IMG/VR virus record: IMGVR_UViG_3300045971_000354
Span: 79,464 to 143,463 of that record
From: a virus
Strand: one strand, 5' to 3'
DNA: 64,000 bases
Shown: positions 1-64,000 of the stretch, piece by piece
How positions within the stretch are numbered: the first letter of the stretch is position 1
How the letters are laid out: each line of letters begins with the position of its first letter
Notes under the pieces: model-generated
What the model was told of the DNA's origin: nothing
Database searches by the model: none
What the model saw: the letters and a program-made list of their open reading frames with translations, nothing else
Translations under genes and position numbers: made by a program

Positions 1-2
1 CT

Positions 3-512
3 GGCCCATCGTTTGCACAGTATTCTAACTATGCTGCTACTAAGGGATATGTTGACGGTGCTATTTCGAATGTTCTTGGAACACAAAAAGGTCAATTCTC
101 CACAACAATTGATGTGACAGGTCATGCACAGTCTCTTGCAGATCCGGAGTTAGATATTTACGTTCAGGCAATGCTTAACATGCTATACCCGTCATCGTCA
201 TCTGATCCTAGTGGAAATTATGGTATTTACGATGGCGCACGGGCACGAGTAATTGTAACTAGATATACATCTTACGGAGTTCCTTCAGTAGCTAGTGATT
301 TTATTAATTTCGGCAATCCTGTGGTCCTAAACAACACTAGTACCGAAGTTATTGCGTATTCTCAATTTATTCGAGCAGTAACTACTCTTCCTGTTACTCC
401 GATCGGAATTAACAGAGGTATCAAACAATATATACTATCAAGCGGTATTTGGATTGCGTATATTGTAACTGGTACAGGCAGTAATATTATCTACACCGAC
501 GGAACCTGGTAA
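3..512 (+). CDS. Tail fibre-type structural protein, C-terminal part (5' truncated by window edge)
   Basis: An open frame runs from the first bases of the window to a TAA at 510-512, so the gene begins upstream. A GTG at 114 could start translation but has no need to, because coding continues before it. The first visible residues contain the pattern ATKGYVDGAIS, which matches the recurring 'ATKGYVDN' segment of the large fibre protein encoded at 52331-60820. This suggests a related tail/fibre protein. The rest is Ser/Thr/Gly/Tyr-rich, beta-structure-like, with no catalytic motif. The next gene follows after nine bases on the same strand. Structural role is inferred from composition and neighbours. 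Confidence 0.7.
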   Translation, partial: GPSFAQYSNYAATKGYVDGAISNVLGTQKGQFSTTIDVTGHAQSLADPELDIYVQAMLNMLYPSSSSDPSGNYGIYDGARARVIVTRYTSYGVPSVASDFINFGNPVVLNNTSTEVIAYSQFIRAVTTLPVTPIGINRGIKQYILSSGIWIAYIVTGTGSNIIYTDGTW

Positions 513-521
513 GGAAAAATA

Positions 522-2597
522 ATGGCATATACTTTAAACAAATCTAATGGCGGCACTTTAGTAGTAGTTGATGACGGTACAGTTTCTAGTGGTTTCAGCA
601 TTACATTTGTTGGGAAGAATGCTAGTAATTATGGCAGAATACAAAATGAAAATTTAGTTTATCTGTTAGAAAATTTTGCTAAGCCTGTACAACCATTAAA
701 CCCTATCCAGGGGCAAATTTGGTTTAATTCTAATCCAGTTGTAAATAGACCTGCTATATTTGACGGCACAAACTGGAGACCTCTTGCGGTTCTTCAGTAT
801 AGTAACGCTCCTACTGATACGTTAATTAATGCAGGGTCTAACCCGATAATTGATTTTGCAGCATCGACTCCTGGTGATTTGTGGATTAACAAAACCACAA
901 ATCAATTGAGTATTATTACTAATACCGGTCCTTTGTTAGTTGGCCCGGAGTCGGTTTTTGGGTTTAGCACCACTAAGATGTCATCTACTACAATGGCAGA
1001 TGTAACAAATAGAAATCTGCCAGTAATTAATTTAACAATTGATGGCGAAGTTCTCGGAGTAATTTCAAGCACACCGTTTGCGTCTAATGTTTCCGGATTC
1101 CCTAACGTAGTTAGAGGATTAACATTTAAAGATAATACACTATCATTAACAGTGCCGTCGATTACTAGTACTTCTATTAACAGTACAATTTTAAATGTCT
1201 CAACATTAACCGCTGTTCAAATTACTGCATCAATAACTTCAAGTACTAACGTTTTTAGTAATGTTGTCGATGCAAGCACTGTTAATGCAAGCACTGTTAA
1301 TGCAAGTACCGCAATAATTACTCCCCAACTAACAGCGGCATCCGCGTTACCTGCATCACTTAACGGAGTTTGGAATCTAACTACAGGATCTACAATTTTA
1401 CCGAGTATTAATTTAGGTAACAATTTAGGATCTGTTTCTAATCGATTCGGCACTATATTTTCAGGTGTTGGTGATTTTAACGCAGTATACGATAACGGAT
1501 TTAGAGTCGTTACTGAAGGCACTATTGCAGGAAAGGGAGTTACTTCCTTATCCGGAACAGCAAATCAAATTACAGTAAGCACCAGTACTGGGGTTGTTCA
1601 ACTTAGTTTACCTGGAGCAGTTTCTCTTAACACATTAAGTGTGTTACAACTATTTGTCAACGGATCACCTGTTGTGACTGAAGGCACTATTGCAGGAAAG
1701 GGAGTTACTTCCTTATCCGGTACAGCAAATCAAATCACAGTTAGTGCTAGTACTGGAGTTGTTCAACTTAGTTTACCGAATACTATTAACGCCGGAGTGA
1801 TTTCTGGGTCTCAGCTGTTCGATAACGGTTCAAGAGTAGTGACTCAAGCAACAATTGGACAACTTGGAGTATCATCGTTAACTGGTACAGCAAATCAAAT
1901 TACAGTAAGCACTAGTACCGGAGGTGTTCAACTTAGCTTACCTGGTACTATTAATGCTGGGCTAATTTTTGCTAACGGATTATACGATTCTGGCGCTAGA
2001 GTAATTAGTACAGCTAATATTGGTACTTATGGAGCAGCATCTATTTCCGGCACCGCAGGACGCCTAGCTGTTTCAAATGTTAATGGGGCATATACTCTTA
2101 CGTTGCCGGACAGCGTTTCGATTCCGACTATTTCTGTTTCCACATTACTAGCTCAAGGAACACAAAGCACTATATCCGGAAAATGGGTATTAGGTGCAAG
2201 TTCTTCACTACAAGCAACATATGCTGACTTAGCAGAAAACTACGAGTCAGATAAGCATTATATACCGGGTACTGTATTAGTATTTGCAGGTGATAAAGAA
2301 GTTACCGCATGTACTATTAAAACTGATAGGCGTGTCGCAGGGGTTGTTAGCTCTAATCCTGCATATTTAATGAATGTCGATTGTCCCGGTATTGCAGTAG
2401 CAGTTGCGTTACAAGGGAGAGTTCCTGTTAATGTTATTGGTAAGATTGTTAAGGGCGATTTGCTTGTTACATCTGATCTTAAAGGATTTGCAGAATCAAA
2501 TAATTCTCCTTGTATGGGAGCAGTTATTGGAAAAGCGTTATCTGACAAGGATTTTATCGGACCAGGAGTCGTGGAAGTTGCCATTGGAAGATTGTAA
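522..2597 (+). CDS. Tail fibre/structural protein with repeat stalk and conserved C-terminal chaperone-like domain
   Basis: 691 residues. The start is preceded by TAAGGA. The N-terminal ~75 residues (VGKN..NYG..NEN...LLENFA..QP..P..GQ.WF) are shared with the next gene, suggesting a common attachment domain. The middle is a Ser/Thr/Val-rich stalk that includes four tandem 55-residue units. The last ~125 residues begin with YADLAENY and contain VAGVVSSNPAYLMN, GRVPV and VKGDLLVTS. This module also ends the next gene and the 2829-residue protein at 52331. In overall layout it resembles the autocleaving intramolecular-chaperone domains of other phage fibres, but that link is inference. Likely a trimeric fibre displayed on the virion. 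Confidence 0.75.
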   Translation: MAYTLNKSNGGTLVVVDDGTVSSGFSITFVGKNASNYGRIQNENLVYLLENFAKPVQPLNPIQGQIWFNSNPVVNRPAIFDGTNWRPLAVLQYSNAPTDTLINAGSNPIIDFAASTPGDLWINKTTNQLSIITNTGPLLVGPESVFGFSTTKMSSTTMADVTNRNLPVINLTIDGEVLGVISSTPFASNVSGFPNVVRGLTFKDNTLSLTVPSITSTSINSTILNVSTLTAVQITASITSSTNVFSNVVDASTVNASTVNASTAIITPQLTAASALPASLNGVWNLTTGSTILPSINLGNNLGSVSNRFGTIFSGVGDFNAVYDNGFRVVTEGTIAGKGVTSLSGTANQITVSTSTGVVQLSLPGAVSLNTLSVLQLFVNGSPVVTEGTIAGKGVTSLSGTANQITVSASTGVVQLSLPNTINAGVISGSQLFDNGSRVVTQATIGQLGVSSLTGTANQITVSTSTGGVQLSLPGTINAGLIFANGLYDSGARVISTANIGTYGAASISGTAGRLAVSNVNGAYTLTLPDSVSIPTISVSTLLAQGTQSTISGKWVLGASSSLQATYADLAENYESDKHYIPGTVLVFAGDKEVTACTIKTDRRVAGVVSSNPAYLMNVDCPGIAVAVALQGRVPVNVIGKIVKGDLLVTSDLKGFAESNNSPCMGAVIGKALSDKDFIGPGVVEVAIGRL
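1512..2171 (+). repeat. Four tandem 165-bp (55-residue) repeats in fibre gene
   Basis: Units begin near 1512, 1677, 1842 and 2007. The first two are nearly identical over their first ~100 bases (TEGTIAGKGVTSLSGTANQI at protein level); the third and fourth have diverged. Each unit ends with a short variable segment. The period is an exact multiple of three, as expected for a fibre stalk that grows by duplication. Confidence 0.85.
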
Positions 2598-2605
2598 GAT
2601 CTACC

Positions 2606-2613
2606 GATAAATA
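2606..2613 (+). promoter_or_regulatory. T4-like late promoter octamer (GATAAATA)
   Basis: The octamer GATAAATA lies in the 34-base gap before the fibre gene at 2632, 18 bases from its ATG. It matches the T4-family late promoter consensus TATAAATA except at the first base. No sigma70 -35 box accompanies it. The same motif recurs at similar spacing before other late-type genes in the window. Confidence 0.5.
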
Positions 2614-2631
2614 CACAAACTTGAAAATAAT

Positions 2632-4887
2632 ATGCCATATACAATAAACAAAACTAACGGATTAAAAATTATAGTTGTTCAGGATGGCACTATTAATACT
2701 AGTGCGCTTGATATTACTTTAGTGGGCAAAAACTACATAGGGTATGGCGAAGCTTTTAATGAAAATTTTGTAAAATTATTAGAAAATTTTGCAAATTCTA
2801 CTCGGCCTGCTAAGCCGCTTGCAGGACAACTTTGGTATGACACCACAGTTAATAAACTTAACGTGTATACTGGTGTTGGAACAGTTCCTTGGAAACCGAT
2901 TGGTATTGTCAATAACGGAACTACTCAGCCAGTTTCTGCAACTTCAAATATTGGTGATTTATGGTGGGATGCAATTAACAAGAAGTTATTTGCATACAAC
3001 GGGACAGAATGGACTATCATCGGCCCTTCAGTAGTTAAGGGCAGTAATAGTGGCGCATTTGCAGGTACTATTTTAAGTCAAAATGGCCCACCGGCAAAGT
3101 CGGTATTATTTCAATCAATTAATGGCACTCCGACGTTTGTATCTAGTACTGATCCGTTATACGCTTCTGACCTTTCTGATGCATCGGCTTCGTTATTCCC
3201 AAGAGTTTTTACGGGAATTACTTTTCCAAATACGGATATTAAAGGTATAAGTGTAACTGATATTTCAGTTCAAAATCAACCTAAAGGTCATATTCTTTGG
3301 GGTACTGCTGCATCATCGTTAGGATTGATAGTTGCATCTACGGCAACCAGTGGCTTTTCGTATGTTGATGCCAACAACTTCTTACTTAGAAATGAATTAG
3401 CTAGTTTCGGCAATCAGTTAAGTCTTAAAGATAATAATGGTGTTGTAATAGGTAATCCTTATGTAATGCAGGTTCATGTTGCTCCTACTAATGTTGGTAA
3501 CGTGAGTGTGTTTGCAGGGTCTAGATTAAATCTTAATGTTAACACTAGCTATGGAACTTATACTACTGTTGTATCAGCAGATGGTGCAAATAACAAGCTT
3601 AGTCTATTGCCGAACGCTACTATCCCTACAAATATCGGTAGTACACTTACCTCGTTTGATACAGGGTACTTCGGTACTGTAATTGCAAATACACTTACTG
3701 TTAAAACTTTTCTATACGAACAGCAAGAATTAGATGCAGTATATATTTCTGCAACAAAAATAAATGTTGCAACTACCGTAACAGCGGCAGTGTTTTCCGG
3801 ATCTGGAGCAAAGCTAACCAATATACCAAACTCTGCGTTTATTGCAAGTACCTCAACTATTACTGCTGGGATTGGATTGAGTGGCGGCGGAACAGTAACA
3901 TTGGGCGGCACTATTACACTTACTAATGCAGGTGTTCTAAGTATGACAGCGGGAACTGACACATCTGTGTCCGGACTTACTGGCGATATTAAAGTGTGGA
4001 ATAACAGTACACTTCAATCTGTTACTAACCGAGGTGCAACTTCTAACAGTGTTATACAATTTACAAACTCTACAAACGCATCTAGCACTGCGACTGGATC
4101 ATTACAAGTAGCAGGCGGCGCAGGAGTTGGAAAGGACTTATATGTAGGCGGCAACATCTACATGGCTGGAAATAAAGTTGTTAATGTATCATCTGTATTA
4201 GCGGGAATTGGAATTGGTGTTACTCCTTCTCAAAGTTCTGGCACTGTTGCAATTTCTAATTCCGGAATTTTAAGCATTAACGGAACACTTGATCAAATTA
4301 ATGTTTCGGTTGGAACTCAATCTCCAGTCCTTAGTTTACCACAAAGTATCTCTCCTTTGTCGTTTGTTACTTTTGCCGGGGTAACTGTTAATGGCCTGTT
4401 AGTTACGACAAACAGTGTTACCACTCCTAGCCTAACAACCGGAGCAACTGCCACTGCTGGAAATATTATCGGCCAATGGACATTAGGATCCGGCAGCACC
4501 CTACAATCAACCTATGCTGACTTAGCAGAAAAGTATGCTGCTGATCGAGTTTATACAGAAGGTATGGTGTTGGTAATAGGCGGTTCTAACGAGGTTACTA
4601 CTACTTCAATACGTGCCAATGTAGCAGTCGCGGGCATTGTGTCTATAAACCCTGCATTTAAGCTGAATTGTGCGGCAGGATCAGACGATTCTCACCCCTA
4701 TATTGCACTAAAAGGCCGGGTTCCGTGCAAGGTTATTGGTCCAGTATACAAAGGCAATCTACTTGTAACTAGCAGTAAACCCGAGTATGCAGAAGCATTT
4801 AAGGACGGTGACAGCCCGAATGCAGTGTTAGGGATTGCACTTGCAGATATGTTAGATAATTTTGGTGTAGTTGACGTAAAAGTTTAA
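2632..4887 (+). CDS. Tail fibre/structural protein, paralogue of the preceding gene
   Basis: 751 residues. The N-terminal domain (VGKNYIGYGEAFNENFVKLL followed by GQLWYD) parallels that of the previous gene, and the last ~125 residues carry the same YADLAEKY...VAGIVSINPA...ALKGRVP...KGNLLVTS module. The centre is a Gly/Ser/Thr/Asn-rich stalk with GLSGGGTVTLGGTITL-type segments. Homology at both ends with a different centre points to duplication followed by stalk divergence, a usual route to altered receptor binding. No ribosome site is obvious before the ATG. The gene ends just before a strong bidirectional terminator, where the rightward and leftward blocks converge. Confidence 0.75.
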   Translation: MPYTINKTNGLKIIVVQDGTINTSALDITLVGKNYIGYGEAFNENFVKLLENFANSTRPAKPLAGQLWYDTTVNKLNVYTGVGTVPWKPIGIVNNGTTQPVSATSNIGDLWWDAINKKLFAYNGTEWTIIGPSVVKGSNSGAFAGTILSQNGPPAKSVLFQSINGTPTFVSSTDPLYASDLSDASASLFPRVFTGITFPNTDIKGISVTDISVQNQPKGHILWGTAASSLGLIVASTATSGFSYVDANNFLLRNELASFGNQLSLKDNNGVVIGNPYVMQVHVAPTNVGNVSVFAGSRLNLNVNTSYGTYTTVVSADGANNKLSLLPNATIPTNIGSTLTSFDTGYFGTVIANTLTVKTFLYEQQELDAVYISATKINVATTVTAAVFSGSGAKLTNIPNSAFIASTSTITAGIGLSGGGTVTLGGTITLTNAGVLSMTAGTDTSVSGLTGDIKVWNNSTLQSVTNRGATSNSVIQFTNSTNASSTATGSLQVAGGAGVGKDLYVGGNIYMAGNKVVNVSSVLAGIGIGVTPSQSSGTVAISNSGILSINGTLDQINVSVGTQSPVLSLPQSISPLSFVTFAGVTVNGLLVTTNSVTTPSLTTGATATAGNIIGQWTLGSGSTLQSTYADLAEKYAADRVYTEGMVLVIGGSNEVTTTSIRANVAVAGIVSINPAFKLNCAAGSDDSHPYIALKGRVPCKVIGPVYKGNLLVTSSKPEYAEAFKDGDSPNAVLGIALADMLDNFGVVDVKV

Positions 4888-4891
4888 CCGT

Positions 4892-4917
4892 GAAAAAGCG
4901 CCCAAAGGCGCTTTTTC
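4892..4917. terminator. Bidirectional intrinsic terminator
   Basis: A perfect 11-bp stem (GAAAAAGCGCC / GGCGCTTTTTC) with a CAAA loop sits between convergent genes ending at 4887 (+) and 4935 (-). A-tracts on one side and T-tracts on the other give a U-run in either direction, so it can stop transcription from both sides. Confidence 0.9.
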
Positions 4918-4934
4918 AATTCTAGCTAAACAAT

Positions 4935-5543
4935 TTACGCACTTTCTGTAACAGAAACTTTCTTACCCTTGCTTTTGGGAGGATCAATCTCATCTGCCTC
5001 CTTACGCAACTTTGCAGCTTCTTTGTAAAGAGCATCGGCTTTTGATCGCAGATCGGCTGGACTTTGTACAGGATCTACAACTACCTCGGCTGGGACTTCG
5101 TCTACAATAACTTCTGCAGATTTTTTCGCATCGTCGTTAATAGTGGGAATTGTTGAGTTTGATCCGTCTTTAATCGACAAGTCATCTAACTTTACGCCTT
5201 TCTGTTCTGCGATAATGATATTCAACTCGTCTAATGGAATCGAAGTTTTATTATCTGGAGTAACTAGTACACCAGTAGTAGGAACCTTTTTAAGCAACCC
5301 GTTGGTATGAACATATTGCAACATGTTTGAACCGTCTGGGAATCTACGGACTGATAATACATCCGCAAGTTCATTTGCTTGCTGACCGGATTCAGATTCG
5401 ACTAAGCTCATAAGAGCATCGTGATAAGAATCCATCAGTGCTTGGGTACCAATTACTAGTGCAGACTTTGAATCCCCGGGGATAGTGCGGTACGCAATAA
5501 CGATCTTCGCCCCGTTGTTTTTCATTTTACCAACATGTTTCAT
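4935..5543 (-). CDS. Conserved phage protein of unknown function
   Basis: 202 residues. I do not recognise a characterised family, although the well-formed N-terminal half (KHVGKMKNNGAKIVIAYRTI, then QANELADVLSVRRFPDGS) looks like a conserved protein of marine T4-like phages. The N-terminal ~130 residues appear globular. The C-terminal third is charged and probably flexible, ending in a Lys-rich helix (SKADALYKEAAKLRKEADE). The start has a good AAGGAGATAAC ribosome site. It is the last gene of a leftward run with 5555-5833 and 5844-6128, each separated by about ten bases. Confidence 0.75.
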   Translation of the reverse strand: MKHVGKMKNNGAKIVIAYRTIPGDSKSALVIGTQALMDSYHDALMSLVESESGQQANELADVLSVRRFPDGSNMLQYVHTNGLLKKVPTTGVLVTPDNKTSIPLDELNIIIAEQKGVKLDDLSIKDGSNSTIPTINDDAKKSAEVIVDEVPAEVVVDPVQSPADLRSKADALYKEAAKLRKEADEIDPPKSKGKKVSVTESA

Positions 5544-5554
5544 ATGTTATCTCC

Positions 5555-5833
5555 TTAGGCTGCTGGTGCAGCTTCTGCTGGGGGAGCAACTACGTTTAAG
5601 AAGTCATTTAACTTATTAAAAGTTGCACCTACCGCAGCCATTTCAGTAGCACGGAATGCTCCGCGCTGACTTGCAACGTCAATAATAGCCCGTAGATTAC
5701 CGAGGTCCTGAATAGTCAGTTCCGGAGGTGTTGCTGCCGCTTGCTCCGGCGATGCTACTGGTGCTGCTACTGGTGCAGTTACTTGCTTTGGAGCCGATGC
5801 TACCGATGCTGCTTGTTGTTCTTTCTTTGCCAT
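5555..5833 (-). CDS. Small conserved phage protein with Ala/Pro-rich ends
   Basis: 92 residues. An Ala/Pro/Val/Gln-rich linker (residues ~5-38) precedes a compact helical segment containing LTIQDLGNLRAIIDVASQRGAF, then another Ala/Pro-rich tail. The middle segment looks conserved, but I know no function for it. The ATG is preceded by GGAGAAC. It lies between two other small unknown genes and shares their late-type upstream promoter. Confidence 0.75.
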   Translation of the reverse strand: MAKKEQQAASVASAPKQVTAPVAAPVASPEQAAATPPELTIQDLGNLRAIIDVASQRGAFRATEMAAVGATFNKLNDFLNVVAPPAEAAPAA

Positions 5834-5843
5834 TTAAGTTCTC

Positions 5844-6128
5844 CTATTTGTTCTTGTCCAAGTATGGACAGGCTAGACTTAACATAGTTAGTTCTTTTGA
5901 ATCTTCAATCCCAATTTCTTGGATCTCTTCCAACTTGTTAATAGCTGGATTTACTCTTAACGTTTTTGCGATAGCATACCTACTATCTAAGTTAAGGTAA
6001 ATCCACTGATCTATCTCTGTTATACGAAAGGTAACAATGCTCATTTTAGCAAAATGTATTGGTATGTAATTTAGCCGCCGTGCATCTAATGCATTTAACG
6101 GATTTACCTCACCTCTTACTAAAGACAT
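5844..6128 (-). CDS. Small conserved phage protein of unknown function
   Basis: 94 residues with no recognisable catalytic motif. A T4-like late octamer lies 13 bases upstream of the ATG, so this gene and the two after it are probably expressed late, perhaps as virion or assembly proteins. Function is unknown. Confidence 0.7.
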   Translation of the reverse strand: MSLVRGEVNPLNALDARRLNYIPIHFAKMSIVTFRITEIDQWIYLNLDSRYAIAKTLRVNPAINKLEEIQEIGIEDSKELTMLSLACPYLDKNK

Positions 6129-6140
6129 TATGTACCTACT

Positions 6141-7403
6141 TTATTTATAATATGCAGTCTGGCCGAATGGCGCAGTTATGGATTCGGTTCCATGAATAAT
6201 AAACAGCGTTTCGCAGTAATCTTCATCTCCCCAACTTCCGCAAGGATATCCGTCCGTAAACATAATGAAACGCTTTGGATTAATATCGTTATTTTTCATA
6301 AACTCCCAGTTAGCTTCGAAACTAGTTCCTCCGCCGCCCTTCGGTTCGTAACTCAAAATATCATCGGCAGTATCACCGGTAAATTTTGCATATTGATATA
6401 CGCTTGTATCAAAACACCACAGATCTAATTTGAAGTCGGTATATTCGTCCATAATACCTTTAACTTCGGAGAGCATATCACGTGCCATTGCATTTGAAAT
6501 ACTTCCACTCATATCCAGGCATACTGATACATCAATTGTATCTTCATTCATCATTCCGGGCAGTATTGCTCCGCTCATTTGACTTTTACGGTTCGGACGA
6601 CTGAAGCTAAAGTTGCTTTTGACAATACTTTGGATGTTCATGCGTAGCATCTCACGCCAATCCATTTTTGGCTCAGTAAAGTCTTTAATCATACGTGCAA
6701 CACCTGCCGGTAGATTGCCAGCACCTGCAGATTGCGCAGCACTAACCATCGCCTCTTTGATTTCGTCACGAATTTGTTTGCGTTCTTCAGCAGTTAGTTT
6801 CGGACGTCCTTTACCTTTTCCAGCACCTTCACCGTCTTGGTCACTGTCGCCTTCACTGTCGTCGCCATCTTCCATATGCTCGTCAAGCAGTTCGCCCAAC
6901 TTACTCATATCAATCTTATCGGCCTTTTCATACAGGTCGTCGTAAATTTGTTCATACGACCAGTCGCGATATTTTGGATCGTAATAGACTTTCATAAAGT
7001 CTGGAAATTCTCCGATCTTTTCGTCCTTACAAATTTGATTAACGGCAAAGTCGGCAGCAATATTAGAAAGTACTGGATCGCGGCTCTCACGACGTCCCAT
7101 ATGATCGAATACGTTATGTAGAACTTCGTGCCCGAAGCCGAACTCTGCAACTTTTGGGCTCATTTTATCAACAAAGCCAACATTGTAAAAGAAGTTTCGC
7201 CCGTCAGTTGCAATAGTCGGGCACCAATCACTTGCATCCACAAGTGTTAACCGCGTTGCCATATTGCCAAAGAACGGATGACGAAGCAACAATCCAATTC
7301 GGGCAGTTACAAGCTTTTCAATAACTTTATTCTTTTCAGCTTGCGTAAATACTCGGTCTTTATCGACCTTGCCTACACGCTCTTGCTTCATTACTTTAGA
7401 CAT
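6141..7403 (-). CDS. VWA-domain protein with metallopeptidase-like N-terminus (MoxR partner)
   Basis: 420 residues. Residues 92-96 read HEVLH, a zinc-peptidase HExxH motif, within a domain resembling the 'predicted metal-dependent peptidase' N-terminal family found ahead of VWA domains. An acidic linker (~172-205) follows. The C-terminal half is a von Willebrand A-type domain with an intact MIDAS motif, DMSGS, at ~297-301 and a later TDG. Upstream lies a MoxR-type AAA+ ATPase; MoxR and VWA proteins commonly act together in remodelling or metal insertion. The gene has its own sigma70-like promoter and an AAGGAA ribosome site, so early expression is likely. Its target in infection is unknown. 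Confidence 0.8.
   Translation of the reverse strand: MSKVMKQERVGKVDKDRVFTQAEKNKVIEKLVTARIGLLLRHPFFGNMATRLTLVDASDWCPTIATDGRNFFYNVGFVDKMSPKVAEFGFGHEVLHNVFDHMGRRESRDPVLSNIAADFAVNQICKDEKIGEFPDFMKVYYDPKYRDWSYEQIYDDLYEKADKIDMSKLGELLDEHMEDGDDSEGDSDQDGEGAGKGKGRPKLTAEERKQIRDEIKEAMVSAAQSAGAGNLPAGVARMIKDFTEPKMDWREMLRMNIQSIVKSNFSFSRPNRKSQMSGAILPGMMNEDTIDVSVCLDMSGSISNAMARDMLSEVKGIMDEYTDFKLDLWCFDTSVYQYAKFTGDTADDILSYEPKGGGGTSFEANWEFMKNNDINPKRFIMFTDGYPCGSWGDEDYCETLFIIHGTESITAPFGQTAYYK
6142..6149 (-). promoter_or_regulatory. T4-like late promoter octamer (TATAAATA)
   Basis: A perfect TATAAATA on the minus strand, 13 bases upstream of the ATG at 6128 and overlapping the 3' end of the VWA gene. It would start a late unit covering the genes down to 4935. 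Confidence 0.6.
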
Positions 7404-7428
7404 TTATATTCCTTGTTGATGTATTACT

Positions 7429-7457
7429 ATTATACAGCATTATTTTGGTTTTGTCAA
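7429..7457 (-). promoter_or_regulatory. Consensus sigma70 promoter
   Basis: On the minus strand TTGACA and TATAAT are separated by exactly 17 bases. It lies between a terminator and the VWA gene start at 7403. A leader of ~20 bases containing AAGGAA follows. Confidence 0.85.
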
Positions 7458-7463
7458 GTAAAC

Positions 7464-7481
7464 AAGGGCCTTTCGGCCCTT
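7464..7481 (-). terminator. Hairpin terminator after MoxR gene
   Basis: A 7-bp GC-rich stem (AAGGGCC / GGCCCTT) with a GAAA tetraloop lies three bases after the stop at 7484. The downstream U-run is short and broken, so it may be leaky. The promoter for the next gene follows at once. Confidence 0.6.
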
Positions 7482-7483
7482 TC

Positions 7484-8563
7484 TTATTCCATTGCTGCAA
7501 TAATGTACTTGCCGAACTTTTCGTGAAACTCATCAAAGCTTTTCAGCTTAGAAGCATCGAACGGTAGTCCGTATTGTGTAAGAGCAACTTTGGCTCCCAT
7601 AACAGTTAGTTCAGTTGGGAAGTTATCCATCATGAAACGGAAGAAGCAGTCTGCTTGATCGTTCCAGTCTTTTGCCTTCTTCTCATTTGCGGCTTGCAAC
7701 TCGTAGCACAGAGAAATAGTTAGCGAATACATTGCAGAGATCTCACGAACTTGCAGTTTCTTGACCATACCTTTTAGGATATCTTCCGGCTTCGGCATTT
7801 GGTTTGCAACCTTACGGTGTGCCATAAACTTAACGGCAAGACCGTCACCCACTGCGCCTGCGATCAAATCAGTTAGTGTACCTTCGCTTAGGTCTTCGTC
7901 TGTTAGCAAATCAGATACAAATGACCAGCTTCGTGGTGTTGCGAATGCACGGCTTGAAGAACGGGGATCAAAATCGTACAAATCTTGTTTTGCGAAGCCC
8001 AAGTAACCGACTACTTGTTCATGGCACTTGTTCAAAACAGCCCATTGTTCCCAATCGGCGTGATTAACCTTCAATTCCAGATGCAAGAAACGATTTGCAA
8101 GCGGTGCAGGCATACGATATGTAACACCCTTGTCCGATTCACGGTTACCGGCAGCAACAATGCTAACACCTTTTGGTAGTACATAAGTGCCAACTCGGCG
8201 GTTCAAAATAAGTTGATATGCAGCCGCTTGTGTAGCAGGTGCAGCAGAGTTAAGTTCGTCCAAGAAAAGCACTGCGGTACTATCTGGATCGGACGGAAGT
8301 TCGGTCGGAGAAGCCCACTCCATGCGGCGCGTATCTGGATTAAAGAATGGGATACCCTTAATATCAGTAGGTTCCCACAGGCTCAAACGCACATCGACGA
8401 CTTCGCGTCCTGTTTCGTCTGCGATTTGTTTAACAATATCGGACTTTCCAATACCAGGAGCACCCCACAAAAACACAGGACGTCCTACTTTAAAACAAGT
8501 ACGAATTGCGGCCTTAGCTTCGTTTGGAGTTTGTGTGCGGTTTGCACTAGTTTGTTCTGCCAT
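7484..8563 (-). CDS. MoxR-family AAA+ ATPase
   Basis: 359 residues. Walker A is GAPGIGKSD (~34-42) and Walker B is VLFLDELNSA (~93-102), followed by a sensor-1 region (VAAGNRESDKG) and an arginine-rich ANRFLH segment, the typical MoxR order. The C-terminal ~150 residues are helical. MoxR ATPases act as chaperones for a VWA-domain partner, which here is the next gene downstream. The pair is separated by a terminator and a fresh promoter, so the two genes can be expressed at different levels. It has its own sigma70-like promoter at 8609-8637. Host targets are not known. Confidence 0.85.
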   Translation of the reverse strand: MAEQTSANRTQTPNEAKAAIRTCFKVGRPVFLWGAPGIGKSDIVKQIADETGREVVDVRLSLWEPTDIKGIPFFNPDTRRMEWASPTELPSDPDSTAVLFLDELNSAAPATQAAAYQLILNRRVGTYVLPKGVSIVAAGNRESDKGVTYRMPAPLANRFLHLELKVNHADWEQWAVLNKCHEQVVGYLGFAKQDLYDFDPRSSSRAFATPRSWSFVSDLLTDEDLSEGTLTDLIAGAVGDGLAVKFMAHRKVANQMPKPEDILKGMVKKLQVREISAMYSLTISLCYELQAANEKKAKDWNDQADCFFRFMMDNFPTELTVMGAKVALTQYGLPFDASKLKSFDEFHEKFGKYIIAAME

Positions 8564-8608
8564 TTACTTCTTCCTTAAAAGTTGATTAACTGCTTACACT
8601 ATGTATAT

Positions 8609-8637
8609 AGTATAACACAGCCTAACAAGAAAGTCAA
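8609..8637 (-). promoter_or_regulatory. Near-consensus sigma70 promoter
   Basis: TTGACT and TATACT separated by 17 bases on the minus strand, upstream of the MoxR gene. The -35 box overlaps the stop codon of the preceding gene: the TGA at 8634-8636 lies inside TTGACT. Confidence 0.8.
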
Positions 8638-9029
8638 GCAGCTTCAGCATCGTTTTTTAGCGACATTGCTTTAGCAACGCCAAATTTTTGAACATCTCCG
8701 CTAAACAATATCAATTGCACAGCAGTTTTTTCTTTAAACACAACAATGGATTTTTTATCAAGGAAATAAGGACCGTCAATGAACCGATCTAGCCAAATCA
8801 TTACTTGATTTGTGAGGGTAAATTCGTTCGGAAATGCTATATCGTAGCTCTTCATATCCATATCATCAGTAAAAACTTTGAACCCTGCATCGGTTAGTCG
8901 CATACCACCTACGGCCTTTTTTCGAGGATTTATCCAAAGCACTGCAAGATTTTTTTCAAGTGCTTTTGGATCAGTCGGCCACCCCAATTGCGTACTAACA
9001 AGTTGGGTGAGGTGATGCTTTATGTCCAT
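8634..9029 (-). CDS. Phage protein of unknown function
   Basis: 131 residues, mixed alpha/beta by composition, no motif recognised. Its start overlaps the stop of the upstream gene by one base, so the two are translationally linked. Its stop codon is embedded in the -35 box of the promoter for the MoxR gene. Confidence 0.65.
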   Translation of the reverse strand: MDIKHHLTQLVSTQLGWPTDPKALEKNLAVLWINPRKKAVGGMRLTDAGFKVFTDDMDMKSYDIAFPNEFTLTNQVMIWLDRFIDGPYFLDKKSIVVFKEKTAVQLILFSGDVQKFGVAKAMSLKNDAEAA

Positions 9030-9313
9030 TATTTTAATACTTCGCCACTAGTTAGTTTATATACTTCAAAGTCATTACAGCCAAATAGCTTATTAAGTTT
9101 TTCTGCAAGATTTATTGCGTGGCCGCTATTTGAAAATGACACTTTTTTATACTTTGGACCTACCAGCTGACCTATTAGACTTGTGGTTTTTAAGTTAACG
9201 GGCTTACCTTGAAAAAACACAGCCCAAATGGCGTCAGCTTCCAAAACCTGTTCAGTTTTGTAAGTTTTTTTATTTGTAACTTCGAGTAATACTTTAGGTT
9301 TTGGTCGGCTCAC
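9029..9313 (-). CDS. Small basic phage protein of unknown function
   Basis: 94 residues, Lys-rich (MSRPKPKVLLEVTNKKTYKTE), suggesting nucleic-acid binding, but no known domain was recognised. Its ATG overlaps the end of the upstream GIY-YIG endonuclease gene by four bases, so expression may be coupled to that mobile gene. Confidence 0.65.
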   Translation of the reverse strand: MSRPKPKVLLEVTNKKTYKTEQVLEADAIWAVFFQGKPVNLKTTSLIGQLVGPKYKKVSFSNSGHAINLAEKLNKLFGCNDFEVYKLTSGEVLK

Positions 9314-9870
9314 GAGATTCCCCTTTTTGAATACCTAGATTTTTGAGATTCTGATATTTTTCTTTTTGATTCTTCAGACATTTTTCGACCAATTGGCATT
9401 AGTTGCAATGCTCTCTTTTGTCGAATTTTTTCTATAGTTTCTTCAGAATGGGTTTTTCCAGACATTGGATTACTCTGGAGTTTTCTCGCTGCTTTAATTT
9501 TTTGTTTAGTTTCTTCAGAATGTTTGCGATTTTTTGAATTTTCGCTTAAGATATGTCTACCGTTTTCTGTAATTCCGGTATCACCTCCCATTAACCCGTC
9601 TTCTGGTTTTAGGTTTGCGTAATCTTTCGATTCTACAATATTATGCTCTTTTGAATATTGCAGTGCAAATTGTGTTAATTCATCTTTATCTGTAAACAGT
9701 TTAGACCAAATAGTGGCGATATCACGCCCGTGCTTTTTAAGGTGACGAGTCCAAACAATGCCAGATCCGAGATATTTTTCCGGATCTTGGATAGTCTTAC
9801 CGAAGTATTTTAGCCCAGTTATATTATGTTGTTTTAAATATAACCATGTAGGTTTAAAAGTTTTTTCCAT
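9310..9870 (-). CDS. GIY-YIG homing endonuclease (Seg-like) with NUMOD3 repeats
   Basis: 186 residues. The N-terminal ~90 residues form a GIY-YIG-type nuclease in divergent form: WLYLKQH, TGLKYFGKT and KYLGSGIVW..HLKKHG. The C-terminal half holds repeated DNA-binding elements of the NUMOD3 kind (HSEETKQKIKAAR, HSEETIEKIRQKR, MSEESKRKISESQ). Such free-standing endonucleases cut intron-less or rival phage DNA and spread by gene conversion. The upstream region has a late octamer followed by an 8-bp hairpin directly before the ATG. A second gene of this family lies at 47497. Confidence 0.85.
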   Translation of the reverse strand: MEKTFKPTWLYLKQHNITGLKYFGKTIQDPEKYLGSGIVWTRHLKKHGRDIATIWSKLFTDKDELTQFALQYSKEHNIVESKDYANLKPEDGLMGGDTGITENGRHILSENSKNRKHSEETKQKIKAARKLQSNPMSGKTHSEETIEKIRQKRALQLMPIGRKMSEESKRKISESQKSRYSKRGIS

Positions 9871-9871
9871 T

Positions 9872-9895
9872 CTGCGTATTCTCTTATATACGCAG
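9872..9895 (-). promoter_or_regulatory. RNA hairpin directly upstream of homing endonuclease start
   Basis: A perfect 8-bp inverted repeat (CTGCGTAT / ATACGCAG, minus strand) with an 8-base loop reading ATAAGAGA, the only purine-rich ribosome-site candidate. The stem ends one base before the ATG. It could limit translation, as hairpins do for T4 homing endonuclease genes. Confidence 0.6.
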
Positions 9896-9896
9896 T

Positions 9897-9904
9897 TATT
9901 TATC
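9897..9904 (-). promoter_or_regulatory. T4-like late promoter octamer (GATAAATA)
   Basis: GATAAATA on the minus strand, just upstream of the hairpin and 26 bases before the endonuclease ATG, as expected for a late transcript of the mobile gene. Confidence 0.5.
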
Positions 9905-9924
9905 TTAATTTACCAGATGTGCAC

Positions 9925-10149
9925 TTAGAGTGTACCGCCATCAAACTTAATAGAGACATCACCGGTTTGTTGCACACTTAACGCAATTGCATCTAATTCA
10001 CCTGCTAAACGTGTCATTACTACTGCTAAACTTTCTTCTAGCATAATGATGTCGTTTATAGGCAAATTTAACGTTTTCTGACCGCTTTTTCGTGCAATTC
10101 GAGCCTTTTCCAAGAACATTTCGATGGGTATTGTATTAAGCGGTTGCAT
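9925..10149 (-). CDS. Small conserved phage protein of unknown function
   Basis: 74 residues starting at MQPLNTIPIEMFLEKARIAR. I chose 10149 over an in-frame ATG at 10167 because AAGGGA sits at proper distance before it. The product is helical, with VVMTRLAGELDAIALSVQQTG near the C-terminus. No function is recognised. It is the last gene of a long leftward operon before the mobile endonuclease. Confidence 0.65.
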   Translation of the reverse strand: MQPLNTIPIEMFLEKARIARKSGQKTLNLPINDIIMLEESLAVVMTRLAGELDAIALSVQQTGDVSIKFDGGTL

Positions 10150-10630
10150 TGCTGTCCCTTGATACATTGTTTAAAATAGTACGCATTTCTAATTCAGTCT
10201 TAAAAGGACCCTTAAAATCGTAGCGTTCCAGTGTAATTAGTTTGGGACAGAAGCTTTTAACCCATCCTTTCTTGAAACGGATTACATAGTAACCTGCACA
10301 ATATAAACTTTTACTTTTGCTGCTCTTTGCATATATCGGCAAGTGCTTCTTTACATTCCACAACGGTCCGTATGCTTTTCCGTTCATTGGAAAGCCGTAA
10401 ATATCCTGCGGAAGATCTTTTATCTTAGGTTCTTTCTTTACAACTGATTGATCAAGTGTAATTCCGAACCGTTCTTTAATCTCTGTAAGATCTCCGACTT
10501 CGATTTTTTGTCCACGATATAGAAAGCTATAACCCTTTTTATCTTTACTAAGAGTTCCGACTTTTTCACCGTCGGTTTCGATAATCCAAAACTTGTTTGG
10601 AACTAATACTTTTGCAACTGCTGCGATCAT
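10136..10630 (-). CDS. Conserved phage protein of unknown function
   Basis: 164 residues. An N-terminal SH3-like stretch (FWIIETDGEKVGTLSKDKKGYSF by position 13-35) is followed by a region with paired aromatic and cysteine residues (LYCAGYYVIRF, WVKSFCPKLITLERYDF). This looks like a conserved T4-like phage protein whose role I do not know. Its ATG overlaps the stop of the RNase H gene by four bases, so it is probably made together with replication proteins. Confidence 0.65.
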   Translation of the reverse strand: MIAAVAKVLVPNKFWIIETDGEKVGTLSKDKKGYSFLYRGQKIEVGDLTEIKERFGITLDQSVVKKEPKIKDLPQDIYGFPMNGKAYGPLWNVKKHLPIYAKSSKSKSLYCAGYYVIRFKKGWVKSFCPKLITLERYDFKGPFKTELEMRTILNNVSRDSNATA

Positions 10631-11619
10631 GAGTGGTACCTTGCGTTTAATGGGTCGGCATAGCTTTGTGCTTGCTCGCTAATTTTTTGTAGATCGTATT
10701 GGGCACAAAACTTCATCAGTCTTACACCAACTTGAGCAACGTTCTTTTGTTTATCAATCTCTGCTTGGACTGTTTCGACCATTAATTTCTTAATATCTTC
10801 GGGCTGTGCAGTTAAGTCACATAATACAACGTTCCGTTGATAGTCGTCTAACACACGATGTTCGGCTCCTTCGTGATCAGTCCATCGCTGTAGCATCATA
10901 TTATTCCATGCCCAACCTTTCTTATCACGATCTCCAAATGCTTCGCGTAGCCCGACTTTGTTCTTACTGCCCTTTTCGCGAACACCTGGATATGCAGAGA
11001 AAATATTATCGCTAGTATCTCCGCGCATACACTTTTCAAATAACAACCATTGAGGATCAGGTTCGGGCTTTAGTAGTCCGGTCTTGCTATCCTTAACACG
11101 TTTGCCATTTTCATCGAAGTAACCTTCGTGTGTGGTAGTAATTTTCGATACACCGTTATATTGCTTAACATTAACTGCGATTAACTGTGCAAAGTCACCG
11201 TCTGTGCTGATAATAACATGATCATCTTCCGGATGTGCTTGAATAAATCCTGCAATAGTATCGTCAGCTTCGAGCTCCGGATTTTGCAAAACAGAGCAAT
11301 TTGTTTTTTCAATAATAAAGTTTTTAAAATCGTCAAACGTTTCCCAAAACAATTTATCTTCTTCTTGTTCTGCTGCGGTATGCTTTGCACGGGCATCGGT
11401 ACGTTGACGCTTATACGGAGCATACACCTTTTTCCGCCAGCTTCGCCCTTCTAAGTGAAACACAACGTGATCACCTTTAAACTCTTTCCATGCCTTACGA
11501 ACACTCATTAAGACAGTGGCAAGGCTCATGCCTACCTTGTCTTCAAGGGTTCCACGAACGACATGGCGTGCACGAAAAAATGTGTTTGCTGTGTCCACAT
11601 GGATAAATGTTTTCTTCAT
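10627..11619 (-). CDS. rnh: 5'-3' nuclease, T4 RNase H / flap endonuclease family
   Basis: 330 residues with the PIN-type 5'-nuclease layout: an N-terminal metal site (FIHVDTANTFFRARH), an arch region (RRKKVYAPYKRQRTDAR-type basic segment), acidic clusters (ELEADDTIAGF and ISTDGDFAQLI) and a helix-hairpin region (CMRGDTSDNIFSAYPGV). T4 Rnh removes RNA primers and trims lagging-strand 5' ends, working with the clamp, polymerase and gp32. Length is close to T4 Rnh (305). It sits in the leftward replication operon. Neighbouring genes overlap by one and four bases. Confidence 0.85.
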   Translation of the reverse strand: MKKTFIHVDTANTFFRARHVVRGTLEDKVGMSLATVLMSVRKAWKEFKGDHVVFHLEGRSWRKKVYAPYKRQRTDARAKHTAAEQEEDKLFWETFDDFKNFIIEKTNCSVLQNPELEADDTIAGFIQAHPEDDHVIISTDGDFAQLIAVNVKQYNGVSKITTTHEGYFDENGKRVKDSKTGLLKPEPDPQWLLFEKCMRGDTSDNIFSAYPGVREKGSKNKVGLREAFGDRDKKGWAWNNMMLQRWTDHEGAEHRVLDDYQRNVVLCDLTAQPEDIKKLMVETVQAEIDKQKNVAQVGVRLMKFCAQYDLQKISEQAQSYADPLNARYHS

Positions 11620-11993
11620 TAAGAGACCTCTGACTTTCCGTTGTTTAATTTATTGACATTGATGTAACCACTACCTCGACGATCCATCGGAATACCTTCA
11701 TCATTTCCAATTTCTTTACAAAGATCTTGAAACCACTGATCTACAAGTTCTTCGTCAGTGACACCTGTGTAACCATTGTTACGTAACATTAACACAAAGT
11801 ACTCGTTCCAGTCAAGTTCAAAAAAGCCGTTTCGTGGATTCGTCGGATCTACTTTTGTATCTAGAACAGCTACCCAAGGTTCTTTACCTTCAGTTGCTGC
11901 CTTCTTAGGGTCGATAACAGGAGACTCACCTGCATACTTTGCAGCTTCTTTACTTGCTGTGATGCCTAGGATTTTTTTAATTTTGTTTAACAT
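11619..11993 (-). CDS. Phage protein of unknown function
   Basis: 124 residues from the ATG at 11993, which overlaps the previous stop as TAATG. An in-frame ATG at 12017 would give eight more residues but lies inside the upstream gene. A short basic N-terminus (MLNKIKKILGI) precedes a Trp/Glu/Asp-rich domain (ELDWNEYFVLML, DEELVDQWFQDL). No known family recognised. Confidence 0.6.
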   Translation of the reverse strand: MLNKIKKILGITASKEAAKYAGESPVIDPKKAATEGKEPWVAVLDTKVDPTNPRNGFFELDWNEYFVLMLRNNGYTGVTDEELVDQWFQDLCKEIGNDEGIPMDRRGSGYINVNKLNNGKSEVS

Positions 11994-12256
11994 TATTTTC
12001 TGCCATTGAAGTTCCATTTTAGGAACGCTGTTTTTTCTATATAATAAAATTCGTATATTTTAGCTATATCAGTAGGCAGCGAAGATAATCGTTGCCCTCT
12101 ATAGCATTTAGTTAGCCACAACTTCTTTCCGGTCAAAAAACAATTATGCGGGATTGCACAATATTGTAAATGCCAATTGGTAGCATTTTGTAATCCCCAA
12201 TCTTGACTTGGAGGCGATTGTGTAGTGTCGCCCATTAAGTTTGCTAACGTGCTCAT
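11993..12256 (-). CDS. Small phage protein of unknown function
   Basis: 87 residues with many Trp, Tyr and Cys. The centre reads WGLQNATNWHLQYCAIPHNC and the end is basic (FLKWNFNGRK). No family recognised. It is tightly coupled to both neighbours by start/stop overlap. Confidence 0.55.
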   Translation of the reverse strand: MSTLANLMGDTTQSPPSQDWGLQNATNWHLQYCAIPHNCFLTGKKLWLTKCYRGQRLSSLPTDIAKIYEFYYIEKTAFLKWNFNGRK

Positions 12257-12456
12257 GTCTTACCCCACTTAATCTTTAGCCATATTCGTTCATGAATATA
12301 ATAATCTATACTCAACAACATGTGTAAGATTGTTGCAAATCCAGTAGATTTTCCGATATCGCCTATTAACAAATATGTCCATAATATTGTGAATAACCAC
12401 GCCGTTAGTCGGTATGTTATCATTCGTACTATGGTTCTTTTATGTGTCTCTATCAT
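12253..12456 (-). CDS. DUF2061-like small membrane protein
   Basis: 67 residues. Two hydrophobic segments (~11-30 and ~38-55) flank a short loop, and the protein ends HERIWLKIKWG, a close match to the C-terminal signature of the DUF2061 family of small membrane proteins. Function of that family is unknown. Its start abuts the QueE stop with a one-base overlap, so it is co-translated with a deazaguanine pathway gene. Confidence 0.7.
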   Translation of the reverse strand: MIETHKRTIVRMITYRLTAWLFTILWTYLLIGDIGKSTGFATILHMLLSIDYYIHERIWLKIKWGKT

Positions 12457-13319
12457 TATGCTAGTGCTGCAAACAAGTGCATCTGAGTTTGCATAATGAG
12501 TCCATTTTGCATACAGTACTGCCCAACATACTTGTGATTAGCTTCGTTCTTGGCCATATTTAAAAGGCCGGGCTCCCACCAAGAAATTACTTCATCTACA
12601 GTACTTCGTTCTGCTATACTGATTGCGCCCTTTTCAGCACGTAACAGTTTAATCTTTTGAGGGAAGTCGTTGTACACATTCATCGGAGAACAGTAAATAT
12701 CCTTACCTGTGTTAGCTTTCCATTCCAATGCCCAGTCAGGGACTGTGTTGTACGGAGTATTGGGATCTGCACTAATAACAAACTTTAAAACATTTGCTCG
12801 TTCTAAGATTGTCTTGCCTGGTTTTAGATACCGGGTAGGAGCTTTACCAAACTCTGCACATTTCGGTGAGCAAACAAGCGTAACACCTTCTGGTACCACT
12901 GTGTCGGGAATACCGTTGCTTTCGACTTGAACTGCTTTGAATACATCGCGTTGCTTATACATAAAATCTGTAATGTTTTCTTGCAACAATGGTTCGCCAC
13001 CTGTCATTACCAATACAATATTAGGAAATAACCCTGTATATGGATTTTGTGGAACTGCCCATTCTGGTGCAGTCTGACCTTTGTTAGTCCAATATGCTTT
13101 GATAGTCTCATCCATCTTATCTGCAATCTGATCAAACGTCATCCAATCGCCGTCGTCAAAGAATGTGTCGCAGAATGAGCAATCTAAATTGCACTTTGCA
13201 AGGCGGATGAATAACGCAGGCATACCGGCATACGGTCCCTCTCCTTGCAGCGTGAAGAACATTGACGTAACAAATAAACTATCTTTAGGTGCGTCTCGAA
13301 AAAACTTCTTTCCGATCAC
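12456..13319 (-). CDS. queE: QueE, 7-carboxy-7-deazaguanine synthase (radical SAM)
   Basis: 287 residues from a GTG. The substrate-binding N-terminus SMFFTLQGEGPYAG is followed by the QueE-type cluster motif C43-x3-C47-x2-C50 (KCNLDCSFCDTFF), then MTGGEPLL. QueE converts carboxytetrahydropterin to 7-carboxy-7-deazaguanine (CDG) using a 4Fe-4S cluster, SAM and Mg. The start is uncertain: an AAGGAG lies 7 bases before an in-frame ATT at 13337, which would add six residues (start FGTNEV). That fits the ribosome site better than the GTG. FolE, QueD-like and DpdA genes lie in the same leftward block, which links the enzyme to DNA modification. Confidence 0.9.
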   Translation of the reverse strand: MIGKKFFRDAPKDSLFVTSMFFTLQGEGPYAGMPALFIRLAKCNLDCSFCDTFFDDGDWMTFDQIADKMDETIKAYWTNKGQTAPEWAVPQNPYTGLFPNIVLVMTGGEPLLQENITDFMYKQRDVFKAVQVESNGIPDTVVPEGVTLVCSPKCAEFGKAPTRYLKPGKTILERANVLKFVISADPNTPYNTVPDWALEWKANTGKDIYCSPMNVYNDFPQKIKLLRAEKGAISIAERSTVDEVISWWEPGLLNMAKNEANHKYVGQYCMQNGLIMQTQMHLFAALA

Positions 13320-13338
13320 TTCGTTGGTTCCAAAAATT

Positions 13339-13599
13339 TTAATTCTCCTTAATTGTATCGAGCCACATGTGCTCAGTTACTTTGTACATTTCTAGTACAT
13401 TAATATGCATGACTAACAATTTTTCATTAAGAGACAACCAATCTAACATTGCTTGTGCATCCTGCCGACGACTAAACCGCATTGCTTTATTAGCATCTGT
13501 ACTAAACTCTACCGAGTTAATAGGTCCACCAACAAACCATTCAGGGCGTGACGCAGGGTGAGGTAAGTTAAGTTCAATTAGCCAAGCAATTTCATTCAT
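13339..13599 (-). CDS. Small phage protein of unknown function
   Basis: 86 residues. The ATG at 13599 is chosen because AAGGAGA stands 6 bases before it; the longer frame upstream overlaps the previous gene. The product has Trp-rich segments (PHPASRPEWFVGGPI) and a helical C-terminus. No family recognised. Its end overlaps the region containing the QueE ribosome site, which suggests translational coupling to QueE. Confidence 0.6.
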   Translation of the reverse strand: MNEIAWLIELNLPHPASRPEWFVGGPINSVEFSTDANKAMRFSRRQDAQAMLDWLSLNEKLLVMHINVLEMYKVTEHMWLDTIKEN

Positions 13600-13600
13600 A

Positions 13601-13891
13601 TTAAATCTCCTTAATTCCAAAGTGTTCTTTAATACACTCAGTTGCTTCATATATGCCGTTAACAATGCCGTCTTCGTACATCGCTAATGTTTTATCTTTT
13701 GGTTCAGATTCTAAATATTTTGCATGATTTTCACTTACGTTAATGCATTCCCGAACAATCAGCTCGGCGAACTTTTCCGCTTGCTCATTTGTGACAAAGT
13801 AATCTCTATCTTCAATGAGAGTTCGGGGATTGCCACCTAGAACATATCGCCACCCTGCTTGCTCAGCAAGTTCTTTAATTCGTTCGTTCAT
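13601..13891 (-). CDS. Small phage protein, MNERIKEL paralogue family
   Basis: 96 residues beginning MNERIKELAEQAGW and containing FAELIVRECI, then a C-terminal ...CIKEHFGI. The same signature occurs in the product of 46869-47087 (MNERIKELAKQA, LANLIVKECA, ITDHFGI) and more loosely in 14274-14552. This small family is common in phage genomes, but no function is known to me. Confidence 0.65.
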   Translation of the reverse strand: MNERIKELAEQAGWRYVLGGNPRTLIEDRDYFVTNEQAEKFAELIVRECINVSENHAKYLESEPKDKTLAMYEDGIVNGIYEATECIKEHFGIKEI

Positions 13892-13892
13892 A

Positions 13893-14099
13893 TTATTCCT
13901 TAATCAATGTAGCGGACATTACTTTTGATAAACGGCCTACTGTTACTGTCATTTGATATTGCTGGCCTTTTTCTACTGTGTCAATATCTATTCCTGGCGT
14001 ATCCTTGTTAAAGGAATATATCCAATCATCGTCTGTCCTAAGGTGAACTAACTTGAATCCTTCTAAGACTTCAAGCACTGTGCCAATAACTTCTTTCAT
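13893..14099 (-). CDS. Small phage protein of unknown function
   Basis: 68 residues, beta-rich by composition (VIGTVLEVLEGFKLVHLRTDDDWIYSF), possibly an OB- or SH3-like barrel. The ATG overlaps the stop of the 58-residue gene upstream (ATGA). No family recognised. Confidence 0.6.
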   Translation of the reverse strand: MKEVIGTVLEVLEGFKLVHLRTDDDWIYSFNKDTPGIDIDTVEKGQQYQMTVTVGRLSKVMSATLIKE

Positions 14100-14272
14100 T
14101 TGTCCTCGTACTTCACAAGTTTAACATCAAACTCGTCGGCAAATGCTTCCGCTAATGCTGCGGTTAATTGTTCGGTTAATTCATCACATCCGGTTGCATT
14201 AGTTGCAAGCAACTCTTCCCAGAACTCGTGATTGCCTTCTGTAATAGTTAACTCGAATGTGTAGCGTTTCAT
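14096..14272 (-). CDS. Small acidic phage protein (58 residues)
   Basis: A 58-residue frame (MKRYTFELTITEGNHEFWEE...KYEDK) fills the space between two called genes. It starts 2 bases after the upstream stop and overlaps the downstream start by ATGA. That perfect packing and the amphipathic sequence support a real gene. Function unknown. Confidence 0.65.
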   Translation of the reverse strand: MKRYTFELTITEGNHEFWEELLATNATGCDELTEQLTAALAEAFADEFDVKLVKYEDK

Positions 14273-14273
14273 A

Positions 14274-14552
14274 TTAGTTAACTGGTTTGAACGAGTCTAG
14301 TATGACTGTGTCTGTTCCGAAGCTTTGCCCTGTTGAAGATAAAATATGATCAACTGCACGTCGAGCACATTCTTTGATAACTAGCTCTGCAAACTTTTCA
14401 AACACAATGTCAGGAATAACTAACACGCCTGCATCTCGTGCTAGCTGAACAATGTTCCCTGCAGTTTTTTGCGAGACAGAAGATGATTGATCTAATGTTG
14501 TTAAATATTCTCTGCTTGCTTGGCTTGCAAATTGATTAAGTAAATCATTCAT
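14274..14552 (-). CDS. Small phage protein related to the MNERIKEL family
   Basis: 92 residues. MNDLLNQFASQA at the N-terminus and FEKFAELVIKECARRAVDHIL in the middle echo the family at 13601 and 46869, with a ~25-residue insertion between them. Helical overall, function unknown. Overlaps the HIT gene stop by four bases. Confidence 0.6.
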   Translation of the reverse strand: MNDLLNQFASQASREYLTTLDQSSSVSQKTAGNIVQLARDAGVLVIPDIVFEKFAELVIKECARRAVDHILSSTGQSFGTDTVILDSFKPVN

Positions 14553-14935
14553 TGTTTATCCTTTTTATAATTACCTTTACCTGGGATAGTGTTTCTAACG
14601 CCACCTACAGGATCTTCAACATCACCATTCCTCCGAGGAATCATATGAATATGCGGCCACATAACAGTTTGTCCAGCAGCTTCGCCGTAATTCATTCCAA
14701 TGTTAAATCCATCCCATGCTCCACCATCTACTCCGTTCTTCCCGTGTTCTACTGCATCAGTAAATGCTTCATACAAAATGCTTATAGTGTTATATTTAGG
14801 CACAAAGAGCAAGTGGCCTTCTGTACACGGATATTTGTCTCTGAAAACGATTACATGAAAGTCGTCTCGAATAACATCATCCCACGGTGCTGTTGATTCG
14901 CTAATATGGTTTGGACCATTAAAAATTTTATTCAT
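14549..14935 (-). CDS. HIT-family nucleotide hydrolase/transferase
   Basis: 128 residues. The histidine-triad signature HIHMIPRR preceded by GQTVMWP lies at ~94-105 (pattern HxHxxPR), close to GDVEDPVGGVR, as in small bacterial and phage HIT proteins. The N-terminal segment (DFHVIVFRDKYPCTEGHLLFVPK) is the usual beta-meander with the 'P-x-x-x-GH-LLFVPK' motif. HIT enzymes hydrolyse nucleoside phosphoramidates or dinucleoside polyphosphates. The third histidine appears replaced by Arg, so catalysis may be altered. It is coupled to cupin and phosphoribosyltransferase genes. Confidence 0.8.
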   Translation of the reverse strand: MNKIFNGPNHISESTAPWDDVIRDDFHVIVFRDKYPCTEGHLLFVPKYNTISILYEAFTDAVEHGKNGVDGGAWDGFNIGMNYGEAAGQTVMWPHIHMIPRRNGDVEDPVGGVRNTIPGKGNYKKDKQ

Positions 14936-15291
14936 TTCTGACTATCTCCTGGAAGTACACGGTAATTGTCTTCGACACTATCCGGTGTGCTAACTTCAAT
15001 TATAGTGCCTTTTTCAATACAAATCAACTGGTGTGGCTCTAGCGGCAAGTTACGCCAAACATCACCCTTTGATAAAACTGTTTCTTGCTGCGATGCATCT
15101 TTAGTAAGAATACTTACCACTATGAATTTTCCATCAAGCACATACCATGATTCATCTTTTTCAGCATGAAAATGCATACTGAATTTTGCACCAGCATTAA
15201 AATTCATTAGCTTACCACAATACTTGCTGTTAGTTGCCCAGATAAGTTCTGAACCCCATCCTTTTTCTACGCTTCCTGTGAGTCTTGTCAT
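14932..15291 (-). CDS. Cupin-domain protein (mannose-6-phosphate isomerase type II-like)
   Basis: 119 residues starting at the ATG overlapping the upstream stop (ATGA at 15291). A single cupin fold with motif 1 FSMHFHAEKDESWYVLDG and motif 2 LEPHQLICIEKG resembles the C-terminal cupin of type II phosphomannose isomerases. VEKGWGSELIWATN at the N-terminus fits the same family. The metal ligands H, H, E of motif 1 appear present. Probably a sugar-phosphate or small-molecule isomerase, but the substrate is not inferable. Confidence 0.75.
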   Translation of the reverse strand: MTRLTGSVEKGWGSELIWATNSKYCGKLMNFNAGAKFSMHFHAEKDESWYVLDGKFIVVSILTKDASQQETVLSKGDVWRNLPLEPHQLICIEKGTIIEVSTPDSVEDNYRVLPGDSQK

Positions 15292-15830
15292 TTTAGCCAC
15301 CAATTACTATATGGAAATTCTACTGATAAATCATCCTCTACGGTGTTGACCTCAACTCCGGTAAAATCCATTTTTACATTACATTTACTAGCAGTATTAT
15401 CAACTACTACTGCAAACTTAACATTCTTATTCCATACATCCGCCCATCGAGAATGATTAGGTAAACACCCGCCTTGCCAATCTTCCACAAGCCAATTGAA
15501 TGTTTCACCTGTTCTGTTAATATCATCAACTACAAGGATATTTTTATTCAATTCGGGAAGTGTTCTAACGGTGTTAGTAGGCACTGGAAGTTCGTCACCT
15601 TCGTAAGGCAAGTACCCAAATGCATCTTCTGCAACCCATAAATTACTCTCATCTTTGTTTAGAATTTGTAGAGGAACATTGAAGTACTGACTAATTAGTA
15701 GCGAGGGATATAATCCTCCGCCGTTAATTCCTACTATGTAATCAGGCCTCCAACCACTGTTAGTAATCTCTCGGCAAATGCTTGAGATTATACTTTGATA
15801 TTCTTGATGATTAAGAGTGAGCTTGTTCAT
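15288..15830 (-). CDS. Type I phosphoribosyltransferase-like protein
   Basis: 180 residues. The PRPP-binding motif is ILVVDDINRTGETF (~97-110, hydrophobic residues, DD, then TGxT) and an N-terminal substrate loop reads IVGINGGGLYPSLLIS. These match small type I phosphoribosyltransferases of the hypoxanthine/xanthine or ComF type. The reaction would transfer a base to or from PRPP, but which base is unknown. It ends overlapping the cupin gene and begins inside the next cupin-like gene, so the three are one translational unit. Given the pathway around it, a role in purine or deazapurine handling is possible but speculative. Confidence 0.75.
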   Translation of the reverse strand: MNKLTLNHQEYQSIISSICREITNSGWRPDYIVGINGGGLYPSLLISQYFNVPLQILNKDESNLWVAEDAFGYLPYEGDELPVPTNTVRTLPELNKNILVVDDINRTGETFNWLVEDWQGGCLPNHSRWADVWNKNVKFAVVVDNTASKCNVKMDFTGVEVNTVEDDLSVEFPYSNWWLK

Positions 15831-16284
15831 GTCGATCCTTTAAATATTTTTCGTGATTGATCCAGTTATTATTGACCAGGAATCCCCAATCTCGTTTATG
15901 TGGACCGGGCATAAACAACGTCCAGGCAACAACTCCTTCTTTTAGTTCAATACGGTGATAACTCTCGGGTTTACAAATACGAAAGTGTCCCGGACCTCGC
16001 CAGTGTTGAGTCTCTCCTACTTTTAATCCGTTTGCAAATACAGGAGTCCATTCATAGTATCCGCCTTTAAGGATAAATGTAGCATATGGCCACGGATGAT
16101 CATGCATATCATCTGGATCACCTTTAAGGAACTTATGTAAGAACACATTAAATGGAAACGCCTTTCGATCTTTAAGGAACAGATAATATCGTTCCAAGTA
16201 AGGCTTATTACAGACACGATCCATAATAGTGATCTTTCGACCTCTTTGATCCATCCAGTTTAAAAATTTGTTAGTAAGTGTCAT
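15811..16284 (-). CDS. Cupin-like small-molecule enzyme, phage conserved
   Basis: 157 residues. Residues ~59-95 read MHDHPWPYATFILKGGYYEW and ~105-135 include GPGHFRICKPESYHRIEL. The H-x-H and later HR pattern is cupin-like, with a C-terminal WTLFMPGPHKRDWGF. This resembles a family of phage and bacterial cupins of unknown substrate. Overlaps neighbours on both sides. Confidence 0.65.
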   Translation of the reverse strand: MTLTNKFLNWMDQRGRKITIMDRVCNKPYLERYYLFLKDRKAFPFNVFLHKFLKGDPDDMHDHPWPYATFILKGGYYEWTPVFANGLKVGETQHWRGPGHFRICKPESYHRIELKEGVVAWTLFMPGPHKRDWGFLVNNNWINHEKYLKDRHEQAHS

Positions 16285-16453
16285 CTTGTGATTTGCAAAG
16301 TTCTAAAGTGTTTTTAAATTGATTCCACGCATTTTCTAAAGTTGGAAACTTTTTACAAAGCCTTCCGACTTGTAGTGGATCAGTTTTGTATTTGAGATAA
16401 ATCTCATGTTGATCATCTGTCCAATCATCACTGTCCTTGTGTACTGTAATCAT
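16271..16453 (-). CDS. Small phage protein of unknown function
   Basis: 60 residues, acidic N-terminus and a helical middle (ENAWNQFKNTLELC). Overlaps 16450 by four bases upstream and 16284 by fourteen downstream. No family recognised. Confidence 0.55.
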   Translation of the reverse strand: MITVHKDSDDWTDDQHEIYLKYKTDPLQVGRLCKKFPTLENAWNQFKNTLELCKSQDDTY

Positions 16454-16833
16454 GAAGCCTTCAACGCTTCGATTGTAATGATCTTAGAAATCTCAGTCCC
16501 AAGGTCCATGTCGTCATGTATAACATACAATCCAATACCCGAGGTATCCTTGCGACGATTATACATTTGTGTTTCGATAATTGTACCGCCACGTGCTTTA
16601 ATAACTTTAAATCGAATTGCTTGCTCAGACGCAATTTCGTCTGCTCGAGCAGGTTCTAGCTGTAGCCCTTGTACTTTATTCGCCCCACTTGTATTAGGAT
16701 TAATATCGCTATTCAACCAGTTACGAACTCGTTGTTTAAATGTCATCGGTTTCTTTTCCGCGGTAATTGTATTATAATACTTTGGTTCGTATTCTGCTTT
16801 TGCAGAAGAAACTCCGATTAATTGTCCGTTCAT
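16450..16833 (-). CDS. Phage protein of unknown function
   Basis: 127 residues from an ATG that overlaps the FolE stop (ATGA); an in-frame ATG four codons upstream lies inside folE. A central basic stretch (MTFKQRVRNWLNS) is followed by a C-terminal beta-rich part (IRFKVIKARGGTIIETQMYN). No family recognised. Confidence 0.6.
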   Translation of the reverse strand: MNGQLIGVSSAKAEYEPKYYNTITAEKKPMTFKQRVRNWLNSDINPNTSGANKVQGLQLEPARADEIASEQAIRFKVIKARGGTIIETQMYNRRKDTSGIGLYVIHDDMDLGTEISKIITIEALKAS

Positions 16834-17528
16834 CTTGGTGCCCATCCTTGTTGTAATGCAATGTTATCAAAAAACTCTTTCTTTACGCTAGCATCTTCTT
16901 TAAAAGCACCTTTAAGTACAGTTGTTTGTGTTAGCGAACTATGCGCCATAATGCCCCTATTCTCGCAGCATCCATGTGTTGCTTGAATATAGACTGCTAC
17001 GTTGTCGCTGCCAGTCGCTTTGCTAATCTCTCTAGCGATATCATTACAGAGTTCCTCTTGTAAAGTACCACGGCGAGCACACCACTGAGCAATACGAGAA
17101 TACTTGCTAAGACCAATGAGCTTTTGAGCGGCAATAATACCAATATAAGCAACGCCGTTAACAGGCTGATGATGATGTGAACACATAGAACGGAGCTCAC
17201 TACGTACAACCAACATACCTTCGTATCTATCTTGGCTATCGTTTGGAAAAGCCGTTGCATCTGGTTCTCTTTCATATCGTCCACTCATTACCTCATTAAA
17301 GTACATTTTTGCAAGGCGTTTTGCTGTGCCTTTACTATTAGGATCGGTTTCACGATCGATCAGAAGTGCATCGAGTACACTTTCAAATGCTGTAGTTGCT
17401 TCTCCGATTAATCTGGCTTTATCCATTTCTGAAACATATTCAGAAATATTATCGCCTGCCCAGAATCGCTTATTCTGCGAACGCATGTGATCGCGAATTA
17501 CCTGTGAAAGGTTTTTACTATTTTCCAA
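16830..17528 (-). CDS. folE: GTP cyclohydrolase I
   Basis: 232 residues from a TTG start with GGAGA upstream. The zinc-site segment MCSHHHQPVNGVAYIG, then GLSKYSRIAQWCARR, then YIQATHGCCENRG, matches FolE: in the E. coli enzyme Cys110, His113 and Cys181 bind zinc. FolE opens GTP to dihydroneopterin triphosphate, the first step of folate and of 7-deazaguanine synthesis. With QueE, QueD-like proteins and DpdA in this window it most likely feeds base modification of phage DNA. A candidate sigma70 promoter lies at 17573-17601. Confidence 0.92.
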   Translation of the reverse strand: MENSKNLSQVIRDHMRSQNKRFWAGDNISEYVSEMDKARLIGEATTAFESVLDALLIDRETDPNSKGTAKRLAKMYFNEVMSGRYEREPDATAFPNDSQDRYEGMLVVRSELRSMCSHHHQPVNGVAYIGIIAAQKLIGLSKYSRIAQWCARRGTLQEELCNDIAREISKATGSDNVAVYIQATHGCCENRGIMAHSSLTQTTVLKGAFKEDASVKKEFFDNIALQQGWAPR

Positions 17529-17572
17529 TTTTATTATTCTCCGATGTTAAGCCAGTGGATTGGCATATAGCT

Positions 17573-17601
17573 AGTATACAGATTTATTTAGGATCTTGCA
17601 A
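17573..17601 (-). promoter_or_regulatory. Candidate sigma70 promoter for folE
   Basis: TTGCAA and TATACT with a 17-base spacer on the minus strand, 45 bases before the folE TTG start. The -35 box is weaker than others in the window. It would allow folE and downstream genes to be transcribed separately from the dehydrogenase and glycosyltransferase. Confidence 0.5.
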
Positions 17602-18387
17602 CCTTAGCAACGTATTTTTCTTTACTGCGGCATCCACTATATTCATATTCAATTCTAGATCTGCTGCAAATTTTAACAATGCAGAAGTATCTTTCGGGAA
17701 GCATGCTCCACCGAATCCATATGCTCCGTCCGGCCCCGGAACTTGCATATGACTCTTACCAATTCTAGGATCTGCTTTTACTAGTTCGGCAACCAATTTG
17801 TAATTACAATCTAATGAATTTGCCAACGCTTCTATTTCGTTCATAAACACAACCTTGGTTGCCATGAACGAATTAATTGTGTACTTTGCTAGAGATGCTT
17901 CCGCAATTGAGCAATACCGAATTGATTTTAAACTTGGCTGACTAATTTTTATTACTCGCTCTGCTTCGCGCATATACGCACTAACATTTCCACCGATGAA
18001 TGCAAATTCTCCGTTGGCATAATCTTGCACTGCATTTGCCGCAGTTAAAAACTCTGGTGCATGCACTAAGTTAGGAAACCGTTCTTGTAATTTAGAATAG
18101 GTAGCCGGCGGCGCCGTGCACTTACTAATAATTACTCCTCGGTACTTTACATCATTTAGCTCTGCTAATACACTTTCCAATGGACCAGTATCGCATGTTC
18201 CGTCTGTACTTTGCGGAGTAGGAACAGATATAAAAATTGCAGAGCAATCCTTTAGTTCTTCGTATGTTGCGTTTAATCCTTTATATGGATCACGCAAAAC
18301 AACAGGCATCGTTATAGAATCAAATGACTGCTTAATTGCCCCGCCTACAAACCCTAATCCAATGATACCGATCTTTTCATTATACAT
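17584..18387 (-). CDS. UDP-glucose/GDP-mannose 6-dehydrogenase family protein
   Basis: 267 residues. The Rossmann motif IGIIGLGFVGGAI is at the N-terminus, a mid-domain reads SKCTAPPATYSKLQERFPNLVHAPEFL, and the catalytic loop is GFGGACFPKDTSALL with the nucleophilic Cys. INSFMATKVVFMNEI is the domain-swap helix. The family oxidises nucleotide sugars to uronic acids with two NAD. At 267 residues it lacks most of the C-terminal UDP-binding domain of ~430-residue enzymes, so substrate range is unclear. It is adjacent to a glycosyltransferase, with one-base overlap. Confidence 0.85.
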   Translation of the reverse strand: MYNEKIGIIGLGFVGGAIKQSFDSITMPVVLRDPYKGLNATYEELKDCSAIFISVPTPQSTDGTCDTGPLESVLAELNDVKYRGVIISKCTAPPATYSKLQERFPNLVHAPEFLTAANAVQDYANGEFAFIGGNVSAYMREAERVIKISQPSLKSIRYCSIAEASLAKYTINSFMATKVVFMNEIEALANSLDCNYKLVAELVKADPRIGKSHMQVPGPDGAYGFGGACFPKDTSALLKFAADLELNMNIVDAAVKKNTLLRLQDPK

Positions 18388-19463
18388 TATGTTATATTTC
18401 CTAAAAGTACATCTGCGTTAAAGAAATATTTAGACAAATCTTCAGTTTGTTTTCGCAATTGTGGCAGACGTTTTATGTAATGCGTCATGGTAACAATAAT
18501 GTGGTGACACAACTCTTGTCTATGTACTGTATAGCTATCCCAATCTTTGGTCCATTCACTTGGATATTTAAATCCTTCGTGATACATTTCGGAATATGAA
18601 AGGCGATCTGGTACCATAGGTATAGCATCAACTAACGCCCCTTCGTAACATCCGATACCTAGTGTTTCTTGTAGACTTGCGCTAAACACAATCTTCGATT
18701 GACCTAGCAATGTATGATATTCTTCTTTGCTAAGTTCCTGATCTTGACAAACAATAAACTCGTACTGTGGTAATAATGTTGCAAGATCTCTAAAAATTTC
18801 AACCTGCTTTTCGGGCGCAATACGATGCGGAAACAAAATAAGATCATGCTTTGATAAAGTTTTATATGGAGTAAGAGTTTCTTCCATATACTCCATTGGC
18901 CAACCAGTTTGCACAATTTTTTTATCGTATTCTGGTTTCCACCCTGTGATACGAGTCTTGCCATCTTGTAATAAATTATTTACAAACATTTCAATATGAA
19001 ACTTAGTTGCAAAGTAGTTGAAATCTATTGCATGATACAACGCTTTTTCGGTATGCCTAACCCAAGGAGCATTTCCAATCAATCGACCTAAAAAGTCTTG
19101 AGGATCATAACTGCCGGCGTGCCATAGTGCATGAATAGTAATTGGGATTTCCAATAACTCACTCATATACTTTAGGTTAATTATACCAGGATGCCATGCG
19201 TCAGTAAAAATAAAGTGGTCGCCCCCACGAATGGATCCGTCGCAAAACATACGGCCCATTTGCTCAACCTGGTTAGACTTATATACATTAGTCCCACCAA
19301 AATTGAGAAAAGCACCAGGAGTGGTAGCAGCAGGAATATCAGTAGGACCGGAAATAATTTGAACATTGAAGCCAGCCTTCTTAAAGAGAGCAGGTACACG
19401 AGACTTCCATTGTCCTGTGTACCTGGTACTCACCGCCTCTATATCGACGATGAAAATTGTCAT
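18387..19463 (-). CDS. GT-B fold glycosyltransferase (family 4-like)
   Basis: 358 residues. The C-terminal half has a GT4-type donor site: LFPHRIAPEKQVEIFRD (first phosphate-loop region), FIVCQDQEL, then FSASLQETLGIGCYEGALV with the Ex7E pattern. The N-terminal domain is Rossmann-like but shorter. The acceptor is unknown. With the adjacent nucleotide-sugar dehydrogenase it could make and transfer an activated sugar onto a phage or host surface glycan, or possibly onto modified DNA; the sequence does not decide. It overlaps the dehydrogenase start by one base. Confidence 0.75.
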   Translation of the reverse strand: MTIFIVDIEAVSTRYTGQWKSRVPALFKKAGFNVQIISGPTDIPAATTPGAFLNFGGTNVYKSNQVEQMGRMFCDGSIRGGDHFIFTDAWHPGIINLKYMSELLEIPITIHALWHAGSYDPQDFLGRLIGNAPWVRHTEKALYHAIDFNYFATKFHIEMFVNNLLQDGKTRITGWKPEYDKKIVQTGWPMEYMEETLTPYKTLSKHDLILFPHRIAPEKQVEIFRDLATLLPQYEFIVCQDQELSKEEYHTLLGQSKIVFSASLQETLGIGCYEGALVDAIPMVPDRLSYSEMYHEGFKYPSEWTKDWDSYTVHRQELCHHIIVTMTHYIKRLPQLRKQTEDLSKYFFNADVLLGNIT

Positions 19464-19684
19464 TAGGACTCCTGGCGTTCCTTAGACTCGCGACGGGCCT
19501 TACGTTGCAAGAACTCTTGCGTCCGTTGCCAATCCTTATACGCCTTGGATCGATACAGATCCGCCTGATCGAAAGCGATCATTTCAAACCGGCAATGATC
19601 ATGCCACACATCAAGATCAGCAAAGATCTTGCTTACTTCTGGCTTCATAGTCAGATACTTACCGAGCCACTTTGGTGCTGCCAT
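19463..19684 (-). CDS. Small basic phage protein of unknown function
   Basis: 73 residues with a strongly charged helical C-terminus (QRTQEFLQRKARRESKERQES). The ribosome site AGGAAAC is upstream. No family recognised. The one-base overlap to the glycosyltransferase gene suggests coupling. Confidence 0.6.
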   Translation of the reverse strand: MAAPKWLGKYLTMKPEVSKIFADLDVWHDHCRFEMIAFDQADLYRSKAYKDWQRTQEFLQRKARRESKERQES

Positions 19685-19699
19685 TTTTGTTTCCTATTA

Positions 19700-20080
19700 T
19701 TAAAAAGGATTATTAGAAAATTGAAGATATGCGCCATTCTCGCCATCTTCGCTCACGTCAACCCAAACCTCACGATTTGGGTATCTTGCATTGATTGTTG
19801 TGTTTAGATCACGTGCAATCATTTCGCAGGATTTGAAATCTAGCTCGAGTGTGCCGTCATTGTAGCAATTCTCAAGCCAGCGTTTAAATTGGATGAATTC
19901 AATATCTCGGTCGTCGTGTGTTACTGCAATCCAGACTTTGAAGTGAAAAATATGTCGATGCGGGAATCCCAGGAAGCTTACATCGGCAAGATTAATTGCG
20001 TCGGCCGCAGCAGGGTAACAGTGTATGCCTTCCTTACGAAAGGTTACCCAAATCATTGATAGTTTATCGTTTGGTCTCAT
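19700..20080 (-). CDS. QueD-like T-fold protein, catalytic Cys missing
   Basis: 126 residues with the outline of 6-carboxytetrahydropterin synthase (QueD): an N-terminal His (GIHCYPAA), an HRH pair (FPHRHIFHFKVWIAV) in place of HGH, SCEMIARDL, and VSEDGENGAYL near the end. All three zinc-binding histidines can be seen, as can the anchoring Glu. The residue at the position of catalytic Cys27 of E. coli QueD is not Cys, and the 'LDH' catalytic segment is not evident. It may be a QueD-related enzyme with changed chemistry acting on a pterin or deazaguanine. It overlaps the next gene by ATGA and lies beside DpdA. Confidence 0.7.
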   Translation of the reverse strand: MRPNDKLSMIWVTFRKEGIHCYPAAADAINLADVSFLGFPHRHIFHFKVWIAVTHDDRDIEFIQFKRWLENCYNDGTLELDFKSCEMIARDLNTTINARYPNREVWVDVSEDGENGAYLQFSNNPF

Positions 20081-20607
20081 TTGATGATCTTGTCGTTAGA
20101 GTATTGATCCCAAGATGTAAACTTACTACGATCTTTAAGATCGTGCAAGCTGTGTGACCATACACCTGGGTTAGTTGCTTTGAAATCCTTGTCATCAATT
20201 TTAATCATTGTGTTGTAGTTCCACAATTTGATGTAAGGAATAGGAACACGAATTTGCGGAATAAAATTATCAAATTCGTTCAAGCCGTTATCGTTAAATT
20301 CTTCTACCAGATGTAGAGGAATGTCGAGACTACACAGATATCCCTTCTTAAGGAAATCAATTATCATGTTTTCCCAAGATTCCCAGGATTCAATATCAGT
20401 AGTATCAAAGTTGAAGCTATGATTTGCGCCAAAAAAGATATGCTTAATAGCAACTCCGCACATAGTGAGCTTCATTGCAATATCTGTAATAGGTTGCACA
20501 CCAGTTACAAACAATGTATCCATACCGTGTGCAGGGGTATGTTCCACCTCTACTCCAGTGAAGAATACAATGTTCTCTGCTTTGCCTTCTGTATAATCTC
20601 GTTTCAT
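20077..20607 (-). CDS. DpdA-adjacent conserved phage protein, candidate deazaguanine-pathway enzyme
   Basis: 176 residues. I do not recognise a characterised family. Near the N-terminus it has FFTGVEVEHTPAHGMDTLFVTG, then FGANHSFN, and near the C-terminus RVPIPYIKLWNYNTMIKIDD. It lies between the QueD-like gene (ATGA overlap) and DpdA, which suggests a step in making or tailoring the inserted base. A consensus sigma70 promoter ends just before its ATG, so the transcript should start at or near the first codon. This marks it as the head of the unit feeding QueD-like expression. Function is inferred from position only. Confidence 0.65.
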   Translation of the reverse strand: MKRDYTEGKAENIVFFTGVEVEHTPAHGMDTLFVTGVQPITDIAMKLTMCGVAIKHIFFGANHSFNFDTTDIESWESWENMIIDFLKKGYLCSLDIPLHLVEEFNDNGLNEFDNFIPQIRVPIPYIKLWNYNTMIKIDDKDFKATNPGVWSHSLHDLKDRSKFTSWDQYSNDKIIK

Positions 20608-20613
20608 GCTACT

Positions 20614-20642
20614 AGTATAGTATATTTTACGTTATTTGTCAA
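20614..20642 (-). promoter_or_regulatory. Consensus sigma70 promoter, predicted leaderless transcript
   Basis: TTGACA and TATACT, 17-base spacer, minus strand. The -10 ends six bases before the ATG at 20607. The -35 lies within the last codons of dpdA. Confidence 0.85.
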
Positions 20643-22278
20643 GCAAATCTACAAGATTTTGCAGCTTTTCATCTTCGGGGTCTTCCAAATCAACTTCATT
20701 AGATTTGGTAACATTTTCTACTTCGAACAAATTCATAAACTCGTTTTCAGCATTTCCGCCCTGCATTCTAGAACCTTCAAGTGCTTTTAAGAAAGGCGTT
20801 GCTTGATCGATTAGTGCAAACGCATCTGCTTTAGTTGTAGTATTAAATAATTCTTCAATAAAGCGGTCGAAATACAAAATGTTTCGTGGAACCCAATCGC
20901 TATATTCATCACTAGCCGCATCTTTACTTCCTAATTTATTCCAATGTTTCCATTTAATAGTATCACGAGTTTTTGCAATTTCGATATCCATTAATTGTTG
21001 AGCACGTTGAACAGCTTTAATATGGCATTCGACATTATGCCCCATCATCAATGCATACGCAAAGCTATCCCAGGAAGTCTTATTAGGAATCTTATTAAGT
21101 TTATTAAGCTTTGGCGGAACATGATAGTGCGATACATTTAAGTGATCAAACTTGACAAGTTTCCCGTCTTTGCCTGTTAATTCGGCATCTGTTTTGCGTT
21201 CGCCTAAATCGTAGTAGCAAATATCGCCTACGGTTAACCGACGTCCAGTCTCGCTTTCAAACGGGAACGGTATGTCGGAACCGGAAAGGGCTTTGTTGTC
21301 GAATCCTTTGTCCATAATAACGCTCCAACGCTTTGTAGTGTGTTGCGCGTTTGTGTAGACAAGTCCGTGCGCCGTTGCGATGAATGGGGATGCGCAGTCA
21401 AAAGAGATGGTAAGTTCTTCATTGATATGTTTCCTGATTTGTCTTTGAATTAAGGTTAAGTAACAACTCCAATCTAATTGAGCAGTGCCCAAGAAGTGGA
21501 TCCAATTTTTGCCTTTCAGCAAACCATCTTCACGCAAGGTCATAAGACGCTTTAACGTAATATCCATTTTGCACATGTTGGCGCCTCCGAATGCCCAACC
21601 TTCGGCAGCTTTATCGCCCCAAACCGCAGGATCACTAAACTCTTTAACGCCATTGTACCAATCTTCTGCAGACTGCCAGTCCCATCCTTGCAACACGTTA
21701 AGGAACTTTGTTTGTCCTAGCCGGTTCTTTAGGAAATACTCGTTGTTAAACTTTGTCTTATCCAAACAGTCTTGGACCGACTTTAGTCCAGTCTTCGGAC
21801 TGTGATTGTGATCACACGCCCAGGTTGGGACGTCAAGCATCATTGACCAATCTGCTGTTAGCTCAAGCCAATTTAGAATGTCGTCGCGGGTTTTGTTTGC
21901 CTTAACTCCTTCGAAGTCTAGCCAATCAAATTTTAGAACGCCTTTACCAATTTGGTATCCGCCGGAGTCTCCGAGAATCATAGTGTTCCCACGATCACGT
22001 TGTTGGATCATTGACTCCTGCGTCATACTCTTTGTAAGATCTAACTGTGCGTGGCCCGCAGAGTAAAGACCATATTTGTATGTGAAATATCCCTGTTCAG
22101 GATTTAAGAAGTTCATACCTTCGATTCCGCGATCAAAGCCGGCGGGAATACGATTTTTTGGAACAAACTCTTCTAGTCGCTGTTTAGCAACATAGGTACT
22201 ATAGAAGCTAGAGATTGCTGGAAGAAATACTGCGTAATCTCTCTGTAGAGGGGTTAAATTAACTGGTGGATTTGTCAT
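20632..22278 (-). CDS. dpdA: DpdA-like guanine transglycosylase for 7-deazaguanine insertion into DNA
   Basis: 548 residues. A TGT-family (beta/alpha)8 barrel is indicated by LGDSGGYQIGKG, with D104 at the position of the catalytic-face Asp, by VLQGWDW, GWAFGGAN and FDCASPFIATAHG (D294). TGT enzymes exchange guanine for a 7-deazaguanine base; the DpdA branch does so in DNA. The protein is longer than bacterial Tgt (~375), with an extended C-terminus, and lacks a recognisable Tgt zinc-ligand cluster, consistent with a phage DpdA rather than a tRNA enzyme. Which subfamily it belongs to I cannot tell. It is next to the clamp and polymerase genes, fitting post-replicative modification. Confidence 0.82.
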   Translation of the reverse strand: MTNPPVNLTPLQRDYAVFLPAISSFYSTYVAKQRLEEFVPKNRIPAGFDRGIEGMNFLNPEQGYFTYKYGLYSAGHAQLDLTKSMTQESMIQQRDRGNTMILGDSGGYQIGKGVLKFDWLDFEGVKANKTRDDILNWLELTADWSMMLDVPTWACDHNHSPKTGLKSVQDCLDKTKFNNEYFLKNRLGQTKFLNVLQGWDWQSAEDWYNGVKEFSDPAVWGDKAAEGWAFGGANMCKMDITLKRLMTLREDGLLKGKNWIHFLGTAQLDWSCYLTLIQRQIRKHINEELTISFDCASPFIATAHGLVYTNAQHTTKRWSVIMDKGFDNKALSGSDIPFPFESETGRRLTVGDICYYDLGERKTDAELTGKDGKLVKFDHLNVSHYHVPPKLNKLNKIPNKTSWDSFAYALMMGHNVECHIKAVQRAQQLMDIEIAKTRDTIKWKHWNKLGSKDAASDEYSDWVPRNILYFDRFIEELFNTTTKADAFALIDQATPFLKALEGSRMQGGNAENEFMNLFEVENVTKSNEVDLEDPEDEKLQNLVDLLDK

Positions 22279-22624
22279 GTTCTGTACTTAATATAATTGT
22301 AGCATCTAATTGCAGTTTTGCCTTTTCTAAATTCTCCACCGCAATCTTTACAGCAGGATGTGTATCAGCCAATGTTTTTAGATTTGCTTCTTCGATCATT
22401 TTTTTCATGGCCCAATCGAGCGCCGCTTCTGAAGAAGGCACTATACCAATTGATCCAAGGGATCCGTTGACTGTTACCCATGACGCACCGTCGTACACCT
22501 CGAAGTTGTTATTTCTATAACGCACTAATCCAGCACTCGGCGCACCGTCGTTAATCCATATACTAGTAGGACCACCGCCTGACACATTAAGATGCTTACT
22601 TGTACTTGTTAATGCAGTTATCAT
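22259..22624 (-). CDS. Phage protein of unknown function
   Basis: 121 residues. An N-terminal beta-rich part (LVRYRNNNFEVYDGASWVTV) resembles short virion-associated segments of marine phages. A helical C-terminal part follows (DWAMKKMIEEANLKTLAD). It overlaps dpdA by 20 bases and abuts the clamp gene by one base, so it is expressed in the clamp-dpdA unit. Confidence 0.6.
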   Translation of the reverse strand: MITALTSTSKHLNVSGGGPTSIWINDGAPSAGLVRYRNNNFEVYDGASWVTVNGSLGSIGIVPSSEAALDWAMKKMIEEANLKTLADTHPAVKIAVENLEKAKLQLDATIILSTEHDKSTS

Positions 22625-23358
22625 TATGCTTGTGCTGGAATGATGTATTTGTAAGTAGCAATACCACTATCGAGTTCGATTTGCATTGCACCGTCATTAC
22701 TAATGCTAAACTTAGTATTATTGGCATCTGCAATCTTTAAAATGCTCAATACCTGGCTCACTGGCCATGTCCACGCCTTATTAAGCTTTCCTGTAACATC
22801 AGTTGCAAATACAAATTCGCCACCGTGTGTACTTTGATCACCAAAGATAAACTTTAGATTCCCATCTTCAACCTTAGTTAAGAATGTTGCGTGTTCGCTG
22901 TTCGCCGCCGCTTGAAAGTTGAACCGCTGAATAGCGGAAACTGTCGGGTTAACTTCAACGTGCCAATTCACTCCACGGAACTTAACAGTCTTCAACTTCT
23001 CGTTAATAATTTCAGTGTTCATGAAACGATAGTCGTTCTTGAAGTCACCTGCCTTGTTTTCAAAGTGCAACCCTACCGGAATCGTATCACCGTTGCGATC
23101 TGCACTAACAATTTCAATTGTTGCATCTTCGCGATATTCTGGACAGTCTAAATGAATCTTCAACTTATTAAGTTGTGGCATACCAAATACGCCCTTCATT
23201 TCTAGTTGTGGTTTATTGACCTCGCCATACATAATAACACTACGGTCATCTGCCATGGAGTCGATTTTTGTGGACTTGTCTTCACCTGTAATCTTAACGA
23301 TGTTAAGAAAGCCTAGATTGTGTGTATGTCCAACGATGTCTTTAAGTAAGTCTTGCAT
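22624..23358 (-). CDS. 45: Sliding clamp (T4 gp45 family)
   Basis: 244 residues. Position next to the polymerase, length near T4 gp45 (228), and the two-domain beta pattern with a C-terminal region ending TYKYIIPAQA support this. The clamp encircles DNA, tethers gp43 and in T4 also activates late transcription. No single catalytic motif exists for this family, so the call relies on general sequence character, size and gene order. A consensus sigma70 promoter and AAGGAAC ribosome site precede it, so the clamp is expressed early and independently of the polymerase. Confidence 0.85.
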   Translation of the reverse strand: MQDLLKDIVGHTHNLGFLNIVKITGEDKSTKIDSMADDRSVIMYGEVNKPQLEMKGVFGMPQLNKLKIHLDCPEYREDATIEIVSADRNGDTIPVGLHFENKAGDFKNDYRFMNTEIINEKLKTVKFRGVNWHVEVNPTVSAIQRFNFQAAANSEHATFLTKVEDGNLKFIFGDQSTHGGEFVFATDVTGKLNKAWTWPVSQVLSILKIADANNTKFSISNDGAMQIELDSGIATYKYIIPAQA

Positions 23359-23375
23359 AATTTGTTCCTTTATTA

Positions 23376-23404
23376 AGTATATTTAGATCTGCGAGTAATG
23401 TCAA
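23376..23404 (-). promoter_or_regulatory. Consensus sigma70 promoter for clamp gene
   Basis: TTGACA and TATACT with a 17-base spacer on the minus strand in the 53-base gap between polymerase and clamp. The predicted leader is about 11 bases and still contains AAGGAA. Confidence 0.85.
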
Positions 23405-23411
23405 ATTTATT

Positions 23412-26081
23412 TTATTCAAAGTCAAATAAATTTCCAAAGTTATTGTCTTGCGTAGTTGAGTCCAAGTCCCATTCTAGCACCCCAATAAGATTTTCTAGTT
23501 TGTTGTTGATAATAGTAGTTTCCATTTCAGAATGCTCAAACGGAAGATCTTGAAACCACTTTGGTAAGCGTAATTCATCAACCGGATACGCAACACTGCT
23601 ATATCCCAACGGATTTTCTTTCATCTTGCAAACAATAACTTTCATACCGTCTACAATATTAACGGAGTATTTGTCTCCGTTCATACGCTTCAATGTATTC
23701 CAATTGATTGATGCTCTAACGTGCCCTGGCATATTTGCCTTGCCGTATTTCTTTTCCTTTGCTTCGTATTCTGCAATATTATTTGCGCGTTTTGGACTAC
23801 CTTTTTCCCAACCTGGCCGCGCCTTAAACTCTGTTCGGAATACTGAAATCATTTCTAGAATCTCTTTTTCTTCGGTACCGTTGAGTACCTTTGTTAGAAT
23901 TTCTTCAAGGAATTTCTGCATAAACTCAGGAGTATCACTGCGCTTTAAGTCAAGCCCCATCGCTTTAATCTTACCGGGCTTATCACCGGTGTCTTGTCGT
24001 TTGCCGTCCTTATCGTAGTACAAAACCGCATATCGCTTCTTAGTAATGAATAAGCCCTTAATAGCAACTATTTCTCGTCCTGCTTTAATAACTTCGCCGC
24101 GCGTTTTTGGGCAATGAAAGTCATCTAGCATGAATTGCGGGAATGTTGCATTTACTTCGTCGGCAATCTGATCATACAGTTGGATAACGGTATCTTTATT
24201 CCACGGAATTAATCCCTTCTGAATGTCTTTCTTCAATGTATTGTATGCGCTGAAGTAAACAGAGTCAGTATCACCGTAGATTACGCTCTTTCCTATGTAA
24301 TCGTAGTCGCCTGTAATGTATTCATTTACTTTGCCGGCCATATGACGAGCAATGCGTCGCCCTGTGAGGGTGGTTGATTGACCAATTCGATTGTCGAAAA
24401 AACGACAACCAGCATTAAGAATAGCACCATACAGTGAGTTAAGGTTAATTTTCTTAACCAGCTGGCGCTTGTCCCAATACTCTTCTTCAATTTTGTTGCC
24501 GGCATTAATTGCATCCTTTAGTTTTGCTTGCATTTCTTTACGTTCTTTGTACCAACGCTTTAGCAAGCCCGGAATAATTCCTTCTTTTGCGTATGTAAAA
24601 ATAGTTCCGTTTGCACTTAGCATCCACGGCTGATTACTTTCAAATATCATTTCGAATATTTGTGCACCACTTAGTACATCGGTACTTCCATCTTCCCAAT
24701 CAACAATAATATCGTGTGATTTATCTTGATCCATAACAAATTCGTATTCGTTACTACCGAATTTCCCTTCCCACGCAGCGGCAAACGAATTTCCCTTCGC
24801 TATCTTTGCATCAATTTCTACTTTTGTGTACTCGGGACGTAATTGTCCGACAATTGTTTCGGGTCCCATGTTTAATGCACGAATTGCAGATGGATACAGA
24901 GAGTTAATATCCATTGATCCGATCCAATCGTGGATACCTTTCTTCGGATACGCAACATATGCACCTGCGGCCTGCGAATCTACTTCGCTATCACGACTAC
25001 GCCGACTTGGAACAATAAGACCTTTTGCGTGGGCTTCGTTAATAATCGCTTGCTCAGTAACAGCAACAGCACCCATCGTTGTTTGAATCAACACAGTGTT
25101 TTCGTGCGCTACTGTATTTGCAAGGTCGATAAACTTTAGCTTACGGTCTAACTTTTCTAACAGCATTGTATCTTGTCGATTATATTCAATAAACTTTTTA
25201 AAGTCGTTGTTATATAATTGATCAAGTGTGCCTTCGTATGCTGTCTTATGTTCCCCTAGCTCGTATTCTGCAATAGCATCGAGTCTAAAACTATGACGTT
25301 CTTCATATGTGTACTTACGATACAGTTCCAAACTATCTACGTGAACGCGACCGATCAAGTCGTATGTTACCGCAGCTTTACCGTACTTTTCGTATTCGCG
25401 TTTCTTAGGGAATTGATTCCATAAGCACAATCTGCGAGTGTCGTCTTTACTCAACGCCTTGATAACGCGATTAACAGTGTACGGCATATCGAAGCCTTCG
25501 CTGTTCCAACCACTCATCACATCTGCATCTTCAATAAGATTCAAAAACATATCAAGCATTTCTGCTTCTGTTTCGTACAAGATTGTGTTTGGAAACTCTT
25601 TAACTGCGTCCTTTGCCTGCGCCATTGTTATTGTCTTTGGAGGTACTGCTAAACATACCAGTGTTTCTAACCATTGTAGATACACTGCGATTGCAGTAAT
25701 GGGCATGAATGCATCTTCAGGACTTGCGTATCCACGTTCGGGATCGAAGTCTACCTCAATGTCCCAAAAAGCTACATTTAGTTTTGGGGAGTCTTTACCT
25801 AGATAGTTTTCTTCCAATACACGAAATACTGGATTAATGTCGCTTTCGAATAGTTTTCGATCGCCGTGTATTTTTAGTTCTTTTGCATGTTCTTTCCAAC
25901 TTTTGCTTACTACTCTGCTTAGTTGGTCACCAAATAGACTTGTATACTTTCCCTTCTTATCGGGCTGGTAAAACATATACTTTGCCGGAAACTGCTGGTA
26001 TACTCGATTACCTTTTACATCGCGTTCGACGACAGATACGATATCTGTCTCGCGGTCCCACCGTGCATCTACATAACTCAT
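23412..26081 (-). CDS. 43: Family-B replicative DNA polymerase (T4 gp43)
   Basis: 889 residues, close to T4 gp43 (898). Exonuclease motifs: FWDIEVDF (Exo I), SGWNSEGFDMPY (Exo II), EYNRQDTMLL (Exo III). Polymerase motifs: SMDINSLYPSAIR (A), KINLNSLYGAIL (B), YGDTDSVYFS (C). All catalytic acidic residues are present, so both proofreading and synthesis should be active. The far C-terminus ends in a short NFGNLFDFE, plausible for clamp binding. The gene is intact, with no intron or intein. A GGAGA ribosome site and a hairpin lie upstream. Confidence 0.97.
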   Translation of the reverse strand: MSYVDARWDRETDIVSVVERDVKGNRVYQQFPAKYMFYQPDKKGKYTSLFGDQLSRVVSKSWKEHAKELKIHGDRKLFESDINPVFRVLEENYLGKDSPKLNVAFWDIEVDFDPERGYASPEDAFMPITAIAVYLQWLETLVCLAVPPKTITMAQAKDAVKEFPNTILYETEAEMLDMFLNLIEDADVMSGWNSEGFDMPYTVNRVIKALSKDDTRRLCLWNQFPKKREYEKYGKAAVTYDLIGRVHVDSLELYRKYTYEERHSFRLDAIAEYELGEHKTAYEGTLDQLYNNDFKKFIEYNRQDTMLLEKLDRKLKFIDLANTVAHENTVLIQTTMGAVAVTEQAIINEAHAKGLIVPSRRSRDSEVDSQAAGAYVAYPKKGIHDWIGSMDINSLYPSAIRALNMGPETIVGQLRPEYTKVEIDAKIAKGNSFAAAWEGKFGSNEYEFVMDQDKSHDIIVDWEDGSTDVLSGAQIFEMIFESNQPWMLSANGTIFTYAKEGIIPGLLKRWYKERKEMQAKLKDAINAGNKIEEEYWDKRQLVKKINLNSLYGAILNAGCRFFDNRIGQSTTLTGRRIARHMAGKVNEYITGDYDYIGKSVIYGDTDSVYFSAYNTLKKDIQKGLIPWNKDTVIQLYDQIADEVNATFPQFMLDDFHCPKTRGEVIKAGREIVAIKGLFITKKRYAVLYYDKDGKRQDTGDKPGKIKAMGLDLKRSDTPEFMQKFLEEILTKVLNGTEEKEILEMISVFRTEFKARPGWEKGSPKRANNIAEYEAKEKKYGKANMPGHVRASINWNTLKRMNGDKYSVNIVDGMKVIVCKMKENPLGYSSVAYPVDELRLPKWFQDLPFEHSEMETTIINNKLENLIGVLEWDLDSTTQDNNFGNLFDFE

Positions 26082-26122
26082 TATTATTCTCCATACCGCT
26101 TATGGCCGGCAACCTTCTATAT

Positions 26123-26140
26123 AGCGAATTATGGCTCGCT
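26123..26140 (-). promoter_or_regulatory. Hairpin in the polymerase leader, possible autoregulatory operator
   Basis: A 5-bp stem (AGCGA / TCGCT, minus strand) with an 8-base loop lies about 42 bases upstream of the polymerase ATG. T4 gp43 represses its own mRNA by binding a leader hairpin; this element is in the right place but has different sequence and is further from the start, so the parallel is tentative. Confidence 0.3.
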
Positions 26141-26151
26141 GAACCTTTCTC

Positions 26152-26442
26152 TTAACTATTTATTAGTCGAACTAACGCAAGTGAATCAATACTGACTAGC
26201 AGTAAGTAGTTTGCCATCATTCCTGTACTTCTTCGTGTCCACGCCGCCCACCCAAATATTGCACATTGAGTCATGAATAATGGATACAAAATTAGGAAAG
26301 GCGGATTCGGAACTGTTAAGGCCATTGTAATGCTACACGCAATACTCATTGCCCATGCAACTATTTCAAGAGAAAATCTTAACGGGTATGCTTTGAAGTC
26401 TTCTGTAATCCACTTCCGTGTATACGTAAAGAAATCTGCCAT
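26152..26442 (-). CDS. Membrane protein of unknown function
   Basis: 96 residues with three hydrophobic segments (~22-43, ~46-66, ~74-94) and short charged ends. The topology is that of a small inner-membrane protein. It overlaps the DsbA-like stop by one base. No family recognised. Confidence 0.65.
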   Translation of the reverse strand: MADFFTYTRKWITEDFKAYPLRFSLEIVAWAMSIACSITMALTVPNPPFLILYPLFMTQCAIFGWAAWTRRSTGMMANYLLLVSIDSLALVRLINS

Positions 26443-26711
26443 TAATCTTCTTTCTTAAAGCTGTGGCCGCTAATATCTACAATAGTTTCAAGGTCGTCAA
26501 ACTCACGGAATACTTGATCCCATTGATCTTTTTGTGCAATACGAATTGCTTTCTTAATGACACTAGGCTTTACTTCCAGTTCTTCTGCTACTGCTTTGAT
26601 GGTATCATTAAGACCTTCAGTAAGGTCGGCTATTTCGGTCATTACGGTTACACCTTCGGAAATGATTTGCTTAATCTTTGCCTGTTCGGGCGCACCAAAT
26701 ACTTTACTCAT
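26442..26711 (-). CDS. dsbA: DsbA-like dsDNA-binding protein (late transcription accessory)
   Basis: 89 residues, the same length as T4 DsbA, all-helical by composition (IKQIISEGVTVMTEIADL, VAEELEVKPSVIKKAIRIA). Similar proteins in T4-like marine phages are annotated as DsbA; in T4 it binds DNA near late promoters. The identification rests on size, helical pattern and location beside DNA polymerase, so it is moderate. AGGAGAA ribosome site precedes the ATG. Confidence 0.55.
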   Translation of the reverse strand: MSKVFGAPEQAKIKQIISEGVTVMTEIADLTEGLNDTIKAVAEELEVKPSVIKKAIRIAQKDQWDQVFREFDDLETIVDISGHSFKKED

Positions 26712-26772
26712 ATAAATTCTCCTGTTAATGTTATATTGTATAGTATTTTCTTATGAAACACAACCCATCTGA

Positions 26773-26780
26773 CATAAATA
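26773..26780 (+). promoter_or_regulatory. T4-like late promoter octamer (CATAAATA)
   Basis: Lies 65 bases before the chosen ATG of the plus-strand HNH gene. An imperfect inverted repeat (GTAGTT at 26786, AACTAC at 26811) follows, similar in arrangement to the other homing endonuclease leaders. Confidence 0.45.
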
Positions 26781-26844
26781 AAAGTGTAGTTCGCGCACCT
26801 CGACAATGCCAACTACTCTAACAGTTTATAAGGAACTATCAGCA

Positions 26845-27438
26845 ATGATATTTATTGATAACAAATATACCCGTCGGTATAATTTAATTATTTTATCTGC
26901 TCAAAACAGAGTATTAATCGGTTACAAAGAAAAGCATCACATTATTCCGAAATCTATCGGAGGTACTGATTCCAAAATTAACATAGTAGAATTAACGGCA
27001 AGGGAACATTTTATATGCCATCTTTTATTACGAAAAATGGTAATCGGTAACGACAAAAGTAAAATGGCGCTTGCCGCATTTATGCTTACTACGGCATCAT
27101 CTACTCAACAACGTTATAAAATAACAAATCGACGATACGAGATTCTTAAGAAAGAATTTTCCGAAGCAAAGAAAAATAACCCCTCTCCTAAGAAAGGAAA
27201 AAAGATTACCGATCCTATTCAACTTGCTGCTATTAAGGCAGCAGTATTAAAGAGAGAAGAACGATATAAGTCAGGCGAGATGGTTAGGACAGTTGGCAAA
27301 TATATAAGAACAGAAGAACATCGTACTCAACACGCAGAGGCTATAAAATCTCGACCTAATTTTACTACAAAGAATTATAAACATACTGACGCTACTAAAA
27401 AGAAAATAGGTCTAGCAAACACTAAACCTACTTCTTAA
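26845..27438 (+). CDS. HNH homing endonuclease
   Basis: 197 residues. HNH core: KHHIIPKSIGGTDSKINIVELTAREHFICH, read here as its start KHHIIPKSIGGT and its end LTAREHFICH, near residues 30-60. A Lys-rich C-terminal part has NUMOD3-like elements (RTEEHRTQHAEAIK, DATKKKIGLAN). The start at 26845 has AAGGAAC upstream; an ATG at 26806 lies within a hairpin and would add 13 residues. It is the only plus-strand gene in this stretch and is inserted between the DsbA-like gene and a conserved virion-type gene, as expected for a free-standing mobile gene. Confidence 0.8.
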   Translation: MIFIDNKYTRRYNLIILSAQNRVLIGYKEKHHIIPKSIGGTDSKINIVELTAREHFICHLLLRKMVIGNDKSKMALAAFMLTTASSTQQRYKITNRRYEILKKEFSEAKKNNPSPKKGKKITDPIQLAAIKAAVLKREERYKSGEMVRTVGKYIRTEEHRTQHAEAIKSRPNFTTKNYKHTDATKKKIGLANTKPTS

Positions 27439-27439
27439 T

Positions 27440-28279
27440 TTATTTTTTCTTTGCTGCTAAAGTTTCGATTAAGACATTTTCCAACCAAACTTCGTAGGAT
27501 TCTTTCATCTTTCTTCTTCGCAATGGGTCAACAGCTTCTTTCTGAGCAGCTTTTTGTTTCTTTTTGTAATCAGCACTTGCTTTATCTGCGGCTACTTCTT
27601 TCTTAGAAGGTTTACCTTTTTGCAACTTAGGATCATACAACGGCCCATTCCAATCGTTAGCTTCGCCTAAGCCGCGCTTTTTCATTTCACGATCGACTAC
27701 TCGATTTTGTAATGCTTGTGGGCTGTGTGGTTCTGCTGGACCATCGACATCCTTGTATATTTTGCCCTTAAGATCTAAGTTCTTAATTGTTTTGTCATCG
27801 TGGCCTTTGTTACGCTTGACAATTTCGCCAGGCTTTCCTTGAGCTCCGCCCCAACCTTGCATACCACGCTTCACTTGCTTCACGCCACGCTTGATTGTAT
27901 CGCCAATTCCTTCTTCTTGACTTCCGCCCTCTGGAAGACCACCGTGCTTTACTTTGCTCCACTTTTGATCAGATCCTTGTGGAGTCATTACCGGACCTTC
28001 TGCCACTGTGCTACGATCGCACGTATTTCTCTTGCTGCAAGTACTGCATTCACATGTTTTAGTGGCACAAGATCTACCTTCTTCGAGTTGTCTTGCTAAT
28101 TCAATTTGCAAGCTTTCTGCATATTCTTTATTCTTATGCTTTACATCGCCTTGCTTTAATGCTTTCTTCTTATCTTTATGAGCACCAGCCGCTCCACTTT
28201 TTGCTTTTGCAGCCATAACTTGCTGATTAGGATTTCTGGGTTTCAGAGAAGGAATTTCGATTTTATTTTTGTTGCTCAT
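27440..28279 (-). CDS. Lys/Glu-rich conserved phage protein with Cys cluster
   Basis: 279 residues from an ATG with AAGGTG upstream. Very hydrophilic. Residues ~77-92 form a cysteine cluster (CATKTCECSTCSKRNTC), probably a zinc site. The N-terminus has IPSLKPRNPNQQVMAAKAK followed by HKDKKKALKQGDVKHK. The C-terminus is a short helix (MKESYEVWLENVLIETLA). This looks like a conserved disordered T4-like phage protein, perhaps an internal head or DNA-associated protein, but its role is unknown. The HNH gene upstream overlaps its start by 17 bases. Confidence 0.65.
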   Translation of the reverse strand: MSNKNKIEIPSLKPRNPNQQVMAAKAKSGAAGAHKDKKKALKQGDVKHKNKEYAESLQIELARQLEEGRSCATKTCECSTCSKRNTCDRSTVAEGPVMTPQGSDQKWSKVKHGGLPEGGSQEEGIGDTIKRGVKQVKRGMQGWGGAQGKPGEIVKRNKGHDDKTIKNLDLKGKIYKDVDGPAEPHSPQALQNRVVDREMKKRGLGEANDWNGPLYDPKLQKGKPSKKEVAADKASADYKKKQKAAQKEAVDPLRRRKMKESYEVWLENVLIETLAAKKK

Positions 28280-28997
28280 TTGGCACCTTTTTACAATTAT
28301 CAAAGTGATATTTTATCATATTATTTAGTCCACCTTCTTTGTCACAATGCGGACAGATTACACGTTTTTGAGGACCTGCCTTTTTACCTCGCACCGGGTT
28401 GTCTGATCTCAATTTTATTTCACTCATTAATTTTTTTGTTTCGTCTGAATGTTTTTTTCCTAAATTTGGCGGATTGAATTTTTGTGTTTCTTTTCGTTTA
28501 AGCTTAGTAGCTTCTGATTGCTTGTGACCAGTTTTTCTTGCTAACTTATTTTTATTAGCTATATCCGGATCTGGATGATTTTTGCAGTTATCGAAGTGAT
28601 ACCGAGATAACGCATTTCTTCCACCTTCTTTGTTACAATGCGGGCAAGATATAATGCTGTGCGGTTTTTTGTTAACGATTTTAAATCGCTCGCCGGTAAG
28701 TTGACCGACCCGGCGCCTTATCCATCCGAACGATTTGTTGTTTGATCGATTACCTGCAGGATCAAAACACATAAGATGTGCAGCGTATACTAGCTTGGGG
28801 TCGCTGGGATAGATTTTGACTAATAGTTGATGAGCTAGGAAATGCTCTTCGGCAGTTAATTTGACTAAATTTGTTTTGCAGTTAGTTCCACCTACACACC
28901 GAGGAATAATGTGATGGTTTTCGGAATACACGTTAACTGGCAATATTCGGATACGTGCGCGATCTATGAGGAGAGTGTAGTGCTTTTTATAATTCAT
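28263..28997 (-). CDS. HNH homing endonuclease with zinc fingers
   Basis: 244 residues. The HNH core is ENHHIIPRCVGGTNC...LTAEEHFLAHQLL (~27-60). Two zinc-finger-like repeats, CPHCNKEGGRNALSRYHF..C and CPHCDKEGGLNNMIKYHF..C, lie at ~118-141 and ~212-237. NUMOD3-type helices (HKQSEATKLKRKE, HSDETKKLMSEIK) lie between them. The combination gives extended sequence-specific DNA binding. Its stop lies beyond the start of the following gene (17-base overlap). A late octamer and 8-bp hairpin precede the start. Confidence 0.85.
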   Translation of the reverse strand: MNYKKHYTLLIDRARIRILPVNVYSENHHIIPRCVGGTNCKTNLVKLTAEEHFLAHQLLVKIYPSDPKLVYAAHLMCFDPAGNRSNNKSFGWIRRRVGQLTGERFKIVNKKPHSIISCPHCNKEGGRNALSRYHFDNCKNHPDPDIANKNKLARKTGHKQSEATKLKRKETQKFNPPNLGKKHSDETKKLMSEIKLRSDNPVRGKKAGPQKRVICPHCDKEGGLNNMIKYHFDNCKKVPNEQQK

Positions 28998-28999
28998 AA

Positions 29000-29019
29000 A
29001 ATAAGTTATTAAACTTATT
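29000..29019 (-). promoter_or_regulatory. Hairpin directly upstream of HNH endonuclease start
   Basis: A perfect 8-bp stem (AATAAGTT / AACTTATT) with a 4-base loop, ending two bases before the ATG and partly overlapping the late octamer. No free ribosome site is visible. Confidence 0.55.
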
Positions 29020-29023
29020 TATC
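29016..29023 (-). promoter_or_regulatory. T4-like late promoter octamer (GATAAATA)
   Basis: On the minus strand, 18 bases upstream of the HNH gene start, followed at once by the hairpin. Confidence 0.5.
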
Positions 29024-29045
29024 TTATTGCGACAAAGGTGCGGAG

Positions 29046-29219
29046 TTATCTCTTTATTACGTTGGTAGGTTTTTTCTTCTTTGCTTTGCTACTCGTTGCC
29101 CCTGGGCCACCATTTAAAAATCCGTTTCCGTAGGCGCCTGTTGCAACGTTGCTTGCAATATTTGCAGATGAGATAGCTCCTTCACTTGCGGATTCTTTGA
29201 ATAGTTCTTTTATTTTCAT
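29046..29219 (-). CDS. Small basic phage protein (57 residues) with MKIKEL N-terminus
   Basis: 57 residues: MKIKELFKESASEGAISS, a Gly/Asn-rich middle, and a Lys-rich tail (SSKAKKKKPTN). It overlaps the previous stop as ATGA. It shares its first residues with the next gene upstream (MKIKELIVE). The common short amphipathic start may be a targeting signal. Confidence 0.65.
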   Translation of the reverse strand: MKIKELFKESASEGAISSANIASNVATGAYGNGFLNGGPGATSSKAKKKKPTNVIKR

Positions 29220-29599
29220 TTCTTACTCTTCTTCATCCAATTTGGAGTTGGACTATGCTTGTGTGTATCTTCGGGCTCGGAACTTTTAGACCAAGGTGTA
29301 ACTCGTTTATGATCAGACGGTACAGTATTATACGCTGCCTGCATCATATTATCTTCTTCTTTTGTATAAGGATGTGTTGTATTATATTTTTCTACCCAAC
29401 TCGACGCATCTACACCATCAATTTTTTTAGTGTCTTGACCATGCGCCATTGCAACAGCCATTCCTATTCTATTCATATGATATATACGATCGTACCCACC
29501 GGTATCACGTGCACGGGACACGCCCTTCTGCACCGCAACATGGTGGTCATGCATCTTTCCCTCGGGAGCGGTTTCTACAATAAGTTCTTTAATCTTCAT
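29216..29599 (-). CDS. Conserved phage protein with MKIKEL N-terminus
   Basis: 127 residues, His/Lys/Asp-rich (MHDHHVAVQKGVSRARDTGG; HMNRIGMAVAMAHGQD). No characterised family. The MKIKELIVE start matches the 57-residue neighbour. ATGA-type overlaps link it to both neighbours. Possibly an internal virion protein; inference only. Confidence 0.6.
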   Translation of the reverse strand: MKIKELIVETAPEGKMHDHHVAVQKGVSRARDTGGYDRIYHMNRIGMAVAMAHGQDTKKIDGVDASSWVEKYNTTHPYTKEEDNMMQAAYNTVPSDHKRVTPWSKSSEPEDTHKHSPTPNWMKKSKK

Positions 29600-29883
29600 A
29601 CTGGTTTTTCACCTGTTAGTCCCGGTCTACTAAACCAAAGTTTGATGTATTCATCAGATCCTGGCTTAATATTATGTTGACGCATGAGTTCAACCTTGCT
29701 TACTTCATTAGTTGTATTTATAGGTTTTTGTTTAGCCTTGTATTCTGCAAGTCTTGCTTCAGCACCTAACCCGCCCATTAACTGGCCAATTTTTAGTTCG
29801 TGTATAGGATCATCGGGAGCAAGATAACAATCGTCGTCGCTATCTTTGCTTAGGTTATCACTAGTTATGTAGTATTGCTTCAT
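29596..29883 (-). CDS. Small phage protein of unknown function
   Basis: 95 residues with an acidic N-terminal half and a basic, Pro-ended C-terminal half (VELMRQHNIKPGSDEYIKLW). The region resembles a conserved segment of other marine phages. Overlaps the giant gene stop by four bases. Confidence 0.6.
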   Translation of the reverse strand: MKQYYITSDNLSKDSDDDCYLAPDDPIHELKIGQLMGGLGAEARLAEYKAKQKPINTTNEVSKVELMRQHNIKPGSDEYIKLWFSRPGLTGEKPV

Positions 29884-32800
29884 TTCTGCTTTAGTTGTTC
29901 TAGTAAGCTAGCGATTTGAGTTTCCCATCCTTCGCCAATTTTAACACCTTTTGACTCTACGCTTTCTGCACCTACTAAGTCACCTGCTTTTGCCCCACGC
30001 TTCTGATTGCGTAGTTGTCCAGCTGTTCCTAGCTTGTTCTTATCAGATCCGGAAAATGCACTCTTAGGTAGCATTGCTTCGGATTTTTTACCAGTAGCAG
30101 CATCGTGTCTAGCTTGCATTTTAGCAGTAAATGCAGGAGTTGCTGTTGACTTACTTTTCGTGATATGTGGACTATTCTTTTGAGTATTGCCCGGTAGCGA
30201 TCTAGTCATTACTCCCGTTGCTGCTGCAATTGGAAATGATTCGGTTTTCTTTGGCTCTTCCTTTTTAGGAATGCTCGACGGAATAACAGAACGTGATTGA
30301 CGTGCTGCTGTCTTACCTTGCGAGTTTTGTACTGCTTTTGCTAATCTCAGTTTAGCAGAAGTTGACTCTGCTATATTTTCTGATATACTTTTTCGAATAG
30401 TAATATCATTTGGTTTAGATAACATTAACATAGATAGTGCTTTATCAAGAGAAGTTGCATCAGGAAAAAACGCCGAAGTCATTATTAAATTACCATTATA
30501 CGATGCAAGAGGTTGTCGTGGCCATACATCTTCTGGATCATTGTTAAATTCTAATTGTATTATTTTTTTGTCAGTTGGCTCTCTATAAATCTTTGTAATT
30601 TGTTTAGGAGTTCTGAATCCGAATAATTCTGCGTTATCTTGTGATAATTGTAAGTTTAAAATAGATACTGATGTCCCTACATTAATCTGCATATTTTTAC
30701 GCTGATCTAATTTTTTAAATGTTTCTAGAAATTGTTTTCCCGAATCTACTACTTTCGAAATACCTTCGAACACAGCTGAACTTAGCCGCGTAAAATGTGT
30801 GTGTGGCCCAATTGGCACTCCGCATTTTCTCATCTCCGGAATAAGCGATTTTTGGACATAATTAACAATTTCGTCTACAGTTAATTCTTTTACATAGAAT
30901 GCAGTATACGATTCGGCCATTCTAGGATCGCCTTTTAATTTTAATGCAGCATCTACTTGCTTTGCGTGTATCTTTTCTTCAGCACTTCGCTTTCCATTTA
31001 CTCTATTAATACCTTTTCGTAATGAAGTAGGAGCAGGAGAATCTTTAAGATCCTTCTTGTACTTCAGTAGCTTATCAATAGTAAGTTCGGATATCTTACC
31101 TTCACCCATTGGCACTTTAACTCCGCGCTTCTGTAATTCTGCTTGCAACGCTTGCAGCTTGTTTGGTGCACGGGCAATAGCATTGCGAATATCGCCTGCT
31201 ATCTTGCTAGGTAATTTACTTAACACATCATTTACGATCTGTTCAGCGTGACCTGCTTGTTGTCCGATGGCTGGATTCTTAGGAGACTTTGCTACCGGCT
31301 CGTCGTCATAATCATCCTCTTCTCCGGATGCTTCTAACTCGCTTAGATAATTTCTAAAGTCTTGTTTCGCTTTAATCCACAACTGTGCCTTGCGAGCTAA
31401 TTCTTGATCGCCGATCTTCTGTCCCATTTGTGCAAGAATTTCGGGTAACTGATCTGCTAGTGCACTAAAGTTTTTAGGAAGTGTTCCTAGAAAATCATTT
31501 AACGGTGCAGCATGTCTCGGACTTTGTTGCGCCAAGTGGCGTAATTCTTTACCTAACTTGTTAAAGTAAAAATTATTGTACCAACGAGATGCAGCACCAG
31601 CGGCAACCATTTGAAATCCTTTTAGATCTCCTTTACTTGCATAAAACTGTTTTGCCATCTGTTTCATTGTTGCATACAATTGAAGAACTGGCTCCCCGAT
31701 ATCATTTGAAATTGCGCGAAGTGTAGATTTTAATTCTGGACCCTCATCGACAATATAGTTACCTATTCCAACTCCTGCCATCCTGTCTTGGTATTCTTTC
31801 ACGGTATGAGTTATTATTTTATTTTTCAATGACCACTCGCTGAATTTTAGCCCTAACATTGTTTTAAATTTTTCTAGGTCGTTGATTGTTGGAAAAAATA
31901 ATACAGTTTTGAGTAAGTCGCCTTCTACTGAATTACCTTCTGGAAATTGTTTCTTAACACCGTTTATTTCAAAAATTACCTTACCAGAAGTATACCTAAG
32001 TAATTTATATGGTTGATCAAAATGTGCAACACTTAATAGGTGTGCAGGCAACATTGAAGTTATCGAAGTGTATACATACGATTTGCCTACTATCGGAGCA
32101 TTACTATATATTTTTAAGAAATTTTGTAAATTTTTGTAATCGGCGCTGTTTTCAAATAACTTAGGAGTTTTTAGTAGTTCTTGTCGTAGGTCCTCTTCTT
32201 GCTCTTCCCATATTGGCTCTAATGGAATATTATCAAAATCTTCAGAAATAATTGCCTGGAAATTAGTTAAGTGCGGCATAGTTAGCGCATTAAACAATCG
32301 CATCTCTGCAACTGGTGATCCTGCTGGTGTTACTGCCGGAGCAGCAGGCGCCGCAGGCTGTTGCGGAATATCTTGTACTCCCATCCCTTTCTTTGTTAGG
32401 TCCATTAAGTGCTTAATCCAATCAGCCCCTAACTTTTTAATATCAAATCCTTGGCTCCACACTTGAAATTGTTGCTCAGGAGTTGCATTTGGATCTTTTA
32501 AAATATTGCGAAGCTTAGTAAAGCTCATTCCAGTTCCGCGAGGTGTAACTTCTAAACTAACCTTGACATGTTCGTATCCTTGGAACTTATTAACAGCTTT
32601 CATTAATGCATTAGCAATGTTCATATTAGCGCGGTCTTCACCCACCATAATAATAATGTTGTCGTATCTTGGCGGCTTGCCCGGCAATGGATTAATTAAC
32701 TCATGCTTGATTTTTTGTATTAACGATCCGCTATCTTGTACCGTACTAATATTGCTTGCATACTGTGGATACATTTTATGCCAGGTCTGTACTTTAACCG

Positions 32801-35537
32801 CTGGCGGAATAGGATCGTCTTTGCCTTCTGCATTTCCAATAAACAAATACGGATCTCCACCTACCTCTTTAGCTTTGTTAATTGTGTAATCAAATAATTG
32901 CTCGTGACCAATGTGTCCTACAAAACTTCCAATAGCAACTACTGCGGTTTTACTAGAATTTTCACGAGGGCGTTCTGTTCTTGCAGTTGCCTTTGCTGCT
33001 AGTTTATCTGCAATAACTTTACGTTGTTCGGTACTAGTTACTTTAACAGGTCCAAGGCGAGTGTTTAACACTATGCCTTCGTAGTCTTGACCTAATATGT
33101 CTTTACCTACAATATTAGGATCTTCGGCAATTGCCTTTTCTAATGCAAGTTTAACTGGCTGTAATGCCGCAGCAACATCTTGCTTTCGCTTTAGACTACC
33201 GGGACTCTTATCAGCTAACATTGCCTTAAATTGTGATATGTTTTCTATTGGAGGAACTAACGCTGTTACATCTAACGCCTCGTTTTGTGTTAAGCTATTA
33301 TCAATAAACATCACACTACCTAACTTTCCTACGCTAAGTAGTTCTTTTATGAACTCGTTTGCATTTGGTAATTCTTCGCCAGTATCTGCTTCTACTACTC
33401 GAAACGGAACAAGTGCAAGTTGGATACCTGATGGTAACTTGTCATAATGTATTCCTACAAACTTTAGCTTTCCTTCCGGAGTTTCAGTTGCAAACGGCAA
33501 ATATAATACTTCACAAGTTACTTGCTTGTTAAGTAAAAATTCAGGACCTAACTTGCTGTCGACTAATTTAACAGCATTCATCATCTCAGTGAATAAATCG
33601 TCAAACAGTTGAGCTCTTCCTAAAATTTCTGGATCAGTTGTTCCTTTCTTTTGATGATAGTCTACAAACCCTGCTTGATACCGAGGTGGTGTGTTACTTG
33701 TGCCCATGAAAGGCTTCCCGGCAGCATCCTTTCCAAAGCGCCCGCCAAATCCGTCGACTTTAACATTTAGTGGCATATTCTCCAACTTAAATGCACCATT
33801 GCCGTCGTGCAACTCATCTAACAAATCTAAGAAATCTATAGTCTTTAGATCTCGTAGATGTGGCATTCCTTTTCTGAGTTGTGCTTTTACTTCTGGTTGC
33901 GGAATAGGATCCTTATTATGTTCAGTTCCGATAGCCTCTGCAACCGGTTGCTTTGCAGCAGACTTTGCTTTGAACTGTTCTTCGTAATTCATTGCTTGCT
34001 GCACTGCTTGCTTCCTTGTTTCTTGTCCATTTGCGAGTTTTAATGGCTTATGACCGTCACCGCCTAATACCATTATATCAAGTGCTGCTAGCTTTGTATC
34101 ACGATCCCTAACTGGATCATCTTTTGTAATCATTTGGGCTTGCTGCCCAAATAAAATATCAATAAAATGTTGTGCAACTGCTTCGCGTTGTGTATCATCT
34201 AAATATCTGTTCATTAGATCTATTGTACCAACAAAGCTTTGTTGTAATTTTAAATCCTGAGCTTTTGGTTTTACACCGTAAACTTTCTGAAACTGCGATG
34301 AAAGATTTTGATCGTAGCTGCGTTGTGAAGGTTCGAGCAACTGCATAACAGGAATGCCGTCTTTTTCCATCGGTTGATTTGTTTCCGGATCGATGTATGG
34401 CTGATACTTTGAACTTAGACCACCGCCTTGTGCGCTTGTTACTGCAAACGAATAATCTGCATCAGTAACTGGTTCAGGGCTAATTTTTGTGCTCTTCTTT
34501 AAAACACGAGCAACATATTTTGTACTTGCTTGTGATGTAGGCAATGCACGGTTAATCCATTTGTGGAATACACCCTTGATGCCTGATGCCATATCGTCGT
34601 AATGAGAACTATGACTGTATGCAAACCAGTCAGATGGTTCATTCTTTTCTTTGTTATATGGTCCAAGCTCGTAGTCAATTTGAATCTTAACTGGCGGCTC
34701 ATCTAGCATCCATAATGCAGATAGCGATGAATTAAACCCGACAAATGTTCCATTACCGATCTTTTGACCTACAATAGATTTCAACCATGCAGCTACATCG
34801 TCGCCAATTTCTTGATCAACTTGCGTGTCGATGTCGCCGACTTTTACTTTCTTTAGCTTATTCATAAAGTCTTGAGTGCTAACACTCTTGACATCGAAAA
34901 ACTGTAAACTGCTTCCACTGAACATTTTTCCAGATGCGATTAGCTTCGGATCCCAAATAGGACGTCCGTATGTTGCAGCAAACGAATCATTTTGCGCAGA
35001 AAGTAGTTCTCTGATCTTTCCTACCATGAAATCACGATTATGCAATTTCAAATCAATTTCTTCGGCCTCGTGTTCTCCGGGCATACCTTGCCAACCGGGG
35101 CTTGTGTTTGATAAATTTCCACCTTCGCTAATTGCTTTTGCACTTAAAAATTCAGGATGCAGTTTATTAAACTCTCGCATAATAATGCCCGCGGCGATGT
35201 GAGCATCGTTTTCAGTTTGTGATCCTGTACTTGGATCCATTTTATCACCGTCAACGAATTGCTTTGCATGATGTAACTCGTGAGCTAATGTACGTAGACT
35301 ATCTACTGGTTGACGATTACCTATAGCTAACTGAATTGTATAATTGTCTGGATTAAACTGCCCCATTGTTGGTTGCTGGGAATCTTGAATCTTCTTCTTC
35401 AAGATAATAGTCGGTAGCTTATCTAATTTTGTAATTTTCTTTGCAATAGGTAAGAATACGCGCAATATATCGTTGAAATCGTATTCACGAGATTCAGTTA
35501 TCTTATTAAACTGAGTAACAAAATCATTTAATTTCAT
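29880..35537 (-). CDS. Giant multidomain protein: metallopeptidase-like, ligase-like and HxGH nucleotidylyltransferase-like domains
   Basis: 1885 residues. (1) ~25-125: HELHH at 86-90, a zinc-peptidase motif. (2) ~550-840: a covalent nucleotidyltransferase (RNA/DNA ligase) arrangement, with K593-V-D-G as motif I, CEVLYLP (~675-681), Y-E820-G-I-V-L as motif IV and VKV (831-833) as motif V. (3) ~865-1045: a cytidylyl/adenylyltransferase-like fold with G-H875-I-G-H878 and a later SFTKLR. (4) ~1100-1710: two diverged copies of a helical/beta unit (around 1148-1230 and 1619-1708, both with FFP and an ML.L end). (5) a basic disordered C-terminus. Start MKLNDF resembles neighbours' MKIKEL. Possibly an injected or processed virion protein. 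Substrates are unknown. Confidence 0.75.
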   Translation of the reverse strand: MKLNDFVTQFNKITESREYDFNDILRVFLPIAKKITKLDKLPTIILKKKIQDSQQPTMGQFNPDNYTIQLAIGNRQPVDSLRTLAHELHHAKQFVDGDKMDPSTGSQTENDAHIAAGIIMREFNKLHPEFLSAKAISEGGNLSNTSPGWQGMPGEHEAEEIDLKLHNRDFMVGKIRELLSAQNDSFAATYGRPIWDPKLIASGKMFSGSSLQFFDVKSVSTQDFMNKLKKVKVGDIDTQVDQEIGDDVAAWLKSIVGQKIGNGTFVGFNSSLSALWMLDEPPVKIQIDYELGPYNKEKNEPSDWFAYSHSSHYDDMASGIKGVFHKWINRALPTSQASTKYVARVLKKSTKISPEPVTDADYSFAVTSAQGGGLSSKYQPYIDPETNQPMEKDGIPVMQLLEPSQRSYDQNLSSQFQKVYGVKPKAQDLKLQQSFVGTIDLMNRYLDDTQREAVAQHFIDILFGQQAQMITKDDPVRDRDTKLAALDIMVLGGDGHKPLKLANGQETRKQAVQQAMNYEEQFKAKSAAKQPVAEAIGTEHNKDPIPQPEVKAQLRKGMPHLRDLKTIDFLDLLDELHDGNGAFKLENMPLNVKVDGFGGRFGKDAAGKPFMGTSNTPPRYQAGFVDYHQKKGTTDPEILGRAQLFDDLFTEMMNAVKLVDSKLGPEFLLNKQVTCEVLYLPFATETPEGKLKFVGIHYDKLPSGIQLALVPFRVVEADTGEELPNANEFIKELLSVGKLGSVMFIDNSLTQNEALDVTALVPPIENISQFKAMLADKSPGSLKRKQDVAAALQPVKLALEKAIAEDPNIVGKDILGQDYEGIVLNTRLGPVKVTSTEQRKVIADKLAAKATARTERPRENSSKTAVVAIGSFVGHIGHEQLFDYTINKAKEVGGDPYLFIGNAEGKDDPIPPAVKVQTWHKMYPQYASNISTVQDSGSLIQKIKHELINPLPGKPPRYDNIIIMVGEDRANMNIANALMKAVNKFQGYEHVKVSLEVTPRGTGMSFTKLRNILKDPNATPEQQFQVWSQGFDIKKLGADWIKHLMDLTKKGMGVQDIPQQPAAPAAPAVTPAGSPVAEMRLFNALTMPHLTNFQAIISEDFDNIPLEPIWEEQEEDLRQELLKTPKLFENSADYKNLQNFLKIYSNAPIVGKSYVYTSITSMLPAHLLSVAHFDQPYKLLRYTSGKVIFEINGVKKQFPEGNSVEGDLLKTVLFFPTINDLEKFKTMLGLKFSEWSLKNKIITHTVKEYQDRMAGVGIGNYIVDEGPELKSTLRAISNDIGEPVLQLYATMKQMAKQFYASKGDLKGFQMVAAGAASRWYNNFYFNKLGKELRHLAQQSPRHAAPLNDFLGTLPKNFSALADQLPEILAQMGQKIGDQELARKAQLWIKAKQDFRNYLSELEASGEEDDYDDEPVAKSPKNPAIGQQAGHAEQIVNDVLSKLPSKIAGDIRNAIARAPNKLQALQAELQKRGVKVPMGEGKISELTIDKLLKYKKDLKDSPAPTSLRKGINRVNGKRSAEEKIHAKQVDAALKLKGDPRMAESYTAFYVKELTVDEIVNYVQKSLIPEMRKCGVPIGPHTHFTRLSSAVFEGISKVVDSGKQFLETFKKLDQRKNMQINVGTSVSILNLQLSQDNAELFGFRTPKQITKIYREPTDKKIIQLEFNNDPEDVWPRQPLASYNGNLIMTSAFFPDATSLDKALSMLMLSKPNDITIRKSISENIAESTSAKLRLAKAVQNSQGKTAARQSRSVIPSSIPKKEEPKKTESFPIAAATGVMTRSLPGNTQKNSPHITKSKSTATPAFTAKMQARHDAATGKKSEAMLPKSAFSGSDKNKLGTAGQLRNQKRGAKAGDLVGAESVESKGVKIGEGWETQIASLLEQLKQK

Positions 35538-35917
35538 ATCTTATACTCGCCTTTGATAATGTCTTTGTGGTGATGGTCTGCTAGGCGTTTGCATAACTCG
35601 ATAAAAAACTCTTTAGTAAATGTATCAGCTGGATGCCCCTTCACTTCTTTATCCTTGTAATATTCTAAGCAGCCTTCTTTGGCCATTGGCAACCATCTCT
35701 TCCAATCGTGCCCGCTTATTTTGTCATCCTTCTTGTGCGCTGCTTTAATTTCCTTTGCATGTGGGAGGAAATGTTTCTTGTGTAGATCGTCGCTATCCAA
35801 TATATGCCAAAATACAGCATCTGCAATTTTGCGTTCTTCTTCTTTTCCTAGGGTATCGGGATTACTATCCGGGTCAGAATCGTGTTTTATATTGCCAAAA
35901 AATTCAAATAGTCTCAT
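35534..35917 (-). CDS. Phage protein of unknown function
   Basis: 127 residues beginning MRLFEFF, echoing the MK[IL]..[LF] starts of the downstream genes. Charged, with many His and Lys (HILDSDDLHKKHFLPHAKEIKAAHKKDD). No family recognised. Overlaps the giant gene start by four bases, so both are probably translated together. Confidence 0.6.
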   Translation of the reverse strand: MRLFEFFGNIKHDSDPDSNPDTLGKEEERKIADAVFWHILDSDDLHKKHFLPHAKEIKAAHKKDDKISGHDWKRWLPMAKEGCLEYYKDKEVKGHPADTFTKEFFIELCKRLADHHHKDIIKGEYKI

Positions 35918-35953
35918 ATTAGCTCACAAGTAGTTATTACCCTATATTTAGCG

Positions 35954-36421
35954 TTAAAAGTTTAGTGTGGCAGAATGTAGTGTGCCGCGGCTAAAGTCCA
36001 TGCGTATGCGCAGCCATGCATAATTTCCCGTAAATTCTTTTAGATTTGTTTGTACAGGGTGGCTAATCGCACCACTAAATCCGCCGCTAATCCCTGCACC
36101 TCCAGTAGTTTCTAGACCTACATAGATTTGTTTCGTTTCTGCAATATCGACCCATTCTGCATCAACAGGATTCGGGTATAAGCTAGCTTGTACTAGCAAT
36201 GACCCCATAAAACTTCCTTCAATAACGTATTGAATGGAATGAAGTACGCTTCCTAGCCCGTAGTACCCGCCCGCTTTTTCTTTTACGCTATACAATGTTA
36301 GCACAGGATCGGGTTTCCTGCCATCTACCATCTGTGGGAATGTTAGCCCTACTTGGGATGTGTGGGTATTTTTAGTCGACCACGGATTGTAAAATTCAAA
36401 CGGTTTGCTTATTAATGGCAT
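35954..36421 (-). CDS. Probable virion structural protein
   Basis: 155 residues, beta-rich and Gly/Thr-rich, with YYGLGSVLHSIQYVIEGSF and LLVQASLYPNP. Such proteins are frequent in marine T4-like phages near tail genes. A TAGGAAC ribosome site and a GGTAAATA octamer 18 bases upstream support late expression. Confidence 0.6.
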   Translation of the reverse strand: MPLISKPFEFYNPWSTKNTHTSQVGLTFPQMVDGRKPDPVLTLYSVKEKAGGYYGLGSVLHSIQYVIEGSFMGSLLVQASLYPNPVDAEWVDIAETKQIYVGLETTGGAGISGGFSGAISHPVQTNLKEFTGNYAWLRIRMDFSRGTLHSATLNF

Positions 36422-36439
36422 GTTTGTTCCTAGATAAAC

Positions 36440-36447
36440 TATTTACC
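36440..36447 (-). promoter_or_regulatory. Variant late promoter octamer (GGTAAATA)
   Basis: Minus strand, 18 bases before the ATG at 36421. The same octamer at the same distance precedes the giant fibre gene start (60841-60848). Confidence 0.4.
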
Positions 36448-36453
36448 AGCTTT

Positions 36454-37119
36454 CTAAGTATCTCTAAGAACGAACTCCTCTGCTCTCTTTACATACTTGC
36501 CTAAAAACAAGCTTACTAACAATAAGTGCGATTTATCATGTACATATAAGAAGGGCCCTTGATAAAATCGTCGCCCTTTCCCGTCTAACCACTGTAATGT
36601 AGTCTTGCTTGCTTGGATAGTTTCTGGATAGTTATCTAACCATTTGAGAAAACTAGCCCGTTGGTGCTCAGGAAATGCAGGTCTTATATATACTCTATGC
36701 TTAAATTTACTCTGCGGAAGTTTGTTACACAACACCTGCGCTGATTTTTCTTGCAATGTTGCTAACTCTGTATCATTTGCAGGTGCAGATATACTTTTGA
36801 CCCAATATGCCAACTCTTTCTTTATTTCTTCAAATTGTACAGGGTCATTTAGATACATTGTTATTGTATCATGTTCTACTCTGAGTTTTAGCCCTATATT
36901 TAGATATGGCTCTACATCATTTACAAATTGCAGCAATGTCGGTTTGTTAATATGGACAGTTCGACTATTCCCAGCACTTGCATCTAATGTAGAGCCTGTA
37001 CAAAACAATTTAGTTTTTTCAAGGCCCCAGTATCGTAAAAACGATGCTCCGTAGGTTTTTAGCTCTATACGGTAAGCCCACTTACCGTAATAAAGCTTAT
37101 TTGTCTGAAAGACTTTCAT
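36454..37119 (-). CDS. Phage protein of unknown function
   Basis: 221 residues, basic and aromatic-rich (KWAYRIELKTYGASFLRYWG at ~13-32). No known catalytic motif. Resembles conserved marine-phage hypothetical proteins. Its start overlaps the end of the ClpA-like gene by 23 bases. Confidence 0.6.
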   Translation of the reverse strand: MKVFQTNKLYYGKWAYRIELKTYGASFLRYWGLEKTKLFCTGSTLDASAGNSRTVHINKPTLLQFVNDVEPYLNIGLKLRVEHDTITMYLNDPVQFEEIKKELAYWVKSISAPANDTELATLQEKSAQVLCNKLPQSKFKHRVYIRPAFPEHQRASFLKWLDNYPETIQASKTTLQWLDGKGRRFYQGPFLYVHDKSHLLLVSLFLGKYVKRAEEFVLRDT

Positions 37120-39382
37120 CTTCAGTTTCTACCGCAGATACCTTAGTCTTTGCAGACAATACTTCAATGAATTTAAAGGTAAATGCATCGTCAACAGCAT
37201 CAATTTCAACGATTCCGCCAGCAACTAGTTTTCCGAACAAAATTTCCTTGCTCAATGGCTTCTTAATATGTTCATCAATAGCACGGCCTAGCGGTCTTGC
37301 ACCCATCTTCTTGTTAAAGCCCTTCTTAATTAACAGTTCAACGGCATCGGGGGTTGGCTTGATATGAACATTCTTATCCTTAATTTGCGCATTTAACTCG
37401 TCAATGAACTTCTTAACAATCTTAATCATTGTAGTCTGATCAAGTTTGCCAAACTGGATGACTCCGTCTAACCGATTGCGGAATTCAGGCTTAAAGAATG
37501 TGTTAACAGCAGCGTTAATTTCACCGTCTCGCTCTTGACTACCAAAACCCACGGCGTTTTTCTCTTGATCAGATGCACCTAAGTTACTTGTTAAAATAAC
37601 AATAGCATTCCGTCCGTCTGCTTTCTTACCGTTACTTCCAGTTACAAAGCCGTTATCCATCAACCCAAGCAAGATGTTGCTTACACTAGGATGTGCTTTT
37701 TCAATTTCATCAAGTAACAAGACGCAGTTAGGATGTTCTTGTAGTTTAGTTACAAGTTGTCCGGCATTATCTTCAAATCCGACATACCCGGGAGGAGCCC
37801 CAATGAACTTTGCAACACTATGTGACTCCTGGAACTCGCTCATGTCAAATCGGACTAGTTCAACTCCTAGTGATGCAGCAAGTACCTTTGCGGTTTCTGT
37901 CTTCCCGCAGCCCGTCGGGCCGACGAACAAGAAATTACCAACAGGCTTATTATGCGACTTCAGTCCAGCTTGTGAGATATAGATCTTATCTAGCAGAATA
38001 TCAATAGCTTTGTCTTGGCCGAATACTTTGCCGTGCATATTCTTATCAAGATTCTTAAGATTTTGATTTTCTTTTGCAGCAACTTGTTCAAGCGGCAAAT
38101 TAGCAATCTTAGCAACTTCAAAAACAATTTCGTCGTGATCAACAATCCCGTTCTCTTCATCACGGACCTTAAAACGAGCACATGCACTATCAATCAGATC
38201 GATTGCTTTGTCGGGCAATTTCTTGTCGGTCATATATTTGACAGAATATCGCACACTATCAATGACTGCTTGGTTAGTGATCTTTACACTGTGATGCTTT
38301 TCGTAATATTTCTTAAGGCCCTTGATAATTTTAATAGCCATTGCTTCGCTTGGTTCATCAATTACTACCCGTTGGAACCGGCGCATTAGTGCACGATCCT
38401 TTTCAAAGTGCTTGCGGAACTCGTCCCAAGTAGTTGATGCAATAACTTTTAATGTGCCCTTTGACAATGCAGGCTTTAGCATATTGCTCATATCGTTTGA
38501 GCTTCCACTAACTGCACCGGCACCACTCATCATGTGTGCTTCGTCAATAAACAGAATACAATTCTTTTTCTTTTCCAACGCAGTAATGACTAGCTTCAGA
38601 CGTTCTTCAAAGTCGCCACGATATTTAGATCCAGCAAGCATCGCTCCGATATCTAGACTATAAACAACATGTTCTTTGATATACTTTGGAACTGAACCTT
38701 CTACAATCTTACGAGCAAGCCCTTCTGCAATTGCAGTCTTTCCTACGCCAGGCTCGCCGATCATCATTACGTTTGACTTTTGTCGACGTGCAAGAACAAG
38801 TTGAATTTCTTCGATTTCTTTCTCACGACCGATTACTGGATCAATCTTCTTTTGCTTAACTTTAGCATTCAAGTTTGTGCAAAACTGTACAATAACCTTT
38901 TCGAGATTTGCATGAACTGCCTCTTCGTTTACTGAGTCCATGTCATCTGCTTTTTCTTTTGTGATAAATTCTAGGAACTCGTCTTTATCAATGTTCGCTT
39001 CTCGCATATAGTATGCAGCATGGCTTTTCTTTTCCGAGAACAAACTAATAAAGCAATCAATAGGTTCAATAATTGAGCGACCAGTAAACAGTACCTGAGT
39101 AAACGCACGATTCAACATACGCTCCATTGAGTGGGTTTTTCGTGGTTTAATATCCGGGTCAGTAGTTACGATATCAGTAAACTTTTCATCGATATGCTGT
39201 TCTACCGCAGCTTTTAGCGACTTTACATTAGTGCCGAACTCGTCTAACAGCTTTTCAAACTTTGCATCTGTAACAAGCCCGTAAAGGAAATGTTCTAGAG
39301 TGATATATTCGTGATTGCGCTTCGATGCGGATTTTACAGCTTGTTCGAAAATTACTTCCAAGTCTGAATTTGGTTCTAACAT
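37097..39382 (-). CDS. clpA: ClpA-type AAA+ unfoldase (Hsp100)
   Basis: 761 residues, matching E. coli ClpA (758). An N-terminal Clp repeat domain (~1-140), D1 with Walker A GEPGVGKT (209-216) and FIDEAHMM, and D2 with Walker A GPTGCGKT (488-495) and LLDEIEKAH. No long middle domain, so ClpA rather than ClpB. At 611-614 a VGFG loop stands where ClpA has the IGL loop that docks ClpP, suggesting it could recruit host ClpP. ClpA unfolds and feeds proteins to ClpP. No phage ClpP is seen here, so use of the host protease or action as an unfoldase alone are both possible. Confidence 0.9.
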   Translation of the reverse strand: MLEPNSDLEVIFEQAVKSASKRNHEYITLEHFLYGLVTDAKFEKLLDEFGTNVKSLKAAVEQHIDEKFTDIVTTDPDIKPRKTHSMERMLNRAFTQVLFTGRSIIEPIDCFISLFSEKKSHAAYYMREANIDKDEFLEFITKEKADDMDSVNEEAVHANLEKVIVQFCTNLNAKVKQKKIDPVIGREKEIEEIQLVLARRQKSNVMMIGEPGVGKTAIAEGLARKIVEGSVPKYIKEHVVYSLDIGAMLAGSKYRGDFEERLKLVITALEKKKNCILFIDEAHMMSGAGAVSGSSNDMSNMLKPALSKGTLKVIASTTWDEFRKHFEKDRALMRRFQRVVIDEPSEAMAIKIIKGLKKYYEKHHSVKITNQAVIDSVRYSVKYMTDKKLPDKAIDLIDSACARFKVRDEENGIVDHDEIVFEVAKIANLPLEQVAAKENQNLKNLDKNMHGKVFGQDKAIDILLDKIYISQAGLKSHNKPVGNFLFVGPTGCGKTETAKVLAASLGVELVRFDMSEFQESHSVAKFIGAPPGYVGFEDNAGQLVTKLQEHPNCVLLLDEIEKAHPSVSNILLGLMDNGFVTGSNGKKADGRNAIVILTSNLGASDQEKNAVGFGSQERDGEINAAVNTFFKPEFRNRLDGVIQFGKLDQTTMIKIVKKFIDELNAQIKDKNVHIKPTPDAVELLIKKGFNKKMGARPLGRAIDEHIKKPLSKEILFGKLVAGGIVEIDAVDDAFTFKFIEVLSAKTKVSAVETEDESLSDK

Positions 39383-39383
39383 T

Positions 39384-39872
39384 TTATTTCCTTTTAGATT
39401 TTTTAATACCGAGAGCCCATTTTAACGGGCTGACCCTATCCTGAAACACTACACCTTCCAAATGATCAAGTTCGTGCAAAAAGCATTTACATTCGTATCC
39501 TGTAAATTCTGATTCTACAAACTCGCCCTTAGCATTCTGCCATCGTGCCTTAATTGCCTTTGGTCTTTTTATTTTAACATAAACTCCGGGAAAACTCAAG
39601 CATCCTTCTTCTAAATCTTCGATGTCGTCTGTATTTGCGATAACTTCTGGATTAAAGAAAGCGATACTATTTTCAGGTTTAAACCGATGCCCCATTACAA
39701 ATACTCTAGCCTCAATGCCCACTTGATTTGCCGCAAGCCCGATGCCGTCGTGCTTAATCATTGCATCTTTCATATCTTGTTCAAGTTGTTCTGGGTCCGT
39801 TGACGGACTAGTGAAATCGAACTCGGGCATTCTCTTTCGAAGAATTGGATCTGGGAATTTTACAATTTTCAT
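39384..39872 (-). CDS. def: Peptide deformylase
   Basis: 162 residues with the three family motifs in order: [19 protein letters not shown] and [11 protein letters not shown]. Cys in motif 2 and both His of motif 3 (metal ligands), plus the catalytic Glu, are present. It removes the N-formyl group from new proteins. Phage deformylases are known in marine viruses and are thought to favour rapid turnover or maturation of host or phage proteins. It lies in a tight cluster with a ClpA-like unfoldase and a DnaJ-type co-chaperone. Confidence 0.93.
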
Positions 39873-40684
39873 TTTATATCTAATTCTCTTAGTTTAATTT
39901 GTTGGTCTTCAGTTAGCATTGGAATACGCATATTAAGTCTAACTAGTATTCTTCCCCTTCTCGAAGGATCATTAAAGTTAGGCATTCCGTACCCCTGTAA
40001 TGCTAGCACTGAATTGTTTTGTGTACCTGCAGGAATAATTGCTTCTAAATACTTGTTATCGATACTGGATAGATTAATAGTCTTTCCGAGCATTGCATCT
40101 ATGCAGCTTAGTTCGATTTCTTGAACTAGATCATCGCCCTGCCGAGTATATGTGTGATGTTCTGAAATTTGCACATTTAGCATTATATCTCCACGAGGGA
40201 GATTCGAGATCGAATCATCGCCCATTCCTGCTAACCGTAGTGTTTGGTTAGTATGGATGCCCCTTGGAATATTAATACTTAGGGTTTGATCGCGTCCGCT
40301 TGGCAATGTTATATTTACAACCATTTCTTTACCATTAAACGCATCTTCTAATGATATAACTGTTTGTAGTTGTAATGCGCGATTTTGTTGCCGTTGTGGA
40401 TGACGACTAAACCCAAACAAATCCCCAAACGGACTTCCGTGCCCGAACATTGACTCGAAGTCACCGGGGAACCCGTGGTGATGCGACTGCTGTCGAGGAT
40501 TATCGTGTTCTGCTCGTTTTTGTGGATCGCTTAGTGTAGCATAAGCTTCTTGAATTTCTTGAAACTTTGCAGTATCGCCGCCTTTATCGGGGTGATGTTT
40601 ACTCGCAAGACTGCGAAATGCTTTTTTGATTTCGTCTTCGGATGCTGATCTCTCAACTCCTAGGGTTTGATAATAGTCCTTCAT
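39869..40684 (-). CDS. dnaJ: DnaJ/CbpA-type Hsp40 co-chaperone
   Basis: 271 residues. A J-domain at the N-terminus has HPD at 31-33 (HHPDKGGD), followed by a Gly/Phe/His-rich linker (~70-95) and two C-terminal substrate-binding domains (~100-265). The zinc-finger domain of DnaJ is absent, so it is of the CbpA type. It should stimulate host DnaK. A sigma70 promoter ends 7 bases before the ATG, predicting a leaderless mRNA. With deformylase and ClpA downstream it forms a protein-quality-control operon. Confidence 0.9.
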
Positions 40685-40691
40685 TGTAATA

Positions 40692-40720
40692 ATTATACTA
40701 CCTTTGAAGGACTATGTCAA
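40692..40720 (-). promoter_or_regulatory. Consensus sigma70 promoter, predicted leaderless transcript
   Basis: TTGACA, 17 bases, TATAAT on the minus strand, seven bases before the DnaJ ATG. It should drive DnaJ, deformylase and ClpA. Confidence 0.88.
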
Positions 40721-40733
40721 TGATCCGGCTCTG

Positions 40734-41051
40734 TTACTTTACCATTGTGTCTACATTCGGAGAGTTCATTGCTGTAATCTTCTCTTGGCCTCTACTCCAT
40801 GCAGCAACACCTAGAACTGCACCCATTGCCATGTGAAAAAATCCACCAGACTTCAATGTAATAGGATCCCACTGAACTAGTGTGTTATGAACAACTCCTT
40901 GTGCGCCAGTCCATAAGATTGGAAACACAATGAAATCAAATATGCAAACAGCCATGTACATCCACCCCATTGCAGGACGCCATTTTGCAGACATCCAATC
41001 AGATGACGGTAATGAACCGACGATATGTGTATTAGGATCTATTTCTGCCAT
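40734..41051 (-). CDS. Holin-like protein (GTA_holin_3TM type)
   Basis: 105 residues. The conserved WRPAMGWMYMAVCIFDFIVFPI segment is spread over ~27-48 (quoted in part: KWRPAMGWMYMAVCIF) and matches the start of the three-transmembrane holin family found in gene-transfer agents and marine phages. Hydrophobic segments lie at ~30-50 and ~68-85, followed by a polar tail. Holins permeabilise the inner membrane at lysis. A spanin pair and a small membrane-type protein follow at 41055-41934, making a lysis cassette. Confidence 0.72.
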   Translation of the reverse strand: MAEIDPNTHIVGSLPSSDWMSAKWRPAMGWMYMAVCIFDFIVFPILWTGAQGVVHNTLVQWDPITLKSGGFFHMAMGAVLGVAAWSRGQEKITAMNSPNVDTMVK

Positions 41052-41054
41052 AAC

Positions 41055-41171
41055 TTACTTCTTTGCTAACCAAGCTTGTACTTTTTCTTGAACAATCTTT
41101 GCCCAAAACGGTTGAGGGAAATTCCATCCAACAAACGCACCTACTAAAATCCACATAATTGTATCCGTCAT
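41055..41171 (-). CDS. Small protein in lysis cassette (38 residues)
   Basis: 38 residues: MTDTIMWILVGAFVGWNF, then PQPFWAKIVQEKVQAWLAKK. A short hydrophobic N-terminus and a basic amphipathic tail. AGGAGA precedes the ATG, and a TATAAATA lies 20 bases upstream. It has the form of a small membrane protein, probably acting with the holin; the function is inferred from position. Confidence 0.7.
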   Translation of the reverse strand: MTDTIMWILVGAFVGWNFPQPFWAKIVQEKVQAWLAKK

Positions 41172-41190
41172 AATAGTTCTCCTATATGCT

Positions 41191-41198
41191 TATTTATA
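41191..41198 (-). promoter_or_regulatory. T4-like late promoter octamer (TATAAATA)
   Basis: Perfect octamer on the minus strand, 19 bases before the ATG of the 38-residue gene, appropriate for late expression of the small lysis genes and holin. Confidence 0.6.
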
Positions 41199-41209
41199 GG
41201 TTTTACCGG

Positions 41210-41494
41210 TTATTTTGGCGGTGCGTTAAAGATTTCTTTTTGGTCGTTATACCATTTAATCCAATTATCTACTTCGATCTTGCATTCGCTATATTGTGCA
41301 TAGTTATCTTTAACTACGCTTAACACAGTACTAAACTTCGTAGTGCCTTCTTCGATTAACTTTAAATCAGGGCATGCAACCATTAGTTCCTTTGGAACAT
41401 CTGGAAATTTTTTATCTACTGACGGGACTTTAGGTATGGTCCCCCAACAGCCCGCTAGCATCATTACAGCTAATAGGATTGATACTCTTTTCAT
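41210..41494 (-). CDS. Outer-membrane spanin (o-spanin) lipoprotein
   Basis: 94 residues. The signal sequence MKRVSILLAVMMLAGC ends in a lipobox LAGC, so it should be a lipoprotein with the mature N-terminal Cys at ~16. The mature part is short and Lys/Pro-containing with C, W and Y repeats (YSECKIEVDNWIKWYNDQ), like Rz1-type o-spanins of T4-like and T7-like phages. Its ATG overlaps the stop of the i-spanin gene (ATGA), which fits a spanin pair that joins the inner and outer membranes at lysis. Implies a Gram-negative host. Confidence 0.78.
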   Translation of the reverse strand: MKRVSILLAVMMLAGCWGTIPKVPSVDKKFPDVPKELMVACPDLKLIEEGTTKFSTVLSVVKDNYAQYSECKIEVDNWIKWYNDQKEIFNAPPK

Positions 41495-41934
41495 TTCTTG
41501 ACTCCTAATGCAGCACTATTTAGGATACTAATAGCTTCTGGATCAATTACACACTGCGAATCGAGCTTCTTAGAAACTTCGTCAATATGTGTCTGAATAG
41601 CAGCCTGCGTAGCTTTAACTGACGCCATTTGTGTTTTTACTGCATCGGAAATTTCTTTATTCTTATCTTGACTTTGGGCTTCTGCAATTGCAGCCTGCGC
41701 CTGTGCTGCTTCAATTTGTGCTATATAGCTTTTTTCTGCTACATACCCGCCCTCAAAAAACACCCCTGCAAGTAAACATAGTGCACCTACTGCTTTTGCA
41801 AGTATTCCATATTCTGAAATACCTACAATATTCTTTGCGACAGCTCCCACTATGCTAAGTATAATTCCTAACACAATTAGTCCGTGCACTATCCATTCAA
41901 CTGCACCGTTTGGTAAGATTGACATAAACCACAT
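41491..41934 (-). CDS. Inner-membrane spanin (i-spanin)
   Basis: 147 residues. Two hydrophobic segments lie at ~13-35 and ~43-62, followed by an Ala/Gln/Glu-rich coiled coil (QIEAAQAQAAIAEAQSQD onwards). The end CVIDPEAISILNSAALG resembles the conserved terminus of Rz proteins. It would span the periplasm and pair with the lipoprotein product of the next gene. i-spanins normally have one transmembrane segment, so the second is unusual. Confidence 0.7.
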   Translation of the reverse strand: MWFMSILPNGAVEWIVHGLIVLGIILSIVGAVAKNIVGISEYGILAKAVGALCLLAGVFFEGGYVAEKSYIAQIEAAQAQAAIAEAQSQDKNKEISDAVKTQMASVKATQAAIQTHIDEVSKKLDSQCVIDPEAISILNSAALGVKK

Positions 41935-42704
41935 TACCAGATGTCCTTGGATAAAATAACAGCACGACTACCGTTGCGGATTAAGAAGTGCCCTTCGATC
42001 TTGTTAATATCGTAGTTACCTAAATACTTGTTTAGGAATAATACTTGCCCTCTGCTCGATTCGTCTAACTGTAGCCCGCCTCTAAGTGCGTTCTTTAAGG
42101 TATTATATTCGCCTATGGCGATTAGTTTTGCAGTTAGCGGACCGGCATAGGGCTTTGTAAACGTAATTGTTTGACTCTCGCCCATTTCAACTGAGTCAAT
42201 TGCACCTTGGTCAAAGAAATCTGTCACTTCTCCTTGATCTTCTGACGATGTTCTTGCCTCGTATTCTTCGGGAGTTAAAGGAACTACTTTTGCAAAATCT
42301 TCTTCGGAAAAGTCGTATCCTTCTTTATCTTTATACCAGCGGAATCGCCAGTCTGAGCACTCGCATAGTTGTCCTAACCCTGCAAGTAGATCTTTAACAT
42401 TACTTGGAGATTTTTTATCCCGTTCTAGTTCAACAAATATGCTGTACTGTCCGTCCTTCTCTTCGCCCGAACTAACGTCGGCATCTAGAACGAAGTCGTA
42501 ACCTTTCTCAATAAACTCCATTAAGTCAATTGCAGGTTCTTTATCAACAGCACGAAAACGAATAACCATTACGTCTTTGTCATTGCCCATCTTGCTTTCA
42601 TATTGATCTATGGTGAAGTGATTGTCTACCATATCTTTAAGGTCGGACCTACGTAGGCCTTCCATTACTTTATTGACCTTGGACCGGTGCTGGCGTGTTG
42701 TCAT
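41934..42704 (-). CDS. Conserved phage protein of unknown function
   Basis: 256 residues. The N-terminal part contains FTIDQYESKMGNDKDVMVIRF and FIEKGYDFVLDADVSSGEEK, recalling a conserved protein of marine T4-like phages. A central acidic linker precedes a C-terminal beta-rich segment (QGQVLFLNKYLGNY-like). No catalytic motif. It overlaps the previous gene by 35 bases and abuts the i-spanin by one base. Confidence 0.65.
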   Translation of the reverse strand: MTTRQHRSKVNKVMEGLRRSDLKDMVDNHFTIDQYESKMGNDKDVMVIRFRAVDKEPAIDLMEFIEKGYDFVLDADVSSGEEKDGQYSIFVELERDKKSPSNVKDLLAGLGQLCECSDWRFRWYKDKEGYDFSEEDFAKVVPLTPEEYEARTSSEDQGEVTDFFDQGAIDSVEMGESQTITFTKPYAGPLTAKLIAIGEYNTLKNALRGGLQLDESSRGQVLFLNKYLGNYDINKIEGHFLIRNGSRAVILSKDIW

Positions 42705-43209
42705 CTGGCATTGCCTCCGTAGCTGCTGAATCTGGGTTCATTTCTGTGTTTGGATTGATCGTAATATGATCACGAACGTACTCGCTCTGTTGGCGCTTCT
42801 GTCCTTGATATATATCTTGCATAAGTTTTTTTGGCATAGTAATAGATACTACCCAAATAGGGTGCGAATCAATCTTTCCTTTCTTTGTTCCTGGGCGAAA
42901 ATCGCTTGCTTTGTAAACTTTACGTGGAACTAGCAGATCTTCCTTTTGATATGTTACTTTGCAGCCGTAATCAAGCAATCTTGCTGCTGCTACAGGATCT
43001 GGCATATCTTCGTACGGCCACATAAACTTGCAAGTAACTGCATGCCGATGTACTTCAGGACCAACAACTAGCTCGCCGTCTTCCCAGTTCTTGTACACAT
43101 ACAAATCTAGGTCGTCGATTACTCGTTCAAAATCCTTAAGAATCTTAAAAGCATCGTCGTTTGTTGTAAGTGTTTCAATGTTTTTGATTACATCTATAAT
43201 ATCATGCAT
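42670..43209 (-). CDS. Phage protein of unknown function
   Basis: 179 residues. The middle reads VTCKFMWPYEDMPDPVAAARLLDYGCKVTYQKE; a C-terminal disordered region is rich in Pro, Asn and Ala. No family recognised. A perfect TATAAATA 23 bases upstream implies late expression of this gene and those downstream. Confidence 0.6.
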   Translation of the reverse strand: MHDIIDVIKNIETLTTNDDAFKILKDFERVIDDLDLYVYKNWEDGELVVGPEVHRHAVTCKFMWPYEDMPDPVAAARLLDYGCKVTYQKEDLLVPRKVYKASDFRPGTKKGKIDSHPIWVVSITMPKKLMQDIYQGQKRQQSEYVRDHITINPNTEMNPDSAATEAMPDDNTPAPVQGQ

Positions 43210-43232
43210 GGAAAGTTCCTAGTTATCTAGTA

Positions 43233-43240
43233 TATTTATA
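43233..43240 (-). promoter_or_regulatory. T4-like late promoter octamer (TATAAATA)
   Basis: Minus strand, 23 bases before the ATG at 43209; begins the leftward 43.2-41.2 kb unit. A plus-strand variant octamer (43284-43291) faces the other way toward phoH. Confidence 0.6.
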
Positions 43241-43283
43241 CGATTCAAAATTATGCCATTTAATTACCCTTTTAGCATTAGAA

Positions 43284-43291
43284 GTTAAATA
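43284..43291 (+). promoter_or_regulatory. Variant late promoter octamer (GTTAAATA) for phoH
   Basis: GTTAAATA lies 32 bases before the phoH start. The same variant stands before two other plus-strand genes (60870 and 62737). Confidence 0.35.
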
Positions 43292-43323
43292 CTTTTGCAG
43301 GTCCCCGACATAGGAGGTCACCA

Positions 43324-44079
43324 TTGTCAAGACTAAAACGACGCGAACGTAGTACAGGGGCTAACAACAGTCCCGATCCTAGATTCAATGAAACTAAAAA
43401 TCTTATTGAGATTAAAAACTACATCAAAAAGAAGCAGCAAGTCCAAATCATTCCTCGCAATACTAGCCAGGAAACATACTTAGAACTACTTAAGAACCCC
43501 AAAAAATACATTATTTTTGCTATCGGACCCGCCGGCACAGGCAAAACGATGATTGGTGTTCAAATGGCCATTAAACAATTAAAAGAGGGGGTGATTTCTA
43601 AAATAGTAGTCACGAGGCCAGCAGTAAGTGTAGATGAGGATCACGGGTTTTTACCAGGAACATTAAATGAAAAGATGGCGCCCTGGACTCGTCCTATTTT
43701 TGATGTGTTTGAAGATTATTATCATCCGAAAGATATCCAAACGATGTTAGAAGATGGCGTTATCGAAATAAGCCCGCTAGCTTATATGCGTGGACGCACA
43801 TTCAAAGACGCCTTTATTGTAGCTGATGAGATGCAAAATGCAACTCCTAGCCAGATGAAGATGTTGTTAACTCGTATTGGGGAAGGTTCGAGAATGGTCG
43901 TTACAGGAGATTTACATCAAGCAGATAGACCAAACGAAAACGGATTGTTGGATTTTGTCCAACTTGTCCAATCACATAAGGGCCACAAAATGATTGACGT
44001 GTGCTGGTTTGAAACCAAAGACATCGAACGTCACCCTGTGGTTAAAGAAATTTTATCAATCTATAAGGAATTGGATTAA
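43324..44079 (+). CDS. phoH: PhoH-family ATPase
   Basis: 251 residues from a TTG preceded at 6 bases by AGGAGG, an extended ribosome site. P-loop GPAGTGKTMIG (~67-77), Walker B-like FIVADEMQNATPSQMK, a further RMVVTGDLHQAD and a C-terminal arginine-rich end are typical of PhoH. The family is a common marker of marine phages; its role (possibly RNA metabolism or phosphate stress) is unsettled. It stands alone on the plus strand and is terminated by the bidirectional hairpin at 44109. Confidence 0.92.
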   Translation: MSRLKRRERSTGANNSPDPRFNETKNLIEIKNYIKKKQQVQIIPRNTSQETYLELLKNPKKYIIFAIGPAGTGKTMIGVQMAIKQLKEGVISKIVVTRPAVSVDEDHGFLPGTLNEKMAPWTRPIFDVFEDYYHPKDIQTMLEDGVIEISPLAYMRGRTFKDAFIVADEMQNATPSQMKMLLTRIGEGSRMVVTGDLHQADRPNENGLLDFVQLVQSHKGHKMIDVCWFETKDIERHPVVKEILSIYKELD

Positions 44080-44108
44080 AAATCATTCAGCTTTAACTTA
44101 ACCCAAAC

Positions 44109-44152
44109 AAAAACCGCATAACACTGACCTGCAACTCAGTTATGCGGTTTTT
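44109..44152. terminator. Bidirectional intrinsic terminator
   Basis: Two arms (AAAAACCGCATAAC / GTTATGCGGTTTTT) of 14 bp with A- and T-runs on either side. It lies between phoH (+) and the leftward zinc-ribbon gene ending at 44155. It can stop both strands. Confidence 0.88.
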
Positions 44153-44154
44153 CA

Positions 44155-44514
44155 TTAAAAGATACTAATAAACGAATGCCACATGCTTTCAACAAGATGA
44201 TACACCCACATTACTCCCTGCCACAATAACCAGCATACAAATGCAGTGCCTAGCAAATCGACCATCCAGCTAGATTTCGATGAACTATTATTTTCAGATT
44301 GCGGCTGATCATAATAAGTTTGGTTATATTGTTGGGGTACTTGACTAGCATTTTTTGCCGCAGCCCTCGCAGCATTTTCTGCGGCCTTTGCAGCTTTTTC
44401 TTGGACCTTAATCTGCTTTTTCTGTAATTCAATTTGTTTACAAACCGGGCATCCCATCCAAGTTAGTGTATTGCTTCCACACCCGCCACAAAAACTAGTT
44501 TCTGCATTTGCCAT
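44155..44514 (-). CDS. Zinc-ribbon membrane-anchored protein
   Basis: 119 residues. An N-terminal ribbon (CGGCGSNTL...CPVC, with CxxC and CxxC) is followed by a Lys/Ala coiled coil (~27-55), a Gln/Asn/Ser linker, and one hydrophobic segment near ~86-105. The topology suggests a cytoplasmic zinc domain held to the inner membrane. No function known. A sigma70 promoter (44539-44567) precedes it, so expression is probably early. Confidence 0.65.
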   Translation of the reverse strand: MANAETSFCGGCGSNTLTWMGCPVCKQIELQKKQIKVQEKAAKAAENAARAAAKNASQVPQQYNQTYYDQPQSENNSSSKSSWMVDLLGTAFVCWLLWQGVMWVYHLVESMWHSFISIF

Positions 44515-44538
44515 AATAACTTTCTTTAATGTAATAAT

Positions 44539-44567
44539 AGTATAACATCATTATTTGGCAAAGTCAA
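44539..44567 (-). promoter_or_regulatory. Near-consensus sigma70 promoter
   Basis: TTGACT, 17 bases, TATACT on the minus strand, with a leader of about 18 bases to the ATG at 44514. Confidence 0.82.
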
Positions 44568-44593
44568 GTACTAAATTACTCAAATTATTAGCA

Positions 44594-45520
44594 TTACTTC
44601 TGGAGTCTAGCCAATTTACAGAGCGTGGCTGCAAGGTTAATTTCTGGATCAGCAATAATTGCATGATCACACAAGCCTTGCTTAATAATTAGCAATGCAC
44701 TATCCTTTGTATCGTCATCCTTGCCAAACAAATCTAAATTGTCATAAAGCCAACGATAAATGTCTTCCATTTCTTCCGGACGAGCACTTGCACAAATCAA
44801 CTTACGAGCTTGTTGAATCTTACCTGCCTTAAACAATTCAACCATTTGCAGCTTGTAATCACCGCTGCTCGAATCACTTGCAGTTACACCCATCAATTTT
44901 CCATCCTGCACATTTTGTTGCACAAGATTGATACATTTACGCAGATCCGGATACGCAGCTTTTACAAAAGTGTCCAGCGTGTCTAGGTCAAAATCAATGT
45001 TCTCTTCCATTAGAATAGTTGCAACACGAGCAGTATATTCATCCTGATCAACTTTATCAACGTGAAACGATTGACACCGACTATGAATAGCTGGCATAAT
45101 TCGCTGCGGCAAGTTACAAGTAAGCACAAAGCGAGCGGTCTCGTGAAACTGTTCCATAACACCACGCAACACAGCCTGAGCATTATGCGTTAGGTAGTCT
45201 GCCTCGTCTAACAGCACAACCTTAAACGGTCCAAACGGAATCATACTAACAAAGTTGATGATCTTGTCTTTCAAGAAATCAACACCGTTATCGCGACTTG
45301 CGTTAATTTCCAACAGATCGAATTCTTCAATGCCGATTTCATTCAGCAGCATCTTTGCCAATGTAGTTTTACCAATACCGGGACTGCCACTTAGCAGCAA
45401 ATGAGGAATAGATTTCTCCTTAATCCAGCTATTAACTTGTCTCCGTTGATTTTCATCGCGAAACACGTATCCGTCTACTGTTTTAGGACGATACTTCTCT
45501 ACCCACAATTCCTTAGCCAT
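44594..45520 (-). CDS. 44: Clamp loader ATPase (T4 gp44)
   Basis: 308 residues, similar to T4 gp44 (319). AAA+ motifs: Walker A GSPGIGKTTLAK (~45-56), Walker B VVLLDEADYL, sensor/SRC motif HSRCQSFHVD. It opens and loads the gp45 clamp with ATP. Its small-subunit partner gp62 is not recognised next to it, and is probably elsewhere. It heads the leftward cluster that ends at the terminator upstream. Confidence 0.92.
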   Translation of the reverse strand: MAKELWVEKYRPKTVDGYVFRDENQRRQVNSWIKEKSIPHLLLSGSPGIGKTTLAKMLLNEIGIEEFDLLEINASRDNGVDFLKDKIINFVSMIPFGPFKVVLLDEADYLTHNAQAVLRGVMEQFHETARFVLTCNLPQRIMPAIHSRCQSFHVDKVDQDEYTARVATILMEENIDFDLDTLDTFVKAAYPDLRKCINLVQQNVQDGKLMGVTASDSSSGDYKLQMVELFKAGKIQQARKLICASARPEEMEDIYRWLYDNLDLFGKDDDTKDSALLIIKQGLCDHAIIADPEINLAATLCKLARLQK

Positions 45521-45523
45521 TCT

Positions 45524-45988
45524 TTATCCTTTTTTAAGTTCTGCTTCTGTTACACGTTTGCGTAGACTACTGCTACTAAACGAATGATCTCTACCATTAT
45601 ACACAATTTGTATGCCTCTTGCAAGGCATTCGGCTTTTCCAGTAAATTCCTTATGCTCATATTCGACACCTAATATTCGCACATCAACCGGCAGGATAAG
45701 CAGCAAGTCTATGACATCTTTCTCCGTTTGATATACAACTACTTCGTCTACATTACGATTGGTACTTAATTGAATTTGTCGTTCTACAATACTCTGAACA
45801 GGCGGATTCTTCGTATCCGGTCGATCAATAGTTGGATCAGTTTGTAACGCTGCAATCAAGTAATCGCAATGATTCTTTGCTTCTGCAAGCATTGCGATAT
45901 GACCTGCATGAAAAAGATCAAATGTAGAGAACGTGATTCCAATCACAAGTCCTTGCTGTTTTAGTTCTTTAATTTTGTTAAATATCAT
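45524..45988 (-). CDS. Cytidylyltransferase-family nucleotidyltransferase
   Basis: 154 residues. An N-terminal HxGH motif (TFSTFDLFHAGHIAML) and a C-terminal SSSSLRKR fit the glycerol-3-phosphate/phosphoethanolamine cytidylyltransferase family (TagD/Tct type). The intermediate VEYEHKEFTGKAE is also typical. It makes a CDP- or ADP-linked product from an alcohol phosphate; which substrate is not apparent. Phage members of this fold are known. A second, divergent HxGH domain is inside the 1885-residue protein. Confidence 0.82.
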   Translation of the reverse strand: MIFNKIKELKQQGLVIGITFSTFDLFHAGHIAMLAEAKNHCDYLIAALQTDPTIDRPDTKNPPVQSIVERQIQLSTNRNVDEVVVYQTEKDVIDLLLILPVDVRILGVEYEHKEFTGKAECLARGIQIVYNGRDHSFSSSSLRKRVTEAELKKG

Positions 45989-46238
45989 CTTCTATTACCT
46001 CCATTTCCGGAATACACGGTTTATCGTTGCTTTCCCATTCTGGAAAATAATGTAACCTATATTCTTTTCCGCCCATTTTATAATATTCTGTACTTGAGCG
46101 TTGATTGTTTGTTTCTTTGTAAGGCCCTACTAACATGAGGAGAAGCATAGTGTCGTTAAACTCTTTGCCCTCAATTTTTCGAGTCGCCGGCCCCATCACT
46201 TTTCGTATAAAGGCAAGAGCTTCTGCCTTTGTTTTCAT
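45978..46238 (-). CDS. Small phage protein of unknown function
   Basis: 86 residues, acidic C-terminus (CIPEMEVIEDDI). No family recognised. Start overlaps the 55-residue gene stop by one base (TAATG) and its end overlaps the cytidylyltransferase start. Confidence 0.55.
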   Translation of the reverse strand: MKTKAEALAFIRKVMGPATRKIEGKEFNDTMLLLMLVGPYKETNNQRSSTEYYKMGGKEYRLHYFPEWESNDKPCIPEMEVIEDDI

Positions 46239-46405
46239 TAAACAAGTTCCTCGACAATCCCCAGCCCCTCTGCTAGAATAAGGAAGATGCCGCCTGCATA
46301 TATTGCACCATAACAGAATGCAGCACCTGCTACGATGCGAAGTACACTCTTGACAAGAGATATATAGAAGTGACCTTTACTTGTATCTTTAGGTTGAATA
46401 TTCAT
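46238..46405 (-). CDS. Small membrane protein (55 residues)
   Basis: 55 residues: a polar N-terminus (MNIQPKDTSKGHFYISL) then two short hydrophobic stretches (LRIVAGAAFCYGAIYAG; IFLILAEGLGIV). It fits exactly between neighbouring genes with ATGA and TAATG overlaps, which supports a real gene. Function unknown. Confidence 0.65.
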   Translation of the reverse strand: MNIQPKDTSKGHFYISLVKSVLRIVAGAAFCYGAIYAGGIFLILAEGLGIVEELV

Positions 46406-46872
46406 TTTACGTAGATAATTTTATCGAAGCCTTCTGCTTCAGTTGGTTCTTCCCAGTTAGCTCGCATACTCTGCACAACTTCGGGAGGAATAGTTTTCCC
46501 CGGACGTGACGCAAGACGACGTTGCAGTTCCTTAGCTTCGGGAGTTTGAAACACGACTGCAATCATTTCGTATCCGCGCAACATGTTAAACTTTTTACGA
46601 CGTGCTACCTTTGTAGTAGAAGTTTGATCCCAAACGATATCAAGTCCTTGCTTTACTGCATCAACTACACTATCTGCCATTAGTTGAACCGCAGTTGGCA
46701 TATAATCTTTAAACACATCTGAATAGGTCTTACCTTGTTCTTTTGCGTGTTTCTCAACATGGCCGTCAGTAGATACTAGAACAGTTTTGTTCCAGTCAAA
46801 TGGCTGTTTTGCAATCCAGGTTGATTTCCCAGCACCTGGCACGCCTACTAAGATATATGCTGTTGGCTTCAT
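46402..46872 (-). CDS. Polynucleotide kinase-type P-loop kinase
   Basis: 156 residues. Walker A GVPGAGKSTWIAK (~9-21), lid region DQTSTTKVARRKKF and a C-terminal KIIYV beta strand resemble the kinase domain of T4 Pnk (5'-hydroxyl polynucleotide kinase) and related small AAA kinases. The 3'-phosphatase domain of T4 Pnk is absent. Proposed role is phosphorylation of DNA or RNA 5' ends, possibly repair of cleaved tRNA; the ligase-like domain at 29880 could be a partner. No proof of substrate. Confidence 0.72.
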   Translation of the reverse strand: MKPTAYILVGVPGAGKSTWIAKQPFDWNKTVLVSTDGHVEKHAKEQGKTYSDVFKDYMPTAVQLMADSVVDAVKQGLDIVWDQTSTTKVARRKKFNMLRGYEMIAVVFQTPEAKELQRRLASRPGKTIPPEVVQSMRANWEEPTEAEGFDKIIYVK

Positions 46873-47087
46873 TTTGAAATTCCGAAATGGTCAGTAATAT
46901 CACACGATGCTTCGAAAATAGGATCCGCAGTGTGCGAGTAATCTTTAGCCCTAATTAGTGTTGCACATTCTTTAACAATCAAATTGGCAAGGTTTTCAGA
47001 ATACTCTAATAGCCCGTGTTCGAACAGCGTACCTTTTTCTGTTTGGTGCCTTGCTTGTTTAGCGAGTTCTTTAATTCGTTCGTTCAT
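46869..47087 (-). CDS. Small phage protein, MNERIKEL paralogue family
   Basis: 72 residues from the ATG at 47087, chosen because it gives MNERIKELAKQA like the paralogue at 13601. A sigma70 -10 box ends five bases before it. It ends in CDITDHFGISK. Function unknown. Confidence 0.68.
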   Translation of the reverse strand: MNERIKELAKQARHQTEKGTLFEHGLLEYSENLANLIVKECATLIRAKDYSHTADPIFEASCDITDHFGISK

Positions 47088-47092
47088 GCTAT

Positions 47093-47121
47093 ATTGTAGC
47101 ACATAAGAAAGGGACTGTCAA
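47093..47121 (-). promoter_or_regulatory. Sigma70 promoter inside a terminator, predicted leaderless transcript
   Basis: TTGACA, 17 bases, TACAAT on the minus strand. The -10 ends five bases before the ATG at 47087. The -35 forms the loop and part of the right-hand stem of the terminator hairpin at 47108-47129. Confidence 0.75.
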
Positions 47122-47129
47122 GTCCCTTT
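47108..47129 (-). terminator. Hairpin terminator overlapping the next promoter
   Basis: A 9-bp stem (AAAGGGACT / AGTCCCTTT) with a TGAC loop and a T-rich tail follows the stop at 47133 by three bases. Its loop supplies the TTGACA of the downstream promoter. Confidence 0.65.
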
Positions 47130-47132
47130 CGT

Positions 47133-47495
47133 TTATTCTAAAAACGGAGCAAGTTCCGGTGCAGTCCATCCGACTGGTTTGAGAACTTTACCATCTTCTC
47201 GTTTTCGAACCTTTCCTGTTTCTTTATCAATTTTGGCAAAGTTAGTTTTCATAACTTCTTTCCAAGCACCTTCTGCATCAAATCCGGCACTATGAATTGC
47301 CCCAATTGTAACAACTAGTATATCGATTAATGCATCAAGTTGTTCTAACTTGTCGTTTGCTTCAAGTGCATCGTTTAGCTCAGTATGTTCCTCATCAATT
47401 AACTTGATGTACATATCGTATTGCGCTTGATTAAAGCCTTCAACACTTTGGTCGCAAGCTCGCATAAATGTTGCTTGATCACGGAACGGATTCAT
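47133..47495 (-). CDS. MazG-like nucleotide pyrophosphohydrolase
   Basis: 120 residues from an ATG with AAAGGA upstream; an earlier in-frame ATG overlaps the endonuclease gene. The motif LIDEEHTELNDALE and then DALIDILVVTIGAI form the typical all-alpha NTP pyrophosphatase helices (ExxE and ExxD). It ends VRKREDGKVLKPVGW. MazG-type enzymes cleave nucleoside triphosphates and are frequent in marine phages. The substrate (for example (d)NTP or ppGpp) is not shown by sequence. Confidence 0.78.
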   Translation of the reverse strand: MNPFRDQATFMRACDQSVEGFNQAQYDMYIKLIDEEHTELNDALEANDKLEQLDALIDILVVTIGAIHSAGFDAEGAWKEVMKTNFAKIDKETGKVRKREDGKVLKPVGWTAPELAPFLE

Positions 47496-47496
47496 A

Positions 47497-48099
47497 TTAT
47501 TTTTCCTTTTTTCTGTTTGCTTGTGCAAGTTTTCTTGCTTCGGACCAAGGTTTCCCTTTTAAATGTCCCCATTTCTGTTTCCGGTCATCCTCAGGTAGTT
47601 TCATCCTATCTGATGCCGCGTCTTTCATTTTATTTTTAATATCGTCGGAATGCGTCTTTCCACGATACGGATTATTCTCTCTCATCCATTCACTATGATT
47701 TTCTTTTCTTTCTGCTGCTTTAACAGGATCATTTTGAATTTCTTCATATGACATTCCTTTGTAAGGGCTCGTCCTTCCTCTTGCAGAATTTCCTATTTTT
47801 TTCTTTGCGTCAGTTGTGTGAGAAAAAGTTCCACCATCGCCCGATTCTGGTTTAAGATTTGCCCATTCAACTGCTTCTACTATATTCCACATTTTACTAT
47901 ATCGCAACCCTTCTTCTTTTATTTTAACAGGATCTTCACTTTCGCACAATATTTCAGTATCAAATTCATATCCATGTTTATCCAAGTGTGCCCGCCATCG
48001 TGTGCCTGAACCGGGATACGAGTGCGGGTCTTTTGAAGAAGTTTTGCCTAAATATTTTAGTCCTGTAATTCGATGTGTTTTTATGTATAAGTAAATCAT
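47497..48099 (-). CDS. GIY-YIG homing endonuclease (Seg-like)
   Basis: 200 residues from the ATG at 48099 (MIYLYIKTHRITGLKYLGKT), chosen by alignment with the paralogue at 9310. A longer frame to 48174 would overlap the gp31-like gene. N-terminal GIY-YIG nuclease followed by charged NUMOD3-type helices (HTTDAKKKIGNSA, HSDDIKNKMKDAA). A late octamer sits five bases before the ATG with no room for a leader. Inserted between gp31-like and MazG genes, in the manner of a mobile gene. Confidence 0.82.
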   Translation of the reverse strand: MIYLYIKTHRITGLKYLGKTSSKDPHSYPGSGTRWRAHLDKHGYEFDTEILCESEDPVKIKEEGLRYSKMWNIVEAVEWANLKPESGDGGTFSHTTDAKKKIGNSARGRTSPYKGMSYEEIQNDPVKAAERKENHSEWMRENNPYRGKTHSDDIKNKMKDAASDRMKLPEDDRKQKWGHLKGKPWSEARKLAQANRKKEK

Positions 48100-48104
48100 A
48101 CAAC

Positions 48105-48112
48105 TATTTATC
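48105..48112 (-). promoter_or_regulatory. T4-like late promoter octamer (GATAAATA)
   Basis: Minus strand, five bases before the ATG at 48099. As late transcripts start a few bases after the octamer, this predicts a leaderless or nearly leaderless endonuclease mRNA. Confidence 0.45.
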
Positions 48113-48127
48113 ACCGAAATGGGTTGG

Positions 48128-48505
48128 TCATGTTGGAATATTGAAATTAAAGTTTGAACCGGCACCTGCTGCAATTCCTCGCATTACATCAGTTGGCTTT
48201 TCGTCGGTAATCATCATGATACCGTTATTGTCTGCAACGTGCAATTCAGTAATGCTGCCGTCTGCATTTTCGTATTCGAAAGTTCGTGTCCATCGACCGT
48301 GTTCCATTAAAATCCAGTCACCTACCTTGACATCGAGCATATCGGGGCCTACTGCAAATACCTTACCCCAACGTGGTTTAATACCTTGACCTTTACCGTT
48401 GTCGCTTTGCAGGACAATTCCCGTGGCTGTTTTTTCTTCGCCGAAGTTCATGTCACTGACGAACACTCTATCTTTCAACGGGCGTAACGTACCTTGAATC
48501 TTCAT
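48128..48505 (-). CDS. 31: GroES-like co-chaperonin (T4 gp31 type)
   Basis: 125 residues. The GroES beginning (IQGTLRPLKDRVFVSDM) and the barrel end (VKVGDWILMEHGRWTR, TDEKPTDVMRGI) are recognisable. An insertion at the mobile-loop position (FGEEKTATGIVLQSDNGKGQ) is longer than in GroES, like gp31 (111 residues). It would cap host GroEL so large phage proteins such as the capsid protein can fold. It precedes a small conserved gene and the C-family polymerase fragment. Confidence 0.82.
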   Translation of the reverse strand: MKIQGTLRPLKDRVFVSDMNFGEEKTATGIVLQSDNGKGQGIKPRWGKVFAVGPDMLDVKVGDWILMEHGRWTRTFEYENADGSITELHVADNNGIMMITDEKPTDVMRGIAAGAGSNFNFNIPT

Positions 48506-48506
48506 C

Positions 48507-48713
48507 TTATTCCTTTGGTGATTGATTGTTGTAGTGATCGTTCACAATATCTTCACGCTTGCGAATAACTTGTCCGCCTGCACCTAGTTCGTCACCGCGA
48601 GCGTTCATTCGAACGTTTCCGACCGCTGGCATTGTTTCGTTGTTTAATGCAAGTGAATCCATGTCTACGACTTTTCCCTGCATTGATCTGTGTACTATCT
48701 TATTAGTGGCCAT
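48507..48713 (-). CDS. Small conserved phage protein
   Basis: 68 residues. The middle has MNARGDELGAGGQVIRKREDIV, resembling a short conserved protein of T4-like phages near gp31. Function unknown. It has an AGGAGAGC ribosome site and ends one base before the gp31-like start. Confidence 0.62.
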   Translation of the reverse strand: MATNKIVHRSMQGKVVDMDSLALNNETMPAVGNVRMNARGDELGAGGQVIRKREDIVNDHYNNQSPKE

Positions 48714-48724
48714 TATAGCTCTCC

Positions 48725-49246
48725 TTATTTTAAAAATTCGTGTATGTCTAAATCATACTTTATACTGTCAACTTTGTGCACTCCTAACAAGTATAAACAA
48801 TAACTTGCTACAGAGCTACCTCTTCCTACTCCCCACACAATGTTATTTGTCCGGAGAGTATCAACTAAGTATTTAAGATAAACCAAAATCTCGAACATTC
48901 CATGCTGGATAAACAGTTCTAATTCTTGTGAAACTCGAGCTATTTGAACGTTTGTTTCACACATACCGTATAGCATTTCTACAATGTTTGGATAGTAATC
49001 ATCGGGCATGAACCAGTTAGATTGATTTACTTTGTCAAAGACAGCTTGATCAATATCTGTCTCTTCTTTAAATAATGTTAGCATTGCTAGTTGATCTGCA
49101 TTAGATCTTACAGCATTGTTAATTTGAGCAACTAGGGTCGGATCTTCGATATTTAGATCAGCTATGTCAGAGATTTTACCAGAATATAATCCTTGGAATA
49201 TATCCTGTTCATTTAATATTACTTCTCCGAACTTTGTGACATGCAT
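48725..49246 (-). CDS. Fragment-like protein with C-family polymerase (DnaE) GRGSS segment
   Basis: 173 residues. The C-terminal ~45 residues read VGRGSSVASYCLYLLGVHKVDSIKYDL, closely recalling the bacterial DnaE segment [26 protein letters not shown]. In DnaE this is part of the palm, but no PHP domain or catalytic-Asp motif is found here. The rest (~1-130) is helical. As a stand-alone gene in a phage with a family-B polymerase it may be a relic or a recruited regulatory fragment. A sigma70 promoter ends five bases before the ATG, predicting a leaderless transcript. Confidence 0.7.
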   Translation of the reverse strand: MHVTKFGEVILNEQDIFQGLYSGKISDIADLNIEDPTLVAQINNAVRSNADQLAMLTLFKEETDIDQAVFDKVNQSNWFMPDDYYPNIVEMLYGMCETNVQIARVSQELELFIQHGMFEILVYLKYLVDTLRTNNIVWGVGRGSSVASYCLYLLGVHKVDSIKYDLDIHEFLK

Positions 49247-49251
49247 ACGCT

Positions 49252-49280
49252 ATTATAGCGCAATAGATTACGAAGGTCAA
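49252..49280 (-). promoter_or_regulatory. Near-consensus sigma70 promoter, predicted leaderless transcript
   Basis: TTGACC, 17 bases, TATAAT on the minus strand, five bases before the ATG at 49246. The TGA stop of the upstream gene is inside the -35. Confidence 0.8.
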
Positions 49281-49516
49281 TCTATTTTGATTAACCCGTC
49301 TAAATCTTTATTCTTAGCCAACATTTTCTTAGTTGCTTCGTGTTGACGACGCTGTATTTCGAATCGAAGTGCTTCGACAACTAAGTTAACTTGCAAAGCT
49401 AGCTGTCCGTTGCCCATTCTAAGAGCAATAGAATATTTCTTATTAAGATCAGTCATTTTACTTTCAATGTCTGTATCTTTCAAAACTGTTAGATCGTCAA
49501 GTAACGGGTTAAACAT
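49277..49516 (-). CDS. Small phage protein of unknown function
   Basis: 79 residues, helical, charged (LNKKYSIALRMGNGQLALQVN; FEIQRRQHEATKKML). It resembles a short conserved protein of marine T4-like phages. It ends inside the -35 box of the promoter that follows. Confidence 0.6.
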   Translation of the reverse strand: MFNPLLDDLTVLKDTDIESKMTDLNKKYSIALRMGNGQLALQVNLVVEALRFEIQRRQHEATKKMLAKNKDLDGLIKID

Positions 49517-49519
49517 ATA

Positions 49520-49924
49520 TTACCAGCTTGCGCTTACTGTATTTACTTTTGCCCATATATCTGCATTATTTCCGGACCACGTAGAATAACATACATATAC
49601 AGACGCATTAGTTGCGTATACCATTCCTTTAATGTCCCCACGCTGCCCTTTTGAACTTGCTGGGGTAAAATTTGTGTATGAGCATGAAGTAGACAAATAG
49701 TTAGTAACTGTACTCCATACACTATTAATTACATTGGTTGTAATAGTGGCAGTATATGCTGAATTAAAAATACTAATACTATTAATCTCGTTTGCAGTTG
49801 CCGTAAAAGCATTTTTAATACTTTGGAAATTAGTTCTAAAGACCGCAGTATCATTGTCAACTCCCGGGACGGGAAAATTTTCGTTGATTATTGAGCTGTA
49901 ATTAGTAATAGTTGATAATGTCAT
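49520..49924 (-). CDS. Small virion structural protein
   Basis: 134 residues, Ser/Thr/Asn-rich. The N-terminus contains INENFPVPGVDNDTAVFRTN, a pattern seen at starts of tail and baseplate proteins of marine T4-like phages. The C-terminus has KGMVYATNASVYVCYSTW. AAGGAT ribosome site and a variant late octamer (ATTAAATA) 18 bases upstream fit late expression with the other tail genes. Confidence 0.62.
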   Translation of the reverse strand: MTLSTITNYSSIINENFPVPGVDNDTAVFRTNFQSIKNAFTATANEINSISIFNSAYTATITTNVINSVWSTVTNYLSTSCSYTNFTPASSKGQRGDIKGMVYATNASVYVCYSTWSGNNADIWAKVNTVSASW

Positions 49925-49942
49925 GTTGTATCCTTAGAATGT

Positions 49943-49950
49943 TATTTAAT
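49943..49950 (-). promoter_or_regulatory. Variant late promoter octamer (ATTAAATA)
   Basis: Minus strand, 18 bases before the ATG at 49924, the same spacing as the GGTAAATA elements at 36440 and 60841. Confidence 0.35.
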
Positions 49951-52331
49951 CAGTTTGGGTATAGTATCCATCCAGATTGGCCAGTATCTTGAGTTGATTC
50001 TACCACTATTCTATCTGTATCAAAATTAAACTGTTTAAGATCAACTCCGCTTGCTTGTATTCTAGAAAGTATTTTAATTGCTGCGCCAGGGAGTGTGTAA
50101 CAAATAGGAACGGCTTTAATAAATCCAACTGGCACTCCGGATGTTGGTTGCAACGTAGTCATATATTTTGGTCTTAGAAACTCGTCAGTTGCAATTGTAC
50201 CGCCCGGTAATGTTATGCTTTCCAATTGAAGTTGTATATTTCCTACTGACTCCGAGTTTGCAGGCGACTGAGATCCTATCATCTGATCGTCAATAATGTC
50301 GGCGTAAATCAATTCGTATATATTATTGCCCATGCTATCTTGTGCAAGAATACTTTTTATTTCACCGAAATAAAACTTCTTTCGTGCAAAATGTTGTGTT
50401 AACGCCGAGGCATATAAATCAAGTGTAGTTTTTTGTATCCCAGTCTCTATCATCATTTTGATGTTTGGTTGGACGCCGAACTCAGGGTCATTTGGTCGGT
50501 AAATTAATAGCGGATCAAATATTATCGAGTCACTAATAAATGCTCGATAGTCCGATCGTTTACTTACAGAGAAAAACGGCCTAACGTATAGTCTAGTGTA
50601 TTCTATATTACTGCTAGTAACTGTAATATGGAATTCTTTATCAACATAACTTATTCTATAAACATCGCTTGCACGTACAGTGAAATAGTAATCTCCTGCT
50701 GCATTACCGTATTCGATCTTTCCCTGTATTGTTCCATCTGAATTTAGTCTTAGACCAGTCGGTAACACTCCTTGAATAAGATCATACACAACCCCAGATG
50801 CTGCGTTAACATTCTGTGCTACAATTGCAAGATTGCTAATCTCACCAGAAATCACATTACCTAATTTTGCTGGACTAATAAATTGAATAACACTATCAAC
50901 ATCGCCTTTGATTGTAAGGATAAAAATCTGGTTCGCGACTACATATTCTGGTTGAAAAGTTACTGCTCCGTTGTATCGGTTTATTACCGGAATAGTATCT
51001 GTGTTAGAAGTTTTTCTTATTTGGACTGTAAATCTATAACTTGTACTGTACGATGGTTGATAAGATAGTTGACCATAAATCTCGCCAGTACTCGGATCTA
51101 GACTTAATCCCGGAGGATGTCTACTTGCAGTTCCTACATATGCAATAGTAGAATCAGGGATAGTAACAGCTAACGGCTGATTTATGTACATATATCCGCT
51201 AGTATCGGATGTCTTAATAACTCCGGTAACTGTATAAGTAGTGGAATCAAATCCTTCGAGAAAATCACTAAATCGAATCTGCATTCCTGCTACAGGTATA
51301 ATGGCCGCATCTCTAAATAATATAGAAGACCGGCCTACTGTGTTTGCTCGAGGAATTCCTGTTATATCGTAGTCGGAATCTGTTATAAATTTTATATCTG
51401 GGTTTACATTAATTGAATCCCAATTATACGCAGCAGTTCCTTGGTAATCGTATGGATCATAATTATGCAAAGTAAAAATATGTTTTCTTGCAGCTCTAAC
51501 CGTTCCTAAATTTGATGCCGGAGGTAATCGATCTCCGTATTTGTTTTTCCAAATTGGTGCTAATAAATATCCAGCACTTGCATCAATCACTACGGTGTCG
51601 AGGGTAGTATAACTATAGTCTGTTCTTAACGTTGCAGGATCAACCACTTTAATACTGCATGCCTGTCTTGTCGAATCTATTCCGTCAGTTGCAGTTACTA
51701 CGAACTGATATATCTTACTGATTGCGGTATTAGTTAACGGTACATTTCCGGAAATATTTTGATCATATGGATCACCGTCATAAAAATCAGTATCAAACCC
51801 GCCAGTGATACTCGACTGCACATCTAATACAAGAACATCGTCAACATACCCGGTAATTCTGCCATTGGTATTTAAAGTTAGTCCCGGTGGCAATGTTCCA
51901 TCGTTATCACTGATATAATATTTTATACTGTTACCTGGCGCAAGTACATCAGTCTCTGCTTGTAATGTAAAATCAACAAATTCCTTATTGATACCGTAAA
52001 GTTCTCCGTTTAACCCCACATTTAATAATCCCGGTGGAGTAACCCATACTGGACTTTGTGGTCCAGCCACTGTGAATACAAAACTTCGATCTACTAGGCC
52101 ATCTACATTCTTTGCTCTCACAGAAAACAATGAATCTTTATTATTGTATACCGATGCAGGAATTCCAGAAATTATACCTGTGCTAGATGAAAGTGTTAGC
52201 CCTGCAGGTAAAGAGCCGCTTATAATGGTATAAGTAATTGCTCCAACTGCTTGTATAACAGTTGAAGTAGATTCTCTTTCAGTTAGGGTTCCTAAGAACC
52301 CGGCTGGCGTCGACCAAACAGGTGCACTCAT
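49950..52331 (-). CDS. Tail/baseplate protein with Ig-like repeats
   Basis: 793 residues. Several He_PIG/cadherin-like modules are seen: GSLPAGLTLSSSTGIISG (~40-57), GTLPPGLTLNTNGRITGYV, PGLSLDPSTGEIYGQL and GVLPTGLRLNSDGTIQGKI, each followed by a beta-strand FTV or FVV. Such Ig-like repeats mediate binding to carbohydrates or fibre assembly in phage tails. The last ~200 residues are different and may attach to the baseplate. It abuts the giant tail protein gene by one base. Confidence 0.75.
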   Translation of the reverse strand: MSAPVWSTPAGFLGTLTERESTSTVIQAVGAITYTIISGSLPAGLTLSSSTGIISGIPASVYNNKDSLFSVRAKNVDGLVDRSFVFTVAGPQSPVWVTPPGLLNVGLNGELYGINKEFVDFTLQAETDVLAPGNSIKYYISDNDGTLPPGLTLNTNGRITGYVDDVLVLDVQSSITGGFDTDFYDGDPYDQNISGNVPLTNTAISKIYQFVVTATDGIDSTRQACSIKVVDPATLRTDYSYTTLDTVVIDASAGYLLAPIWKNKYGDRLPPASNLGTVRAARKHIFTLHNYDPYDYQGTAAYNWDSINVNPDIKFITDSDYDITGIPRANTVGRSSILFRDAAIIPVAGMQIRFSDFLEGFDSTTYTVTGVIKTSDTSGYMYINQPLAVTIPDSTIAYVGTASRHPPGLSLDPSTGEIYGQLSYQPSYSTSYRFTVQIRKTSNTDTIPVINRYNGAVTFQPEYVVANQIFILTIKGDVDSVIQFISPAKLGNVISGEISNLAIVAQNVNAASGVVYDLIQGVLPTGLRLNSDGTIQGKIEYGNAAGDYYFTVRASDVYRISYVDKEFHITVTSSNIEYTRLYVRPFFSVSKRSDYRAFISDSIIFDPLLIYRPNDPEFGVQPNIKMMIETGIQKTTLDLYASALTQHFARKKFYFGEIKSILAQDSMGNNIYELIYADIIDDQMIGSQSPANSESVGNIQLQLESITLPGGTIATDEFLRPKYMTTLQPTSGVPVGFIKAVPICYTLPGAAIKILSRIQASGVDLKQFNFDTDRIVVESTQDTGQSGWILYPN

Positions 52332-55300
52332 TACATTCTTCCCACAACAACTTCGATAACTCCCTCAACTCCGTCAAAGTTTTGAAGTGCTTTTCCAATT
52401 ACTGAGCCGAGCACTGGGGAATATGACGCACGAGCAAATCCGCCACCTGCTGATATCATCATATCTCCCTTTCGTACCTTACCTCTAACCTTAACCGGGA
52501 CACGTCCTGTTAATGCAAGTGCTGTAACAAACTCTCCAGTTAATGCTGAATTCATTAAATGTGCTGGGTTAGTAGATACTACACCTGCCACTCTTCTCGT
52601 GCCATCTTCTGCAATAGTAATTTCTAACTCACCACCAAACTCTAACACAGTGCCAACTTCATACACTGCATCGGCCAAATAGTTTTCTGCCAAGTCAGCG
52701 TATTGCGCAGCAGTGGCAGTTCCGTGCAGTACATTACAACGAATATCTTGACTAGCATCTCTAGCAACTACCGTGCTTGCTACTGATGCTGTATATGCTT
52801 GGGTTCGAATACCTAATTCATTTATATACAAGTTAGTAGCAAAGTCTGCAACACCTGAAATGTTTGAAGCAAGGTAGTTTGTAGATGCAGTCCAACTTGG
52901 CCCGCCGTACCAAGTTGCATTTGCTCCAGTTGCTCCGGAAAATCCGCCAAGTGTTAAATTTGTAAGTCCGTCTTGAACATTTGCAAATAAATGAGCCGCA
53001 TTTGTTACAGAGATACTCCAACTTCCGGAATTTAAAACAACCTGTGTTCCGTTGACATATAATTGCCCGTTTGGCATGTTATAGTTAGTACCGTCATAAT
53101 ATACATATTGACTACCGTTAGACCCTAAATAAAGTACCCCAGTTGTTGCAGATCTTGCTAATGTTAAATCTCCAGTAATATTCAATGCAGATGCCGCAGC
53201 AGCTCCAACGCCGCCGCCTGTAATTGATAGCTTAGTAAACGACGGACTAGCAGTAGTTCGTAAATCTTGCGAAGTATTAACAGTAATTGTTCCGGCAGCG
53301 TAAGACAATGTTACACCGTTTCCGCTAGTAAATGTAAGTGTTCCTCCTAGTGCAACATTACCAGTTCCGCTTGTGCCAGTGAATGTAATTGTTCCTGACC
53401 CTTGAAGTGCAGAGTTTGGTACGCTAAGTGATGTTAACCCACTGCCGCTTCCGTTAAACGAAGTGCCTGAAATTGTGCCCAGCGAATTAACATTACCAGA
53501 AGCCGATGCTACTGTAAACTTGTTAGTATTAACATTTAAATCGCCTGTAATATTTGCAGTGGAAGATAATGTAGCAACTCCAGTAACGCCTAATGTACCG
53601 GCAACTAATGTATTTCCATTTGCAGCAGTTACATTAAACTTGTTAGTAGCAATGTTAAGATCACCTGTAATATTTGCAGTGGAAGATAATGTAGCAACTC
53701 CGGTTACACCTAATGTACCAGCAACTAATGTATTGCCAGTTGCCGAAGCTACGTTGAACTTGTTAGTAGCAATGTTAAGATCACTAGTTAACGATGTTAC
53801 TCCAGTAACGCCTAATGTACCGGCAACTAATGTATTTCCATTTGCAGCAGTTACATTGAACTTGTTAGTATTAACATTTAAATCACCTGTAATATTTGCA
53901 GTGGAAGATAATGTAGCAACTCCGGTTACACCTAATGTACCAGCAACTAATGTATTGCCAGTTGCGGCAGCTACATTAAACTTATTAGTGTTAACACTTA
54001 AATCACTTGTAACGCCTAATGTACCAGTAATTCCGGTGTTGCCTGCAACATTTAAATTATTTTTAACTGAAGTTAATCCAGTTGCTGCTCCTATATTCAC
54101 CGCAGTCGCAGCACCGAATGCATTAACTGTTGTTGCTACAGTATTGAAGACATTTGCAGTAGCTACATCAGTTGTAATAGTTGCATTAGTGTTTAACGAA
54201 ATTCCGCTATTAAGAATTGCAGTATTTGCATACACAGTCCCCCAACGCTTTACCCCTGTTCCTAAACTTTCTGCAAGGTCAGTGTTTGGATTTAAATTAC
54301 TGCTAAAAGACCACGCACTACTAATATTCTGCAACCATGTTTGTACCGTTGCGGAAGATACATAAGATGCTGCGGTGTCTGCTGCGGTGTTTGTGGCACC
54401 GAGTAATCCTCCACCTACAGGAATATATGCATGCTTGCTAGGAATAATACCGTTTGCAATAGTAGTCGCGTTTGCTAAACTAATCCAACCATTATTTGCA
54501 GTAAACATTATGCTATCGAATTCTGCAACTCCTAAGCTTAATTGTTGTGCACGTTGTCCGCCTGTTGGAGCACTTGCAGATGTTACCGCAGCATTCATAA
54601 ACAACTTGCTCTGTGCAATCTGAGCATCGTTGTTTATATGGTAGTCAGTGATTGGGTTACTTGATCCTGCACCGCCTACTAGTTTAAATGTTGCAATGTT
54701 ATTTGTTCGAGTAATAGTTAAGTCACTACCTCCTGCTCGAGAAGTTGGAGTATTAACAATTGTGCTAACATCATTTGCTACGTTTACTAATCTTGTTCCT
54801 GCATTATATACCGGAGGATTAGTCGATGTATTGACTACTAACGCTGGGCCAAACATTACAAGATCTTGATTTGTAGCATTAGTTAATGTTACATCACTAA
54901 GTTGATTGAACTGTTTATTTTTATCTACGTATCTCTTTGTGACAGCTTGAATAATAGGATCAACTGTAAATTGAGTATTAAAAGTAAGATTGCCTGTAAT
55001 GTACTTTGAAATAAAGATTGCACTATTTGGGTAATCGATTCCGGTTATTATAGTTCCATCGGGAATATTTGTTCCGTAGATGTGTCCTTGTGTACTAAGT
55101 TGATTAACATTATTTAATATCAAATAGTTAGTTGGGGATGTTGCATTTACCTTTAATGTAACAACAATATTTTCTGGATCTTGATATAGTTGTAACGGCC
55201 CGCTCATTTCGCCTTGCGCAGTAAGATGAGAGGTTCCGTCAGTATCAGTTGCAAAAGTACCGTCTAATGAAAGTTTAAGATCGGCGTAATTCTTGTTTGC

Positions 55301-58300
55301 TGCATCCCTTCCATATCCATATGTTGTTGGTCTCGGAGTATTAAGATTAGAAATATTATTTCCACCGGCACCCATATTCAATGTGCCCTTCATTTCCAAC
55401 AGACCTCGTAAGTCAAGGAACTGTGGACCTAATGGAGCACCGGCATAAATTGCGCCGTTACGATCGAGACCTAAACGACGATTGATGTAATTAGCAACTG
55501 CTTGTTCGGTCGGCACCTTGTAATCAGCTTCAGTTACCATTGTGTTATCAACGGAGAATTCGTTTACAGGAGGTCCAAGATCTCGTCGTAAGCTAATCGA
55601 ACTTAGGTTACTGATATCGAGCGGCACGCTAATGCTTACAGAGCCCTTTGCTTGATTTACAGTTAACGCATTACCGACACGGAAATTTCCATCCTGGTCA
55701 GTTGTCATGTAATAAACACGAGCCTTGTTTGTTTCAATAACTTCGTGACTTTGTTGTGGGATATTGATCGGAGGTCCGTATAAGTCATTTGGAATTCGTG
55801 TATCGGCGTATCCGCCAGTTCCGATGTCTACAAAGTCGTGACCAGTCGCACGTAATAGCGAAATTCTTGTAGTAACTGCACCTGCAGAGTTAATTGGGAA
55901 TCCAGCGCGTAATATTACACCTTTACCAATGTCCTCAACTAACGGGCGATCGATATCGATTTCTGCCCAGGACTGTCCAGTTTCAACTTGGCCGCGATAT
56001 CCGACAATATTGTAAATTTGATTGCCCAATGCAAATTGATAGTTTCTTACTGGAGTTGAAACTAAGCCGGACCAAATTCTATTTGCGCTTAATAGCTCTA
56101 ATGGATTAATTTTAATAATCGATGTTCCGGCAATACCTGCGATCTTCACAGGACTGTTAATAGAAGCATTTCCAGTAATCGAAATTGCAGTAGTAGATGA
56201 AATCCATCCAGCACCACCCGAGTCTATCGTTATTGCTCCAATATTTCCGTTACTTGTAATGGATGCATGAGCAGTAGGGTTAACAGAGGTAAATGTTAAC
56301 GATGTTCCGTTAGTAATTGTTCCGTCACCTGTAGATATATTACTTGTAGGATAACTTATGCCGACTAAATTAATAGCGGAATTAATATAAGTGACCATAG
56401 TTCCTGTAATAATAGAATTGCCCGATACTTCTTGGCCGATCATTATTCCTGCGACAGTATTAAGATATACTGCTTGAATACCACCGGTATTTGCTCCTTG
56501 ATCGCCTGATACTGTATGAGATGTCGGTGCCGCCAGTGCGAGTTGAATACTAACTGTTACAGTTGAAGAATATCCGGAACCAGTATTTGTTAGGGTCGGG
56601 TAAGTAACACCTTGTTCAGTAGACTGGAAGGTAATGTAATTATAATCCTCGAGTGTATAAACGAATACCGAACTATCTGGTTGCACAGTACTAAATCCAG
56701 TGATATGATATACATATGTTGGATCATCGTTGTAAGTTAGCGAAGTACTTGGGCGGCTAATAACTGACGGATTTACACCTCGAAGCTTTACAAGAGTATT
56801 AGCTCTAACGATAACAGTATCATTATTTCTTAGACTTGCATAAAGACCGGTAGTTGCTCCTGACGAAATATTTCCTGAATTAAAGAATAGTTGATAGACA
56901 TTAGGAATAATCTTATTAGAAACATCAGTTGCAGGAGTTGCAGCACCTACACTATATGTTCTAATAATCCCACTATGATTAATTTCAACCTGACTTCCGT
57001 TCATCGGAGGATAGCCGCCGTTCGTCGGATCAATTGTGATATACACCGAAGCTTGCCCTAATGTTGCAGGGAATAACGGAGGGTATACATATGCCTTAGC
57101 AATTTGAGTTAACGGATACGTTATATTAACTGCTAACGGAACTTCGTTTGGATCAGAACCTTCTGCACACAATCCGTATTCACCGTAACAGCTTGAACCG
57201 GTTGTAGTTCGCATCTGCGCGCCATTCAGCGAATAATAACTTCTATAGTTGTAATATGTAAACATACTAACGTTTTCTGCAAAGCCACCGTTAGTTGCAA
57301 AAATACCATATCCTAAATCATTAACCTGTGTAAAGTCGTTTGCTAGCATCGAACGATTACCTGCGGTAATCAATTCAAATTGGGCAGGTACTGTGTCAAT
57401 GAATCCGGACACAGGAGTAGGCACTGTAATAAGCATGTTACCAAACACTACTTGATATTGGGTTGCCACTGACCAATTAGATCCGGGAGTATTGATGATG
57501 AAGCTTGTAATACCACCGTCTACATCAACACTGGTTACAACACCGTACGCGGCAACTGCACCGAATGCATTTATTGGAAGAAATTCAATTCGACATCCTA
57601 CAGCATACCCAGACCCGCCATTTACAATTGATGCTGATGCAATTCCGTTCCCGGTTGTAAATGTTAAGTTATTAAATATTGCACCGCCGATTGAGATGTT
57701 TGGCGCAACTAGATAACCGGTACCTGGAAAATCAATTACAATACTTGTAATTTTTCCAGACACATCGCTTGTTGCATGTCCAGTTGCAGCCAATCCGCCG
57801 ATTCCGCTCGGTTGATCGATAATTATAGGAATGGCGCTTTGTGCAGTACGGAATCCGCCTATCGTATCAGTCACTGACACAGGGTTCGGAATACCGCCTG
57901 GGGATAACGGATTTAAGTTCAATATTGCTGAATAGTCTGTAACGGTGCTTCCGTCTGGGTAAGTTATCACTCCTGCTGGAGTAAAATTACTTATAAAGTC
58001 TACTTCGTATCGAATTCCTCGTACTGTAAAGAATGTAGGGACCTGTTGCTTACGACGAAGACCAGAAACTGTTACATGCAATGGGTCTGCAATATACGAT
58101 GATGCGGTGGGGGTTGCAATCACATTTCCTGCAAAGCCGTCAATAAACATTCCGCCTGCAAATCTGTGTTTTGCAATACTTTGACTAAACGAAGATGCAG
58201 TTTGGGTGTACGGAGACTTGTTCTTAATCTGTCCAACTGGATCTAGTACCATCATAAATCCGCCGTGATTCTGGCAGCTTACATAACGAATAACGTTTGC

Positions 58301-60820
58301 GTCATTACACAAGAACACATCCATCTCACCATTTAACTTTGGTGGATTAAAGGTTGGGTCATTGTTAATAATTTTAACTGCCGCATCAATCATATCGTTT
58401 AAGATAACACTGGCTGAACTTTCTACAACATTAGATGCAAATAACTGGCTCACTGCAACTTTAATGTGATTAACAGCCGATGCACATTGTCCAGTTGTTA
58501 AACTAGGTACCTTTGCAATAAAGTCAGCACTTGTAATTACTTGTCCAGCACCGCCGTCTATCATGTCGTGCACTAAACTCTTTACAATTGTTCCAACATC
58601 ACGGCGGCATAACGATTCGCTGAATGTTGTACTACCATATGTGGTATTAATAAAATCAACAACTGACTGTTGAATAAATGCAGTTCCGGTAGTTAACACA
58701 GCCGCCGCATTGATCAAGCCACCTTTATTATCTTGAGTAATAAAAGTTTTCATCGTCATGTTAGGATTACGCAAGTAATGATAACCGAACGTAATTGGCT
58801 TGTAAATATGCCACTGTCCCGATGCAATAACTCCAATATCGGTTAGTGCAGTTCCGATGTCGACTGCAAAACCACCCGGCAATACCGCAGTGATAATACC
58901 TTGACCGCTATTTCCTGTAAACATGTATCCGACATAAGTTGTCGGTAACGTTCCGTTGCTAAGGGATACAGTAATAAATCCTGATACTGCACTAGGAGTA
59001 ACATTTGCGCTGACTAAAAATGTAGCGTAATCAGTAACTGTGCTTAACGCAGTAGTTTGTAATCTATCGATCTGTGCGTCTCTTCGAAAGTAAGTATTGG
59101 CCCAAATACTATTACTAATTCCCTTTGCTGGACGAATAATTACACGGCGGAATTCATCGCCTCTTATTGAAGTATTGTTTGATAACTTAATAGGAAGTTG
59201 TTCGTAGTATTCTCCAGACTCGACAACAAATGTAATCTGCAATGCGCTAACGTTTGTGTTGTATATAACAGATTCATTTGCAATAAAGTCACCTGAGTAT
59301 ACATGCCACTGGTCGGCAGGAATAGAAGGCCCCACAGCAAACGGAACATTATTCGGATATTCTACAATAACCGAATCGTAATATACTCCTGTTGTATCTG
59401 CAACAGAATTGACAGCAACAATAGTACCTACTTTGTTTGGCTGTGCTGGATCATACGGGTCTATGTAAAACTTATATCCTACCCAAAAATTCGGAATAGG
59501 AACCATTTTTGTATCGCTAAATGTAAAAGTTACTTGATGTGGTTTTGTTACATCTGCAATTGAAGTAGTAACCGGGGTATTAAAAGATACCCCGTAGTCA
59601 ACATATGCAATGGTGTAAATTTCTTGGCCGCCTTCTGTCGCAATGCCTTCAATTAAAGCAATTGCTTCACTTTCAACGCCTTGAATGTATTGGCCGGGGA
59701 AGATTGTAAACTTGCCTTTAGGGGCAGAACCGAACTGATTTGAGCCTTGATCGCCGGCAAAAAGTGCTAATCTTGCAAGGTTATTGCCGTAATAGTTATC
59801 GCTTACACTAATGACTGTGCAAGGAGTAGTTCCGGCAGTTCCGTAAGTTATTAATCTACTGTAGTCGCCTACTTCGATTTTGCTTACCGCAATTAATTGC
59901 TCGGCATATTCAGCTGCATGATTAATAGTGTTAAATGCATATTGCCAATTGCGCCCTCTTTTACTTGCGGGAGTATTAGGTTGGTAATCTGAACCTTTGG
60001 TAGAAATATGTAAATTGTTTTCGCTGAAATACGCATTATTGTCTACATATCCTTTTGTTGCAGCCTGTAAAGTAGGATCGCCTTCAATTGGATCACGAGA
60101 AAGCAATAATGGGCCAGTCATTGTTCCGTAGATAGCATTTCTTGCAATACCGTCAAGTGAAATTTTACTGTCAGCGTATTCTTTATTAACGATGTGAGTA
60201 GAACTAGTTGCGGTTGTTAGCAATCGAACATTATGACGTAATGTGCTACCTTCAACAATTACTGTTGCAGTTGTAGTCGCAGTATTGTTATTATCGACAA
60301 TGTATTGGCCATCGCGGTTTAGGAAATTATCATATAAGAACTTGCGGGTTACAAGATCTTGATCAGCAGTAGGGTTAGCAAATTGTATAGCCCTGAAGCT
60401 GCTAGTACCAGTCGAACCTACTAAATTTGCACCTAGTGTTGGATTCGGGTCAGTAACTAACGAGCTTGCAGCATTATTGATAGTATAAAAGCTGCCAGTT
60501 GACGTAATAGTAGGTATAATCGAAATACCGGTTCCACTTACTAGTGTGCTTGTTACAAGGTATGTTCCGCTACCGTTGTTTACAGTAGTAATAAATTGGT
60601 TGCCAGGGCCTAACGGCATTCCGCCAGTTTCGACGGGATACCCTGCAATGTTAAAGTCTTTTAGATCTCCGAATCTAAATTCCCCGCCTCCCGCATAATA
60701 CAACTCAGTAAAGTTTTGATTTACTTTTAAAAACGCTGTTCTTATACTATCACCGGTACCGTCATTTGATTGAGAACCGATTTGAATATGCTGTCTAGAT
60801 GAAGTATTAATTGTTGGCAT
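52331..60820 (-). CDS. Giant tail fibre/baseplate structural protein
   Basis: 2829 residues from the ATG at 60820, which has AGGAAAA upstream; an ATG at 60850 is not preceded by a ribosome site. The N-terminal region has INTSSRQHIQIGSQSNDGTG and TAFLKVNQNFTELYYAGG, frequent at the start of T4-like fibre proteins. Several ATKGYVD-type segments lie in the first half. Around residues 2250-2430 there is a tandem 40-residue repeat. The C-terminal ~125 residues hold the YADLAENY...VAGVVSTNPA...KGDMMIS domain shared with the left-end fibres. One of the longest proteins here; a host-recognition fibre is likely. Confidence 0.8.
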   Translation of the reverse strand: MPTINTSSRQHIQIGSQSNDGTGDSIRTAFLKVNQNFTELYYAGGGEFRFGDLKDFNIAGYPVETGGMPLGPGNQFITTVNNGSGTYLVTSTLVSGTGISIIPTITSTGSFYTINNAASSLVTDPNPTLGANLVGSTGTSSFRAIQFANPTADQDLVTRKFLYDNFLNRDGQYIVDNNNTATTTATVIVEGSTLRHNVRLLTTATSSTHIVNKEYADSKISLDGIARNAIYGTMTGPLLLSRDPIEGDPTLQAATKGYVDNNAYFSENNLHISTKGSDYQPNTPASKRGRNWQYAFNTINHAAEYAEQLIAVSKIEVGDYSRLITYGTAGTTPCTVISVSDNYYGNNLARLALFAGDQGSNQFGSAPKGKFTIFPGQYIQGVESEAIALIEGIATEGGQEIYTIAYVDYGVSFNTPVTTSIADVTKPHQVTFTFSDTKMVPIPNFWVGYKFYIDPYDPAQPNKVGTIVAVNSVADTTGVYYDSVIVEYPNNVPFAVGPSIPADQWHVYSGDFIANESVIYNTNVSALQITFVVESGEYYEQLPIKLSNNTSIRGDEFRRVIIRPAKGISNSIWANTYFRRDAQIDRLQTTALSTVTDYATFLVSANVTPSAVSGFITVSLSNGTLPTTYVGYMFTGNSGQGIITAVLPGGFAVDIGTALTDIGVIASGQWHIYKPITFGYHYLRNPNMTMKTFITQDNKGGLINAAAVLTTGTAFIQQSVVDFINTTYGSTTFSESLCRRDVGTIVKSLVHDMIDGGAGQVITSADFIAKVPSLTTGQCASAVNHIKVAVSQLFASNVVESSASVILNDMIDAAVKIINNDPTFNPPKLNGEMDVFLCNDANVIRYVSCQNHGGFMMVLDPVGQIKNKSPYTQTASSFSQSIAKHRFAGGMFIDGFAGNVIATPTASSYIADPLHVTVSGLRRKQQVPTFFTVRGIRYEVDFISNFTPAGVITYPDGSTVTDYSAILNLNPLSPGGIPNPVSVTDTIGGFRTAQSAIPIIIDQPSGIGGLAATGHATSDVSGKITSIVIDFPGTGYLVAPNISIGGAIFNNLTFTTGNGIASASIVNGGSGYAVGCRIEFLPINAFGAVAAYGVVTSVDVDGGITSFIINTPGSNWSVATQYQVVFGNMLITVPTPVSGFIDTVPAQFELITAGNRSMLANDFTQVNDLGYGIFATNGGFAENVSMFTYYNYRSYYSLNGAQMRTTTGSSCYGEYGLCAEGSDPNEVPLAVNITYPLTQIAKAYVYPPLFPATLGQASVYITIDPTNGGYPPMNGSQVEINHSGIIRTYSVGAATPATDVSNKIIPNVYQLFFNSGNISSGATTGLYASLRNNDTVIVRANTLVKLRGVNPSVISRPSTSLTYNDDPTYVYHITGFSTVQPDSSVFVYTLEDYNYITFQSTEQGVTYPTLTNTGSGYSSTVTVSIQLALAAPTSHTVSGDQGANTGGIQAVYLNTVAGIMIGQEVSGNSIITGTMVTYINSAINLVGISYPTSNISTGDGTITNGTSLTFTSVNPTAHASITSNGNIGAITIDSGGAGWISSTTAISITGNASINSPVKIAGIAGTSIIKINPLELLSANRIWSGLVSTPVRNYQFALGNQIYNIVGYRGQVETGQSWAEIDIDRPLVEDIGKGVILRAGFPINSAGAVTTRISLLRATGHDFVDIGTGGYADTRIPNDLYGPPINIPQQSHEVIETNKARVYYMTTDQDGNFRVGNALTVNQAKGSVSISVPLDISNLSSISLRRDLGPPVNEFSVDNTMVTEADYKVPTEQAVANYINRRLGLDRNGAIYAGAPLGPQFLDLRGLLEMKGTLNMGAGGNNISNLNTPRPTTYGYGRDAANKNYADLKLSLDGTFATDTDGTSHLTAQGEMSGPLQLYQDPENIVVTLKVNATSPTNYLILNNVNQLSTQGHIYGTNIPDGTIITGIDYPNSAIFISKYITGNLTFNTQFTVDPIIQAVTKRYVDKNKQFNQLSDVTLTNATNQDLVMFGPALVVNTSTNPPVYNAGTRLVNVANDVSTIVNTPTSRAGGSDLTITRTNNIATFKLVGGAGSSNPITDYHINNDAQIAQSKLFMNAAVTSASAPTGGQRAQQLSLGVAEFDSIMFTANNGWISLANATTIANGIIPSKHAYIPVGGGLLGATNTAADTAASYVSSATVQTWLQNISSAWSFSSNLNPNTDLAESLGTGVKRWGTVYANTAILNSGISLNTNATITTDVATANVFNTVATTVNAFGAATAVNIGAATGLTSVKNNLNVAGNTGITGTLGVTSDLSVNTNKFNVAAATGNTLVAGTLGVTGVATLSSTANITGDLNVNTNKFNVTAANGNTLVAGTLGVTGVTSLTSDLNIATNKFNVASATGNTLVAGTLGVTGVATLSSTANITGDLNIATNKFNVTAANGNTLVAGTLGVTGVATLSSTANITGDLNVNTNKFTVASASGNVNSLGTISGTSFNGSGSGLTSLSVPNSALQGSGTITFTGTSGTGNVALGGTLTFTSGNGVTLSYAAGTITVNTSQDLRTTASPSFTKLSITGGGVGAAAASALNITGDLTLARSATTGVLYLGSNGSQYVYYDGTNYNMPNGQLYVNGTQVVLNSGSWSISVTNAAHLFANVQDGLTNLTLGGFSGATGANATWYGGPSWTASTNYLASNISGVADFATNLYINELGIRTQAYTASVASTVVARDASQDIRCNVLHGTATAAQYADLAENYLADAVYEVGTVLEFGGELEITIAEDGTRRVAGVVSTNPAHLMNSALTGEFVTALALTGRVPVKVRGKVRKGDMMISAGGGFARASYSPVLGSVIGKALQNFDGVEGVIEVVVGRM
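53589..54040 (-). repeat. Tandem ~120-bp (40-residue) repeats in the giant fibre gene
   Basis: Copies of a segment beginning CCTAATGTACC (plus strand) occur at 53589, 53709, 53811, 53931 and 54015, i.e. periods of 120, 102, 120 and 84, all multiples of three. Alternate copies are nearly identical, suggesting a higher-order duplication. At protein level the unit reads NKFNV..GNTLVAGTLGVTGV. Confidence 0.85.
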
Positions 60821-60840
60821 GAGTTTTCCTAACTTTAGAC

Positions 60841-60848
60841 TATTTACC
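60841..60848 (-). promoter_or_regulatory. Variant late promoter octamer (GGTAAATA)
   Basis: Minus strand, 20 bases before the chosen start at 60820. It would drive the 60.8-49.9 kb structural unit. Confidence 0.4.
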
Positions 60849-60881
60849 AAGAATTTTTATAATCCTAATGTTAAATACTTG

Positions 60882-61169
60882 ATGCTACTGAAATTTAAGA
60901 AAGTAATTGCTGAACACACCAGAAAGAGTAAGTTAGGAAAAGAGCATACCTATATTAGAACACAAACGGTATGTGTATTCCGTTGTGATCAATGCAACGA
61001 AATTTTTGAAAGACAACAGTCAAAAATAGAGCCAAAGCGCAGAAGTAATACATACTTTCATGTTTGCTCTCAATGTGATAACAAACGATTTGCCCAAAAG
61101 AAAGGTGCTGAACGCAGGACAATATGGGATCGTCCCGCGAGCAGCACCGATGATATAAGTAAGATTTAA
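60882..61169 (+). CDS. Small zinc-binding phage protein
   Basis: 95 residues from the ATG at 60882 (MLLKFKKVIAEHTRK). Two Cys pairs, CDQCNEIF and HVCSQCDNK, ~35 residues apart make a zinc site. The rest is basic, suggesting nucleic-acid binding. It sits between divergent/convergent structural and Suf genes. GTTAAATA lies only four bases before the ATG. An earlier in-frame ATG at 60819 gives 21 more residues but lies inside the start of the giant fibre gene. Function unknown. Confidence 0.6.
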   Translation: MLLKFKKVIAEHTRKSKLGKEHTYIRTQTVCVFRCDQCNEIFERQQSKIEPKRRSNTYFHVCSQCDNKRFAQKKGAERRTIWDRPASSTDDISKI

Positions 61170-61987
61170 CTTAAAAAGAGTTGTTCAATTTCTTCTTTAA
61201 CTTCCGGATCTTGAATAATATCAAACGCTAAATTTCTATGTGCACTGATGATTAACGCTTCAGCAGCCGCTTGACTCATTCCCCGTGTTTGCAAATAGTA
61301 AATGCGATCCTGATCCATCGGTTCGGTTGCAGTTCCGCTGTTAACTCTAGAACTATCAGTGGCATTAACAATTTCAGGAACACTATGACATTTCCCACCG
61401 CCGAGGTTTAGATTGACATTTTCTACACCAATTTGCGATCTATGTGAATCTTTATGGACACTAACCATACCTTGAAATACAGTTTGACTACCTTTACCAG
61501 CTTCGCATGCAAAGAATTGATTGCTAACTGAATACGGTCCTTGATGATCTACTTTAGTAATAATTTCGCAATCACCGCCCACTGTATTTGCAGCATACCC
61601 AAATGCATTGAAGTTTCCACCTTCGTCAACGGTAACTTGAATAATGTGTTTGTTTAACTGGCCGCCTTTAATGAATAGCCCTAAATTCATCTGGCCGCCT
61701 TCGCGTATTCGAATATCGTAAATGAATACTTGTTGCAGCTTTTGTGATGCTTCGGTAAGTACTGTCATATCAAGTGTCGCATCTTCGCGAACATCAATAC
61801 GAATGTGTTTTGCTAGCATCTTCTTTTCAGTAGGGGTATGACGCAGAAATATCTTATCTATTTTACCCTGTGCTAGCTCGATCAGATTTGCGTCGATAAC
61901 TGTAAATTCTTTATCGAAATATTCTTCGGGCGTAAATGCCCAATCTGGATCGCCTCTGTTTGCTTTAAGAAAACTCTGGATAGCCAT
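61166..61987 (-). CDS. SufB/SufD-like Fe-S scaffold protein, half-length
   Basis: 273 residues versus 495 (SufB) and 423 (SufD): only the C-terminal beta-helix core plus a short N-terminus. The end PEIVNATDSSRVNSGTATEP and QDRIYYLQTRGMSQAAAEAL matches the SufB/D C-terminal pattern. Aligned by eye, neither the SufB Cys405 nor the SufD His360 equivalent is kept (Thr/Asn and Ser there). Three Cys remain, in GGDCE, FFACE and GGKCH. It could form a Suf complex with the SufC-like product next to it, acting as both B and D, or modulate host Suf. Coupled to the SufC gene by a 23-base overlap. Confidence 0.78.
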   Translation of the reverse strand: MAIQSFLKANRGDPDWAFTPEEYFDKEFTVIDANLIELAQGKIDKIFLRHTPTEKKMLAKHIRIDVREDATLDMTVLTEASQKLQQVFIYDIRIREGGQMNLGLFIKGGQLNKHIIQVTVDEGGNFNAFGYAANTVGGDCEIITKVDHQGPYSVSNQFFACEAGKGSQTVFQGMVSVHKDSHRSQIGVENVNLNLGGGKCHSVPEIVNATDSSRVNSGTATEPMDQDRIYYLQTRGMSQAAAEALIISAHRNLAFDIIQDPEVKEEIEQLFLS

Positions 61988-62690
61988 CTTCTACGATCCT
62001 TGTATAAAGTTCTGTATCGCCTGATACTTTAATGGCCCCTTCGACCATTACATGTACATGCGTGGGTTTTAAAATGTCTAATAACTGTTTACTGTGTGTG
62101 ATAATTAATCCTGCTTTCCCTGACGTTGCTAAAAAATCTATTAGGACCGCAGCAACTAACATTAGTTCTGATTCTGATAACCCATCGTCGATCTCATCTA
62201 TTAAAACAAGATCTGGATCTAACAACATCATGTGAACTAGTTCGTTTCGTTTAGCTTCACCTAACAACATTTCAGACCCATTTGGGCTTCGTTCGCCGTG
62301 TGCTTCCCCAAGCCCCAATAGTTCGCAACACGTATTGTATTTAAGTTTTAAATCCTGAATTACTTCTTGTCGTACTTGAAAAATTTCATCCATTATTTCC
62401 CAATTTGTAATACCGTCATATTCCGGCGGGTATTGCATTGACACAAAAATTCCTAATTTGCTACGCTCATCGGGTTCTAAGTTTATGATCTTTTTCTTTT
62501 TAAAGGTTATTGATCCGTCAGTAATTGCAATGCCAGGATGGCCTGTAATTACATGTGCAAGAGCTGTCTTTCCACTGTGTTTTGGCCCCATGATTGCATG
62601 AAGCTCTCCTGGTTTGATATGTAGGTTTATATCTGTCAGCAGTGCATCATTCGAGTCGGACTGTGCCGATACATTTTTTATTTTAAGCAT
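61965..62690 (-). CDS. sufC: SufC-type ABC ATPase
   Basis: 241 residues, similar to E. coli SufC (248). Walker A GPKHSGKT (35-42), the signature region LLGEAKRNE (142-150) in place of SGGEKKRNE, Walker B LVLIDEIDDG with catalytic Glu166, and a D-loop SESEL. SufC hydrolyses ATP to drive Fe-S assembly on SufBD. The altered signature (no SGG) may change the rate or regulation. Paired with a SufB/D-like gene. Phage Fe-S functions are known but a SufC pair is uncommon. Confidence 0.85.
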   Translation of the reverse strand: MLKIKNVSAQSDSNDALLTDINLHIKPGELHAIMGPKHSGKTALAHVITGHPGIAITDGSITFKKKKIINLEPDERSKLGIFVSMQYPPEYDGITNWEIMDEIFQVRQEVIQDLKLKYNTCCELLGLGEAHGERSPNGSEMLLGEAKRNELVHMMLLDPDLVLIDEIDDGLSESELMLVAAVLIDFLATSGKAGLIITHSKQLLDILKPTHVHVMVEGAIKVSGDTELYTRIVEDGYPEFS

Positions 62691-62726
62691 GTTTTATTAT
62701 ACTACTTTAATTTTATCTTGCATAGG

Positions 62727-62734
62727 TATTTATA
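62727..62734 (-). promoter_or_regulatory. T4-like late promoter octamer (TATAAATA)
   Basis: Minus strand, 36 bases before the SufC start. A bare TATAAT also lies nearer the ATG (62697-62702 region) without a clear -35. Confidence 0.45.
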
Positions 62735-62736
62735 GG

Positions 62737-62744
62737 GTTAAATA
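62737..62744 (+). promoter_or_regulatory. Variant late promoter octamer (GTTAAATA)
   Basis: Plus strand, 30 bases before the ATG at 62775, back-to-back with the minus-strand octamer, giving a divergent late pair. Confidence 0.35.
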
Positions 62745-62774
62745 AAGTACATACATTTTTCATAAAGGATTAAA

Positions 62775-63122
62775 ATGATTATTTTTCTTATTTTGCTTAT
62801 ATTAGCAGTGCTTGGCTGGCTTTTATTCTATTTTAGCAAGACGCCAGATGCACCGCATGCACATCATAAGCATACAGTTGATACTACTGAAATTTCTGTA
62901 GTTCCGCAACCCGAGGGATCGACTCTTCCTGTATCTAACTTTGTACCTGTGATCGAAGTTCCTGTTAAAAAGCCTCGAAAGCCACGTGCTCCTAAAGTTG
63001 TTGCAGTAATCGAGCCAGTAAAGAAACCGGCTGTAAAGAAACCGGCTGTAAAGAAACCGGCTGTAAAGAAACCGGCTGTAAAGAAACCGGCTGTAAAGAA
63101 ACCGGCAACTACGAAAAAGTAA
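62775..63122 (+). CDS. Membrane-anchored protein with Lys/Pro/Ala repeat tail
   Basis: 115 residues. An N-terminal hydrophobic segment (~2-20, FLILLILAVLGWLLFYF) anchors the protein; a short His-rich stretch (HAHHKH) follows. The C-terminal third is a VKKPA pentapeptide repeated six times, like histone H1 tails. Such a tail should bind DNA or other polyanions. AAAGGA precedes the ATG. It may hold phage DNA near the membrane or bind the cell envelope; this is inference. Confidence 0.7.
   Translation: MIIFLILLILAVLGWLLFYFSKTPDAPHAHHKHTVDTTEISVVPQPEGSTLPVSNFVPVIEVPVKKPRKPRAPKVVAVIEPVKKPAVKKPAVKKPAVKKPAVKKPAVKKPATTKK
63018..63107 (+). repeat. Six tandem 15-bp repeats encoding VKKPA
   Basis: Units of GTAAAGAAACCGGCT begin at 63018, 63033, 63048, 63063, 63078 and 63093; the last differs by one base. 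Perfect copies suggest recent expansion and probable length variation between strains. Confidence 0.95.
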
Positions 63123-63284
63123 TTACCAGTGATGTATTACACCTGCTACAATAAACAGGTTAGTAATAATATACGTTAACACGATTATAGTTCGTACGCC
63201 GGCAATACAATTAGCTTCATTATCTGTATTGCCGGCTTTCTCACCTAATGCTTTGGCCCATATTCGCCAACTGTTATGTATCAT
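63123..63284 (-). CDS. Small membrane protein (53 residues)
   Basis: 53 residues: MIHNSWRIWAKALGEKAGN then a hydrophobic segment (VRTIIVLTYIITNLFIVAGV). It overlaps the AbrB-like gene by 11 bases and ends exactly at the stop of the convergent plus-strand gene. The pattern is known from small proteins of T4-like marine phages. Function unknown. Confidence 0.65.
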   Translation of the reverse strand: MIHNSWRIWAKALGEKAGNTDNEANCIAGVRTIIVLTYIITNLFIVAGVIHHW

Positions 63285-63441
63285 TTTTCTTATTGAGATG
63301 CACTGTACCGTCGGCGTTCACTGTCCAGACAAGAGTATCGCCTTCTACCCACCCAAGCTTTGCTAAAATTTCCGGAGTGAACGGGAGGATAAGATCGCCA
63401 GTTACTGGATCTTCTTCGAGTGTTGCAGTATATGAAATCAT
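63274..63441 (-). CDS. AbrB/MazE-like small DNA-binding protein (55 residues)
   Basis: 55 residues with a swapped-hairpin pattern: DLILPFTPEILAKLGWVEGD, then TLVWTVNADGTVHLN. Proteins of this shape bind DNA as transcription factors or antitoxins. No toxin is seen beside it; the next gene is a small membrane protein. It starts as ATGA overlap with the QueD-like stop. Likely a small regulator. Confidence 0.7.
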   Translation of the reverse strand: MISYTATLEEDPVTGDLILPFTPEILAKLGWVEGDTLVWTVNADGTVHLNKKNDT

Positions 63442-63926
63442 TGGTCAATAAACTCGTTATCTTCTCTGCGACCTTGTCGACCTGCCATATTGTTGTCAGT
63501 TTCACGAACTTCAACCCGAGTGCACCATACACGTTCTGCTTCTGCTTTCCCGCAGTTTGGTAGAAAGATTGTGTTAACGTATTCGTATAAAAAGTCAGCA
63601 ATGCCTTCGCATCCGGTCTTTTCAACTTCGGTAATCTTAGCAAGCTTTAATCGGCCAAGCTCTAGCAAGTGTTCACGCATTGGATCATCTTGCGCTACTA
63701 GCAATGTATGATCGAACCAATCTTCAAGTAATGCCTTTAGAGGTTTTAAGCCGCCAAAATCAGTAACCCAATTTCGTGCATCTAGTGTATCGGCTTCAAA
63801 TTCGAAGTGAAACGACATTGCATATCCGTGTATTAAGTTACAGTGAGAGTCGGCACGCCATTGTCGGTAAGCGACTGGCCCGATTTGCTTGTAAGTTTTT
63901 GTTGAGAAATATTTCTTTTGTGTCAT
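63438..63926 (-). CDS. queD: QueD-family 6-carboxytetrahydropterin synthase-like protein
   Basis: 162 residues. The T-fold signature runs SHCNLIHGY (~27-35), NWVTDFGGLKPL, FDHTLLV, CEGIADFLYEYV and a C-terminal VEVRET. Compared with E. coli QueD the catalytic Cys27 and His31 are kept (Cys29 and His33 here) but the His33 ligand is Tyr35, and the first ligand (AAH) reads AYR. So it belongs to a divergent branch of the family; whether it makes CPH4 or another pterin is uncertain. With FolE and QueE it would complete synthesis of the deazaguanine precursor. The region upstream is cut by the window end. Confidence 0.75.
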   Translation of the reverse strand: MTQKKYFSTKTYKQIGPVAYRQWRADSHCNLIHGYAMSFHFEFEADTLDARNWVTDFGGLKPLKALLEDWFDHTLLVAQDDPMREHLLELGRLKLAKITEVEKTGCEGIADFLYEYVNTIFLPNCGKAEAERVWCTRVEVRETDNNMAGRQGRREDNEFIDQ

Positions 63927-64000
63927 GTTAGTCTTTATATAAGTGTGGTTTTTGCGAAATGCGAAAGTTGATTCGTTCTATAACTATAGCATCATCTTCG

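What the first reader, a model, noticed from the sequence alone, without database searches (positions are those of the whole stretch)
29880..35537. 1885-residue protein joining a zinc peptidase motif, a ligase-like core and an HxGH nucleotidylyltransferase
In order: HELHH (86-90); a KxDG-type ligase core (K593) with a properly spaced CEVLYLP, YEGIVL and VKV; then GHIGH (874-878) with SFTKLR; then two diverged copies of an unknown unit; then a basic tail. This domain order is not one I know. It suggests a nucleotide- or RNA-end-acting enzyme that is processed or injected with DNA, perhaps acting on tRNA, NAD-type substrates or proteins. A polynucleotide-kinase-like gene (46402) could supply 5'-phosphate ends for a ligase.
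Basis: partly seen in the sequence, partly recalled or inferred. Interest (0 to 1): 0.82.

Follow-up and report, generated by a model that had tools for sequence, protein, structure and literature searches.

The report
Capsid-packed multi-enzyme polyprotein of T4-like phages
A virus related to T4 makes one very long protein that joins a peptidase and three different nucleotide-transferring enzymes, and it carries the address tag and cut sites by which such viruses pack proteins into their heads, so the enzymes are probably cut apart there and shot into the bacterium with the DNA.

Summary
The ORF is real: 1885 codons on the MINUS strand (35537 to 29880), in a T4-like phage contig. The KxDG and GHIGH segments do lie in ligase-like and HIGH-nucleotidyltransferase folds.

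The main new result is how it is deployed. Relatives (202 IMG/VR loci, 80 fetched) begin with a short propeptide ending [I/L/V]-x-E|GGN (52/52 distinct peptides), and carry a second such site before the ligase domain (42/43). Such sites are 2.6-fold enriched in the variable C-terminal regions and depleted in the core. This fits the T4 gp21 prohead-protease motif and capsid-targeting propeptides. The pieces occur as separate genes in other T4-like phages, and flanking genes are fused on in relatives.

Best reading: a capsid-internal polyprotein, cut by gp21 and injected. Domains and family-wide sites are shown by computation. Packaging, cleavage and injection are strongly inferred. The target (RNA-end or NAD repair, or host-protein modification) is a guess. 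It is a new variant of the T4 internal-protein system; no fused copy turned up in 50,697 phage records.

The parts
29880..35537 (-). whole ORF, 1885 aa, ATG start at 35537
   Evidence: 100% match in its own contig, open frame
35493..35537 (-). residues 1-15: candidate capsid-targeting propeptide, MKLNDFVTQFNKITE|S
   Evidence: stand-alone zincins of relatives start MKIIDLLE|D, MRIQELLE|S, MKIVQLLE|S, MLLTQLFE|S, MRIVELVE|S
35124..35492 (-). residues 16-138: zincin-like peptidase domain (HELHH 86-90, E109)
   Evidence: invariant H86, E87, H90, E109; IrrE/PprI structure matches; ends in site ISE138|GGN
33936..35123 (-). residues 139-534: pol-beta-like nucleotidyltransferase (GSS 208, GDID 234, QIDYE 286); phrog_19290
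   Evidence: ends in site VAE534|A
32973..33890 (-). residues 550-855: ligase-like covalent nucleotidyltransferase core (K593, E676, E820, K832)
32346..32972 (-). residues 856-1064: HIGH-superfamily nucleotidylyltransferase (GHIGH 874, SFTKLR 1005); phrog_3041
32241..32303 (-). residues 1079-1099: propeptide-like element VAE|MRLFNAL...ISE| inside the chain
   Evidence: similar [RK][LI][FL]NAL elements in 20 of the relatives' chains, mostly after an x-A-E
31788..32174 (-). residues 1122-1250: first copy of the unknown unit
31098..31742 (-). residues 1266-1480: unit B, starting right after IVDE1265|GPELKST
   Evidence: all 10 B starts listed are preceded by [ILV]-x-E|G or S
30366..30917 (-). residues 1541-1724: unit C, holding the second copy of the unknown unit (1601-1726); ends in IAE1724|S
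   Evidence: stand-alone in L012 behind MKSWEFITE|D
29883..30365 (-). residues 1725-1885: basic tail with C-terminal peptide IGE1869|GWETQIASLLEQLKQK
   Evidence: similar [VI]-[SG]-E plus amphipathic end in many relatives
35534..35917 (-). upstream gene (127 aa, MRLFEFFG...); its homologue is fused to the front of the giant chain in L057 and L060 at ..KLME|GGN
29596..29883 (-). downstream gene (95 aa), overlaps the giant's end, conserved neighbour
29216..29599 (-). downstream gene (127 aa, MKIKELIVE|T); homologues start MRAxEFIxE; fused to the giant's C-terminus in L001, L044, L061, L073, L091

Best explanation
It is a capsid-internal polyprotein of a T4-like phage. The N-terminal propeptide (and perhaps the C-terminal one) draws it into the prohead core. 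The phage's own gp21 prohead protease then cuts after [I/L/V]-x-E at the joints. This would release a zincin peptidase (about 16-138), a pol-beta-like nucleotidyltransferase (139-534), a ligase-like plus HIGH-nucleotidyltransferase piece (535 to about 1078 or 1265) and accessory C-terminal pieces. These stay in the head and enter the host with the DNA, so the enzymes act before any phage gene is expressed. Shown by computation: domains, catalytic residues, family-wide sites, gene-fusion relations, presence of gp21 and gp23. Inferred: packaging, cleavage, injection. Guess: the enzymes mend or modify RNA ends or NAD-type nucleotides, or modify host proteins, as early counter-defence.
For: (a) Site 1: all 52 distinct N-peptides have [ILV]-x-E|GGN (P3 L33 I14 V5; P1 always E; P2 twelve kinds). 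Site 2: 42 of 43 have [ILV]-x-E just before the ligase part. (b) Sites in C-terminal regions: 109 against 41.7 +/- 5.8 in shuffles; core: 92 against 143. In the ORF itself 6 of 8 sites lie in the 19% outside defined domains, P about 9e-4, with boundaries set by me. Site 534 lies in model residues 392-410 (530-548), the low-confidence linker between the two folded parts. (c) The same genome has gp21 (phrog_207), gp23 (phrog_138) with a matching HLVE41|S, and a protein at the gp22 position with the highest site density of the genome. (d) T4 gp21 cuts at L/I-X-E, and internal-protein propeptides of 10-19 residues target the head (PMC9026906). T4 IPIII reads ..EFIAE|A in its record; homologues of the neighbour gene read MRAxEFIxE. 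(e) HIGH/NMNAT-like proteins were found by mass spectrometry in cyanophage virions (PMC10665884, PMC9602691). (f) The pieces are separate neighbouring genes elsewhere. (g) Folds.
Against: No virion proteomics for this phage or its fused relatives. The cleavage motif is short: 9 of 110 genes of this genome have a matching N-terminus. Relatedness makes the 52 peptides non-independent. Some stand-alone homologues lack a propeptide (M-GGN in Xanthomonas phage X1, Vibrio phiKT1024 and IME-SM1; S-SRM01 zincin; P-HM2 HIGH enzyme), so packaging is not universal. The pol-beta structure matches are individually weak (E 0.25 or worse). Some proposed P1' residues are D, T, R or M, outside the strict set. 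One of the 8 sites (716) sits inside the ligase fold and is probably not cut.
Confidence: 0.78

Rival explanations
1. A cytoplasmic multi-enzyme complex expressed after infection. The domains are fused so that they work together on RNA or nucleotides, and the [ILV]-x-E motifs are flexible-linker chance.
For: Some stand-alone homologues have no propeptide. The ligase-like and HIGH parts are fused in Vibrio phiKT1024 or adjacent in cyanophages and Xanthomonas phage X1, which suggests joint action.
Against: It does not explain 52/52 and 42/43 site conservation with a freely varying P2, nor 109 sites against 42 expected in C-terminal regions while the core is depleted, nor the EFIxE starts of the neighbour's homologues.
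Confidence: 0.14
2. A polyvalent protein in the sense of Iyer et al. 2017: injected whole, and processed by its own N-terminal zincin.
For: Zincin and pol-beta domains are typical of polyvalent proteins, whose zincins are proposed to process the chain (PMC5512222).
Against: Nearly all relatives have the same joints but no zincin in the chain; where found it is usually a separate gene further along, with its own propeptide.
Confidence: 0.07
3. Packaged as in the best explanation, but the domains are structural or inactive remnants, not enzymes.
For: C-terminal regions are low-complexity and vary freely; no OB domain follows the ligase core.
Against: The catalytic residues of all four domains are invariant or nearly so across relatives that have diverged to about 50-60% identity.
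Confidence: 0.06

Closest known systems
T4 internal proteins (IPI-IPIII) and Alt, processed by gp21
   Same: short N-terminal propeptide ending in an L/I-X-E type site; possible C-terminal propeptide as in Alt; genome has gp21, gp23 and a protein at the gp22 position
   Different: one chain with four enzyme domains and several internal cut sites instead of one small protein or one enzyme
Polyvalent proteins (Iyer et al. 2017, PMC5512222)
   Same: long multi-domain chains thought to be injected, with zincin and pol-beta NTase domains
   Different: gp21-type cut sites and a separate prohead protease of a T4-like head; the zincin is usually a separate gene
T4-like cyanophage 'cytidylyltransferase' / NMNAT-like proteins (virion proteins S-CREM2 ORF154 and S-SCSM1 ORF91; also S-SSM7, S-SRM01, Melnitz)
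   Same: HIGH domain; S-SSM7, S-SRM01 and Melnitz copies start with propeptide-like peptides ending LTE|A, ITE|A, IIE|A; the two named ORFs were detected in virions
   Different: no pol-beta-like, ligase-like or zincin part in the same chain
Xanthomonas phage X1 genes WEM34317-WEM34320
   Same: pol-beta-like, ligase-like and HIGH genes in one cluster
   Different: separate genes, no visible propeptides on the three
RlaP plus RNA ligase repair systems of jumbo phages (PMC7824862)
   Same: a pol-beta NTase paired with a ligase of the KxDG type
   Different: no match of our domain to any Pfam pol-beta family; a head-packaged form is not described there

Membership tests
T4-type capsid-targeted internal proteins | N-terminal propeptide of about 10-19 residues ending in L/I-X-E | tested here: met
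   P0001: 15 residues ending ITE|S; relatives mostly 13-20 residues, 52/52 with [ILV]-x-E, five of them V
T4-type capsid-targeted internal proteins | phage encodes a gp21-type head maturation protease | tested here: met
   phrog_207, E 2.5e-58
T4-type capsid-targeted internal proteins | protein found cleaved inside virions | not testable with these tools
   needs proteomics; only distant HIGH-type proteins are reported in virions
Polyvalent proteins | several effector domains of different biochemistry in one chain | tested here: met
   zincin, pol-beta-like, ligase-like, HIGH
Polyvalent proteins | embedded peptidase that releases the domains | tested here: inconclusive
   zincin in the chain here and in L011, but absent from the chain in nearly all relatives that keep the sites
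DNA/RNA ligase superfamily (covalent nucleotidyltransferases) | motifs I (KxDG), III (E), IV (EG) and V (K) in order, in a ligase fold | tested here: met
   invariant residues; Foldseek DNA ligase I, E 7e-4
DNA/RNA ligase superfamily (covalent nucleotidyltransferases) | OB-fold or other C-terminal ligase domain, as in DNA ligases and capping enzymes | tested here: not met
   the HIGH domain follows after one helix; hence 'ligase-like', not 'a ligase'
DUF6267 (PF19782), the KWDG neighbour in cyanophages | profile similarity | tested here: not met
   no Pfam match in P0001; hhalign probability 0.3% against a thin two-sequence profile
HIGH-superfamily nucleotidylyltransferases | HxGH and a downstream SxTxxR-type motif in the matching Rossmann-like fold | tested here: met
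   PPAT E 3.7e-4, FAD synthetase E 1e-3; phrog_3041 E 6.4e-14
Pol-beta-superfamily nucleotidyltransferases | hG[GS], DhD and a third acidic residue | tested here: met
   residues kept in 90-100% of 37 homologues, including Campylobacter, Vibrio, Xanthomonas and Stenotrophomonas phage copies
Pol-beta-superfamily nucleotidyltransferases | pol-beta palm fold | tested here: inconclusive
   most of the top 50 structure matches outside the zincin part are pol-beta-fold (CD-NTase, PolX, OAS, TUTase, CCA enzyme), but each is weak, E 0.25 or worse
IrrE/M78-like zincins | HExxH with a third acidic ligand and matching fold | tested here: inconclusive
   H86, E87, H90, E109 invariant; PprI/IrrE structure matches probability 0.97 and 0.80 at E 0.09-0.16; Pfam below cut-offs

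The most novel reading that the evidence does not exclude
T4-like phages of this environmental group use a modular polyprotein system for head cargo: effector genes with capsid-targeting propeptides fuse and split freely, the prohead protease cuts them apart at [ILV]-x-E joints, and the core cargo (pol-beta-like enzyme, ligase-like plus HIGH enzyme) is an RNA-end or NAD repair kit delivered at time zero of infection.
Probability: 0.35. Interest if true: 0.9.

Novelty: new variant of a known kind. Interest (0 to 1): 0.77.

Why it matters
T4 carries a few small internal proteins and Alt into the host, and the cargo of most T4-like heads is unknown. If this reading is right, a large environmental family of T4-like phages solves the cargo problem with a polyprotein cut in the head by the same protease that matures the shell. 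It would mean that a simple rule, [ILV]-x-E joints behind a short propeptide, can be used to list head cargo from sequence alone. It would also mean that nucleotide-end chemistry (three unrelated nucleotidyltransferase types) is delivered before any phage gene is read, which bears on how phages survive early RNA- or NAD-cutting defences. The virion-borne NMNAT-like proteins of cyanophages, so far unexplained, would fall into the same system.

Tried and rejected
- Whole-protein Pfam and PDB sequence searches gave nothing above cut-offs; only PHROGs and comparative genomics worked.
- Pol-beta part: no Pfam or PDB sequence match in 37 homologues. RlaP membership is therefore not claimed.
- DUF6267 as a relative of the ligase-like part: not supported.
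- A joint zincin/pol-beta alignment (A3) misplaced the stand-alone zincins. It was discarded; the second structure used A6.
- The search for the unknown unit C in IMG/VR found only the L012 contig again; the search with 1090-1500 found only the L048 and L011 contigs again.
- Paper searches for 'cytitidyltransferase' with cyanophage, DUF6267, and polyprotein with prohead protease found no description of such a system.
- Considered and set aside: an NAD-dependent ligase recharged by a fused NMNAT. It is attractive, but no domain Ia of NAD ligases is visible and nothing here tests it.
Full report
1. The observation. The ORF at 29880-35537 is on the minus strand and encodes 1885 aa. The window is G000:C1:79464-143463 of a 143,463-base virus record. 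Neighbouring genes look T4-like: sliding clamp, DNA polymerase, clamp loader and PhoH, read from their sequences. Elsewhere in the record are a major head protein (phrog_138) and a head maturation protease (phrog_207).

2. Domains. A model of residues 139-1070 with 47 relatives has mean pLDDT 87. Foldseek against PDB puts the KxDG part on human DNA ligase I (E 7e-4), archaeal DNA ligase and a tRNA-ligase adenylyltransferase domain, and the GHIGH part on phosphopantetheine adenylyltransferase (E 3.7e-4), FAD synthetase and NaMN adenylyltransferase. Catalytic residues are invariant. The HIGH domain follows the ligase core with no OB domain between, so 'ligase-like' is the honest term. A second model (16-530, pLDDT 88.6) gives a PDB list in which, outside the zincin part, most of the top 50 are pol-beta-fold enzymes, though each match is weak. 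The first 138 residues are a zincin with H86, E87, H90 and E109 invariant and weak IrrE/PprI structure matches. The two unknown units are confirmed as diverged copies.

3. The pieces elsewhere. In Xanthomonas phage X1 the pol-beta-like, ligase-like and HIGH parts are genes of one cluster. In Vibrio phage phiKT1024 the pol-beta-like gene lies a few genes from a 484-aa protein that by eye has a KxDG segment followed by a HIGH-like part. In Synechococcus phage S-SRM01 a 132-aa zincin sits next to the cytidyltransferase gene. In the window's own relatives the zincin is usually a separate ORF, or was not seen. The operon order around the giant gene is conserved. The upstream gene 35534 is fused to its front in L057 and L060, and the downstream gene 29216 to its end in five relatives. 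No record of 50,697 phages matched 80% or more of the protein; the best places covered 19% (also 101).

4. The deployment signal. T4's gp21 cuts after L/I-X-E; internal proteins carry 10-19-residue propeptides that target them into the prohead core, and Alt has propeptides at both ends (PMC9026906). In this family all 52 distinct N-peptides before the pol-beta domain end in [ILV]-x-E|GGN; P3 is L, I or V, P1 always E, P2 takes twelve different residues. Where the pol-beta part is stand-alone without a propeptide it starts M-GGN, so the mature start is the same. Just before the ligase domain 42 of 43 have another such site. All ten listed starts of unit B are preceded by one. In the C-terminal regions of 62 relatives there are 109 [ILV]-x-E-[AGS] sites against 41.7 +/- 5.8 in composition-keeping shuffles, while the folded core has 92 against 143. 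In this ORF 6 of 8 sites fall outside the domains (P about 9e-4 with boundaries I set). The site at 534 lies in the disordered linker 530-548. The phage's gp23 has HLVE41|S and the protein at the gp22 position has the highest density of such sites in the genome. Homologues of the neighbour gene 29216 begin MRAxEFIxE, close to T4 IPIII (EFIAE, read from its record).

5. Independent support. Proteins of the HIGH type were detected by mass spectrometry in virions of cyanophages S-CREM2 and S-SCSM1, and the papers cite the same for S-CBWM1 (PMC10665884, PMC9602691). I did not show that those particular ORFs are orthologues of this HIGH domain; they share the superfamily.

6. Cargo is modular. Relatives carry other modules in the C-terminal part, joined by GVAEG-like linkers: an HD domain of the SpoT kind (L048, HD_4 E 2.7e-17), a ParB_N domain (L056), a weak GNAT (L081); in L036 the zincin gene is fused to LysM and GH19 domains. 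This is what a delivered cargo set would look like.

7. Mechanism. Most likely: targeting to the prohead core, cutting by gp21, retention in the head, ejection with DNA, action in the first minutes. Shown here: sequence and model evidence only. Not shown: packaging, cutting, ejection, any activity. The natural guess for the core pair plus pol-beta enzyme is mending or modifying RNA ends or NAD-type nucleotides, by analogy with RlaP plus RNA ligase pairs in jumbo phages (PMC7824862) and NMNAT-like virion proteins; protein NMPylation is as compatible for the pol-beta part, which polyvalent-protein authors class with protein-modifying domains.

8. Limits. The motif is short and 9 of 110 genes of this genome have a matching N-terminus by this loose test; the argument rests on the family-wide pattern, and its members are related. 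Several distant homologues have no propeptide. The contig and most relatives are environmental, without isolates.

Noticed in passing
window 12456-13319, 16830-17528, 20632-22278: QueE-like, FolE-like and TGT/DpdA-like genes (judged by eye): probably a 7-deazaguanine DNA-modification pathway.
   Followed up: no
window 37097-39382: ClpA/ClpB-like AAA+ ATPase (761 aa), conserved a few genes upstream of the giant gene in most relatives; its role next to head cargo is unclear.
   Followed up: partly
window 39384-39872 and 39869-40684: Peptide deformylase-like and DnaJ-like genes, overlapping, next to the Clp-like gene (judged by eye).
   Followed up: no
window 45524-45988 and 46402-46872: A second, separate HIGH-type enzyme (phrog_7878) and a polynucleotide-kinase-like P-loop protein (phrog_2071, phrog_505).
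   Followed up: partly
L048, giant ORF at 1799-7564: SpoT-type HD domain (HD_4) inside the C-terminal part of a relative: possibly a head-delivered alarmone hydrolase.
   Followed up: partly
L036:7234-8520: Zincin fused to LysM and GH19 domains behind an ISE|S site.
   Followed up: partly
L005, L011, L029, L030, L056, L101, L018, L019, L020: A recurring CWKGYRKxGTKMKGGxRVNNCV-type module near C-termini, shared with cyanophage proteins; function unknown.
   Followed up: no
G000:C1:44172-44837: A 221-aa protein starting MKINQILE|D: another candidate head cargo gene.
   Followed up: no
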